Of a DNA stretch of 64,000 bases, positions 1 to 64,000 are shown one piece after another (position 1 is the stretch's first letter; each line of letters starts with the position of its first letter). This DNA is from Xanthostigma xanthostigma (Eukaryota > Arthropoda > Insecta > Raphidioptera > Raphidiidae), in assembly GCA_963575645.1 (NCBI GenBank), contig OY754475.1, positions 5,084,001 to 5,148,000 on the forward strand, given 5' to 3'. A model generated the notes under the pieces. That model saw nothing but the letters and a program-made list of their open reading frames with translations, had not been told where the DNA came from and made no database searches. The translations under genes and the position numbers were made by a program.

Positions 1-3000
1 CTTTTAGTTTCGGAGATATGGGCTATTATTTATATTTATTTGAGAAAAAGTAAAAAGCGCCGTAACTTTTAAACGACTAATGATACAGATGTGGGAGTAG
101 TCGGAATCGATTCAGCGCGGCTTTTTACATAAGAATAACCTCAGTTGAAAGTCGTATGAGAACATTATGACAGTGATTTTTGTGTTTTTTTAAAATCGGA
201 AAAAGTAAGAAGGGGGTACCCTTCTTACAAAATTGAAAAATTTTTGAAAAATAGATTCGTTTGATATTATGCATACTTATAGAAAAAGTCATTCTGAATC
301 GATTCCGACCACCCGCAACCTTGTATCTCTTTTGGTTTCGGAGATATAGCCATTTTAAAGTGTTTAATTTTTTTTACACTTTAAACCGTCATAGCGTCTA
401 AACTAACAGAGATACGAATGTGCGCTTGGTTCCATTCGATTCAGCGCACTTTTTTCTATAAGACACGTTACTATTAAGCATATCTAAAAAAATTATATAT
501 TTTGCCAAATATCGCAAATCTTTTCATGTTTTCATATCAGTTTTGCAAATCTGCAACTTTTTAAGACACTAAGCGACTTTTAGACCGTTTTATACTAACC
601 GAACCCATAGAAAATTTCAAGCTGAATCGATTCCGACTATCCGCAACCCAGTATAACTTTTAGTTTCGGAGATATGGGCCATTATTTATATTTATTTGAG
701 AGAAACTTAAAAGCACCGTAACTCTCAAACGACTAAAGATACAGATGTGGGAGTAGTCGGAATCGATTCAGCGCGGCTTTTTACATAAGAATAACCTCAG
801 TTGAAAGTCGTATGAGAACATTATGACAGTGATTTTTGTGTTTTTTTAAAATCGGAAAAAGTAAGAAGGGGGTACCCTTCTTACAAAATTGAAAAATTTT
901 TGAAAAATAGATTCGTTTGATATTATGCATACTTATAGAAAAAGTCATTCTGAATCGATTCCGACCACCCGCAACCTTGTATCTCTTTTGGTTTCGGAGA
1001 TATAGCCATTTTAAAGTGTTTAATTTTTTTTACACTTTAAACCGTCATAGCGTCTAAACTAACAGAGATACGAATGTGCGCTTGGTCCCATTCGATTCAG
1101 CGCACTTTTTTCTATAAGACACGTTACTATTAAGCATATCTAAAAAAATTATATATTTTGCCAAATATCGCAAATCTTTTCATGTTTTCATATCCGTTTT
1201 GCAAATTGCAACTTTTTAAGACACTAAGCGACTTTTAGACCGTTAGATACTAACCGAACCTATAGAAAATTTCAAGCTGAATCGATTCCGACTATCCGCA
1301 ACCCAGTATAACTTTTAGTTTCGGAGATATGGGCCATTATTTATATTTATTTGAGAAAAAGTAAAAAGTGCCGTAACTGTCAAACGACTAATGATACAGA
1401 TGTGGGAGTAGTCGGAATCGATTCAGCGCGGCTTTTTACATAAGAATAACCTCAGTTGAAAGTCGTATGAGAACATTATGACAGTGATTTTTGTGTTTTT
1501 TTAAAATCGGAAAAAGTAAGAAGGGGGTACCCTTCTTACAAAATTGAAAAATTTTTGAAAAATAGATTCGTTTGATATTATGCATACTTATAGAAAAAGT
1601 CATTCTGAATCGATTCCGACCACCCGCAACCTTGTATCTCTTTTCGTTTCGGAGATATAGCCATTTTAAAGTGTTTAAATTTTTTTACACTTTAAACCGT
1701 CATAGCGTCTAAACTAACAGAGATACGAATGTGCGCTTGGTCCCATTCGATTCAGCGCACTTTTTTCTATAAGACACGTTACTATTAAGCATATCTAAAA
1801 AAATTATATATTTTGCCAAATATCGCAAATCTTTTCATGTTTTCATATCAGTTTTGCAAATCTGCAACTTTTTAAGACACTAAGCGACTTTTAGACCGTT
1901 TTATACTAACCGAACCTATAGAAAATTTCAAGCTGAATCGATTCCGACTATCCGCAACCCAGTATAACTTTTAGTTTCGGAGATATGGGCCATTATTTAT
2001 ATTTATTTGAGAAAAAGTAAAAAGCGCCGTAACTTTTAAACGACTAATGATACAGATGTGGGAGTAGTCGGAATCGATTCAGCGCGGCTTTTTACATAAG
2101 AATAACCTCAGTTGAAAGTCGTATGAGAACATTATGACAGTGATTTTTGTGTTTTTTTAAAATCGGAAAAAGTAAGAAGGGGGTACCCTTCTTACAAAAT
2201 TGAAAAATTTTTGAAAAATAGATTCGTTTGATATTATGCATACTTATAGAAAAAGTCATTCTGAATCGATTCCGACCACCCGCAACCTTGTATCTCTTTT
2301 GGTTTCGGAGATATAGCCATTTTAAAGTGTTTAATTTTTTTTACACTTTAAACCGTCATAGCGTCTAAACTAACAGAGATACGAATGTGCGCTTGGTTCC
2401 ATTCGATTCAGCGCACTTTTTTCTATAAGACACGTTACTATTAAGCATATCTAAAAAAATTATATATTTTGCCAAATATCGCAAATCTTTTCATGTTTTC
2501 ATATCAGTTTTGCAAATCTGCAACTTTTTAAGACACTAAGCGACTTTTAGACCGTTTTATACTAACCGAACCCATAGAAAATTTCAAGCTGAATCGATTC
2601 CGACTATCCGCAACCCAGTATAACTTTTAGTTTCGGAGATATGGGCCATTATTTATATTTATTTGAGAGAAACTTAAAAGCGCCGTAACTCTCAAACGAC
2701 TAATGATACAGATGTGGGAGTAGTCGGAATCGATTCAGCGCGGCTTTTTACATAAGAATAACCTCAGTTGAAAGTCGTATGAGAACATTATGACAGTGAT
2801 TTTTGTGTTTTTTTAAAATCGGAAAAAGTAAGAAGGGGGTACCCTTCTTACAAAATTGAAAAATTTTTGAAAAATAGATTCGTTTGATATTATGCATACT
2901 TATAGAAAAAGTCATTCTGAATCGATTCCGACCACCCGCAACCTTGTATCTCTTTTCGTTTCGGAGATATAGCCATTTTAAAGTGTTTAAATTTTTTTAC

Positions 3001-5782
3001 ACTTTAAACCGTCATAGCGTCTAAACTAACAGAGATACGAATGTGCGCTTGGTCCCATTCGATTCAGCGCACTTTTTTCTATAAGACACGTTACTATTAA
3101 GCATATCTAAAAAAATTATATATTTTGCCAAATATCGCAAATCTTTTCATGTTTTCATATCAGTTTTGCAAATCTGCAACTTTTTAAGACACTAAGCGAC
3201 TTTTAGACCGTTTTATACTAACCGAACCTATAGAAAATTTCAAGCTGAATCGATTCCGACTATCCGCAACCCAGTATAACTTTTAGTTTCGGAGATATGG
3301 GCTATTATTTATATTTATTTGAGAAAAAGTAAAAAGCGCCGTAACTTTTAAACGACTAATGATACAGATGTGGGAGTAGTCGGAATCGATTCAGCGCGGC
3401 TTTTTACATAAGAATAACCTCAGTTGAAAGTCGTATGAGAACATTATGACAGTGATTTTTGTGTTTTTTTAAAATCGGAAAAAGTAAGAAGGGGGTACCC
3501 TTCTTACAAAATTGAAAAATTTTTGAAAAATAGATTCGTTTGATATTATGCATACTTATAGAAAAAGTCATTCTGAATCGATTCCGACCACCCGCAACCT
3601 TGTATCTCTTTTGGTTTCGGAGATATAGCCATTTTAAAGTGTTTAATTTTTTTTACACTTTAAACCGTCATAGCGTCTAAACTAACAGAGATACGAATGT
3701 GCGCTTGGTCCCATTCGATTCAGCGCACTTTTTTCTATAAGACACGTTACTATTAAGCATATCTAAAAAAATTATATATTTTGCCAAATATCGCAAATCT
3801 TTTCATGTTTTCATATCAGTTTTGCAAATCTGCAACTTTTTAAGACACTAAGCGACTTTTAGACCGTTTTATACTAACCGAACCTATAGAAAATTTCAAG
3901 CTGAATCGATTCCGACTATCCGCAACCCAGTATAACTTTTAGTTTCGGAGATATGGGCCATTATTTATATTTATTTGAGAAAAAGTAAAAAGCGCCGTAA
4001 CTTTTAAACGACTAATGATACAGATGTGGGAGTAGTCGGAATCGATTCAGCGCGGCTTTTTACATAAGAATAACCTCAGTTGAAAGTCGTATGAGAACAT
4101 TATGACAGTGATTTTTGTGTTTTTTTAAAATCGGAAAAAGTAAGAAGGGGGTACCCTTCTTACAAAATTGAAAAATTTTTGAAAAATAGATTCGTTTGAT
4201 ATTATGCATACTTATAGAAAAAGTCATTCTGAATCGATTCCGACCACCCGCAACCTTGTATCTCTTTTGGTTTCGGGGATATAGCCATTTTAAAGTGTTT
4301 AATTTTTTTTACACTTTAAACCGTCATAGCGTCTAAACTAACAGAGATACGAATGTGCGCTTGGTTCCATTCGATTCAGCGCACTTTTTTCTATAAGACA
4401 CGTTACTATTAAGCATATCTAAAAAAATTATATATTTTGCCAAATATCGCAAATCTTTTCATGTTTTCATATCAGTTTTGCAAATCTGCAACTTTTTAAG
4501 ACACTAAGCGACTTTTAGACCGTTTTATACTAACCGAACCCATAGAAAATTTCAAGCTGAATCGATTCCGACTATCCGCAACCCAGTATAACTTTTAGTT
4601 TCGGAGATATGGGCCATTATTTATATTTATTTGAGAGAAACTTAAAAGCACCGTAACTCTCAAACGACTAAAGATACAGATGTGGGAGTAGTCGGAATCG
4701 ATTCAGCGCGGCTTTTTACATAAGAATAACCTCAGTTGAAAGTCGTATGAGAACATTATGACAGTGATTTTTGTGTTTTTTTAAAATCGGAAAAAGTAAG
4801 AAGGGGGTACCCTTCTTACAAAATTGAAAAATTTTTGAAAAATAGATTCGTTTGATATTATGCATACTTATAGAAAAAGTCATTCTGAATCGATTCCGAC
4901 CACCCGCAACCTTGTATCTCTTTTGGTTTCGGAGATATAGCCATTTTAAAGTGTTTAATTTTTTTTACACTTTAAACCGTCATAGCGTCTAAACTAACAG
5001 AGATACGAATGTGCGCTTGGTCCCATTCGATTCAGCGCACTTTTTTCTATAAGACACGTTACTATTAAGCATATCTAAAAAAATTATATATTTTGCCAAA
5101 TATCGCAAATCTTTTCATGTTTTCATATCCGTTTTGCAAATTGCAACTTTTTAAGACACTAAGCGACTTTTAGACCGTTAGATACTAACCGAACCTATAG
5201 AAAATTTCAAGCTGAATCGATTCCGACTATCCGCAACCCAGTATAACTTTTAGTTTCGGAGATATGGGCCATTATTTATATTTATTTGAGAAAAAGTAAA
5301 AAGTGCCGTAACTCTCAAACGACTAATGATACAGATGTGGGAGTAGTCGGAATCGATTCAGCGCGGCTTTTTACATAAGAATAACCTCAGTTGAAAGTCG
5401 TATGAGAACATTATGACAGTGATTTTTGTGTTTTTTTAAAATCGGAAAAAGTAAGAAGGGGGTACCCTTCTTACAAAATTGAAAAATTTTTGAAAAATAG
5501 ATTCGTTTGATATTATGCATACTTATAGAAAAAGTCATTCTGAATCGATTCCGACCACCCGCAACCTTGTATCTCTTTTCGTTTCGGAGATATAGCCATT
5601 TTAAAGTGTTTAAATTTTTTTACACTTTAAACCGTCATAGCGTCTAAACTAACAGAGATACGAATGTGCGCTTGGTCCCATTCGATTCAGCGCACTTTTT
5701 TCTATAAGACACGTTACTATTAAGCATATCTAAAAAAATTATATATTTTGCCAAATATCGCAAATCTTTTCATGTTTTCATA
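1..5782. repeat. Satellite DNA array, left block (about 656-bp units)
   Basis: Head-to-tail tandem repeat seen directly: the phrase CTTTTAGTTTCGGAGATATG recurs at 1, 657, 1312, 1968 and so on, giving a period of 655-656 bp. Nearly nine units occupy this block and are almost identical. They differ by a recurring set of diagnostic variants (GGGCTATT or GGGCCATT, GGTTCC or GGTCCC, ATATCAG or ATATCCG, TTTTATAC or TTAGATAC). Each unit is itself a diverged dimer: CTGAATCGATTCCGAC followed by TTTCGGAGATAT occurs twice, about 328 bp apart (293 and 622). No unit holds a long open frame. The array starts before the window. The ninth unit is broken by the palindromic element at 5783. This could be pericentromeric or interstitial satellite; the sequence alone cannot decide. 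Confidence 0.97.
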
Positions 5783-6990
5783 TATTCAAAGCAATGGCAC
5801 GTCAATCCGGTGTCGGAGAGGCAACCGGATGGCGAGTGGTAATCTGGGCCTATGAGTGGTACAGAACCCCCTGGTAGCGGCCAAAGTGACCCCAAATGGA
5901 CGGGGGCGGCGATATGGGGGTGGGGCATAATCGAAAAATGTTTGAAAAGGCAACCGGATAAAAATGCGGTTGCATTGAAGGAAATACCCTAATTATATAA
6001 TAAATTTTTTTTGCCATCCGAAACACGCGGGCCGTTTTTGCACTAGCGAATAAAAAAAAAATAAAAAAAAAACTGAAAAGGCAACCGCTTCAAAATTAGT
6101 GAGCATACTTATTGACACCACCAAACGTTGGAAAAAAATTGCCATCCGATCCTGATGGGCAGTTTCGGAGAAACAACCCCTCAAAGTCGCCGAAAAACCC
6201 TTTTTTTCGATTTTTTCAACAATAAGTAAAAAAAACACACTAAAAATTGTTCAAATCGGATGGCATTCGAAATTTATACTGTCCTAAGTACAAATAACAG
6301 TGTGTATCAATGCCATCCGATTTCGATTAAATTTACCCCTATTTAGCCACCCCCAAAACTCATGAAAATAACAATTTTATGCAGCGTATGGCATTATTTT
6401 TCTTGTTATTGAGTTTTATGGGTTGGCTAAATAGGGGTAAATTTAATCAAAATCGGATGGCATTGATACACACTATTATTTGTACTTAGGACAGTATAAA
6501 TTTCGAATGCCATCCGATTTGAACAATTTTTAGTGTGTTTTTTTTACTTATTGTTGAAAAAATCGAAAAAAAGGGTTTTTCTGTGACTTTGAGGGGTTGT
6601 TTCTCCGAAACTACCCATCAGGATCGGATGGCAATTTTTTTCCAAAGTTTGGTGGTGTCAATAAGTATGCTCACTAATTTTGAAGCGGTTGCCTTTTCAG
6701 TTTTTTTTTTATTTTTTTTTTATTCGCTAGTGCAAAAACGGCCCGCGTGTTTCGGATGGCAAAAAAAATTTATTATATAATTAGGGTATTTCCTTCAATG
6801 CAACCGCATTTTTATCCGGTTGCCTTTTCAAACATTTTTCGATTTTGCCCCACCCCCATATCGCCGCCCCCGTCCATTTGGGGTCACTTTGGCCGCTACC
6901 AGGGGGTTCTGCACCACTCATAGGCCCAGATTACCACTCGCCATCCGGTTGCCTCTCCGACACCGGATTGACGTGCCATTGCTTTGAATA
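5783..6990. mobile_element. 1.2-kb palindromic (foldback) element inserted in a satellite unit
   Basis: The satellite phrase TTCATATCAGTTTTGC is split here. The element begins TATTCAAAGCAATGGCACG and ends with its reverse complement, CGTGCCATTGCTTTGAATA. The two arms (about 5783-6361 and 6411-6990) are complementary along almost their whole length, with only scattered differences, around a short central spacer near 6362-6410. A 3-bp ATA direct repeat flanks it (5780-5782 and 6991-6993), consistent with a target-site duplication. The motifs GCCATCCGA and GGTTGCC recur through both arms. No transposase frame is seen; the mirror-image 81-codon frames in the two arms are low-complexity products of the inverted repeat. 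It is probably a non-autonomous foldback DNA transposon. The superfamily is not recognised. Confidence 0.85.
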
Positions 6991-9900
6991 ATATCAGTTT
7001 TGCAAATCTGCAACTTTTTAAGACACTAAGCGACTTTTAGACCGTTTTATACTAACCGAACCTATAGAAAATTTCAAGCTGAATCGATTCCGACTATCCG
7101 CAACCCAGTATAACTTTTAGTTTCGGAGATATGGGCCATTATTTATATTTATTTGAGAAAAAGTAAAAAGCGCCGTAACTTTTAAACGACTAATGATACA
7201 GATGTGGGAGTAGTCGGAATCGATTCAGCGCGGCTTTTTACATAAGAATAACCTCAGTTGAAAGTCGTATGAGAACATTATGACAGTGATTTTTGTGTTT
7301 TTTTAAAATCGGAAAAAGTAAGAAGGGGGTACCCTTCTTACAAAATTGAAAAATTTTTGAAAAATAGATTCGTTTGATATTATGCATACTTATAGAAAAA
7401 GTCATTCTGAATCGATTCCGACCACCCGCAACCTTGTATCTCTTTTGGTTTCGGAGATATAGCCATTTTAAAGTGTTTAATTTTTTTTACACTTTAAACC
7501 GTCATAGCGTCTAAACTAACAGAGCTACGAATGTGCGCTTGGTTCCATTCGATTCAGCGCACTTTTTTCTATAAGACACGTTACTATTAAGCATATCTAA
7601 AAAAATTATATATTTTGCCAAATATCGCAAATCTTTTCATGTTTTCATATCAGTTTTGCAAATCTGCAACTTTTTAAGACACTAAGCGACTTTTAGACCG
7701 TTTTATACTAACCGAACCCATAGAAAATTTCAAGCTGAATCGATTCCGACTATCCGCAACCCAGTATAACTTTTAGTTTCGGAGATATGGGCCATTATTT
7801 ATATTTATTTGAGAAAAAGTAAAAAGTGCCGTAACTCTCAAACGACTAATGATACAGATGTGGGAGTAGTCGGAATCGATTCAGCGCGGCTTTTTACATA
7901 AGAATAACCTCAGTTGAAAGTCGTATGAGAACATTATGACAGTGATTTTTGTGTTTTTTTAAAATCGGAAAAAGTAAGAAGGGGGTACCCTTCTTACAAA
8001 ATTGAAAAATTTTTGAAAAATAGATTCGTTTGATATTATGCATACTTATAGAAAAAGTCATTCTGAATCGATTCCGACCACCCGCAACCTTGTATCTCTT
8101 TTCGTTTCGGAGATATAGCCATTTTAAAGTGTTTAAATTTTTTTACACTTTAAACCGTCATAGCGTCTAAACTAACAGAGATACGAATGTGCGCTTGGTC
8201 CCATTCGATTCAGCGCACTTTTTTCTATAAGACACGTTACTATTAAGCATATCTAAAAAAATTATATATTTTGCCAAATATCGCAAATCTTTTCATGTTT
8301 TCATATCAGTTTTGCAAATCTGCAACTTTTTAAGACACTAAGCGACTTTTAGACCGTTTTATACTAACCGAACCTATAGAAAATTTCAAGCTGAATCGAT
8401 TCCGACTATCCGCAACCCAGTATAACTTTTAGTTTCGGAGATATGGGCTATTATTTATATTTATTTGAGAAAAAGTAAAAAGCGCCGTAACTTTTAAACG
8501 ACTAATGATACAGATGTGGGAGTAGTCGGAATCGATTCAGCGCGGCTTTTTACATAAGAATAACCTCAGTTGAAAGTCGTATGAGAACATTATGACAGTG
8601 ATTTTTGTGTTTTTTTAAAATCGGAAAAAGTAAGAAGGGGGTACCCTTCTTACAAAATTGAAAAATTTTTGAAATATAGATTCGTTTGATATTATGCATA
8701 CTTATAGAAAAAGTCATTCTGAATCGATTCCGACCACCCGCAACCTTGTATCTCTTTTGGTTTCGGGGATATAGCCATTTTAAAGTGTTTAATTTTTTTT
8801 ACACTTTAAACCGTCATAGCGTCTAAACTAACAGAGATACGAATGTGCGCTTGGTTCCATTCGATTCAGCGCACTTTTTTCTATAAGACACGTTACTATT
8901 AAGCATATCTAAAAAATTATATATTTTGCCAAATATCGCAAATCTTTTCATGTTTTCATATCAGTTTTGCAAATCTGCAACTTTTTAAGACACTAAGCGA
9001 CTTTTAGACCGTTTTATACTAACCGAACCCATAGAAAATTTCAAGCTGAATCGATTCCGACTATCCGCAACCCAGTATAACTTTTAGTTTCGGAGATATG
9101 GGCCATTATTTATATTTATTTGAGAGAAACTTAAAAGCGCCGTAACTCTCAAACGACTAATGATACAGATGTGGGAGTAGTCGGAATCGATTCAGCGCGG
9201 CTTTTTACATAAGAATAACCTCAGTTGAAAGTCGTATGAGAACATTATGACAGTGATTTTTGTGTTTTTTTAAAATCGGAAAAAGTAAGAAGGGGGTACC
9301 CTTCTTACAAAATTGAAAAATTTTTGAAAAATAGATTCGTTTGATATTATGCATACTTATAGAAAAAGTCATTCTGAATCGATTCCGACCACCCGCAACC
9401 TTGTATCTCTTTTCGTTTCGGAGATATAGCCATTTTAAAGTGTTTAAATTTTTTTACACTTTAAACCGTCATAGCGTCTAAACTAACAGAGATACGAATG
9501 TGCGCTTGGTCCCATTCGATTCAGCGCACTTTTTTCTATAAGACACGTTACTATTAAGCATATCTAAAAAAATTATATATTTTGCCAAATATCGCAAATC
9601 TTTTCATGTTTTCATATCAGTTTTGCAAATCTGCAACTTTTTAAGACACTAAGCGACTTTTAGACCGTTTTATACTAACCGAACCTATAGAAAATTTCAA
9701 GCTGAATCGATTCCGACTATCCGCAACCCAGTATAACTTTTAGTTTCGGAGATATGGGCTATTATTTATATTTATTTGAGAAAAAGTAAAAAGCGCCGTA
9801 ACTTTTAAACGACTAATGATACAGATGTGGGAGTAGTCGGAATCGATTCAGCGCGGCTTTTTACATAAGAATAACCTCAGTTGAAAGTCGTATGAGAACA

Positions 9901-12900
9901 TTATGACAGTGATTTTTGTGTTTTTTTAAAATCGGAAAAAGTAAGAAGGGGGTACCCTTCTTACAAAATTGAAAAATTTTTGAAAAATAGATTCGTTTGA
10001 TATTATGCATACTTATAGAAAAAGTCATTCTGAATCGATTCCGACCACCCGCAACCTTGTATCTCTTTTGGTTTCGGAGATATAGCCATTTTAAAGTGTT
10101 TAATTTTTTTTACACTTTAAACCGTCATAGCGTCTAAACTAACAGAGATACGAATGTGCGCTTGGTCCCATTCGATTCAGCGCACTTTTTTCTATAAGAC
10201 ACGTTACTATTAAGCATATCTAAAAAAATTATATATTTTGCCAAATATCGCAAATCTTTTCATGTTTTCATATCCGTTTTGCAAATCTGCAACTTTTTAA
10301 GACACTAAGCGACTTTTAGACCGTTTTATACTAACCGAACCTATAGAAAATTTCAAGCTGAATCGATTCCGACTATCCGCAACCCAGTATAACTTTTAGT
10401 TTCGGAGATATGGGCCATTATTTATATTTATTTGAGAAAAAGTAAAAAGCGCCGTAACTTTTAAACGACTAATGATACAGATGTGGGAGTAGTCGGAATC
10501 GATTCAGCGCGGCTTTTTACATAAGAATAACCTCAGTTGAAAGTCGTATGAGAACATTATGACAGTGATTTTTGTGTTTTTTTAAAATCGGAAAAAGTAA
10601 GAAGGGGGTACCCTTCTTACAAAATTGAAAAATTTTTGAAAAATAGATTCGTTTGATATTATGCATACTTATAGAAAAAGTCATTCTGAATCGATTCCGA
10701 CCACCCGCAACCTTGTATCTCTTTTGGTTTCGGGGATATAGCCATTTTAAAGTGTTTAATTTTTTTTACACTTTAAACCGTCATAGCGTCTAAACTAACA
10801 GAGATACGAATGTGCGCTTGGTTCCATTCGATTCAGCGCACTTTTTTCTATAAGACACGTTACTATTAAGCATATCTAAAAAATTATATATTTTGCCAAA
10901 TATCGCAAATCTTTTCATGTTTTCATATCAGTTTTGCAAATCTGCAACTTTTTAAGACACTAAGCGACTTTTAGACCGTTTTATACTAACCGAACCCATA
11001 GAAAATTTCAAGCTGAATCGATTCCGACTATCCGCAACCCAGTATAACTTTTAGTTTCGGAGATATGGGCCATTATTTATATTTATTTGAGAGAAACTTA
11101 AAAGCACCGTAACTCTCAAACGACTAAAGATACAGATGTGGGAGTAGTCGGAATCGATTCAGCGCGGCTTTTTACATAAGAATAACCTCAGTTGAAAGTC
11201 GTATGAGAACATTATGACAGTGATTTTTGTGTTTTTTTAAAATCGGAAAAAGTAAGAAGGGGGTACCCTTCTTACAAAATTGAAAAATTTTTGAAAAATA
11301 GATTCGTTTGATATTATGCATACTTATAGAAAAAGTCATTCTGAATCGATTCCGACCACCCGCAACCTTGTATCTCTTTTGGTTTCGGAGATATAGCCAT
11401 TTTAAAGTGTTTAATTTTTTTTACACTTTAAACCGTCATAGCGTCTAAACTAACAGAGATACGAATGTGCGCTTGGTCCCATTCGATTCAGCGCACTTTT
11501 TTCTATAAGACACGTTACTATTAAGCATATCTAAAAAAATTATATATTTTGCCAAATATCGCAAATCTTTTCATGTTTTCATATCCGTTTTGCAAATTGC
11601 AACTTTTTAAGACACTAAGCGACTTTTAGACCGTTAGATACTAACCGAACCTATAGAAAATTTCAAGCTGAATCGATTCCGACTATCCGCAACCCAGTAT
11701 AACTTTTAGTTTCGGAGATATGGGCCATTATTTATATTTATTTGAGAAAAAGTAAAAAGTGCCGTAACTCTCAAACGACTAATGATACAGATGTGGGAGT
11801 AGTCGGAATCGATTCAGCGCGGCTTTTTACATAAGAATAACCTCAGTTGAAAGTCGTATGAGAACATTATGACAGTGATTTTTGTGTTTTTTTAAAATCG
11901 GAAAAAGTAAGAAGGGGGTACCCTTCTTACAAAATTGAAAAATTTTTGAAAAATAGATTCGTTTGATATTATGCATACTTATAGAAAAAGTCATTCTGAA
12001 TCGATTCCGACCACCCGCAACCTTGTATCTCTTTTCGTTTCGGAGATATAGCCATTTTAAAGTGTTTAAATTTTTTTACACTTTAAACCGTCATAGCGTC
12101 TAAACTAACAGAGATACGAATGTGCGCTTGGTCCCATTCGATTCAGCGCACTTTTTTCTATAAGACACGTTACTATTAAGCATATCTAAAAAAATTATAT
12201 ATTTTGCCAAATATCGCAAATCTTTTCATGTTTTCATATCAGTTTTGCAAATCTGCAACTTTTTAAGACACTAAGCGACTTTTAGACCGTTTTATACTAA
12301 CCGAACCTATAGAAAATTTCAAGCTGAATCGATTCCGACTATCCGCAACCCAGTATAACTTTTAGTTTCGGAGATATGGGCCATTATTTATATTTATTTG
12401 AGAAAAAGTAAAAAGCGCCGTAACTTTTAAACGACTAATGATACAGATGTGGGAGTAGTCGGAATCGATTCAGCGCGGCTTTTTACATAAGAATAACCTC
12501 AGTTGAAAGTCGTATGAGAACATTATGACAGTGATTTTTGTGTTTTTTTAAAATCGGAAAAAGTAAGAAGGGGGTACCCTTCTTACAAAATTGAAAAATT
12601 TTTGAAAAATAGATTCGTTTGATATTATGCATACTTATAGAAAAAGTCATTCTGAATCGATTCCGACCACCCGCAACCTTGTATCTCTTTTGGTTTCGGA
12701 GATATAGCCATTTTAAAGTGTTTAATTTTTTTTACACTTTAAACCGTCATAGCGTCTAAACTAACAGAGATACGAATGTGCGCTTGGTCCCATTCGATTC
12801 AGCGCACTTTTTTCTATAAGACACGTTACTATTAAGCATATCTAAAAAAATTATATATTTTGCCAAATATCGCAAATCTTTTCATGTTTTCATATCCGTT

Positions 12901-15900
12901 TTGCAAATCTGCAACTTTTTAAGACACTAAGCGACTTTTAGACCGTTTTATACTAACCGAACCTATAGAAAATTTCAAGCTGAATCGATTCCGACTATAC
13001 GCAACCCAGTATAACTTTTAGTTTCGGAGATATAGGCCATTATTTATATTTATTTGAGAAAAAGTAAAAAGCGCCGTAACTTTTAAACGACTAATGATAC
13101 AGATGTGGGAGTAGTCGGAATCGATTCAGCGCGGCTTTTTACATAAGAATAACCTCAGTTGAAAGTCGTATGAGAACATTATGACAGTGATTTTTGTGTT
13201 TTTTTTAAATCTGAAAAAGTAAGAAGGGGGTACCCTTCTTACAAAATTGAAAAATTTTTGAAAAATAGATTCGTTTGATATTATGCATACTTATAGAAAA
13301 AGTCATTCTGAATCGATTCCGACCACCCGCAACCTTGTATCTCTTTTGGTTTCGGAGATATAGCCATTTTAAAGTGTTTAATTTTTTTTACACTTTAAAC
13401 CGTCATAGCGTCTAAACTAACAGAGATACGAATGTGCGCTTGGTCCCATTCGATTCAGCGCACTTTTTTCTATAAGACACGTTACTATTAAGCATATCTA
13501 AAAAAATTATATATTTTGCCAAATATCGCAAATCTTTTCATGTTTTCATATCCGTTTTGCAAATTGCAACTTTTTAAGACACTAAGCGACTTTTAGACCG
13601 TTAGATACTAACCGAACCTATAGAAAATTTCAAGCTGAATCGATTCCGACTATCCGCAACCCAGTATAACTTTTAGTTTCGGAGATATGGGCCATTATTT
13701 ATATTTATTTGAGAAAAAGTAAAAAGTGCCGTAACTCTCAAACGACTAATGATACAGATGTGGGAGTAGTCGGAATCGATTCAGCGCGGCTTTTTACATA
13801 AGAATAACCTCAGTTGAAAGTCGTATGAGAACATTATGACAGTGATTTTTGTGTTTTTTTAAAATCGGAAAAAGTAAGAAGGGGGTACCCTTCTTACAAA
13901 ATTGAAAAATTTTTGAAAAATAGATTCGTTTGATATTATGCATACTTATAGAAAAAGTCATTCTGAATCGATTCCGACCACCCGCAACCTTGTATCTCTT
14001 TTCGTTTCGGAGATATAGCCATTTTAAAGTGTTTAAATTTTTTTACACTTTAAACCGTCATAGCGTCTAAACTAACAGAGATACGAATGTGCGCTTGGTC
14101 CCATTCGATTCAGCGCACTTTTTTCTATAAGACACGTTACTATTAAGCATATCTAAAAAAATTATATATTTTGCCAAATATCGCAAATCTTTTCATGTTT
14201 TCATATCAGTTTTGCAAATCTGCAACTTTTTAAGACACTAAGCGACTTTTAGACCGTTTTATACTAACCGAACCTATAGAAAATTTCAAGCTGAATCGAT
14301 TCCGACTATCCGCAACCCAGTATAACTTTTAGTTTCGGAGATATGGGCCATTATTTATATTTATTTGAGAAAAAGTAAAAAGCGCCGTAACTTTTAAACG
14401 ACTAATGATACAGATGTGGGAGTAGTCGGAATCGATTCAGCGCGGCTTTTTACATAAGAATAACCTCAGTTGAAAGTCGTATGAGAACATTATGACAGTG
14501 ATTTTTGTGTTTTTTTAAAATCGGAAAAAGTAAGAAGGGGGTACCCTTCTTACAAAATTGAAAAATTTTTGAAAAATAGATTCGTTTGATATTATGCATA
14601 CTTATAGAAAAAGTCATTCTGAATCGATTCCGACCACCCGCAACCTTGTATCTCTTTTGGTTTCGGAGATATAGCCATTTTAAAGTGTTTAATTTTTTTT
14701 ACACTTTAAACCGTCATAGCGTCTAAACTAACAGAGATACGAATGTGCGCTTGGTTCCATTCGATTCAGCGCACTTTTTTCTATAAGACACGTTACTATT
14801 AAGCATATCTAAAAAAATTATATATTTTGCCAAATATCGCAAATCTTTTCATGTTTTCATATCAGTTTTGCAAATCTGCAACTTTTTAAGACACTAAGCG
14901 ACTTTTAGACCGTTTTATACTAACCGAACCCATAGAAAATTTCAAGCTGAATCGATTCCGACTATCCGCAACCCAGTATAACTTTTAGTTTCGGAGATAT
15001 GGGCCATTATTTATATTTATTTGAGAAAAAGTAAAAAGTGCCGTAACTCTCAAACGACTAATGATACAGATGTGGGAGTAGTCGGAATCGATTCAGCGCG
15101 GCTTTTTACATAAGAATAACCTCAGTTGAAAGTCGTATGAGAACATTATGACAGTGATTTTTGTGTTTTTTTAAAATCGGAAAAAGTAAGAAGGGGGTAC
15201 CCTTCTTACAAAATTGAAAAATTTTTGAAAAATAGATTCGTTTGATATTATGCATACTTATAGAAAAAGTCATTCTGAATCGATTCCGACCACCCGCAAC
15301 CTTGTATCTCTTTTCGTTTCGGAGATATAGCCATTTTAAAGTGTTTAAATTTTTTTACACTTTAAACCGTCATAGCGTCTAAACTAACAGAGATACGAAT
15401 GTGCGCTTGGTCCCATTCGATTCAGCGCACTTTTTTCTATAAGACACGTTACTATTAAGCATATCTAAAAAAATTATATATTTTGCCAAATATCGCAAAT
15501 CTTTTCATGTTTTCATATCAGTTTTGCAAATCTGCAACTTTTTAAGACACTAAGCGACTTTTAGACCGTTTTATACTAACCGAACCTATAGAAAATTTCA
15601 AGCTGAATCGATTCCGACTATCCGCAACCCAGTATAACTTTTAGTTTCGGAGATATGGGCCATTATTTATATTTATTTGAGAAAAAGTAAAAAGCGCCGT
15701 AACTTTTAAACGACTAATGATACAGATGTGGGAGTAGTCGGAATCGATTCAGCGCGGCTTTTTACATAAGAATAACCTCAGTTGAAAGTCGTATGAGAAC
15801 ATTATGACAGTGATTTTTGTGTTTTTTTAAAATCGGAAAAAGTAAGAAGGGGGTACCCTTCTTACAAAATTGAAAAATTTTTGAAAAATAGATTCGTTTG

Positions 15901-18900
15901 ATATTATGCATACTTATAGAAAAAGTCATTCTGAATCGATTCCGACCACCCGCAACCTTGTATCTCTTTTGGTTTCGGGGATATAGCCATTTTAAAGTGT
16001 TTAATTTTTTTTACACTTTAAACCGTCATAGCGTCTAAACTAACAGAGATACGAATGTGCGCTTGGTTCCATTCGATTCAGCGCACTTTTTTCTATAAGA
16101 CACGTTACTATTAAGCATATCTAAAAAATTATATATTTTGCCAAATATCGCAAATCTTTTCATGTTTTCATATCAGTTTTGCAAATCTGCAACTTTTTAA
16201 GACACTAAGCGACTTTTAGACCGTTTTATACTAACCGAACCCATAGAAAATTTCAAGCTGAATCGATTCCGACTATCCGCAACCCAGTATAACTTTTAGT
16301 TTCGGAGATATGGGCCATTATTTATATTTATTTGAGAGAAACTTAAAAGCACCGTAACTCTCAAACGACTAAAGATACAGATGTGGGAGTAGTCGGAATC
16401 GATTCAGCGCGGCTTTTTACATAAGAATAACCTCAGTTGAAAGTCGTATGAGAACATTATGACAGTGATTTTTGTGTTTTTTTAAAATCGGAAAAAGTAA
16501 GAAGGGGGTACCCTTCTTACAAAATTGAAAAATTTTTGAAAAATAGATTCGTTTGATATTATGCATACTTATAGAAAAAGTCATTCTGAATCGATTCCGA
16601 CCACCCGCAACCTTGTATCTCTTTTGGTTTCGGAGATATAGCCATTTTAAAGTGTTTAATTTTTTTTACACTTTAAACCGTCATAGCGTCTAAACTAACA
16701 GAGATACGAATGTGCGCTTGGTTCCATTCGATTCAGCGCACTTTTTTCTATAAGACACGTTACTATTAAGCATATCTAAAAAAATTATATATTTTGCCAA
16801 ATATCGCAAATCTTTTCATGTTTTCATATCAGTTTTGCAAATCTGCAACTTTTTAAGACACTAAGCGACTTTTAGACCGTTTTATACTAACCGAACCCAT
16901 AGAAAATTTCAAGCTGAATCGATTCCGACTATCCGCAACCCAGTATAACTTTTAGTTTCGGAGATATGGGCCATTATTTATATTTATTTGAGAGAAACTT
17001 AAAAGCGCCGTAACTCTCAAACGACTAATGATACAGATGTGGGAGTAGTCGGAATCGATTCAGCGCGGCTTTTTACATAAGAATAACCTCAGTTGAAAGT
17101 CGTATGAGAACATTATGACAGTGATTTTTGTGTTTTTTTAAAATCGGAAAAAGTAAGAAGGGGGTACCCTTCTTACAAAATTGAAAAATTTTTGAAAAAT
17201 AGATTCGTTTGATATTATGCATACTTATAGAAAAAGTCATTCTGAATCGATTCCGACCACCCGCAACCTTGTATCTCTTTTCGTTTCGGAGATATAGCCA
17301 TTTTAAAGTGTTTAAATTTTTTTACACTTTAAACCGTCATAGCGTCTAAACTAACAGAGATACGAATGTGCGCTTGGTCCCATTCGATTCAGCGCACTTT
17401 TTTCTATAAGACACGTTACTATTAAGCATATCTAAAAAAATTATATATTTTGCCAAATATCGCAAATCTTTTCATGTTTTCATATCAGTTTTGCAAATCT
17501 GCAACTTTTTAAGACACTAAGCGACTTTTAGACCGTTTTATACTAACCGAACCTATAGAAAATTTCAAGCTGAATCGATTCCGACTATCCGCAACCCAGT
17601 ATAACTTTTAGTTTCGGAGATATGGGCTATTATTTATATTTATTTGAGAAAAAGTAAAAAGCGCCGTAACTTTTAAACGACTAATGATACAGATGTGGGA
17701 GTAGTCGGAATCGATTCAGCGCGGCTTTTTACATAAGAATAACCTCAGTTGAAAGTCGTATGAGAACATTATGACAGTGATTTTTGTGTTTTTTTAAAAT
17801 CGGAAAAAGTAAGAAGGGGGTACCCTTCTTACAAAATTGAAAAATTTTTGAAAAATAGATTCGTTTGATATTATGCATACTTATAGAAAAAGTCATTCTG
17901 AATCGATTCCGACCACCCGCAACCTTGTATCTCTTTTGGTTTCGGAGATATAGCCATTTTAAAGTGTTTAATTTTTTTTACACTTTAAACCGTCATAGCG
18001 TCTAAACTAACAGAGATACGAATGTGCGCTTGGTCCCATTCGATTCAGCGCACTTTTTTCTATAAGACACGTTACTATTAAGCATATCTAAAAAAATTAT
18101 ATATTTTGCCAAATATCGCAAATCTTTTCATGTTTTCATATCCGTTTTGCAAATCTGCAACTTTTTAAGACACTAAGCGACTTTTAGACCGTTTTATACT
18201 AACCGAACCTATAGAAAATTTCAAGCTGAATCGATTCCGACTATCCGCAACCCAGTATAACTTTTAGTTTCGGAGATATGGGCCATTATTTATATTTATT
18301 TGAGAAAAAGTAAAAAGCGCCGTAACTTTTAAACGACTAATGATACAGATGTGGGAGTAGTCGGAATCGATTCAGCGCGGCTTTTTACATAAGAATAACC
18401 TCAGTTGAAAGTCGTATGAGAACATTATGACAGTGATTTTTGTGTTTTTTTAAAATCGGAAAAAGTAAGAAGGGGGTACCCTTCTTACAAAATTGAAAAA
18501 TTTTTGAAAAATAGATTCGTTTGATATTATGCATACTTATAGAAAAAGTCATTCTGAATCGATTCCGACCACCCGCAACCTTGTATCTCTTTTGGTTTCG
18601 GGGATATAGCCATTTTAAAGTGTTTAATTTTTTTTACACTTTAAACCGTCATAGCGTCTAAACTAACAGAGATACGAATGTGCGCTTGGTTCCATTCGAT
18701 TCAGCGCACTTTTTTCTATAAGACACGTTACTATTAAGCATATCTAAAAAATTATATATTTTGCCAAATATCGCAAATCTTTTCATGTTTTCATATCAGT
18801 TTTGCAAATCTGCAACTTTTTAAGACACTAAGCGACTTTTAGACCGTTTTATACTAACCGAACCCATAGAAAATTTCAAGCTGAATCGATTCCGACTATC

Positions 18901-21900
18901 CGCAACCCAGTATAACTTTTAGTTTCGGAGATATGGGTCATTATTTATATTTATTTGAGAGAAACTTAAAAGCACCGTAACTCTCAAACGACTAAAGATA
19001 CAGATGTGGGAGTAGTCGGAATCGATTCAGCGCGGCTTTTTACATAAGAATAACCTCAGTTGAAAGTCGTATGAGAACATTATGACAGTGATTTTTGTGT
19101 TTTTTTAAAATCGGAAAAAGTAAGAAGGGGGTACCCTTCTTACAAAATTGAAAAATTTTTGAAAAATAGATTCGTTTGATATTATGCATACTTATAGAAA
19201 AAGTCATTCTGAATCGATTCCGACCACCCGCAACCTTGTATCTCTTTTGGTTTCGGAGATATAGCCATTTTAAAGTGTTTAATTTTTTTTACACTTTAAA
19301 CCGTCATAGCGTCTAAACTAACAGAGATACGAATGTGCGCTTGGTCCCATTCGATTCAGCGCACTTTTTTCTATAAGACACGTTACTATTAAGCATATCT
19401 AAAAAAATTATATATTTTGCCAAATATCGCAAATCTTTTCATGTTTTCATATCCGTTTTGCAAATTGCAACTTTTTAAGACACTAAGCGACTTTTAGACC
19501 GTTAGATACTAACCGAACCTATAGAAAATTTCAAGCTGAATCGATTCCGACTATCCGCAACCCAGTATAACTTTTAGTTTCGGAGATATGGGCCATTATT
19601 TATATTTATTTGAGAAAAAGTAAAAAGTGCCGTAACTCTCAAACGACTAATGATACAGATGTGGGAGTAGTCGGAATCGATTCAGCGCGGCTTTTTACAT
19701 AAGAATAACCTCAGTTGAAAGTCGTATGAGAACATTATGACAGTGATTTTTGTGTTTTTTTAAAATCGGAAAAAGTAAGAAGGGGGTACCCTTCTTACAA
19801 AATTGAAAAATTTTTGAAAAATAGATTCGTTTGATATTATGCATACTTATAGAAAAAGTCATTCTGAATCGATTCCGACCACCCGCAACCTTGTATCTCT
19901 TTTCGTTTCGGAGATATAGCCATTTTAAAGTGTTTAAATTTTTTTACACTTTAAACCGTCATAGCGTCTAAACTAACAGAGATACGAATGTGCGCTTGGT
20001 CCCATTCGATTCAGCGCACTTTTTTCTATAAGACACGTTACTATTAAGCATATCTAAAAAAATTATATATTTTGCCAAATATCGCAAATCTTTTCATGTT
20101 TTCATATCAGTTTTGCAAATCTGCAACTTTTTAAGACACTAAGCGACTTTTAGACCGTTTTATACTAACCGAACCTATAGAAAATTTCAAGCTGAATCGA
20201 TTCCGACTATCCGCAACCCAGTATAACTTTTAGTTTCGGAGATATGGGCCATTATTTATATTTATTTGAGAAAAAGTAAAAAGCGCCGTAACTTTTAAAC
20301 GACTAATGATACAGATGTGGGAGTAGTCGGAATCGATTCAGCGCGGCTTTTTACATAAGAATAACCTCAGTTGAAAGTCGTATGAGAACATTATGACAGT
20401 GATTTTTGTGTTTTTTTAAAATCGGAAAAAGTAAGAAGGGGGTACCCTTCTTACAAAATTGAAAAATTTTTGAAAAATAGATTCGTTTGATATTATGCAT
20501 ACTTATAGAAAAAGTCATTCTGAATCGATTCCGACCACCCGCAACCTTGTATCTCTTTTGGTTTCGGAGATATAGCCATTTTAAAGTGTTTAATTTTTTT
20601 TACACTTTAAACCGTCATAGCGTCTAAACTAACAGAGATACGAATGTGCGCTTGGTCCCATTCGATTCAGCGCACTTTTTTCTATAAGACACGTTACTAT
20701 TAAGCATATCTAAAAAAATTATATATTTTGCCAAATATCGCAAATCTTTTCATGTTTTCATATCCGTTTTGCAAATCTGCAACTTTTTAAGACACTAAGC
20801 GACTTTTAGACCGTTTTATACTAACCGAACCTATAGAAAATTTCAAGCTGAATCGATTCCGACTATACGCAACCCAGTATAACTTTTAGTTTCGGAGATA
20901 TAGGCCATTATTTATATTTATTTGAGAAAAAGTAAAAAGCGCCGTAACTTTTAAACGACTAATGATACAGATGTGGGAGTAGTCGGAATCGATTCAGCGC
21001 GGCTTTTTACATAAGAATAACCTCAGTTGAAAGTCGTATGAGAACATTATGACAGTGATTTTTGTGTTTTTTTTAAATCTGAAAAAGTAAGAAGGGGGTA
21101 CCCTTCTTACAAAATTGAAAAATTTTTGAAAAATAGATTCGTTTGATATTATGCATACTTATAGAAAAAGTCATTCTGAATCGATTCCGACCACCCGCAA
21201 CCTTGTATCTCTTTTGGTTTCGGAGATATAGCCATTTTAAAGTGTTTAATTTTTTTTACACTTTAAACCGTCATAGCGTCTAAACTAACAGAGATACGAA
21301 TGTGCGCTTGGTTCCATTCGATTCAGCGCACTTTTTTCTATAAGACACGTTACTATTAAGCATATCTAAAAAAATTATATATTTTGCCAAATATCGCAAA
21401 TCTTTTCATGTTTTCATATCCGTTTTGCAAATCTGCAACTTTTTAAGACACTAAGCGACTTTTAGACCGTTTTATACTAACCGAACCTATAGAAAATTTC
21501 AAGCTGAATCGATTCCGACTATCCGCAACCCAGTATAACTTTTAGTTTCGGAGATATGGGCCATTATTTATATTTATTTGAGAAAAAGTAAAAAGCGCCG
21601 TAACTTTTAAACGACTAATGATACAGATGTGGGAGTAGTCGGAATCGATTCAGCGCGGCTTTTTACATAAGAATAACCTCAGTTGAAAGTCGTATGAGAA
21701 CATTATGACAGTGATTTTTGTGTTTTTTTAAAATCGGAAAAAGTAAGAAGGGGGTACCCTTCTTACAAAATTGAAAAATTTTTGAAAAATAGATTCGTTT
21801 GATATTATGCATACTTATAGAAAAAGTCATTCTGAATCGATTCCGACCACCCGCAACCTTGTATCTCTTTTGGTTTCGGAGATATAGCCATTTTAAAGTG

Positions 21901-22164
21901 TTTAAATTTTTTTACACTTTAAACCGTCATAGCGTCTAAACTAACAGAGATACGAATGTGCGCTTGGTCCCATTCGATTCAGCGCACTTTTTTCTATAAG
22001 ACATGTTACTATTAAGCATAACTGAGATATTTGTATATTTTTTTAAATAGTAGAAATCTGTTCATGTTTTTATGCGTTCAGCAAATCAGACAGTATTAAA
22101 CGATTTTTGGCCTGTTTTATATTAACCGAACATATAGAAAAAGTCATTATGAATCGATTCCGAC
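6991..22164. repeat. Satellite DNA array, right block, with decayed edge
   Basis: Continuation of the same satellite for about 23 more units. Rare variants such as TTTCGGGGAT, GACTATACGC, GATATAGGCC and TTTAAATCTG mark individual units and reappear in the same order 7868 bp apart, which shows higher-order organisation. The array stays regular until about 22015. The last partial unit (22016-22164) diverges strongly yet still aligns with consensus, for example the phrase AACCGAACATATAGAAAAAG and the final GAATCGATTCCGAC. Immediately after it the sequence becomes the first visible exon of an M20-peptidase-like gene. Edge decay of this kind is expected of array ends that escape homogenisation. 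Confidence 0.96.
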
Positions 22165-25100
22165 ACCATGTTCTAACTGTCGACAGATTGAGGTACATCG
22201 ATGAGGTTGCAGCGGCCGTCAAAATACCGTCGATTGCCGGCATTTTGTCTTACCGCAATGACGTCATCGACATGATCAAATTTACGGAGACGTGGCTTCG
22301 GAAGTTGGGCGTGAAGTACGAATGCTTCAACATCGGCTGGCACTGTTTGGAGGGCAAGAAGTACCGATTGCCGCCGGCTATTTTGGGAACACTGGGAAAC
22401 GACAAGCATAAACATACGGTGAGAGCGCTTTGCGAGGATTGGGTTGTTTTTTTTAATTTCATAAACAAAAAGAAACAAAACTTGACGTAACAATTCAATT
22501 CAATTAAATCATGCAAATAAAATAGAGACTAAAACAGCTGGCGACTTGCACGTAGTCTATACGAATTATAAAATCTCAGCGTTACCAAATTTCATCGTTT
22601 TTCGCGGCAGGTTTGCGTCTACCTTCATTTGGATGTTAAGCTTCCGAAAGAAGACGAGTGGAACACGAGTCCTTTCGAACTGAGCATCAAAGAAAAACGA
22701 ATGATCGGCGCCGGCGTGTACAAGAATAAAGGTGCGCTCATGGCCTGGTTTCATGCTATAGAGGCGTTCCAGAAATCCAACGTCGAGATTCCGATCAATG
22801 TCAAGTTCATTATCGAATCGATGCATTACAAGGCGAGCGAAGGGCTCGAGGAGTTTTTGAGGTAACGAAAAAACTGTATTTACGTTAAAGTATCTCGAAT
22901 CGCTGTAGCAGCGCTGCTGTTTATAGATAGATAGACCATAAATAAGAAGTTTCAGCATAAGAAGTTTAACTTCAGTATCCAATCAAGTTTTCAATTTGTA
23001 TTAAAAACGCGTTCGTTAAAATTTAAACTCGAAAAACGGGCGTGTTTTGTTTTTGTAGAACGCAGCGAGTGCATTTTTTGAAAAACATCGATTTCGTGAT
23101 TGTCTGCGACTCGAACCATCTCGGCAAAGTGCCGTGTTTGATCTACGGTAGCACGGGTCTGTGCCATTTCGTTGTGACGGCCGAGCAGAACGAGAGTTCG
23201 AAAAGTGACGCGAAAAAAGTCATGGAGGAGATTTTCAAACGCGTCTCGGACGAAGAAGAACGCATTTTGATTAAAGACATCGACGAGTCCGTTGCCCAGA
23301 TTACGCCCGACGAAGAAATCGTCTACGAGAACATAGATTTCAATGTTAAAGATCTAACGTAAGATACATTTCAAAATAATACTTCGGAACCCAATGGAAT
23401 GGTGAGACCTCTGGTGAGAAATGCGCCGAACTGTCCTAAGGGGGGTTCTTGACTGGTAAACTATGGAGGCATAAGGTAAACATTGATTTAGAAAAGGTTA
23501 GCCTCCATCATGCTTTTCTAAATCAATGTTTACCTGTCAAAAAAACCCCCTTAGGACAGTTCGGCGCATTTCTCACCAGAGGTCTCACTATTCCTTTGGA
23601 TTCCGAATACGAAACCTTTTCTGGTGCCGACGAGAGTCGATTTAGACTCGTATATATACGACTTGAATACACGACTTGCTTTTTTTTCAAGATTGGTTGT
23701 CATTTGTTCGACTTACTATTGTCGGAATACGCGTTTTAAAACATTTAAATTTCAGGTTGCCGCCCTACAGAAGAAAATGGGACAAAGTCAAGTTGTTGAT
23801 GTACTTTTGGCGATTGCCTTCGATTCTCATCCAGGACATGCAAGAATGCAAATGCGAGGATCGAAAAGAAAAGTTTCCGATAGCCGTGAAGCAGGGATTC
23901 ATCTTGAAAATCGTTCCCAACCAGGTACGAGATCATCCAGTCCTTGTAGCAGGGACTCTTTCCAGACTGTTTAAAACCTGATACTAAAATTAATTTGTGA
24001 ATTTGATATTTGACGGTTTTGTACATTCGTTTCTTCTAGAGCGCGATATGGAATATCGCGCAATAAAAGTAGAGTTTGTAAGTTTGGGTGTAGGAGGTAA
24101 TCTCTGAAACTACTCATCCGATTTCAAAATTGTTTCACCTATATTTAGAATGGACCTTCAGGATGGCATAGGTTATATATTATCGCGTTAAAATGCTTTT
24201 CGTGGAGACCAATTTTGTCTAAAATTTCGGGCGAAACCGGACCGGACCGCTAGTCTTTGATAAAACCATTGCCGTGACAAATCGCGCATTTTATTATTTT
24301 ACTCAAAAAATAATGCACCGTCCAATTTCATCTTTCGGCTCCGTCTTTGACACTGAGTTTTATGCGATTTGTTTTTTCGTTCCCGCCAGATCCCTGAACG
24401 CGTTTTTCCGCTGGTCACGCGACACATCCAGGAAGCTGCCCAAAGTATCGGCTCCGATTGCACGGTCCGGTGCGATATGTTGACTGCGGTCAGACCTTGG
24501 GTCGAAGACATACGCAGCGCTCATTATGAAGCGGCGAGGAGAGCAACTATACAGGTATGCGAAATAATTATTGAGGCTCGAACTTGCTGACAGCGCGTTT
24601 CTTCGATTTTAATGATTTGGTGTTCCATCTAGAACGACAGTGTCGGCTTAAAACAATAAATAAAAAGCCTCTTTCTCGGCACTTTGGCACTTGTCAAAAT
24701 TTTTTGAGGCTATGTGTCGCTGCCTTCGTATTAGAACATGAATGTTTACCATATACTTTTATTCTATACTGAGCATAGGGATAAAATCGCAATCGAACTA
24801 TTAGGATGCAAACATACACTTCTGTCTTTTTTTACGCCGTAAGCACTGGCAAAAAAACACGGGGGACCCGGCTTCAGAAATTTCTAATTTGCCCCCTCCT
24901 GGGCCAAAAGCTGGGTACGCCCATGTGAACGTCATAGAAAAGACAAAGATTTTGAAACAGAGATACTTTATTCAGATTGAATGCAAGTACATCAACCAAT
25001 CCTATCATCGGACAAATCAAGGAATTACATCGAAGTAAGAGACGCAGATATATTTTCGATACGCTTTGTTGCGTTCACTCACCACACATTGAGTAGATAA

Positions 25101-25528
25101 GCAATAATAATAATAATATAGACGCTCAATAACTGAGGTCATCAGCGTGTGTGTTAGAAAACCTGCCAGCCAAAATATTCAAACCGACTGGCGTACGAGC
25201 TTGGATATCTGGGGCGAGAACTCACTGTTTTTTTTTTCTTTTTTTGTAAACAGCGGCTGTTTTCAAATAACAGGACCGGTTTTTTTTCCAGATTTATAAA
25301 GAGAATCCAAACATGGTCCGCGAGGACAGACCTCTCCATCACGTACTGCTGCTCGACCGCGTCATCGGCTGCAATATCCTGGTGCTGCCGCTCGGGGATT
25401 ACGAGACTCGCGGCGGCGAGGCGAACGAATCGTTCTCGTTGCGTCATTACTACGAAGGCATCAAGGTCATCGCGGCCTACATGCTTCAGGTGTCGTACAT
25501 TGAAAAAAACGACGAGAGGAACCAGTAG
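22149..25528 (+). CDS. M20-family metallopeptidase homologue (CNDP2-like), probable pseudoenzyme, six exons
   Basis: The coding exons joined by eye are 22149-22418, 22611-22861, 23059-23358, 23756-23924, 24390-24554 and 25292-25528. All introns are GT-AG, every junction keeps frame, and the product is 463 aa, close to the roughly 475 aa usual for cytosolic non-specific dipeptidase. Recognisable family blocks in order are LPPAILGTLGNDKHK, HLDVKLPKEDEW, EGLEEFL, VCDSNHLGKVPCLIYG, ILKIVPNQ, RPWVEDIRSAHYEAARRA and NILVLPLG...YYEGIKVIAAYM. Known M20 enzymes bind two Zn ions. Here the GxGxxDxKG bridging Asp is Lys (GAGVYKNKG), the catalytic Glu-Glu pair is His-Tyr (ESMHYKASEG), the C-terminal His ligand is Gly, and the LHSG lid motif is missing. 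The HLDV and CDS-type Asp residues remain. An active peptidase is therefore unlikely, but conserved frame and splice sites argue against a dead gene. Exons are GC-richer than introns. The start codon is uncertain: the ATG at 22149 lies in satellite-derived DNA, and an upstream exon beyond the array is possible. Confidence 0.82.
23383..23607. mobile_element. Palindromic MITE, copy 1, in intron 3 of the M20-like gene
   Basis: Inverted repeat of about 225 bp. The left end TTCGGAACCCAATGGAAT mirrors the right end, which closes with TTCCGAA, and the arms share the phrase GTGAGACCTCTGGTGAGAAA and its complement. The centre holds a second inverted stretch around GATTTAGAAAAG. A second copy lies at 32968-33213. 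The flanking TAC/TAC could be a target-site duplication. No coding capacity. Confidence 0.8.
24029..24252 (+). mobile_element. Helitron-like short repeat in intron 4 of the M20-like gene
   Basis: Shares the family phrases GAGTTTGTAAGTTTGGGTG, TACTCATCCGATTTCAAAA, TTATATATTATCGCGTTAAA and TTTTCGTGGAGACCAATTTT with the copies at 31720, 32077, 32664, 50433 and 54477. It ends GGACCGCTAGT. The left end is degenerate, so its boundary is approximate. The family's TC start and CTAG end resemble non-autonomous Helitrons that are common in Lepidoptera. Confidence 0.65.
24748..25104 (-). repeat. Dispersed repeat, inverted copy of 33385-33715, in intron 5 of the M20-like gene
   Basis: The reverse complement of this stretch matches 33385-33715 over about 330 bp. 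Shared phrases include GAACGCAACAAAGCGTATCG, TCCGATGATAGGATTGGTTG, TCAATCTGAATAAAGTATCT and AGTTCGATTGCGATTTTAT. This copy has an extra stretch (GGCGTACCCAGCTTTTGGCC on the minus strand) that is absent from the other. The class is not recognised; no frame or terminal repeats are evident. Confidence 0.75.
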
Positions 25529-25643
25529 TCTTCGAGGTTGTGTTTTTTTTTTTTTGCTTTTGGTATGTACACGTTGATTGCATAATACGGGTGTTGGTCT
25601 TTTTTGTATTAACAAATTTTGTAAACAATTTTTTTTACAACTA

Positions 25644-25649
25644 AATAAA
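25644..25649 (+). promoter_or_regulatory. Candidate polyadenylation signal of the M20-like gene
   Basis: A canonical AATAAA lies 115 bp after the TAG stop codon, followed by T/G-rich sequence (from about 25660) of the kind found downstream of cleavage sites. This implies a short 3' UTR. It is supported by position and motif only. Confidence 0.6.
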
Positions 25650-27227
25650 GTATTTGGTAAATGTTGGTGTTGGGTTGTGTGGTTTTTTTGTTTTGGGGTG
25701 AATTTTTTGTTTGTTTTGTTGTCCTGCTACTTTCGAACTGTTGCGTCGATTGCAGAAAGCCTATCTTCAAAATCGAATATGCAATTCGAGTTTGGAGTAA
25801 AATATTAGATCTGTCATCGAATTTTTTACGTATATGTTGAAGAATCTCCAAAGTGTCGTTTTTGTCAATTCGAAATCTTTTGAAATGAAACTTTTATAGA
25901 CGCGCTAGAGGGGTAAATTGGCAGCCTTAAAGTTAAACACTTCCCCTTATCCGATTTCAACCGGCAGTTGAGAGGAGAGAGTGAGAGAATCGTTTCTACT
26001 CTCTCTGTCGAAAGGTCATACGCTCCCTACACGCATGCGCAGTGCGTACTGTGTGCACACGTAGCATTTTCTCTATAGACACGTTAACAAATTCCACTTA
26101 ATATGTTAAAACCTAAGAAGTTTCACTTCTAACGCGTACTTTTTTTGTCCTGCTATTTTAGTAACACCTAAACTTTTGTATTGATTAAAGAATTCGTTCG
26201 TTTAGTACTTAATTAAAAGCAGTAATTATTTGTCAAAAGGCTAATTAATTGTAATTTAATTAATGCACTTTAAAATGTTTTAAGATTTACAAATTGAGTA
26301 TTTAATAAAAGCTCTTGCGAACAACCTCCTAAAATGGCCGTCGTGTCAACATAACCTCAAATCGATTACTGAATAATATTATATGTTGTATTTGTAGAAC
26401 GTGAATATAGGTTATGTACACTGAATGTAGGTACGAAGTGAATATAAGCACAAGAGAAGAAAGATTGATTGAACAGAGTAGTGTATGAATAAAAAAGACA
26501 TCGAAAATATAAAAAGCAATTCGATAAAGATTAAATTTAACCGCATACGGTCTCGTGACGAAAATCTCGTCGTCGTCTTTTCAGCTCGCGCGCGCCCCCT
26601 TTTCATAAAAATATAAACGTCCTCACAGTGAAAGCCGCCGCGCGTCAAATATTCGTTCACTATTCATTGATTTAATGCCATTTTGTACGTCGCGGCCGTG
26701 TGCCAAATGTCGTCACGATTGCTGCTGTTTTTTTTTTTTTTTTGTTTATTTGTTCACGCGGTTCAAATTGTACGTCGGTTTTTGTTTATTCTTTGCGCTC
26801 GTCTGTTTGACGATTGCGTTTTGTTCGATATTTGTTTACGTTCGTTTGTCGAACGATTGCGTTTTGTTTTTTTTAACGTTCAATTGGTTTATTGTCAATT
26901 GTTTTGCATATCGTAAAGTTGTCAGTTTTTTTAGGCGTCATTCATTCAGCGTACAATTAATATGTTTCCGCCAATCGTAATCTTTTGCACACGGATTTCC
27001 GATACGAATCAAAGAAATATAATCTTTTACGCTCATCTTTTATACTATTATTATTCAATCTATCTTTTTGACGCGTTTTATCTGTGCCCGAAGAATCAAA
27101 GTCTCAACCGACTAAAGTCGATCAGATTTTCTATCAAAATTTTCGAAATGATGCGCGGCATTTTTTATTATTCCGAACAAAAATATATGGTCGATTTCAA
27201 CGAAATTCTACAGTCTGAGAAACACTA
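25650..27227. other. Gene-free stretch
   Basis: No convincing exon. It holds a GA/CT-rich hairpin near 25973-26009, an NRF1-like ACGCATGCGCAGT at 26031, and T-rich low complexity around 26727-26760. The open frames here come from T-rich sequence with no recognisable domain. Confidence 0.5.
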
Positions 27228-27625
27228 TGTAAACTCTATATAGCGACACTCAAGGGACTGTACACGTCGTGGCGTTATTGAAAGTAGTCGTTAAACGGAG
27301 AGAAGAAATAATCCATTAATATTTTTTAACTATAATATGTATATTTACTCATAATAACTGACCAACAAACATTCATACTATCACAAATTACAGCAATGAA
27401 AGATAATCCCAACAAACAAACGGAACGAATTTCTTAGAATCTCCGGTACGCATGATGCCGACAACAAAGCAACAAAATAACAAACAAGTACTGTTTATTG
27501 CTTAATGACGACGTATTGTTGTCGTTATTCAGACTGGCTGTGTCGTTATCTATAGAGTGTATCATTGTATGCGCAACAAGGTAAACCAACTAGAGTTAAG
27601 TAATTTCGACGTTTTACACTGTATT
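27228..27625. mobile_element. TIR DNA-transposon remnant, copy 1
   Basis: Begins ATGTAAACTCTATATAGCGA and CACTCAAGGG. It shares TTAAACGGAGAGAAGAAATA, CGAATTTCTTAGAATCTCCG, AACAAACAAGTACTGTTTAT and GAGTTAAGTAATTTCGACGT with the fuller copy at 38641-39133. The right terminus is missing or diverged, so the copy is truncated. No transposase is visible. Confidence 0.65.
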
Positions 27626-28234
27626 TGTATTGCTGTCTAACAAACTGTACCGAAAAAGCAGTTTTGGAACAATCTTTTAATATGCAGTACTGAACGACTG
27701 TATACCTCTACAATCTACATCCTTTTTGGCTTGAAATTAATTGTTTATGAGTAAAGTTGCACTTAAAAATATCGAGCCATAATAACGTGCGGAAGTACGC
27801 CGCCCGCGTCAACTTTCCCCCTCTGGAGTGTGTTACATTAAACAAACAAGGAGTGTTGTAAGCCATGCATATAATAAACTCACTATTATATTTAATATTT
27901 TAAGGGAAATGTGTATTCATTATTTGTAATCATCGTATATCGCCCCGTCTCCATTTCTCTTGGCTTGGCAAAAATATTGTCTGTAAAAAATTCATATCTT
28001 TTTAAATCCGCGTTATTATGGCATCCACCGGTTGAGGGGCAGAGTACTACTGCATACATGTTAACGTGTGCACCGCGTCATTATACGCAGTGTTCCAAAA
28101 ATTGCAGTTTTTGTACACCCGATATAAAATAGCTCGTATAAAATGATCCATGACATAGCCCTGCTTTGGATTAATACGCATCCACCTAACAATCAAATAG
28201 TAATTTTCAAAAGCAACCTGTCAGTTATGAACAG
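27626..28234. other. Gene-free stretch
   Basis: AT-rich, no exon-like frame, and no repeat that I can link to others in the window. Confidence 0.4.
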
Positions 28235-28705
28235 AAATAGGTATGTTCCATATATTTAATACCCTCTATATTGGTGGCAAAGATCGGGAGAAAGACTTAA
28301 ACACTACAGTGCAGCATATATTTAATAACTTCTGCATTGTTAATGGAATATCCTCTATATATTGCTAGCAAAGATCGGGAGAAAGACTTAAACACTACAG
28401 TGCAGCATATATTTAATAACTTCTGCATTGTTAATGGAATATCCTCTATATATTGCTAGCAAAGATCGGGAGAAAGACTTAAACACTACAGTGCAGCATA
28501 TATTTAATAACTTCTACATTGCTAGTGGAATACCCTCTATATTGCTAGCGAAGATCGGGAGAAGGACTTAAACACTACAGTGCAGCATATATTTAATAAC
28601 TTCTACATTGCTAGTGGAATATCCTCTATATTACTAGCAAAGATCGGGAGAAAGACTTCAACACTACAGTGCAGTATATATTTAATAACTTCTATATTGG
28701 TAGTG
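28235..28705. repeat. Tandem repeat, five units of about 90 bp
   Basis: The phrase AGATCGGGAGAAAGACTTAA recurs at 28281, 28372, 28463, 28552 and 28641 (the last copy with one change), spaced 91, 91, 89 and 89 bp. Each unit includes ACACTACAGTGCAGCATATA and a CCTCTATATTGCTAGCAAAG-type end. An inverted copy of the unit's end lies at about 28944-28988, so the array may be an expanded terminus of a foldback element. Confidence 0.85.
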
Positions 28706-29050
28706 GCTGTAAGTGGAAGCGTGGCCCATGAAGTGAGACAGCAAATGACTGTTTCTATCTCTTTCTTTTTACTTGACCCGCTGTGCGCAAGTGTCGCGTC
28801 TGTAGTGGGGCAATTAGTAAGTGGAACAGAGCAAGCCACCTCCCTTTCACAGCTTAGTTCCATGTGCAAACTGACGCGCATCCATTCACGGACATGCGCA
28901 TGAGACTCAGAGTATAAATGAGGCAGACGTATGCATGTCTGCACCGTAGTGTTTAAGTCTTTCTCCCGATCTTTGCTAGCAATATAAAGGGACTACGTCT
29001 GTCTCACGTATTATACATTAAATCTTTAAGTTCAATCGTTATTTTTGTTA
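28706..29050 (+). repeat. Possible terminal part of a retroelement or foldback element with TATA motif
   Basis: Between the tandem array and its inverted copy lies a non-repetitive stretch with TATAAAT at about 28913-28919, then GTAGTGTTTAAGTCTTTCTC (inverse of the array unit). The layout could be an LTR-like promoter region or the interior of a foldback element. No coding frame is recognised and no clean LTR pair is seen. Confidence 0.3.
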
Positions 29051-31190
29051 TTATATGAATCTCTCCTGTGTTAATTGGTACACATCGTGATGAAACATGT
29101 GTTGTGCACTTCCCCTCATTAAAACGAAAAGAACCATGTATGTTTCATCACAATGTATGCGTATTAACTCATACAAATCGGTACCACAACTTTATTCCTT
29201 TCCGTAAATTCATACATGATATGAAGTATGGACAATGGTTGCGTTCAACAGGAACGATAGGAAATGTCTTCGGGAGTCTAGTTTCAACTGTTCTCGAACT
29301 ATTTTTCTAAAACCGAGAGAGAGAGAGAGAGGGAGAAAGCACCTTGTAAGCGAGCTCTGTGCACGTATCTACAACATTGAGGTACAATTTTTTCTGCAAA
29401 AAAAATATCTCGTTTATTTTTCCCTCATCGCATTGCACACGTTGGCGGAACAAAGTTTTGAGCGTTGAGCGTGTTACGTAATCCGTGAGTTTTTAAGTGT
29501 TCACAACAATACTTGACTCCTTTATATAAATCCACATATGTCTCTAATGGCATTACATACATTTTTACTTTGAGCATATTAAGTAGGATAAGCCGCTATA
29601 AAGTATTTCTTTCTGTGAGTAAAACAAAGATGGATTATATGTGTTTATAATAATAATAAAGTAAGATAAAAGATAGGACCATTAAATGAATCACCGACAC
29701 ACACTCTGTTGTGCTTGATTTAAATATATGTTCATTTTTTGTTTTTTTTTTAATAAATTTCTTGTTCGTTCCTTTTTCGAAAAAATATAATTAATTCGTG
29801 TTTTTATTTTGAACTTGCAGCGGGCATGTCGCGTTTCTTTGTTTTGTTATTTTTATAATTTAATTTTTTACATAAATGAACATGTTTTTTTTTTGAGGCG
29901 GCTAAAAAATATTTTTTTTCGTGGTAATTTTTTAAACAGTGGTTTAGAAGTCAGAGTAGAAATAGTCGGGTTTCACCTGTGTTAAATTTCGTCCAATTCC
30001 TCCGATGAAACTGCTAAAGAACCATTTTCAATCAGAAAAATATTGGTACTACCCATGAAGAACCTTTCATGTCCCAGAATAATTTTTACTATAAAAGCCG
30101 TATACGGGCACAAAATCGCGTATGCTTCCAAACAACGAAAATAAAATATCAGATCTGTATCGACATCACAAGAATAAATAACCAAAATCTCAATTCTCTC
30201 ATTCTTGTGACCTTGGCGCTCGATAAACCTTAAATTCTATCCTGAAATGGCCAGTGCTGTACAGTACTGTCTCGATTGTTTCTTACGCGTCGAATTTAAT
30301 ATAAATTATTTAGTTACTTGTTTCATTTCATTTGAAAATTGTGTTTGCAACGATAGTAAAGAGATTTTGTTAAACAAAACGGTAAATATATAAATTCATT
30401 AGGTACGCCCACGTGGAAAAGCAATAAAATTCCATCTTTTACTTGGAATCAAGGTCATGAATCCGCCGATAGACACATCAAAGCCATCGTCTCCGAGTTA
30501 TTCTGATTTTTATTTATTCTTTTTTCTATCGAATTATTATCTAGAATTCTATTATATTTTTTAATGTCAAACTATTTTTATCACGTTTAAAAGCGCAACA
30601 ATTGTTGCCAAGAGAGAGGGGGATTGGCTAGCGGGAAACCGGAGCCGATTGGCTGACGGGTACTGTATGTAACCCGGTCGATACGCCCCTTTCTGTTCGC
30701 AGAAGTATTAGAAATGAGAGCTGAAAACTTCAAAAATATCAGTGAAAATATTCATGAATTGCCTGAAATATTACAAAGTTTAAACAGTCGTACGGTCCAT
30801 AATAGTCTTTAATATCATATATCGCGCGAAGGGTATTCACGTAATCGCATTGTATCTCTGTCTCAATTGTATTGTAATATAAACCGAGCGAGAGAGAGTG
30901 AGACGGAGAATATGTTTAAATGGAGCTTCCTATGTACATTAAAGGTGACATGTAAGCTGCCGAGGTTACACTCCTATATAATAATCACCGTCCTCTCTTT
31001 TTGTAAAGTGCGAGTGAGACGGGTATAGCGGTGGTAGTGTGAGTGGGACGAGGAACGGACGATCATATTCTGAGCTTTTCTGATATAAAAATGAATATAT
31101 ACTTTGATGTGAGTGATTACTCAGAAAGGCGGTTTTGATGTGAATCTGGGGTGTTTGATTGTATTGAGTGTTCACTAATAGGATAATAAT
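29051..31190. other. Gene-free stretch with a small inverted repeat and CCAAT motifs
   Basis: Contains an imperfect inverted pair, ATCGTGATGAAACATGTG (near 29084) and its complement (near 29136). A GA microsatellite lies at about 29315. Two GATTGGCT motifs (30623-30658) precede a 32-codon ATG frame at 30714-30812 with no known domain. Nothing here is supported as a gene. Confidence 0.4.
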
Positions 31191-31388
31191 AATAATAATA
31201 ATCTTTATTCAACAATTTCAATACCTCCATTGATACCGTGTTGCTGAGTTGCCTTAGAACAAAGCTTGATGAAGCTAATTTACTCTTCACATTTTCAATA
31301 TGTTATTCCCAAGTCAACTTTTGGTCCACCGTCAGTACCAGGAATGTAGTGTAATCAACTTTTTGCACTGATTGATTTACAAGCTTTA

Positions 31389-31682
31389 TTAAATAGTTCG
31401 AGTTATTTGATACATTTTAGGTATAAATGTCATGCAGAAGGTTTTAGTATTATTTACAACCAGTCCATAACCTAAACACAATCGATAGAAGTCATTCGTG
31501 GCTTGGTTTGCTTTCATTATCGAATCCAGTTGATGTTGGTTGGACACGATGATGTTTGTATCATCAGCATAAATAATTGATTTATTGGCTATGCAGTTGT
31601 CAGGCATATCATTTATAAAAGCAATAAAAAATAAGGGGCCCAGAATCGAGCCTTGAGGGACGCCAGTGCTTCTTTTCTAACA
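31389..31682 (-). mobile_element. Non-LTR retrotransposon reverse transcriptase fragment
   Basis: The minus strand reads TGVPQGSILGPLFFIAFIND, then PDNCIANKSIIYADDTNII and NNTKTFCMTF. This is the GVPQGS...LGPLLF and YADD catalytic region (RT motifs B-C) of a Jockey/CR1-type LINE. Only about 98 codons are open. The rest of the RT and the endonuclease are absent. It abuts an inverted stub of the same motif at 31683-31725, so it is a rearranged relic. Confidence 0.85.
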
Positions 31683-31726
31683 CTGGCGTCCCTCAAGGTT
31701 TGGTTCTGGGCCCCTTATTTTGGATG
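31683..31726 (+). mobile_element. Inverted stub of the same LINE RT motif
   Basis: The plus strand reads TGVPQGLVLGPLF (from AACACTGGCGTCCCTCAAGG). It is a head-to-head partner of the minus-strand fragment ending at 31682, separated by a few bases. Together they form a palindrome across 31629-31725. It is probably a product of twin-priming or of two nested insertions. Confidence 0.7.
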
Positions 31727-31935
31727 TAGAAGGTAATCTCCGAAATTACTCATCCGATTTCAAAAATGTGTTCTCCAATATTTACAATTGATCTTTAGAA
31801 TGGACAAAGGCTGTATATTATCGCGTTAAAATAAAATCGCTTTTCGCGGAGACCAATTTTGCAACGTAAGTCGACGAAAAAACGGTGGCAACCTCCAATT
31901 CGGGCGATGCCAGACCGGGCCGCTACCTGCTAGTA
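31727..31935 (+). mobile_element. Helitron-like short repeat
   Basis: Matches the family phrases GATGTAGAAGGTAATCTCCG, ACTCATCCGATTTCAAAAAT, TATTATCGCGTTAAAATAAA, GGAGACCAATTTTGCAACGT and GACGAAAAAACGGTGGCAAC, and ends near CTGCTAG. The 5' end is replaced by the LINE junction at 31726. Confidence 0.7.
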
Positions 31936-32076
31936 TACGATAATTTATCAAATAAGAAATCTAAAAGTGTCTGTTTGTTTTCACGAGGTTTATTATTTCA
32001 ATATTAAATTAGCATTTTTTGGCCGCCCGCCACGATGGCTTGAAGTGTGACGTCAGAATTGTATTAAACACATGTA

Positions 32077-32278
32077 TAGCCCGATCCGGCCTCGCAAGAA
32101 TTTGTAGATTGTCACCGTTTTTGCGCTGTAAAATTGGTCTCTTTTATTTTAACGCGATAATATACAGCCTTTGTCCATCCTGAAGGTCCATTCTAAATAT
32201 TGGTGAAACAATTTTTGAAAGCGGATTAATACCTACTACATCTAAAGTTATAAACTTTACCTCTTGTAGATATAACGG
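32077..32278 (-). mobile_element. Helitron-like short repeat
   Basis: Reverse-orientation copy with GATTGTCACCGTTTTT, TTTAACGCGATAATATACAG and CATCCTGAAGGTCCATTCTA. Its start is degenerate (near TACAAGAGGTAAAG on the minus strand). Confidence 0.65.
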
Positions 32279-32663
32279 AAACATCGAATGACGCGTTGAA
32301 TTTTGACCTGCAGGCGTGATCCAATTATTTCCGAACAGTCTGTACATTCGGAACACACAAGTCGTGTGTCCCTCCTACCGTTGTGAGTTACGTAACAATC
32401 TGGCGCTTTTAATAGTTTAGCCAAGATTAATCTGCAGGGACCTTTACACTCAGTTCGCGGTACTCAGCTTCTATAGTGCTATTATATAACTGGATGTACT
32501 CTCCCGGTTCCTGCTCTCCCACTACTCTGCATACTTATTCCTGGATGCAGTAAATATCATCAGCGAAGTTCTCTCTCCACAGCTGACATACGTACCGACT
32601 GCTGAATGTTAGCATCATCTCTTGAGATCGTACAGGATTAGATTGATCAATATATTAACTATA
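32279..32663. other. Gene-free stretch
   Basis: Contains GTTACGTAACAATCTGGCGC near 32387, which loosely resembles a retroelement primer-binding junction. There is no paired LTR and no frame, so no call is made. Confidence 0.25.
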
Positions 32664-32967
32664 AAAACCTTTTGGCTTCGCCTGAATTTGTAGATTGCCA
32701 CCGTTTTTTCGTCGGCTTGCGTTGCGAAATCGGTCTCCACGAAGAGTGATTTTATTTTAATGCGATAATATATATTCAAATCTTTGATTAACGTCTGATT
32801 AGAACTCTTCAATAAATAAAAATTGGTCGATAATTTTATTTATTGAAGCGATAATATATAGCCTATGTTCGTCCTGAAGGTCCATTGTAAATATTAGTGA
32901 AAAAAATTTTGAAATCAGATCAGTAGTTTCCAAACTTACCAGCTTTGTATCTTTATAATATTATAGT
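32664..32967 (-). mobile_element. Helitron-like short repeat with internal expansion
   Basis: Reverse-orientation copy. GATTGCCACCGTTTTTTCG and CGGTCTCCACGAAGAGTGAT are followed by ATGCGATAATATATA, then about 80 unrelated bases, then a second AGCGATAATATATAGCC and CCTGAAGGTCCATTGTAAAT. The duplicated GCGATAATATATA suggests an insertion or local duplication. It runs straight into the palindromic MITE at 32968. Confidence 0.65.
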
Positions 32968-33213
32968 ATTCGGAACCCAAAGGAATGGTGAGACCTCTGG
33001 TGAGAAATGCGCCGAACTGTCCTAAGGAGGGTTTTTGACAGGTAAACTATGGAGGCATAAGGTAAACATTGATGGAGGCTAACCTAGCCTCCATCATGCT
33101 TTTCTAAATCAATGTTTACCTTATGCCTCCATAGTTTACTTGTCAAAAACCTTCCTTAGAACAGCTCGGCGCATTTCTCACCAGAGGTCTCATTATTCCT
33201 TTGGGTTATGAAT
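32968..33213. mobile_element. Palindromic MITE, copy 2
   Basis: Ends ATTCGGAACCCAAAGGAAT and ATTCCTTTGGGTTATGAAT. The arms carry GGTGAGACCTCTGGTGAGAA and complement, as at 23383-23607. This copy has a longer inverted stretch (GTAAACTATGGAGGCATAAG on both arms) and looks more complete than copy 1. Confidence 0.82.
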
Positions 33214-33384
33214 AGATAAAGACTCATTTGGTGATAGTAAATATCTCAGAGATATTATGTAACCTATACAAATAATTCTTGCACTTTTCATCTTAAATCC
33301 TTTCCCCGTGTCTTGTGTTATTAAGCATTGTCTTCAAAAATATCATATATCTATTAATTAACTATATGAATCATTGCCTATCTA

Positions 33385-33715
33385 TTCAATGTGCGGTGAG
33401 TGAACGCAACAAAGCGTATCGAAAATGTATCTACGTCTGTTAATTTGATGTAATTCCCTGATTTCTCCGATGATAGGATTGGTTGATGTACTTGCGTTCA
33501 ATCTGAATAAAGTATCTCTGTTTCGAAAACTTTGTCTTTTTCTATGACGTTAACATGGGGAGCGAATTAGAAATTTCTTAAGCCGGGTCCCCCGTGCTTG
33601 TTTTGCCCTCCTGGATACGCCACTGCGCAAAAAAAGACAGAAGTATATGTTTGCACCCTTAATAGTTCGATTGCGATTTTATTCCAATGATTAGTGTAGA
33701 ATAAAAGTATATGGA
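33385..33715 (+). repeat. Dispersed repeat, partner of 24748-25104
   Basis: Inverted copy of the stretch in intron 5 of the M20-like gene, with shared phrases GTGAGTGAACGCAACAAAGC, GATAGGATTGGTTGATGTAC and AATAGTTCGATTGCGATTTT. No frame. Probably an unclassified interspersed element. Confidence 0.75.
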
Positions 33716-34734
33716 ACTGACTAATGTTCGGTTTGTACGCGACGTACGACTTTCATTGTTAAATATACTTTTTAAGTACTTAATGACCTCAGTTATCGAG
33801 CGTCCATAATCTACAACAGTGTTTGGTTTACCGTCGGGCACAACTTGGAGTGACGGTGTAGCCTTTAGATCAAATTGTCGTGATCTTCGGCCAATTAATG
33901 TTTTGTGATAAAATCAAATTTCCATGGAAACCATAATAAAATTCAGTGCTTTTGGACAACTATTTAGTCGCCGATCGTTATTGGTGAGCGAATAATTCGA
34001 TCAATTACATAAATATGATTGTTTATGGAAAAGTTTTTCTCCCTCTTAACTGGTGGTTAAAATCATTTGCATGTCATGTCGTTTCGCGACCAGTTATAGC
34101 ATTATCAATCAAAGAACACAATGGACATGTCTAGACGACACAATGGAATAGCCATTAATCCATCAAATAAATCCACTGGTGGTTGTGGAACAGATCTGCC
34201 TGTGCGTCCAGGGAAAAGACTATATTGCCAACCTGATGAACTATAATAATGTGTATGTACTCTGGTATGATGCAGTAATACCAACGTAATAGACAAAGGG
34301 CGGCTAGCACTGGGCACACAAAAAAAGTCATGGTACATTGGACGGAGCTACAATAATAAAAAGTTGAAATAAAATATGATGCACTCTTTGGTTATAGTAG
34401 GCTGCGCTGACAAACAGTGGCGCATCGTAAACATGCGCTTTTGTTTCGATCCTCTCGCTTATTATTTATAAATGAACGGGTTAGAAGCAAGTGACTTTAA
34501 TTTAAATATAATTTCAACAACGGTTCAAATAAAAAATATTTTTTACCCGACTGCGGCGAAGCCAAAAGAAAGAGTTATGAGTTTGGCAGGCTATGTATGT
34601 TTGTATTTACGGATGTTCCATCGTAGCGCCTAAACTATCCATCCGATTTTGATAAATAAGGTGTCAATAAATTTGTTATTATGGCCCAGGTAACATAGGC
34701 TACATTTGTTTTTGAATTTTGGTCCCAATTTAAA
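33716..34734. other. Gene-free stretch with a low-confidence repeat fragment
   Basis: No exon. A segment at about 34547-34700 (CCCGACTGCGGCGAAGCCAA and CTATCCATCCGATTTTGA) resembles interspersed repeats of moth genomes. The boundaries are not clear. Confidence 0.35.
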
Positions 34735-35007
34735 TAAAAAATAAGTTCTAAAACTAAAACCCGACTACTGAAAAGTATGAAACAAGAAAATATTCTTATC
34801 TGAGGATAGCCGTGGTCGTATGCTTTCTCATATCTAGATGTATAGCGTGATGCACTTTACCCTAGAGCTTATGATCGCTTTCTACTGTTAAAATGTAATG
34901 TTTTGTTTGGGTAGGTGGCATATGACCACGGCTATCTTCAGATGAGAATATTTTCTTGTTTCATACTTTTCAGTAGTTGGGTTTTATAGTTGTTGAACTT
35001 ATTTTTT
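34735..35007. mobile_element. MITE with long inverted termini
   Basis: The left arm (AAATAAGTTCTAAAAC, ACCCGACTACTGAAAAGTAT, GAAACAAGAAAATATTCTTA, GGATAGCCGTGGTCGTATG) is mirrored by the right arm ending at GAACTTATTTTTTT. Arms are about 85 bp around a roughly 95-bp non-coding centre. No transposase. Confidence 0.8.
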
Positions 35008-35967
35008 TAGAAAATATAAACACTCAAGTTTATTTCCTCCAAACTGTTTGCACTTAAGCCGTTTTGCTTCTTGCCCTTTCAGATGTGATTTTGTAAATTA
35101 TTAACTTCCGGAATTATCTCGATCTAAGATCATTAGCTCGCAAATTAGTACTTGAGGCCCCGTTGTTTACGTATTGACTTAAAAACGATCGTATGTTACT
35201 GTTTTTGCAAACTATGCGTCAAAGAAAATCTTCTCGGCTCCAGCGGAAATAGACCATCACGAACCTAGCGGAGGTAAAGTGTACTTCGAGGGATGTTTTC
35301 AAATACGCGACTAGCTTCTTGATATGTCGTCAAAAAACTATATTGTAGATATTGTAATAATAATTGTAATATTGTCGAGTGTTTATAATCTACAATATGT
35401 ATCAATCGAGCGTCGTTTACAAAATATTGATAAGGGGGTCGGAATGTCCCCGGTGTCTACGCTCGTGCGTCGCGGATGTAGAGCAATATTTAGGGGTTGG
35501 CACAATAGACACAACAGGCGGGCGGTTGTACAACACAACAGAGGGTCCGTTTGTGTCATCATCTCCTCCTCTTTCACAAAAGCTTGATCACTTTGCGATG
35601 ACTTCAGAGAATGCTTGATCTAGTAGACTCTGCCACCGTGCATTGTACCCGATCGTCGTTTATTTGTTTAAAGCGTCAAATCGGATGACAGTTTTTAAAT
35701 TCGGTTTCGTTTGTGGAATGGAGGGGCTATTTTTCTTGCTAGGTCCGCTGCTAGGTATGAGCGAGAACCAATCAGGACGCAGCACCTTATCACGTGGACT
35801 ACTTGAACAAACGCCCGCAAACAAACACCGTGGCATAATATGCGTTCTGTTCAGATACAATAAACATGCACTTTTGTTATCGTTCTATCACCGAATCTAC
35901 CTGCAAAGCAAGCTTGTAAAGACGTCTCGTGTGAAGCGAGCACATAATTGAGAAAACCGACGCTAGA
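35008..35967. other. Gene-free stretch
   Basis: Several short frames of 60-100 codons overlap on both strands (35324-35951) without a recognisable domain, splice context or codon bias. CACGTG and an inverted CCAAT occur near 35770-35800. I see no supportable gene. Confidence 0.35.
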
Positions 35968-36255
35968 ATAGAATAGAATATATATTTATTCAATTGGCCT
36001 TACAGCATAGAATATGTCAATACATGTAAAATTAAAATTAAAAATAAAAAAAAACAAAATATAACAATTAAAATACAGTATTTAAATATAATTAATCATT
36101 TAGATATTCTTGGGTCGTGAGTATGCTTTTTGTATTAATATTTGTTTAAATTGTTTTTCAAAAGTTTTTATTGATAATCTTTTAATACTATTTGGTATTT
36201 TATTGAATATCTTTATTACTTGAAAAGTCACGCTTGCTTCTCTGTATAAAACTAG
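35968..36255 (-). mobile_element. LINE 3' end with GAATA/TATTC tail
   Basis: The minus strand encodes the C-terminal tail of a Jockey/CR1-type ORF2: LYREASVTFQVIKIFNKIPN, then SIKRLSIKTFEKQFKQILIQ and KAYSRPKNI, then a stop. An AT-rich 3' UTR follows, ending in TATTC-type repeats at 35968-35980. Insertion is 5'-truncated. Confidence 0.75.
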
Positions 36256-37000
36256 AAGTGGAATCCAGCAAGGAACTGAGCGGCAAATCTAGCCTCGTGT
36301 GCAGCGGACTTCAGATGTGTTTAAAATCCAATGACGCAAAGTCTTATTTCCAGTGTTGCCACTACAATCACTTTGTAATAACTTGACAATCGTTGATCTG
36401 TATTTAGATGGATATACTATACATATTACGACAATATTCAGCAGAGAGTTGGGCACCAGCCGAGCATTTAATATCTCAATATTACGTGCGCGACAGAGAG
36501 AGAGGTTGTTGTGTCGTCTGCGTCGAAAGAAAGACTGGGACGGCACGCGTTAAGGGAGTCCCTTTGTGTACGATTGCTAGTGCCCTTTGAACCCGTGCAA
36601 TTGTCAAGTGGGCGTATGGCTTGATTAAAAAATACGATGTATCCATAATATTATGTGCATAGTACGTGTGGTACGCAATCTCTCTCTACGTGTGGTACGC
36701 AATCTCTCTTTGCTTAATTGTTTTCTAATATACTGAATGTGGATGAATCACTGGGGTCACACGCAGGGTCTTTTTTTTGGAGTTTACTCCCTAGGAAACG
36801 ATTTTTTAAAAATTTATTTATACCCTACAAACAGGCCAAGGCTTAATTATATGTAGGATACCATATAATAAAAACATATAAATTATTAACAATAAAAAAA
36901 TCCTAAGACCCGGTACGGAAATTTTATAAGTAGTAAAATCAATTAGTGGTGAGGCGTTACGCTCCACCGCTTCAAGTGTGGCGTTACGCTCGTCCGCTTC
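36256..37000. other. Gene-free stretch with a 23-bp direct duplication
   Basis: The phrase TACGTGTGGTACGCAATCTC is duplicated at 36663 and 36687. A short repeat of GTGGCGTTACGCTC lies near 36947-36992. No gene. Confidence 0.5.
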
Positions 37001-37181
37001 AAAAGAGACAAACATATAATATCTGTATGATTTAACTTGCGAAAGAATAACATGGAACACAAAAGAGACAAACATATATTTATTTGTAGGATTAGACGTG
37101 CGATAGAATGAGATGGGATACAAAAGAGACAAACATATATAATATCTAGGATTTAACGTGCGACAGAATAAGATGGAATAC
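37001..37181. repeat. Minisatellite, three units of about 60 bp
   Basis: AAAAGAGACAAACATATA recurs at 37001, 37061 and 37122, followed each time by a variant of GATTTAACTTGCGAAAGAAT. The open minus-strand frame over it is a by-product of the period being close to a multiple of three. Confidence 0.8.
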
Positions 37182-37774
37182 ATTACACAGCGTATCTAAG
37201 GAATAAACTCCGGTCGTGCGTCGGAGCTGACAATTTTGTTATATTATATGAGCACATAATATTCTATAGTTGAGAATAGAGTTGCACAATTAGTATATTA
37301 ACTTGTCAACAATGGATTAGTGCTAAGTAGCGTCGATTTGTGCGCGATATAATTATTCTAATTATTGTAATTGTGGGTAATTTTGCATATATTATACATT
37401 GCATATGTGTTGTCCGCACACGTATGTAATTAGAGCATGTACTATAGAACTCAGAAGGCGCGCGTAACGTGTAAACTGTTCACATCTGCTTTCACTAAAG
37501 TGGATTACTATTTACTACTCTGACAATCATCTTTCCTACCTACTTTCGATTAGAAGTCCACGCAATTGTTAATTAGTTTATAGTCACAGTCGCTACACTA
37601 TAGCGGTATGTGTGCTCTATTATCGATTTGCGCGTCAGAGTTGAGTTTCGTTCTTATACAAGATATCTAGGTTAAATTAGCACGAAATCCATTCAAATTG
37701 TAACTTTTTGAAAAGGGGATATTCTGTTCTACGAAACGGAACCATTTTTAGATTATTTCGAGTTCATAATTACT
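37182..37774. other. Gene-free stretch
   Basis: AT-rich, no exon or clear repeat. Confidence 0.4.
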
Positions 37775-37878
37775 GATGAGTATTTGGAAAGAATTCCGTG
37801 GCATAAGGATCGAAAATGAAGCAATTTATTGCTTCATTTTTGATCCTTATGCCACGGAATTCTTTCCAAATACTCATC
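37775..37878. repeat. Near-perfect 104-bp palindrome
   Basis: The arm GATGAGTATTTGGAAAGAAT, continuing CCGTGGCATAAGGATCGAAA, is mirrored by the second half with a single mismatch (CGAAA or CAAAA). There is almost no loop (centre CAATTTATTG). It could be a tiny MITE or a hairpin-RNA locus. Confidence 0.85.
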
Positions 37879-38640
37879 ATTAACTTCAATGGATCACAGT
37901 TACTCTATTTATTGAATAGAGTCAATCTTCATAATTACTAGTAAAATTGTAATTGAAAATCTTGAACAGAAGTTGTCGGTTGGTTTATACGTACGTCCGA
38001 GCTCTACAGATCGCAATATTGGTCGGATCGCCTTGGGTTATATTTTATTTTGTTATTATTGGAAGTAAATAAAGAAACACATTTTAACTCTTATACCATA
38101 CGTTCTGGAATACATTTCTGGTATAGGTATACTTGGAAGGTTAAATCAGATTGTAACAAAGTTACCTAAGTGTCTACGTGTTTTGTTCTATAATCTTGCT
38201 AGACCAATGACAGCTGGACAATTTTTTGCAACAGTTCATGTAATTATATTCGTGAACGCTAATTAATAGTCTTTGTGACAGGCGTGTTCTTCTGTTAATT
38301 AAAATAATTTGATCACATATAATGTCTATTATTAGACCTTTTATTCCATTTAAAATATTTTTACCACTTATAATTGGCTAAAATTGTTTACTAAATTTAT
38401 GACCACTGACTTAAAAAGTACTTATTTTTTTCAATAATAAACATCTGCTAGTTACTTAATTTTAATTTTCACCTTTTAAAATTTGTGAGTTTTCTTTTGT
38501 TAATCTTCATACTTTGTTGTGGTGTTTTTGTGGAGACTTCGATGCTGGGTAATGCTACATAATGATGAAATTGGTAAATGTTTTTAATAAACTTTTAGTT
38601 TTGTTTCGGAGATTGATTAATATAAAACAATCAAAACTTT
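37879..38640. other. Gene-free stretch
   Basis: AT-rich, no exon-like frame, no repeat identified. Confidence 0.4.
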
Positions 38641-39133
38641 AGTGTAAACTCTATATTATAGCGACACTCAAGGGGCGTTATTGAGAGTTGTCGTTAAACG
38701 GAGAGAAGAAATAATCAATTAATATTTTTTTACTATAATATGATGTATTTATGTACTCATCATAGTCTGTTATCTTTGTCTGGCGTTTTTCGCTACTCCA
38801 GTATTTTAATTGTATTTTCTTGTAAGTATATTTTATTCATATCTTGAGATACTGTGGGATCAATTTGGTTATAAAGATAACCCCAACAAATAAAAGAACG
38901 AATTTCTTAGAATCTTCGGTACGCATGATGCTAACAACAAGGCAACACAATAACAAACAAGTACTGTTTATTGCTTAATGAAGACGTATTGTTGTCGCTA
39001 TTTAGAATGGGTGTGTTGTTATTTAAAGTATATCATCGTATGAGCATCAAGGTAAATCAACTAGAGTTAAATAATTTCGACGTTTTAAGGAATTTGTCGT
39101 TATATCGAGTGACGTTAAATAGAGTTTATACTG
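38641..39133. mobile_element. TIR DNA-transposon (non-autonomous), copy 2
   Basis: The left end AGTGTAAACTCTATATTATA and the complement of the right end, CAGTATAAACTCTATTTAAC, form imperfect terminal inverted repeats of about 30 bp. The body matches 27228-27625. A pogo/Tigger or other Tc1-mariner-type origin is a guess from the terminus style. Confidence 0.7.
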
Positions 39134-42100
39134 TCCTTAGTCTAGTTTTTTTAAAAAAAAGGTAGTCCTGATTTTTGGGCTAATTATAATGGCGAGTCCG
39201 GCTTTTCAATTTTTGGGCCTGACAACTATAATCTCGCGCAACTTTGTTTTTTTTTGACGTGATAACGTCTTATAAATTGATGAATCACCAATCTTATAAA
39301 TTGATAAAACACCGGCTGCATGCACGAAAAAGTGTAACGTTCCTAAATCGTAACGTTCGTAACGCGTAACGTTCCGCCTGACCCTGTGCGTGCTTTTTGC
39401 TAATTTCTCGCTCAATTTAAATCAGATCGGTTTGAAACCAGTCTTAAACGAAAGAGGGGAACATTTTACATAGATTTCGTATAACAGAATTTGCCTAAAC
39501 AGTTTTTTTATACAAATTTATATAGAAAAATAGCTGTATAAATGCAACATGAAAACGGCTGCATTTCTAATGTTTAATTCAATTTTTTGACATTAGTATT
39601 TTGTGAAATGCAACGCCTTCTAAGTTAAGTATTGGAATAACTAATTATTATTAGAACATAATACTTTGACAGTTGCAAACGTCACTTTTGACATTTCTTA
39701 TCATTCCGACACCAAGGATAAGCGGATTGAAACCAAATTTTGGGACGTTTAGGTTATGTATTACGGAATACGTTATCACGTAAAACTATCGTCCGTAAAC
39801 CGACTTTACAGACAACCAATTTTTTTTTGTAATAGTTATTTTATATCCCTTATTTAATTAAGTCCCCGCGATACTCCGAAACCCCAAACGCGCCACTTAC
39901 TCCCTTCCGACAAGCTTGAACATTGATGGCACGCGTTTGAGGGTTTCCTACACCTCATCAGTCGTCAGTTATGCATGCTTATTGTATCAACTCATTTATG
40001 TGCTTCGGAGTTATTCCATTTTTTTTTTTTGAGGGGCGAATTAACTCATCTGATAAACGTAAATGAGTGTTAAATGCGGCCACGCGCTGTTCACCCACCA
40101 TAGCCAATCACATACTGTGCACGCACCGCTTCTACGCACGCGCGAAAGCCACAACACATATACCGGATGTTCTGTGAAATCATCATCAGACTCGTTTTAT
40201 TGGCCGGATGCGGAGTCGGGACAGCTGAATCGACCGCAGCGTTAGCTGCGGAATAAATGAGCAATAAATCATGCGACGGTTATAGAGTATGATTTCATGT
40301 GGCCGTTAGATGTTTTCGTCGCGCTTTCTGCCCTATCGTTTGTTAATGAAGTTTCGCGGTTTAAAACAATAATAACAAAGGTAGCTCTATTGCCCACTGG
40401 CGGCGCTAGCAGTTTTCGTGGAAGTAAACGTCGAATAATATATTTTTTTTTACAATTTTACCAAATAATAGTTATACTCAATATGTTTTTTTTTTCACTG
40501 CAACAAAATAAGCACCGTAGTAAAAACTGGGTACAAAAATTTCGATAATTAAAAGTTTAGTTTGACTATTATTATTACAGTTATTTGAATCCGATTAATA
40601 ATCCCGCTACGGAGTAACGTCATCGCTAGACAGCTTCAGCTGTTTGGCTGGCTCTAGTTGTCTTTAGACTTGAATCAAACGATAGTGGTTATAGATAACT
40701 GGTATATACGTCTCTTTCCATAGACATACCTAAGGACGTAAATAAGGGGGTGGGGTAAAGGGTGTAATTACCCCCGCAGGATCATAATAATAAAATAATA
40801 AAACTGAAAATAATACGAATACCTGGCTAAAAAATAAAATTTTGAAATACTTCTTGAAATTTTTTTGTAAAATTGGTTTGGGAATTAATATTTTGCTTGA
40901 CACCTTTCTTCGTGAGTATGCTTGTCTGATATTAATAAAACTTAAAAAATAGTGATATTTTGCTTTACCCTCCCAGAAAAAAATATCTACGCCTTTGAGA
41001 ACCTCTCTTAATCTTTTCGCAAGTGTGATGTCCTGACTAGGTCCAGCTCTGACGTCATCTTATGGTGTGTAAACTCAGCCGTTTGAAGCGGTTTTTTTTT
41101 AATTATTGTTTGAAATCATACAAGAACGGTATGTTTGGCTCACGTTATTTTGTTTAATGTATAAAAATTCGAGTGCCCCGTTAAAATTTTTTCAAAGGTT
41201 GGTGGTTTGAATTCGTATTCGACCGATTGTGAATCGAACATCTTGTAGAATATATCGTGTGCGCTTGAACAAATGTATTAACTTTATTTATTACGCAGAC
41301 GAACGTAATAAATTTATTGTATTACATAATGCGTTTGTTTCACATATGTTTTTTTTTCTATTCCGTTCCAACGTTTTATGTGTTATTTGCCATTTGTATG
41401 TTTATATTCTATGATATGTTTATTTTTAGTTAATGCCATTGCACTCTACTCTAAGCGTATATATTTTATATTTTTAATTAAAAATATTAATTGTAACATT
41501 CGCATGGCATTACAAGATAACATATTATTTTTATTACTGTTTTGTTTTAGTCATTTGTCCTTAATGGATTGTACCATTGTTTAATGAAATTTGTTTTTAT
41601 ATGAGACTATTAAAACGTCTGTATAGTCTTTTTTTTTGTTGGGCAGACTAATTAATTATTATCATGCTTGAAAATATTTTTTTTTTGTTTGCTTTTGAAT
41701 CAATGAACGATTTTTTTTAATAATAGTATATTGTGCGACTAGTGAGAGAAGGAGAAGATTCCATGAGCGTGAAATTTGCCGCGCGAGCGTAGCGAGTGCG
41801 GTAACACGCGAGTGGAATATTCTCCTTCGATCAAAAATATTATTGGGAAACGTATTTTAATGGATTCATCTGTAGATATATGTAGTTTCGCATTACCTAT
41901 CCACCTACCGATCATTATATGAAATATGGAAACGTATTGTAATTACTGCAATAATACTGAAATTATCTGACAATATAGCTCCGATACCCCATATATCTCA
42001 TTTATACACAATTACAGTGTGATTTCATATTATTGAACACCAAAACAATAAACCCAAATTCTCTTCTAAAAACTACACTTGCAAAATTACCGAATATTCA

Positions 42101-42489
42101 ATAATTAAAGGTTCAGTAATTTTTAAGTGTAAAGCAAGACCATTGAGATAGTCTTGATATAGGTTTTGATTTTGCTTATTCGGTCTTGGACTTGCTTACT
42201 CAGTCTTGGGCTTGGTCTTGCTTATTTCACCTGCTACTTACATTTTTTGATTTTTTTTTTCTAAATAATAGCATCATCAAGGTTTTTTGCGTATAACTAT
42301 ACCGGGATGATTCTTCTTTTTTAACAAGCGAACAAATATTTTAACTAACTTTTTTATCAAAACTAAAAAATGAAAGAGAAACGGGCTTTCAAAGTTTTAT
42401 TAATTTTTATCAAATTTTAAAGTCGGTCCTGGCGTTCTGTTATGTCACTTTGGAAATATGTTATGTCATTATCAAGTAATCACAGAAAT
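39134..42489. other. Gene-free stretch with two minor repeats
   Basis: 39165-39235 (GAGTCCGGCTTTTCAATTTT, GGGCCTGACAACT) resembles the right end of the TIR element at 59612-60101. 41749-41829 is an imperfect hairpin (GAAGGAGAAGATTCCAT against GTGGAATATTCTCCTTC) around GCGCGAGCGTAGCGAGTGCG. No exons seen. Confidence 0.4.
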
Positions 42490-42638
42490 ATATATGTCGC
42501 CGGGATATTGTCAAATCCGTGATTTTGTAATTTCACTAGTGAAATTACAATATTACGATTGACAAAGATTCGTGATATTATAATTTCACTAAGTAAAATT
42601 ATAATATCACGGGTTTGACAATATCCCGGCGACATATA
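42490..42638. mobile_element. Nested palindromic MITE, about 150 bp
   Basis: The termini ATATATGTCGCCGGGATATT and AATATCCCGGCGACATATA are inverted. Two further palindromes sit inside: TAATTTCACTAGTGAAATTA and a second based on ATTATAATTTCACTAAGT. No coding capacity. Confidence 0.8.
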
Positions 42639-45600
42639 CAATCAATATTGACATTGCTAATAAATCATTCAGAAATGAATGTTGGTAGACTTGAAATCAA
42701 TTCGAAGTGTAGAAATGATTTCTATATATTTTATTCCGTGATCATTGAGCGTATGCAAAACGTTTGATAGAATGTTTGACAAGTGCGCGTGATCTGTTAG
42801 TTAACACGTTATTTTATTAGGGCTCTTGAGACAAAGCACAGTTGAACTATAAACTTGAAACCGGAACAGTACTGTATAATTTACCGTTCGATAGCAGTAC
42901 CAGAGTTTTCGATTTTAATTACATTTCATTAAAACTGTAATTAATGCGGTTTTCAAACATGTATAGATAGAACCATCATCGCCAGTTCTGCATAGGGCTC
43001 GATATACATTCTCTCTTCCCCATTTCACTTGATGCATGAATGCAGGGTAGTCATAAAATTATCGGATGGGCGGTCATTATTTCGGAAACTCTATATATAG
43101 CTGCGTCCACACATTATTCTGTGCGACATTTTTGCACTGCTAAAATTCAGTGTTGTAGCAAGCATTGTTACATTAACTCTCTCTCTCTTTTGTAATATTG
43201 TCAAAATTAGTTTTCCTTAGCTACGCAGGAAAAATGAATGTTGTTATCAATTTGGAAAAAATCAATTTAAGGAGGTTGAGCGGTTTTACGAAGATAATGA
43301 AAAAACTCTGAAATAAAGTTTTTTTAATAGATTTTTTTATAACAAAATTTTCTGTAAAAAATCCAAAATCATTAGGAGATTTATAAAGTCAAAATTTAAA
43401 AAAAACTTTTACATGTAGTCTTATGGAAAATATGTCAATCTAGCATGCAAACGGTACATTTTAATTTTTTGCAAATAACCAAATAATGTCAGCAGTTCCG
43501 AAAACTATCTATGTAAAGTATTGATGTCTTACGCATATTTTAATATTTTTTCCAATTTAATTAGGAGACTTTGAATCAATTATAAAAATTATTAAACCTT
43601 AGCACTTTTCAATTATGGACTTTTATTCTTGACAATTTTAACTGAATTTTCAACTTTTTAATGATTTAATTTTTATTATTTCTAATTTCTTTTTTAAATT
43701 ATTTACTGCAAACAATATGTAAAATACAAATATTTACATAAATTTATTTTTTCTAACCTAACTTTGTACAAATTAAGTAAAATACTGAAATAATTAATAA
43801 TATTAAAAAAATTATTTATTATGACTATAATTTTTGGTATCATCTACTTACACCCTTTTGCAAAAATTTATTATGGAAAAGTTCCCATTTAGAATTCGAC
43901 TTACTTTTGATTGGGAATGTAACGGATCAACCTCCTTAATTAATTTGAACTTGAGAAAACAATTCATTACGAATTGCTTACAATTTAACTAAAGCGTTTT
44001 ATTTTTTTTTTAAATAAACTTTATTAAGTGCTTACAGTGTATTTTGTGAATATCTGACTGAATAAAAAACGAGTGTTAGACCATACGACTGAAGTAAAAC
44101 TTCTTCCTGCCATAATTTGTTATTATTCACCCGAAAATTCACAAAATATGAACTTTAAAATGCATTTACAATTTTATTCACTTTAAACGTAGAATATTTA
44201 ATGTATTGAACAAAATATTAATTTATAAAATTGTTCAAGAACGAAATGAACAGTCTAATGTAAGAAGAAAGAAATATAAACATAAAGATAATGAAAACAA
44301 AAGTAATACATTGCAATTACTTAGCTCTCGTTGGATTTTAAGCGTAAATCTTTATGAAATATTATTTAGGTTTACAACATTTTTTTCTGTCACCCGATAG
44401 CGCCACTGCCAAGTAAAGTATGTGTCATTCTATTGTTAGTACTGCTTATATTTTCGGCCACATGATGGCGCTACTAGCCAGTGAAGTATTTGTCATCCTC
44501 TTTTTATCTTCATTAACTTATATCTCTTTCTCAACTTCCATTCGCCTCGCCCGATCACACTTCCGTAAATCTCTCGTCAGGCATTCACCAGCTTACTCCC
44601 CAAGTCAAGCGTGCGCAAAGAAGTTTTACTTAAAAAAGAATGAATCTGTAATACACTTGTTATAATTTCAATGTACCTAACTCCGCCGAAGCCGGTCCCA
44701 AGCCCAGGTTAACACAAAAGGAGGAGGGGGAAGGCTGGTAACAGACCCTAGAGGGAATTTATTGTTGTCTATTATAAAGACATGCCCTACAAATCCTAGG
44801 TAATGTCTACTGAAAATTAGTCAGCTCTGCCAGCAAATCCTTTTAAAGAAAAAAAGGGTGAGGGCGAATTTTCAGCGCCTTAAAACTGAAAACGCGGCAT
44901 TGTGAGGAGGGATGTGTGGCACTTCTTTTCTTGCGGTGTCGCTTTTGCATCGTTGTGATTGGCATTTTAATGTTTTTTTGCTTTTTGTTTCAGGCATCGT
45001 GGGAATAGATAACGCTCGGCTACTTTGACCTTGAGTACGGACAATGGACTGAGATGAAATGGATGTCCAATAGATTTTTTGGGTTCAAATTCCATCTCAA
45101 GTTTTCAGTAACGGACAACTTCGTGTAGAATAATATATGATTATGTACTAATAAAATATTTTCGTTTTTCGTTTTTTGAGTCGGTAGTGCGCGGCGTCGG
45201 TAACTGGCTCTCGCGTTTCAGATTGTGCGGGAGTGCCTACGTTTTCGGTCGAGTCGAGACGGCGTTGTCTTAAGGTGGAACACTCAAATTTAAACAGTGC
45301 ACAACATTTTACACCGTAAATAATTTTGGTATTGACCTGTATCACTAACATTTTTCTTCCAAGACGACGCTGCGGGTTGATTCGTCCCCCGGCTCCGCGT
45401 TCGCGCGAGTAAGTGATTAAATAAAAATTTAAATTATTAAATCGAAGGCTCTTTCTTCTGCCACTAGAATCTACAGGACAACGACGTGGCCAACCAGATT
45501 GAAGGGATAACCATCGACCAGGACAGTGACAGTGTTAAAAATAAAACTTTAATAAGAATTCGCGACTTTTAACTCGTTATATATTTAAATAAATTGATAT

Positions 45601-46570
45601 AATAAAACAAAGACTCCAGTGCAGTGTCTAAAAAATCAATAAAGTAACAGTATATTCAGTGCGCGACTTTCATCTCGTGTGCAAAACTGGATCCAGGGCC
45701 CTACCGAGATTCATCATTCTTCATAAGTTGGTATGTATTACAATATTTTCTTGATTTGTGTTGCTTTCAACTATTAATTAAAACTATCAATTAATGTACA
45801 TTCACTTATTGTTAACTCATCATAATTAAGATTATCTAATCTATTTTATAATATTATTAATTAATTAGGTTCATTGTATTGGCATCATCAATGCCACATA
45901 AATAATTGCTTTGTGGTGTGCTAGTTTTTCCGCTGTTATAATTGTGTTTATTTACACACTTTTTGTTGCAACTCTATTAAAGTAAACTTTTTAATGTTCC
46001 TTACATAAATATAAATTTGCATAAAACATCAGATTAATGCAGACTGTAATATTAATTTAAAAATATTTTATTCAACAATATTTACAAACTATAAATTTTA
46101 ATAATTGGTTATACATATAATTGAGTACACTCTTAAATAATCTATTTGTTTATCACTCACATTTTTCCTGGTGGCACAAGTGCCGATGTATTACATATAA
46201 TTTAATATAAATCGCTGCAAAAAACCCATATTTTTGACCGCGATATTTTGTCCATGTCTAACATAGTTCGTACATAGTTTAGACTTTCGAGTAAAGCACT
46301 TATATCCTAAGATAACAGCGCCATAATATGATGATGATTGGACAAAAAAACGTGTACACAGAAATAAATGGATGCCCTCTTTTTACGTTACCGAAAAAAA
46401 CCCCCGTTTTATCTTACGTAATTCACCGTCACATTATGGCATCGCAAATTTTCGGAAATCTGGGATTAAGAACTCAAACATGTATTTTTCACATTGTTTT
46501 CACTTTGGCAGGGCTGCCCACAATTATTCCTGCTAATTATAGTTCAGTGTCTTAGTTTTTTTTTTTTAAA
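42639..46570. other. Gene-free stretch
   Basis: AT-rich. Contains a degenerate 35-bp direct repeat (44399-44434 and 44466-44502). A stretch at 44686-44850 (GAAGCCGGTCCCAAGCCCAG, AGGAGGAGGGGGAAGG) resembles the interior of moth RTE LINEs. Donor-like sites occur at 45410 (GCGCGA|GTAAGT) and 45729 (AAGTTG|GTATGT) without a coding frame. I see no supportable gene. Confidence 0.35.
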
Positions 46571-48414
46571 TTAATGTATGTTTTGGTTAACAATATTACT
46601 AACAACTTGTCTAAATTTTCCGTAAGCACTTTCGACTAATGGCGAAACCGACTTTTCGGTCGTTTCGTGATGACCATCGTCAACTTTATAATGTTGCTGT
46701 TCAACTTTTCCGTACGAACTTTCGCCTAAAGGCGACGATTGTTTTTCAGTTGTTTCCCGGTGGTAACCATCGTCAGTTTTATAGTTTTGAAATTCAACTT
46801 TTCCGTAAGTACTTCCGACTAAGGGCGTAGATGATTTTTCGGTTGTTTCATGATGACCACCATATCCACCTTCGACCGACGGCGACGCTTGTTTTTCAGT
46901 TGTTTCGTGGATGCCATCTTCAATTTTATAACTGCCCAATTCATAATGTCCATACTGACCTTCGACTAAAGGTAAAGGTTGCCTTTCAGTTGTTTCATGA
47001 AAAGGCAAATATTGCCGTTCAGTTGTTTCATGAATTAAAGGCAAATATTGCCGTTCTGTTGTTTCATGAATTAAAGGCAAATATTGCCGTTCAGTTGTTT
47101 CATGATCTAAAGGCAAAGTTTGTCTCTCAGTTGTTTCGTGGCCTAAAGGCAAGGCTTGCCTTTCATTTGTTTCATGGTTACCAACTTCAATAATTTTATA
47201 GTTTCCGTACTCATGTTCGACTGAAGGCGAGGTCCGCTTGTCAGTTGTTTCTTGATCAGTTTTGTAATTCAGCAGTTCGATACCTTCAAAATTCTGAGTC
47301 GGCTGTGGTTTTGTTTCTACTTCTTTTTCGGACACTCTACGATCTCCCGCCTCTTCTGTTGGAGCAGCGGATTCGCTACTTTGATAGCCGCCATAATGTG
47401 GCGGATGACCTTCTTCTCCGAAATGGACGTTGTGATGGAACTCTTTTCCGAACGAAAACTCGTGCTTCAAAACGGGTTTATGCTCGAATTCGGGTTTATG
47501 TTCGAATCCGTGTTCGTGTTCATAAACCGGTATCCCGAACGATTTGTGCTCGAATTCGTGTACGGTTTTGTGTTCGAATTCCGGTTTGAAAATCGGTTTC
47601 AAGAAATGAGGCGGACTGGGAATGTGTTCCATGATCTTTCTTTTGAATGAAAATATTATTGGTTTTACAGCTTCCAGAGTTATTTCTTTAGTTTTTGTTT
47701 TGAAGTTTATTCCTTCGTGATATTTTACGACTTTTGAATAATCTATGCCTAGTATGCCACGTTTGTCGATTATTGATTCGTGATCTTCCGGGATTTGTTC
47801 GGAAAAACCGAAGGTTAGTAACGTGGCTAAGATCTGCAAAATAAAGAGTAAATTGAATTAAAACCATTCACTAGAAAATATTTACGGAAGTCAATATTAA
47901 ATTGATTTTGTTACTTGGACATTCGTGTCTACTTCAAGACAACGAAGTTTCAAAAATTGCTATCATTTTCTTGTTAGAAGATTTTAAATTTCTAGCTCAC
48001 AGATTTTTTCAACTACATATTTAAGAAGATTATTTTCAATACTTTTGTCTATACTCACTAAAATTGAAGTTTTTGTAATTATTTTTTTTTTTTAATTTAG
48101 GAATTTGTGAAAATCGATTGAGTAGTTTTTCAGTTACCTCAGAATAAAAAAACTGACAGACAAACAAAAATCATGAAAATGTCTAATTCGGTTAATTTTA
48201 TTAAAATTTGCGATTACAGAAATAGTAACAGTTTTGTTTATACTTTGTTAAATATTTGTTTTTTAGAAATTCGTTTAGCAACCTCTCAATTTATTCTCGA
48301 TTGAAATTGAAAATTAACTGCCCCAAATACATTTTAAAATCTATTTACTAACACTAATTTAAAACAGATTTTTAAAATTCGAATAAAAATTTAATTTCTT
48401 ACCAATAACTTCAT
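46571..48414 (-). CDS. Secreted low-complexity protein with HETTE[RK] repeats
   Basis: Two coding exons on the minus strand: 48414-48403 (ATGAAGTTATTG, MKLL, donor GTAAGA) and 47833-46571, joined at phase 0, giving 424 aa. The joined N terminus MKLLILATLLTFGFS is a convincing signal peptide, which is why this start is preferred. KRGILG follows at residues 28-33, a possible dibasic processing site also present in the two genes upstream. Residues of about 85-130 are rich in EFEHK/EHEHGFEHK. From about residue 225 to the end come at least nine copies of HETTERQxLPL or ETTEKxxSPL, alternating with YGKVExxxYK and DDG phrases. No enzymatic domain. Probably an extracellular or cuticle-associated structural protein. 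The repeat tract should be prone to length variation. The same architecture as the genes ending at 51025 and 56095 suggests a cluster of common origin. Confidence 0.85.
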
Positions 48415-48464
48415 GTTGATTGATTTCTTGTTTAATAATGTTGCTTGTTGATTATAGCTATTCA

Positions 48465-48473
48465 ATTATATAC
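48465..48473 (-). promoter_or_regulatory. TATA box of the HETTE-repeat gene
   Basis: GTATATAAT on the minus strand, 51-59 bp upstream of the ATG at 48414. Spacing is similar to the TATA boxes of the other two cluster genes, implying a short 5' UTR. Confidence 0.65.
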
Positions 48474-50432
48474 TTCTGATAGTCCACCTCTAAAAACTAA
48501 ACTTTCTCTCTTTATTTCATTAAATTCGTATCACTTCGTCGCACTCAATGCAATAGTTTCTGGAAATTTTATAAATACCGAATAAATTATTTTTGACGCC
48601 GAATAGTTTTCGGCCGATTGCGTTTCTTACTTTTGTATTTAAATTACTAAATACCTTATTTTATTCATATTGAGCAAACGATTGAAATAGACATTCGGGC
48701 ACCTTTTTTTGGGGGCTCAAAATTTTTTTTAGATTTACTAATTTTCAAAATAAATGCAACTAAAGGAGATTATTATTTTATTATTCGAAGAATAATATAA
48801 AATCGAAAATAATGCTATAATTGTATTGGCGAGATTATTTTTAGGTAGATAATTCTATCTTCCGTAAAGAAATGGGAAGTTGAAAAATCGTGTCCAAGAT
48901 AAGACTAAATTCTGATTGTCCAACCCTTAAAACATATTGTAAAGAAAATTAGTTTTTCGCATGACGGCTGTTGTTCACAATAAATGCTGGCAATTTTAAT
49001 GATTGTTTCAGTAAGGACTTCCCGTCTATTGATTTTACTAGCCGCGTTTTAAAAATATGATAACCTCATAGTATAAGGACACAACTAGTGGCCCCGCCAG
49101 GGTAAGCCCGGATTTTTAGATATCCAATTGAGGAAACGCATAGAATTTTTCAATTAAATTAAACCAAAAACGTCCACAAATATTAGTTCGCAGAAATATA
49201 ACTGTTGCATAAGGAATTGACGGCATAGGTACCTCGCTCTGGCCCTTCTCTGTAATATTCGGCCCTCGGCGTGCGGATAACCAACCCTCGACTCAACGCG
49301 CTGATTCTTGGAGTCATAGCATTAAGTTATATGGGGCCTGGAGCCTTCCTAAATAAACGGGCTATTTAATACAAAAATAATTTTTCAAATCGGATAAGTA
49401 GTTCCAGATTTATTATAGTGGAACAGATTATTTTGGAACATAGTAATTTTTAACCCTTACAACTCTGACGCCTATGAGGCTAGGGTTTTTCCAAAAATTC
49501 ACACATATTTTTTTTACCTTTATTACTTCATATATAAGTGATTTGTTATTATCAGAAATTATAATAATAATTAATTGAATAATTATTTTATTTAATCGAA
49601 GGCCAAGTTTAATAGTGTGTATCTAAGTAAAAACTAGTATCAGATTTTTTGTTTTGGAAAACAAAGGCATATATTTAAAACATTTTTGAATCGGTTTTAA
49701 TTTTTTGTGTTAGGACATTTCAAAATCCCTTTCCTGCTGCTTTTTGGAAACGCTGTACCTATAAGTAAGCCCCAAGTAAATATACGTACAACTTTTCATG
49801 TTTATTTAATTGAATATTCTGATGAGCAAAAAATAAAACCTTTAAACAGTAGATAAAGCTTTGTTGTAATATTTTAATAACAAGATTTCAAGGCTCACTC
49901 TGATCCAGTTATTTTTTCCCAATGTTAATTTCTCTATGTGCACCTTACGTGTTTACATACTGTATGTGTTAATTATTATTAGTCAATTTTTTTTTAATTA
50001 GTTGCAGTTTTTTACTGATTTTCAACGTTCTTTTAAAATATACAAATATAATCTGCATTCATAATATACATTCTTCAATATTATCTATCTAAAATATACA
50101 CGCTAACAAAATCGAACAAACGTAATTATACGTTTTGAGAGGATTTGAATAATTAATTAGATTTGTGATACTGTCATCTGTTTATTCATTAATATTTGGG
50201 ACGCTAATCAACTTTGAAAGTGAATTTAACGTATTTTTATAATCAGAATTTCAAAAATGTACAAAAATTATTAAGGAACACTTTTTATGACATTTAGAAA
50301 AAAATTTATTAGTGTTTTACATTTTCATAAATTATAGATTTAATGTTAGATAGAAAGAGCATTTATTTGAAATTTTTTATTGACTGTTTTATTAATTTCA
50401 CCTATATATTTATATTGTATACGTATTAGGAA
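48474..50432. other. Intergenic stretch
   Basis: AT-rich spacer between cluster genes. A fragment near 49085-49440 (TAGTGGCCCCGCCAGGGTAA, ATTTTTCAAATCGGATAAGT) has the look of an old interspersed repeat. No exon. Confidence 0.35.
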
Positions 50433-50678
50433 TCTATACTAATATTATAAAGAGGTAAAGTTTGTAAGTTTGGATGTAGGAGGAAATCTCCGAAACTACT
50501 GATCCGATTTCAAAAAATCTTTCACCAATATTTAGAATGGACTTTCAGAACGGACATAGGATATATATTATTGCTTTAAAACAAAAATTGTTTTTAGTAG
50601 ACACTAATTTTGCAACATAAGTCGACTCAAGAACGGTGGTAATCTACAAATTACGGCGAAGCCCGATCGGGCCGCTAG
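50433..50678 (+). mobile_element. Full-length Helitron-like short element
   Basis: The most complete copy in the window. It starts TCTATACTAATATTATAAAG and ends CGATCGGGCCGCTAG, 246 bp, without terminal inverted repeats. The TC start and CTAG end are the hallmark ends of Helitrons, and the family is known as abundant non-autonomous elements in Lepidoptera (from memory). No RepHel coding sequence. Confidence 0.75.
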
Positions 50679-50757
50679 GAATACGGAATTTTGAAAATGC
50701 CATTTCATCTAAGAAATTTAAAACTAAAATAAATACGCACATTTAAAGACTGCTCGA

Positions 50758-50763
50758 TTTATT
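50758..50763 (-). promoter_or_regulatory. Candidate polyadenylation signal of the 252-aa PYPV gene
   Basis: TTTATT on the plus strand is AATAAA on the minus strand, about 260 bp after the stop codon at 51025-51027. An 88-codon open frame between them on the minus strand lies in the implied 3' UTR and is not called. Confidence 0.5.
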
Positions 50764-51024
50764 ATGAAATGAAATACATGTTGACAGATGACGATACGAA
50801 GTGCAAGTATAAAAAAAAGAATAACGTTAACAATATGTTAAAGAGACATTCATTTGTTTTACCATAACTAAAACCAAAGCGTTTTTTGCTGTCGTGTGTT
50901 TTTTGAAACAACTGATCCACTGGCAAAGTCGATGTGAAAAAATCTGCCGGTTTAGTGGAACAGTCATCATCTCCTGACAACAAAAAACGCATTGTTAAAA
51001 ACTCATTGACTCCGTAATTGGTAC

Positions 51025-52198
51025 TCATAATCCTCCACCGAAACCGTGGTGTTCCCCTTCGCCGCCGAAACCGTGATGTTCTCCGAAACCGGAGAGTTCA
51101 CTGCCACCGAGTTCGTGATGATGCTCGAGCGATTCGTGGTGTTCGTGATGATGTTCCTTGATGTAAACCGGGACTTTCTTTTCGATGTAAACCGGATGGG
51201 GAACTGGATACGGTACTTTGACTGGAACCTTAACCGGGTACGGTTTTGGTACGTGCACTTTTACTGGTACAGGGTAGGGAACTTTGACGTGTACTTTGAC
51301 GGGATACGGTACTTTTTTAATCACCGGGTACGGAACAAGTTTTTCTACATGTACCGGGTACGGTTTTGGTACGTGGACAGGGTATGGCCTGTCAATGTGG
51401 ACGGGTACTTTGACCGGATAAGGAACTGGTACCTTCTTCTCGATGTGAACCGGGTACGGTTTTGGGACCGGCACGGGGATTGTTTTGGTGATGTGGATGG
51501 TTTTGACATGTTCGTGATGTTCAAGGCCATGATGTTCAAGGTCATGATGTCCAAAGTCATGATGTTCGAAGCCATGATGTTCAAGGCCATGATGTTCAAA
51601 ATCGTGATGTTCACCGCCGTATCCGTAACCTAAACCGAATAAACCGCGTTTCTCAGTTTTCTTTTCGGTTTTAGGTTCGGTTTTCGTGTCAGTCTTCTTT
51701 TCGGATTTCTGCTCTTTGGCAGCATCCTGAGAAGATGCAACAGCCACGGCTGCTATCAAGAGTCCGAGCACCTAAGAGAAAAATAAATAATAATAAAATA
51801 AAAAATAAATTTTTCGAAACGTTGGCCACTAGCAAAACATTGGAAAGCTTATTTATTTATGATCCTCAACCAAAACCTTCCTTCATCGTAACATTCTGTT
51901 GGATCAACACTACTTTATCCCGAAGAAAAATAAATACATTTGTAACTGTTTTATTTAGCTTGACCCGATATATTTAATAAGTTATTTTCGCCTATTTTGA
52001 TGACATTTTTCAGAGACGAAACGTTCGGAAACTTCCTTCTTGATGATTTGCCTCAAGAACGAGTTTCAAGTCAATAAAATCTAATCACGTTGATATATTC
52101 ACTGTATTTCTGATCCAAAACTTTTGATCTCCAGTTATTTCCTCAAATCGATGACTGTATGCGATTAAAATTTAAAAAAAACTTACCAAAAACTTCAT
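51025..52198 (-). CDS. PYPV-rich, His-rich secreted (cuticle-type) protein, longer paralogue
   Basis: Exons 52198-52187 (ATGAAGTTTTTG, MKFL, donor GTAAGT) and 51771-51025, phase-0 junction, 252 aa. The joined start MKFLVLGLLIAAVAVASS is a clean signal peptide. A Lys/Thr/Glu-rich stretch (about 20-45) ends in KRGLFGLGYG (45-54), a possible dibasic cleavage. Then come seven EHHGL/EHHDF repeats (about 57-91). Next is a core of about 115 residues with alternating PYPV, KVPV and HV units (KTIHITKTIPVPVPKPYPV at about 94-112). The tail is EHHHEHHESLEHHHEL, then EHHGFGG repeats. Such proteins are typical of insect cuticle or other extracellular matrix; His clusters may bind metal or be cross-linked (inference). 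The core is almost identical to the gene ending at 56095, while the His-rich flanks differ in length and pattern. It is not an RR-type chitin-binding protein: no R&R consensus is visible. Confidence 0.9.
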
Positions 52199-52258
52199 GG
52201 TGTTATTGTGGATGAGTGAGGAACAAATGAATGCCTGCATTGGACATGGTGTCGATTG

Positions 52259-52266
52259 TTTTTATA
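52259..52266 (-). promoter_or_regulatory. TATA box of the 252-aa PYPV gene
   Basis: TATAAAAA on the minus strand, about 60 bp upstream of the ATG at 52198. GGCATTCATTTG lies about 30 bp further on as a possible initiator. Confidence 0.7.
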
Positions 52267-52671
52267 CAGACAAATGACGATCGGGAGGGATACTTTCACG
52301 GAACACTTGATACTTGTTTAATGTATTGAGTTTCGGAACTGCACTTTGTAGCGTTCCACTGGATAGATTTTGTGGGCTTATTGACTGTGACACATGCATT
52401 AATTAAAGTTGCAATTTAATATGTGCGTTCATTAGCATTAATTAGACATTTTTATACAATTGATTATTGCATTCGGAATAATTTTAATATCGAAACATCA
52501 GCGCAGGATTGCATAAGTAAATTCATTTGAAATTATCGTTAGCAGTTTTTTATAAATTCCTGAAAACAAACAAACTAGGTTAAATCATTTCGCAATATAA
52601 TAATAATAATAATAATTGTGAAAAATAACTCTAATAATAATTTAGAGTGATGATGATCCTGTTTAAATGTT

Positions 52672-52915
52672 AGAAGATTAAAGGATGAATCCTGTTGGCA
52701 TAGGATCGATGAACTAAGCAAATACTGCGAAGGTTTTTTTTATTGCATTTTATTGTCTGACGTTTCGGCAAACTTTATGCCATCTTCGGAGAATCAATGA
52801 AGATGGCATAAAGTTTGCCGGAACGTCAGACAATAATTATTATGCAATAAAAAAACTTTAAGTGTTTGCTTAGTTCATCGATCCTATGCCACCAGGATTC
52901 ATCCTTTAATCTTCT
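52672..52915. mobile_element. MITE with long inverted termini, copy 1
   Basis: The arm AGAAGATTAAAGGATGAATC, continuing GGCATAGGATCGATGAACTA, is mirrored at the other end. Inner arms ATTGTCTGACGTTTCGGCAA and TTGCCGGAACGTCAGACAAT extend the palindrome almost to the centre at about 52798. A partial copy lies at 53279-53400. A tRNA-type SINE follows directly at 52918. Confidence 0.82.
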
Positions 52916-52917
52916 CA

Positions 52918-53239
52918 TAATAATAATAATAATAATGCGTTTAACTTCCATTTCTCGACTTTACGCCATAACAGACGCCATTCGCACCATTACTATTTTC
53001 CATCTATCACACTTCCCGTTATTTTCTACATTTTTAAACTCCCACTTAATTAATAGCAATGGGCGAATGAAGGAATATTAGGACATTAGGATAAGGTAGG
53101 CAAATTTTGGCACAGGAGTTTGACAGGTAATCGACCATTTCGATATTTATCTGGAATTATTTAGGGAAACCATGGAAAACCTCAACAAGATGGCCGGTAC
53201 AAGAGGCAGCAGGAAGAAGTCTCAGTCACATATGCCCCC
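52918..53239 (-). mobile_element. SINE, 5'-truncated copy
   Basis: Matches 58417-58811 over more than 300 bp. Shared phrases include AATTAATAGCAATGGGCGAA, GGATAAGGTAGGCAAATTTT and GGAAAACCTCAACAAGAT. It is in reverse orientation with an ATT microsatellite tail at 52918-52935. The tRNA-like head seen in the other copy is missing or ruined. Confidence 0.7.
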
Positions 53240-53278
53240 GCGAAAAAAAAGAAGGAAAAAACCTTTTCATTTGTGTTG

Positions 53279-53545
53279 GAAGTTTAAATGATGAATCCTG
53301 GTGGCATAGGATCGATGAATTAAGCAAATACTGAAGGTTTTTGATTGCATTTTATTGTCTGACGTTTCGGCAAACTTTAAGCCATCTTCGAAGAATCTAG
53401 AAGATTTATATATAAAAAGTTTTAAATTATTGTTGTTACAGTTGTTATTGTTGTTATCCTTTGAACTTTATCCTTTAAACTTCCAACATTTAAACAGGAT
53501 CATCATCAATCATCATTCTAATTTATTAGTTATTTTTCACTTTTC
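53279..53545. mobile_element. Partial, rearranged copy of the 52672 MITE
   Basis: 53281-53400 repeats ATGATGAATCCTGGTGGCAT and TTATTGTCTGACGTTTCGGC. 53460-53545 is the reverse complement of the sequence flanking the first copy on its left (52615-52680: TGATGATCCTGTTTAAATGT). The larger unit therefore includes flanks beyond the MITE. Confidence 0.6.
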
Positions 53546-54144
53546 ATTTTTGATAACAAAAAAACTTGTACATAAGTATGATTAAATGACGTGAAGGAAT
53601 TATTTCTGGATTTGATTAATCCTGTTGATATATTTTTACGTACGTCACTGTACTGCAACCCCAGTCATGGTTGTTTAGCAGCCGAGGAAGTGCTTTACGC
53701 AATTAAAAATTTACAGAAATCTGCTTTCTCATCTTGTTTGTATTTTTCTACATCGTGTTTTTAAATACCTGGAAATAATTCACTATTTATAAGCAACGCT
53801 AATTTAGCGGTACATTTCACACGTATAAATACGACTTGCACTTTTTATTAAGCACTTAGTCTACTGCGTTATTTACTAGTGGCCTAACTTTTACGAAGCT
53901 CTGGAATTTTATGAGTAAACGGTACGGTTCCACTGATTTTTTTGCTTGACTGCTGATTTTTTTACATCTGTAAAGTTTTTTTTTGATTTTTTGAAACAAC
54001 TGACACATCGCAAGATCATTAACAACTCGATTTGAGAAATATTAACCTTAAACCGCTGCTTTGGTCTCGTTTTTTACCACTTATGTATTAACTTTACCTC
54101 TATCTATGTTTTATGTATGTAATTGTATGGATATCTATCTAATG
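53546..54144. other. Gene-free stretch
   Basis: AT-rich; no exon or recognised repeat. Confidence 0.4.
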
Positions 54145-54469
54145 CAGGGGTCGGCAACTTTTTGAGATGGAAGAGCCAAAAGTTACAATTTACAAAATTT
54201 CCCAGTTTTTAAAGAGCCACTAAACATTTTCGTTTCAGTATTATAGTATTTGCTTATATAGGTATAATATATATATCCGAGGACGACACGTCGCGACGGG
54301 GCGGTGCGGCTGAGACGCGAGTGGAAATGGCTGAGAGATAGACATGGTACTCAATCATGAATCGATTGGACGATTTTTAAGGGTTTATATAATAAAATAA
54401 TTATTTTTTGCGTATGGAACTGGAGAGCCGCAGCTTTACATTAAAAGAGCCGCATGCGGCTCGCGAGCC
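54145..54469. mobile_element. hAT-type non-autonomous element, 3'-truncated
   Basis: Begins CAGGGGTCGGCAACTTTTTG, a terminus characteristic of hAT superfamily MITEs. Internally it has AAAGAGCCAC near the left and GAGCCGCATGCGGCTCGCGA near the right, the usual subterminal motif of this group. The expected right terminus (complement of the left) is missing, replaced a few bases later by a Helitron-like copy. Confidence 0.7.
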
Positions 54470-54476
54470 TATTTCC

Positions 54477-54609
54477 TATAGCCTATTTTCATCCTGAAGG
54501 TTCATTCTAAATATTGGTGAACAAATTTTTAAAATCGGATTAGTAGTTTCGGACATTACCTCCTACATCCAAATTTACAAACTTTACCTCTTTATAATAT
54601 TAGTATAGA
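54477..54609 (-). mobile_element. Helitron-like short repeat, 3'-truncated
   Basis: The minus strand starts TCTATACTAATATTATAAAG at 54609 and continues GAGGTAAAGTTTGTAAATTT and GATGTAGGAGGTAATG. It stops in GGCTATA near 54477, so the CTAG end is lost at the hAT junction. Confidence 0.75.
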
Positions 54610-56094
54610 TTTATATAAACGTGATCATTTGAGTGTGGGCTTTAAGGGTTATAAATTAAAATTAGAGTATAACCCCCTCCCCCTCCCAAAAAAAAAAACA
54701 AACACTATTTTTAAACAATGTGGACTAAAAAGTAGAAAATATTTTTTTAAAAAAGATTTTGTTCAACAGCGATAGGAAGTTCAAAATAAGTGCAAAATGA
54801 GAATAGCTTATTTAAAAATTATATCGAGTTGGGGGGCCTTCTTGTCGCTGTTGAACAAGATCTTTATATTTAAAAAAAAATCGCGTCTGGTAATTATTTT
54901 TTTGGTAGTCAGTGCCTTCTCACCGAAGATTTCGTTCCTCTGCAAGAGATTTCTGTGATGACTTTATTAAAAAATCATTATACCGTGATTGAAACCTTGA
55001 ACTACTTAATTGTACAAGAGAAACTGACAAGAAATTCCCATATTAAAATGCACATTAATTATATTATTTAATATACAGGGTGTATCTATGTGTGTATGTT
55101 TATATAACCTATAAATACGGTATATGCAAGGCGTTTTTAATATTATGATTACATCATTTGAGCTCAAAATGTACCTAAAAAATTTTTATTCTATGAACGA
55201 ATATTTTAGTCAGCCGTATTGATAATATTTTTTATTTTTATTGTTTTCACTTGGAAATTGTTAATGTTGACCCATTCTACACTGTACTCAGTATGATGGA
55301 ATAAAGATATATTATTATTATAAACTTTCTTAATGAGTAGAGAAAGGTTACTATAAAACATTTCATTCATTAAAATGGTGCTAATCATTAACTGAAGGTA
55401 CTCGGGTCTTTATTCTTTAGATATTACATAATTTAATTTTTACATTCAACCTAAAGAATACATCTAACCAAAGATGTTTTGCAATACATTTTTTTGATTT
55501 ATTATTTGTATAATTAACTCTTGCATCAATCTTCTAAATTTACGAAATAAAACATTTGCGTAACGTAGGCTTAGCGCTACACATTTTCAAATAGACAGAA
55601 GAGAAATTAAAATTAACTAAAGTGTGTGGGTTTTGTCGCGAAAATGTTAGGGGTCCGGGCTTGTTATGAATAAAAAACATAGTTTTAACGTTGCTCTTTT
55701 TATTAAGACAAAAGAATACACATAAAAATAGTAATACATAAAAATAAAAAGAACAATTAATATACATTATGTACATCAAAAACACGATAGTGTTTCATAA
55801 TTATTTACCAAATCACAAAACAATAAAGCCTCATTTTTTGCGTGCATCCAGGCAAATAATCACAAAACTAACACAGCTAAAATAATAAATACTAGAATAT
55901 TATTATTAAAAAAATAAAAGCCGCCTCTGTTCAAATAAAAAATTTTGTTATCGTTTTTTGATTAAATTCAAACAACGACAACAAATTATTTCAAAAACAG
56001 AGCTCGGATAAAAATTGGTATACATTGTAGTGAGATGCACAGATTTGGTAGAAAAATTAAAAGTTAAAGAGACACCAGAAACGGTACTCCAAAA
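54610..56094. other. Intergenic stretch and 3' UTR of the 211-aa PYPV gene
   Basis: Mostly AT-rich without exons. An inverted pair of AT-rich phrases lies around 54700-54900. A candidate minus-strand AATAAA (TTTATT at about 55699) lies about 395 bp past the stop at 56095. Confidence 0.4.
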
Positions 56095-57648
56095 CTAGAA
56101 GTGGTGCTCATATCCTCCGAGACCATGGCTTTCGAATCCTCCAAAACCGTGATGTTCATGATGATGCTCCTTGATGAATACTGGAACTTTCTTTTCGATG
56201 TAAACCGGATGAGGCACTGCATAAGGTACTTTGACTGGAACCTTAACCGGGTACGGTTTTGGTACATGAACTTTCACCGGTACGAGGTACGGAATTTTGA
56301 CGGGCACTTTAACGGGATAAGGTACTTTCTTTTCGACGGGATACGGGACAAGTTTTTCTACATGAACCGGGTACGGTTTTGGTACGTGAACAGGGTACGG
56401 TCTGTCAATGTGAACGGGTACTTTGACCGGATAAGGAACTGGTACCTTCTTCTCGATATGAACCGGGTACGGTTTTGGAACTGGAACGGGAATGGTTTTG
56501 GTGATGTGGATGGTTTTGACGTGTTCGTGTTCGTGGCCGAAGTGATGTTCGCCGCCGAAACCGCCGCCGAAACCTCCGCCGTAATGTTCTTCACCGCCGA
56601 AACCGTAACCCAAACCGAACAAACCACGCTTCTCTGTCTTCTTGTCGGATTTCTGCTCTTCTTTGGCAGCATCCTCAGAAGATGCAACAGCTAAAGCTGT
56701 TAACAGGAGGCCGAGCACCTAGAAAAAAATACACAGCTATTAAAAAATGGTTTAAACGTACAAAAAAAAAATTGATTAACTTGTCGATAGTCGCTCTAAA
56801 TCCTAGAATCTTGGGGTGAGACGCGAACGGCTTATCTGCTAGTCTATAAACTTCCATGATTTGACGTCTTAGCTTAGCGGTCATACGCATGCGCGTAATG
56901 TCACATCAGCATCTATATTTCCGACGTTAACGCGAGCTAAGAAATTTGACTTCAAAAACTCTACGAAGTTATCAAGTCGAAACCTTTGAAATTTCATGGA
57001 TACAAAAAACAGTTTGTGTTTTAAATATTTTAAACTATTTTAAACTCGAAATTGTTTCGCTTTTTTGTTGAATAAAAGTTGTAGTTGAACCGCGATTGTT
57101 GAAAAATTCGAAAGTCGTAGAAAGAAAGATGACTTTTAAATTTCTTTAATTTACTGATGCAAAAGGTATACTTTATTTCGTCATTAACTGAAGTTAATCA
57201 TTTATAATTCAAAAGTTAGAACTCAGAAACAATCATAATATTTTTAGAATACTTGGAACGATGGTTGTTGCTATTGAAAAAAAAAAATATGCTCGTAATA
57301 TATTTTTTAACCGCACTATTTTCCCGGCAGCAAATCAAATGTTTTCCGACAAACTATTTCACATTCCCAATCAAAATTTCAATAAAATCGAACCACTGTT
57401 TTTTGTGTTCCCTAATCAGAGAAACAAAACAAAACAGTGCGCTCTTTTTGCTTGATTCCCGAGTAAACAAACAAACACACATCTTTACAATTTTATTTGT
57501 ATTTAAATGAAAAAAACAAAACTTGAAGCTTTTGTTTTTAACCTCACAATGTGTTGTAGTTGAGTCGCGCTTTTGTTTATTAATTTTGCACAGATCACTA
57601 GTATTTTGAAAACAATCGACAAACGGATAATCTTACCAGAAACTTCAT
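56095..57648 (-). CDS. PYPV-rich, Gly/His-rich secreted (cuticle-type) protein, shorter paralogue
   Basis: Exons 57648-57637 (ATGAAGTTTCTG, MKFL, donor GTAAGA) and 56718-56095, phase-0 junction, 211 aa. The signal peptide is MKFLVLGLLLTALAVASS. KRGLFGLGYGFGG follows at 34-46, after a shorter Lys/Glu stretch than in the paralogue. The next segment is Gly-rich (EEHYGGGFGGGFGGEHHF) rather than EHHGL repeats. The PYPV core starts with KTIHITKTIPVPVPKPYPV at about 72-90 and matches the neighbouring paralogue nearly residue for residue. The C terminus is EHHHEHHGFGGFES and GLGGYEHHF. Role inferred as extracellular matrix or cuticle protein. The 918-bp intron is the longest of the three cluster genes. 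Tandem duplication with a conserved core and freely changing low-complexity flanks fits what is seen. Confidence 0.9.
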
Positions 57649-57712
57649 GTTGCCGTTTGTGTTATTGTGAGTTGGTGCAACTGACTGCCTGTCTGTTGGT
57701 GTTAACAATGCG

Positions 57713-57720
57713 TTTATATA
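57713..57720 (-). promoter_or_regulatory. TATA box of the 211-aa PYPV gene
   Basis: TATATAAA on the minus strand, about 65 bp upstream of the ATG at 57648. CAGTCAGTTGC, similar to the arthropod TCAGT initiator, lies about 36 bp further on. Confidence 0.72.
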
Positions 57721-58416
57721 CTAAAGACACGAAGACATGAAGACGTTTGGCTTTCTCCCCGATTGCAGCAGCTTGCGGTAATGGCGGTCCATCTAGCGAC
57801 TTCTCAGTCTTCTTTTCCTGTTGACTAATCTCACGCAACTTACGAGGGGAAAGTCGGACGACTTGCGCACAACTTGAATCATCATCATCATATATATTAA
57901 TACGTTAAGGTTAAGATGTTTGCCTCCATTTTTAGAAAAAATCACACAATTTCTCCACATAAATTATATATCATTTTACAGATAATTGCTTGCTCTACTG
58001 ACATCGACAACTAAAAAATGTATTATTGCTTTTGTTTTTGTAAATTAATTAATTAACAGCAACGCTGAACAACTTCTGCCATCTGACGGCTATAATTTTG
58101 AAACAACGTCAACACTTCGATCTGTCATCTGACCTTCATATTGTAAATACTGCATACTGCCATCTGATGGGCAACGCTGATCAACGTCACAGCAATGCTG
58201 TATGATGCCATCTGACGGCTTAGCCAACGCTTCTACTACTTGCGTCTCTATATATGACAATTTTAGTAAAATATTTCTTTTACAACAAAAAGAAGAACGT
58301 TATAAGCAGTGTGCAAAATTAGAAACGAATTGAATACCTGCAATCATATTTAAAAAATAATTTTGTAAAGTGATAATTATTATACTTAGTGCGAATAATT
58401 CGCACAGGTCACTCTA
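57721..58416. other. Gene-free stretch with a GCCATCTGACGGC-type motif
   Basis: The phrase GCCATCTGA recurs at about 58079, 58158 and 58207 (TGCCATCTGACGGC twice), with GTCAACACTTCGATCTGTCA between. This looks like a short degenerate repeat. No exon. Confidence 0.4.
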
Positions 58417-58811
58417 GTAATAATAATAATGCATTTAACGTCCGTTTCTCGACGTTATAACAGACGCCATTCGCGTTATTACTATTTTCCATCTATCACG
58501 CTTTCCGTTATTTTCTACATCTATAAACTTCCACTTAATTAATAGCAATGGGCGAATGAAAGAATTTCAGGACATTGGGATAAGGTAGGCAAATTTTGAG
58601 CATAGGAATTTGACAGGCAATCGGCCACGGCCTTGAATGAGGAACAATCTCGATATTTATCTCGAATTATTGAGGGAAACGATGGAAAACCTCAACAAGA
58701 TAGGCGGTACAGGAATTACCGTTTCTCGGCGGGAGGCAGCAGGAAAAAGTCCCAGCCATATCTGATACCTCCCGAATGCGAGTCTAGTGCTCTCACCATT
58801 ACGCCATCCCG
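58417..58811 (-). mobile_element. tRNA-type SINE
   Basis: On the minus strand the head reads GGGATGGCGTAATGGTGAGA, then GCACTAGACTCGCATTCGGG. This resembles a tRNA A box (TGGCNNAATGG) and a degenerate B box region. The body is shared with 52918-53239. The tail is an ATT microsatellite at 58417-58430. About 395 bp, no frame. Pol III origin is inferred from the A box-like head. Confidence 0.65.
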
Positions 58812-59611
58812 TGAAAGAAAAACGTATTACTTCAAAACTTAAAACAAAAACCTCAACTTTACCATCTTGAAACCCTAAACTCGGAATGTTTGTGAGAATT
58901 TTGCAAAATGTTTTGATATTTCTCATTTTTTCAAATTTCTGTTTTTGAAGGAATTTCGTTATCCTGTACAATTTTTGGTGTTTAAATATTTTTACCGACG
59001 CTTCATCAAAAATTTTTACTTCGTGTAAAATACTACCGAAGCTGTAGTACAGCTATATTCTACCCTCTTTCGTCAGATGCTAAATTTTTTATCTAGTTGT
59101 CGTATTAAAACGTAAATGTTTAGAAACTGCACCGAGAGAATTTTGTGTACGGTATTGCGAAATTTTTACCAAAGCTTTGTTCAAAATCAACATAAGTGGT
59201 TTTGTCTTTTGTCTACAGATTTTTATTTGATTAGTTTTTGACAAGACAACCTTACCCGGTATGAATTAATCATATTATAACACATTTGTATATAAATTAA
59301 TATGTGCAATAAGAAATCAGAAGCGTGAAAAATAATTCTGCATGTATTTTGTAATGATTTGTCCGCAGATAATGTTGAAAATATCATTAGTTTTGACATT
59401 TCCAAATCACCAATTCACTTATGTCCTTATATGTCTTCAAACACCTACTCAGGAATTAAAATGTTGAAATACGCCGTTCCGAAAAAATGATATCGACGAA
59501 ATTGAATTTAAGAAAAACAGTGTTACGGAGCGGCAGCTCAAAAAATTGGATTTTTCATGTATCTTCTCTGCAATGAGGTAGATCGAGGTTTCCCAACTAG
59601 TGGGATGCGCC
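58812..59611. other. Gene-free stretch
   Basis: No exon or recognised repeat; short frames only. Confidence 0.4.
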
Positions 59612-60101
59612 TAGGGTTGCCAGGTGTCCGGCTTTAGCCGAACTTGTTTGGCTTTTTCCAGTCGTGTCTATCCACAAAGCCGGCTTTCATTAGCTTTTTG
59701 TCAATGAAATTTCAAGGAATATGACGCTTTTGATAAAGTAGTTTAAATTCCAATTACTAATACTTAAAGAATTAAGTTTTTTTATGTCTAAAGTCTAAAC
59801 TAACTGCCAAATGATAAGGCTGTTAACTGATCTTTTAATCTTTTGTACATAACTTAAGATATTGTTTTGTAGATAAATATTTTTTCGCTTTAAAAATCTT
59901 TATTATTATCACAATAAGTATATTTCTTCCATTTTTCCATCACTGAAGACAATTTAAAGTCGAAAATTGTTAATTAATAGGTAACTGAAATTACAAAACA
60001 GACTGATGTTACTTCATTTTACCATATCTAGTTTACTAAAAAGTACTCCGGCTAGATATAATTCCGATTCCGGCTTTTCTATTTTTAGGTCTGGCAACCC
60101 T
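59612..60101. mobile_element. Non-autonomous TIR element (TAGGGTTGCCAG termini)
   Basis: The left end TAGGGTTGCCAGGTGTCCGG and the right end TTTTTAGGTCTGGCAACCC are imperfect inverted repeats. Subterminal GCCGGCTTTC and TTCCGGCTTTTC recur. The interior is AT-rich with no transposase. A related right-end fragment lies near 39165-39235. Superfamily uncertain; the flanking 8-mers GATGCGCC and GAGACGCG are only partly alike. Confidence 0.6.
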
Positions 60102-61139
60102 TGAGACGCGTAGAGAGATTGCAAGGAGCGCGCGGATTGCTTTGAATTTTCGAAAAAAGAGTCCGTTCAATAAATAATATAACTCATTCATTGATGCAGT
60201 CGGTCGCCGATTATAAAATAAATTATTCGTTTGACAGTACCAGTAATAAAAGAAAAGTCTATTCTTCGTTTTGGTAAAGTTGATTGAAGTTTACTTTTGT
60301 ATAAGTTAAAGTTGTAATTGACAAATGAATGTTGTTAAAACAATGTGCGTTTGTTTTTTGTCACGAAAAAATTAAAGAAGGGGTGCATGAAAGTATTGCT
60401 AATTATCCGGGACGGCTCGAAAGCAAAAACGATTGATGGTCAAAATTTCTCTAAAGTATTTATGTGTTTTTATTTCTTACACATAGAAAATTCACTTTCC
60501 CCTTAATTTTGCGTTAACAAAGTTTCAATTGTATTTCCCCGCCGTTGAATCATTCCCCTTTATCGTTACATAAAAAAACTCCAAAACTCGCATTTAAACA
60601 ATGTAAATAAATTCATTGACAGGACTGAAATAACAGAAACCTGTAATTCATCAACAAGTAGTCGATCAAAATATGATGACCCAGAAATAATAATTATCTA
60701 ATATTTCTTAACACGCATTTATATTGACTGAAATGTAGTCCGGATATTGTAACCATTAACGAGCATTGATTTGTTGCAATAAAATAATAATTTTAACTTA
60801 GATCTACGCATTGATTGAGAAAACATTGCAAGTAATATTACTTATGTTGTAAGTAGTAAAAGTTCATTGATTAATTATCAAGTAGGTAATAATATAATGC
60901 GAATAAGCGAGATTTCATTAAAATACGGTATTACAAACTAGGGACGATCATTTGAAGTGGATAGAGTATTTAAAATCCAAAAAAAAGAAATAATACGGCA
61001 AATTTTTAACTTATAGGCAAACTTGTGGAATATTTAAAGAGCGCAGAATGTGGGATATATATTTTTGAACTACTAAAGCATATGTACTCACTAAATTATT
61101 TTGATCAAAGTATAGATAAATAATACAGTACAAGAAAAA
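60102..61139. other. Gene-free stretch
   Basis: AT-rich; no exon or clear repeat. Confidence 0.4.
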
Positions 61140-61412
61140 ACAGCTATACCATAGCGCATAGAACAACGTTCTTTGAAAAAGGGTCTATTTATACCGGCTT
61201 AAAAACATTTGAAAAATTACCTAACAACTTAAAAATTGAAAAAAACCTTATAAAGTTTAATAAAGAGCTAAAAGAATATTTAATATATAAGGAACCTTAC
61301 TCCTTAAGTAAATTTTGTAACTATTTTTTTTCTTCTCTTGTGACATATTGTATCCCAAAATGGGCTCAGCAATAAATGTTTATTCTATTCTATTCTATTC
61401 TATTCTATTCTA
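61140..61412 (+). mobile_element. LINE 3' end with (TATTC)n tail
   Basis: The plus strand encodes an ORF2 C-terminal tail: YTGLKTFEKLPNNLKIEKNL, then IKFNKELKEYLI and YSLSKF. A short 3' UTR with AATAAATG is followed by six or so TATTC units (61381-61412). The same protein pattern and tail motif appear on the minus strand at 35968-36255, from a related but distinct Jockey/CR1-type element. Confidence 0.75.
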
Positions 61413-62319
61413 TAGGTATCTATGGGAGCGTTTGTGCATTGTGCATTGTAGGGAAATATCAACGCATAATAAATGTTCCAGTTGAATTACTTTTTTTTCA
61501 TAATACGTTGTATAAAAAATCTAGGTACATATTTTTGGTTTTGATAGTAGGTCGAAATTTTTTCTGTTGCAAAATACCCTTAGATTTCAGTCGCTAATAG
61601 CTACGAGACTAATATTTGCGGTAACAACGGTTGAACCAACAACGAGTCTTTACGAGTTCGTGGCGCGGGATTTGTTTTGCCTGTGACGTCATCGCTCATT
61701 ATAGTCACGAATTGGCTTTGTGTTAAGTTTTAAGCGTGGAAACGCGTTTAGCTAGGACATTGATTCGGGTGTCGTTTTAAAGAGCTGGCGGAGCACTATG
61801 AAGTGAAACAAAAACGGTCGCCGGAATATAAATGAAAATTGGTATTAAATTGAAAATTACGAAACAGTAGAATCTAAAATCTCATAATTTTTCAATATGT
61901 ATAAACGGAAATAGTCGATTCGTTGGCGGAAACTAACGAATTAATGTTTAATTGAATTTGTAATTTTAATTTGATTTTAACGTGTGACAAAGAAATTTAC
62001 ATAATTATTAATTTTAAACGTTGTTAATTTTTGTGACCCTGAACTAGTTGTGAAATATGGGAAACAAGCTATTATTTTACTGTCGTTCAGTTTTTATATA
62101 CACGCATATCAAAGATAAAAATCATTACATCGTAAATAAATACGAATTAATTCATAAATTATTTTGTTGTTTTTAAAATCACTGCATTTAAAAGTAATAG
62201 TATATTATGCACTATACAGACTGTTTATAAAGGATTATAGACGCTCGATATCTTAGGTCATTAGTGCCGCGTTGTTGAAAGCATTGTCAGAAAATGTACT
62301 CTTAGATTGTGATCGCATA
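61413..62319. other. Gene-free stretch
   Basis: No exon. 62236-62262 (TAGACGCTCGATATCTTAGG) shares a short motif with 25120 and 33785 (complement), a minor dispersed repeat. Confidence 0.4.
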
Positions 62320-62857
62320 ATCACATTTTTAACCGACTTCAAAAAAGGAGGAGGTTCTATGTTCGACTGTATATATATATATTTTTTTGTATGTATGTTC
62401 ACCGATTTCTCCGTCAATTATGGACCGATTTTCAAAATTATTTTTTTATTCGAAAGAGTGCACTTCTGAGGTGGTCCCATCGGAACCAAGTCAGGATCTG
62501 ATGGTGGAATCCGGGGAAATCGAGAGAAACTCTCAAATTTCAAAGGCACGCGTACCTGGCCTACCCATTGCAATACTTTATCTAACACTAAAAAGAGAAA
62601 AATAAAATATTTTTAACAAACAAATTGAACCGACGTCAAAAAATATGCACTAAAAAGTAAAAAATAATAATTATTGTTATTTTTGGAGTCGGTGTCAGCC
62701 AAAATTAAATCTATTCCGAGAACTAGAGACATGTAAGATTCAAATTGCTACTTTCGAATTCCGATGTGACACCGACTCCAAAAATAACAATAATTATTAT
62801 TTTTTTCAGTGCATATTTTTTGAAGTCGGTTCAATTTTTTTGTTAAAAATATTTTTA
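62320..62857. mobile_element. MITE-like element with ACCGACTTC ends and a nested inverted repeat
   Basis: ACCGACTTCAAAAAAGGAGG at about 62330 marks a terminus found widely in moth repeats. 62607-62857 is a strong inverted repeat: TTGAACCGACGTCAAAAAAT and complement outside, GGAGTCGGTGTCA and TGACACCGACTCC inside. The relation between the two parts (one element or two nested ones) is unclear. Confidence 0.65.
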
Positions 62858-63514
62858 TGATTATGCAGAAACGGTCTGATGTTGTTGTCACATAAGTTAT
62901 TATATTGCAAAGCTGTTCTTTTTTGAATTACAACTTGGGAACGCTAAATACTTAAAATCACTGTCAGACGGTTTCATTGTTATCTCATTCTAGTACGTGG
63001 ATACAATGAATTGAGGTACTTGGTAAATCTAGTACTTTTAATATTATGAGTTTCGAAACATACTGTATAATACATACAGGAAACAATGCATTAATTGAAA
63101 GTGCATTTTAGACGTCTAAACGTGTTGCACTGGACAGGTGTGAAATATGATACCATTTTTTTTTTAGAGAGAAAGCTAACTTCAAGTGTTTTAAAATTTT
63201 ACAAGGAAAAAAACACGGTTTATTTGAAAATTAGGTAATAAAAAACATTAGAGTTGCATCGTTAGTTTTTTTTAGACTTTTAAAATAAGTGATTTCGAAA
63301 ATCAAGAATGCGTATAGAATTGTAGAAATTATATATGAATTTAATATTTAAATAGAGAGATTGCATAATGCTGCATGTTCAGTCGAACGACTTGATTGGT
63401 GTGATACATCTATGGCGACGTCTGTTGACCGGTTCATCTCAAAAAATTGTTGCAAAAAAATTTGTTTTTTATTTAATGTGTATTATTTTTTATTATAATA
63501 TATTAAAATATATC
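62858..63514. other. Gene-free stretch
   Basis: AT-rich, no exon. The sequence before the RTE fragment has an open frame from 63368, but its first 45 codons do not resemble the element's protein. Confidence 0.4.
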
Positions 63515-64000
63515 TTGGACGATATTCCTTTAAATCTAAAAACTAAAGTATATAACTCTTGTGTTCTTCCATCTCTAACGTATGGTGCTCAAACCTGGTC
63601 CTTAACTAAAAACCAGTATAATAAACTGCAAACATGTCAAAGATCAATGGAAAGGAAAATGCTCAATATAAAACTAATAGATAAAATTAATTCTAATATC
63701 ATAAGAAAGAAAACAAAAATAATAGACGTAAAGCAAAAAATAAAATACATGAAATGGACTTGGGCAGGGCATATAGCAAGAATGAGTAACGATAAATGGA
63801 CAAAGATAATAACGGAATGGTATCCAAGAGACGGTAAAAGGAAGCAAGGAAGACAGAAGAAAAGGTGGAAAGATGATATAGAAAAGTTAGCTGGAAAGTA
63901 TTGGCATCGTACTGCTAAAGACAGGAAGACATGGACAAACCTGGGGGAGGCCTTTGCCCAATAGTGGGATGAAAAAGGTTATATATTATTATTATTATTA
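63515..64000 (+). mobile_element. RTE-type LINE, 3' end with C-terminal coding tail
   Basis: Open frame to the TAG at 63962-63964 encoding the typical C-terminal region of an RTE endonuclease-reverse transcriptase: DDIPLNLKTKVYNSCVLPSL, TYGAQTW, MKWTWAGHIARM, RKQGRQKKRWKDDIE and TWTNLGEAFAQ. The 3' terminus GAGGCCTTTGCCCAATAGTG, then an ATT/TTA microsatellite tail, is the usual end of these elements in Lepidoptera. The catalytic RT motifs and the endonuclease are absent, so the copy is 5'-truncated. The frame is intact to its end, which suggests relatively recent insertion. The tail continues past the window. Confidence 0.88.

What the first reader, a model, noticed from the sequence alone, without database searches (positions are those of the whole stretch)
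22149..25528. Intact six-exon M20 dipeptidase homologue with its active site erased
The fold-defining blocks, frame, splice sites and length of CNDP2 are kept, yet the bridging Asp is Lys, the catalytic Glu-Glu is His-Tyr, the C-terminal His ligand is Gly, and the LHSG lid motif is lost. That combination suggests a selected pseudoenzyme (binding, scaffold or regulatory role), not a decaying copy.
Basis: partly seen in the sequence, partly recalled or inferred. Interest (0 to 1): 0.7.

Follow-up and report, generated by a model that had tools for sequence, protein, structure and literature searches.

The report
Dead dipeptidase paralogue, satellite-filled first intron
This appears to be an intact animal gene descended from the dipeptidase CNDP2 whose protein has lost its metal-binding catalytic site, and whose real first exon lies outside the window behind a 35-kilobase intron that is mostly repeated DNA.

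Summary
The active-site observation is right. The window encodes a CNDP2 (M20) homologue in which Asp132 is Lys, Glu166-Glu167 are His-Tyr, His445 is Gly and the LHSG lid loop is deleted; His99, Asp101 and Asp195 remain. The gene model needs correcting. The ATG at 22149 lies inside a 656-bp satellite array that reaches 22164. The better model has seven exons: exon 1 is at C12:5071448-5071596, 12.4 kb before the window, joined by a 34,590-bp, mostly satellite intron to an acceptor at 22187. No exact intron position is shared with the genome's CNDP2 paralogue on C4, so the claim that CNDP2's splice sites are kept fails. Five hundred codons without a stop and intact GT-AG sites argue against a decaying copy. 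However, the active site is not lost selectively: 85 of 159 residues invariant in five active-type relatives are changed, and Pfam M20_dimer is undetected. Best reading: a fast-evolving, constrained pseudopeptidase, probably structural or protein-binding. No orthologue, expression or fold-model test was possible.

The parts
1..22164 (.). 656-bp satellite array, window part, interrupted at 5784-6990; lies inside intron 1. The whole intron is C12:5071597-5106186 (34,590 bp).
   Evidence: BLAST of a unit against the window and 60 kb upstream; 49 full units, median pairwise identity 0.991 over 732 equal-length pairs
5784..6990 (.). 1.2-kb non-satellite stretch inside the array (looks like a long inverted repeat, by eye)
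   Evidence: other satellite copies read CTG here
22165..22186 (+). 22-nt non-satellite end of intron 1 with acceptor ...CGACAG
22187..22418 (+). exon 2 (exon 1 is outside the window at C12:5071448-5071596, + strand)
   Evidence: phase-2 junction; gapless match LKKLLQHVDTYRLRYIDEV to paralogue LKKLFAHIDQHKKEYIKNL
22611..22861 (+). exon 3; holds retained H133 and D135 (H99, D101), K165 (D132), H199-Y200 (E166-E167)
23059..23358 (+). exon 4; holds retained D228 (D195); the LHSG lid loop (H228) is deleted here
23383..23607 (.). foldback element in intron 4 (68-nt arms, 93% complementary)
23756..23924 (+). exon 5; T330 to E349, R343 to K362
24390..24554 (+). exon 6; H380 to T399
25292..25528 (+). 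exon 7 with TAG stop; G464 at the H445 ligand position

Best explanation
The locus is a fast-evolving paralogue of CNDP2, with no second copy found in this genome, that still encodes a 500-aa protein of M20 type but lacks the residues for the two-metal centre, so it is a pseudopeptidase. Shown: homology, site losses, open frame, splice sites, an exon 1 candidate beyond the satellite. Inferred: that it is transcribed across the 34.6-kb intron, folds, and acts non-catalytically. Of non-catalytic roles I think a structural or protein-binding role most likely, perhaps in the male germ line as with Drosophila's inactive sperm leucyl aminopeptidases (about 0.2 for that tissue). A regulatory partner of CNDP2 is less likely, because the lid region is the most diverged part.
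For: Mouse and human CNDP2 are the best PDB hits (E 1.5e-73, 1.1e-72). Loss of metal ligands D132, E167, H445, base E166 and lid H228; roles of H99, D132, E166, E167, D195, H445 from PMC6271292 passages. No stop in 500 codons; at 0.357 identity over 459 aligned codons, 200 neutral simulations gave mean 16.2, minimum 5 stops. GC3 0.64-0.65 against intron GC 0.38. Hydrophobic in 120 of 136 columns that are hydrophobic in all five relatives, background 0.44. Tree: end branch 2.58 against 0.15 for the C4 paralogue, grouped with it at 75/91, not a starred branch. A CNDP2 paralogue with the listed active-site residues remains in the genome. Exon 1: best of all 12-residue windows in 82.3 kb, six frames, 24.8 against next 18.4, with an in-phase GT.
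Against: No expression data, no orthologue. Site losses are not enriched over general divergence, so the data fit general relaxation as well as a change of function. The paralogue's own GC3 is 0.38, so high GC3 is not this family's coding signature here. Recent loss of expression would leave the frame intact. Exon 1 rests on a 12-residue similarity plus donor phase, and its GC3 is 0.51.
Confidence: 0.75

Rival explanations
1. Recently silenced pseudogene: the protein was constrained for most of its history, but expansion of the satellite in intron 1 has stopped productive splicing and the frame has not yet decayed.
For: Units are nearly identical (median 0.991), so the array spread or was homogenised recently; weak polypyrimidine tract before the acceptor at 22187 (by eye); 85 of 159 invariant residues changed.
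Against: All splice sites and 500 codons are intact; exon 1 is still in frame with a donor. Drosophila kl-3 and kl-5 carry megabases of intronic satellite that are transcribed (PMC6508621, abstract and passages).
Confidence: 0.12
2. Regulatory partner of active CNDP2: it heterodimerises and withholds the lid histidine from the partner's active site, so acts as a dominant brake on dipeptidase.
For: CNDP2 is active only as a homodimer (PMC6421639 passage), and docking shows chain B residues such as His228 at the ligand bound in chain A (PMC12655758 passages; some contacts were not kept in their simulations). Here that loop is deleted while catalytic-domain homology remains.
Against: The lid region (human 208-384; boundaries recalled) is the least conserved: 0.27 identity to the paralogue against 0.42 and 0.36 for the two catalytic-domain parts; M20_dimer undetected.
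Confidence: 0.12
3. Residual or altered metalloenzyme: H99 and D195 (metal 2 ligands) with the new His at 166 hold one metal and catalyse something else.
For: H99, D101 and D195 kept; E166 replaced by His.
Against: Bridging D132 is Lys and both other metal-1 ligands are gone; none of the seven pocket residues tested is identical (R343 is Lys, a mild change).
Confidence: 0.05

Closest known systems
CNDP2 / CN2, cytosolic non-specific dipeptidase (MEROPS M20)
   Same: Alignment over most of the length, 32-36% identity to mouse, human and C4 CNDP2; several catalytic-domain motifs
   Different: Lacks D132, E166, E167, H445, H228, T330 and R343; lid diverged; N-terminus 33 residues longer than the C4 paralogue's (counted at LKKL); different introns from C4; 34.6-kb mostly satellite intron
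Drosophila sperm leucyl aminopeptidases S-LAP (M17)
   Same: Aminopeptidase duplicates whose largest group is inferred to have lost catalytic activity and which are components of sperm paracrystalline material (PMC3078892, PMC6388916 passages)
   Different: Another peptidase family, and multicopy; no expression data exist for the window gene
Satellite-filled introns of Drosophila kl-3 and kl-5 (PMC6508621 passages)
   Same: Coding exons separated by introns of satellite DNA
   Different: Those are megabases of short repeats on the Y; here 34.6 kb with a 656-bp unit, chromosome type unknown

Membership tests
Peptidase family M20 (PF01546) by homology | significant match to the family profile | tested here: met
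   52.1-52.4 bits against cut-off 24.6
CNDP2 orthologue (active dipeptidase) | metal ligands H99, D132, E167, D195, H445 and catalytic E166 | tested here: not met
   of these six only H99 and D195 are kept; D101 also kept
CNDP2 orthologue (active dipeptidase) | M20_dimer lid domain with LHSG | tested here: not met
   no PF07687 hit at E up to 10, loop deleted; the C4 paralogue has both
CNDP2 orthologue (active dipeptidase) | best match in this genome to mammalian CNDP2 | tested here: not met
   the C4 gene is 65-66% identical to mouse and human CNDP2, the window gene 32-33%
Pseudoenzyme (pseudopeptidase) | catalytic residues lost | tested here: met
Pseudoenzyme (pseudopeptidase) | coding sequence under constraint | tested here: inconclusive
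   0 stops against 5-28 in neutral simulations, but no orthologues and dS saturated
Pseudoenzyme (pseudopeptidase) | expressed, folded, without activity | not testable with these tools
Sperm structural pseudopeptidase (S-LAP-like) | testis expression and presence in sperm | not testable with these tools
   none held

The most novel reading that the evidence does not exclude
An M20 dipeptidase duplicate has independently followed the path of Drosophila's S-LAPs, becoming a catalytically dead structural protein of sperm, with its transcript tied to a satellite-filled intron that is read through only in the germ line.
Probability: 0.18. Interest if true: 0.65.

Novelty: new variant of a known kind. 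Interest (0 to 1): 0.4.

Why it matters
Pseudopeptidases are common (FlyBase has 184 Drosophila genes annotated as not peptidases; PMC12869072 passage). A word search of one review of inactive metallopeptidase homologues found M20 only inside reference DOIs (PMC11266112, find only), and the search for cytosolic non-specific dipeptidase with pseudoenzyme returned no paper in the held library; this is not proof that none exists. If constrained and expressed, this is a CNDP2-derived pseudopeptidase with a short list of residues to test. It also shows how a satellite boundary can pose as a start codon.

Tried and rejected
Rejected: translation start at 22149 (satellite). Rejected: an exon structure shared with the C4 CNDP2 (no exact intron position in common). 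Looked for: further copies in the genome; a protein search at E up to 10 gave 10 matches, namely six window exon pieces, three C4 CNDP2 pieces and one at E 1.2; only the best 9 candidates were scored. Not resolved: how widespread the satellite is. The DNA search was answered without scoring because of too many letters, and the pattern search did not complete. Not resolved: organism. The five contig-end stretches read show no TTAGG or TCAGG doublets, and I did not pursue the identity. dN/dS against the paralogue was computed (NG86 dN 0.68, dS undefined; ML dN 0.75, dS 16.7; YN00 failed) and set aside as saturated. Fisher tests for selective loss were negative. Paper searches with no hit; of the 13 papers and the 15 listed of 54 I looked only into PMC6421639, PMC11266112 and PMC12869072.

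Full report
WHAT IS THERE. The region 22149-25528 encodes a CNDP2-like protein in six exons with GT-AG introns and no stop. phmmer against PDB sequences gives mouse CNDP2 (2zof) at E 1.5e-73 and human CNDP2 (4ruh) at 1.1e-72; 8 distinct sequences match at E up to 0.001. Pfam gives PF01546 at 52.4 bits and nothing else at E up to 1.

GENE MODEL CORRECTED. The array continues upstream to C12:5071606. Just before it, at C12:5071448-5071596, an exon encodes MVYPHSYRTEHSETQTTSSMYGGYYATKVETKIKIQPELKKLLQHVDTY(R) and ends in a GT donor in phase with the acceptor at 22187. The junction aligns without a gap to the N-terminus of the genome's CNDP2 paralogue. Scored against five CNDP-family N-termini, this piece is the best of every 12-residue window in 82,300 bases and six frames (24.8, next 18.4). 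The resulting gene has 7 exons, 500 residues and a 34,590-bp first intron. That intron holds 49 full units, median pairwise identity 0.991 over 732 equal-length pairs, minimum 0.919. It is not pure satellite: in its window part a unit covers 20,957 of 22,186 bases, the rest being a 1.2-kb stretch at 5784-6990 and the last 22 bases.

PARALOGUE. The genome (623 Mb, 28 contigs) has four PF01546 matches at three loci: the window, C4 (1198006 and 1200345), and C5:30193023; six candidates were scored. The C4 gene is a five-exon CNDP2 of 476 aa, 65% identical to mouse and 66% to human CNDP2, with the listed active-site residues. The window protein is 0.355 identical to it over 459 columns and groups with it at 75/91 support, not starred, with an end branch of 2.58 against 0.15. 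With long branches and seven rows, this placement is provisional. None of the 6 window introns coincides exactly with any of the 4 C4 introns.

ACTIVE SITE. In human numbering: H99, D101 and D195 are kept; D132 is K, E166 H, E167 Y, H445 G; H228 is deleted. Pocket residues Y197, T330, R343, H380, G416 and S417 are N, E, K, T, R and P (pocket list from PMC12655758 passages). The literature names H99, D132, E167, D195 and H445 as metal ligands, D132 as the bridge and E166 as the catalytic Glu (PMC6271292 passages). Without bridging Asp, two ligands and the base, CNDP2-type hydrolysis is not expected (inference).

IS THE LOSS SELECTIVE? No. Of 159 columns invariant in five relatives (C4 paralogue, mouse and human CNDP2, CN1, DUG1), 74 are kept. 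Of the 14 listed residues 10 are invariant: 3 kept, 7 lost; elsewhere 71 kept, 78 lost; Fisher p = 0.34. The lid region (human 208-384, boundaries recalled) has 0.27 identity to the paralogue, the two catalytic-domain parts 0.42 and 0.36. M20_dimer is found in the paralogue (50.7 bits) but not here at E up to 10.

IS IT DECAYING? Probably not for most of its history. 200 neutral simulations from the paralogue's codons to the observed identity (0.357 over 459 codons) gave 5 to 28 stops, mean 16.2; observed 0. Replacements are milder than neutral ones (mean BLOSUM62 -0.27; simulated mean -0.78, maximum -0.55). GC3 is 0.64 against intron GC 0.38, but the paralogue's GC3 is 0.38, so composition differs between the two genes. 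120 of 136 hydrophobic columns stay hydrophobic. Pairwise dN is 0.68-0.75 with saturated dS, so no usable ratio. A recent loss of function cannot be excluded.

HOW IT MAY WORK. The site lacks the ligands for two metals; one metal at H99 and D195 with the new His is possible but unlikely given Lys at the bridge. The poorly conserved lid argues against a conserved heterodimer with CNDP2. A structural or binding protein is the most economical reading. The analogy with S-LAPs, aminopeptidase duplicates found in sperm, the largest group of them inferred inactive (PMC3078892, PMC6388916 passages), and with satellite introns of spermatogenic genes (PMC6508621 passages), suggests the male germ line; this is inference by analogy, without expression data.

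VERDICT. The substitutions are real and the pseudoenzyme reading is likely, but the gene model and the selective-erasure argument need correction. That the organism is an insect is my guess from neighbouring proteins and gene style (recalled, not tested).

Noticed in passing
L023, L024, L025, L026, L027 (end stretches of contigs C12, C4 both ends, C5, C1): Contig ends are arrays of short units built on runs of A or T and of G or C that differ between chromosomes, with no TTAGG or TCAGG doublets; possibly unusual telomere-like repeats.
   Followed up: partly
window 5784-6990: Interruption of the satellite array by about 1.2 kb of other sequence that looks by eye like one long inverted repeat, a foldback element inserted in a unit.
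   Followed up: partly
window 23383-23607: Foldback (MITE-like) element in an intron: 68-nt arms 93% complementary, with a nested 23-nt perfect inverted repeat.
   Followed up: partly
window 46574-47857 (-), 51028-51771 (-), 56098-56718 (-): Long repetitive ORFs: the first rich in HEHGFEHK-type repeats, the other two in HVKTIHITKTIPVPVPKPYPV-type repeats. Only sub-threshold Pfam matches (GRP for the second and third, Keratin_2_head for the third, none for the first); look like a cluster of secreted structural proteins.
   Followed up: partly
C12:5045576-5049861 (+) and 5054356-5054736 (-), upstream of the window: Neighbours: ORFs with Acyltransferase and GPAT_C domains (GNPAT-like, recalled) and uroporphyrinogen-III synthase HemD.
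   Followed up: no
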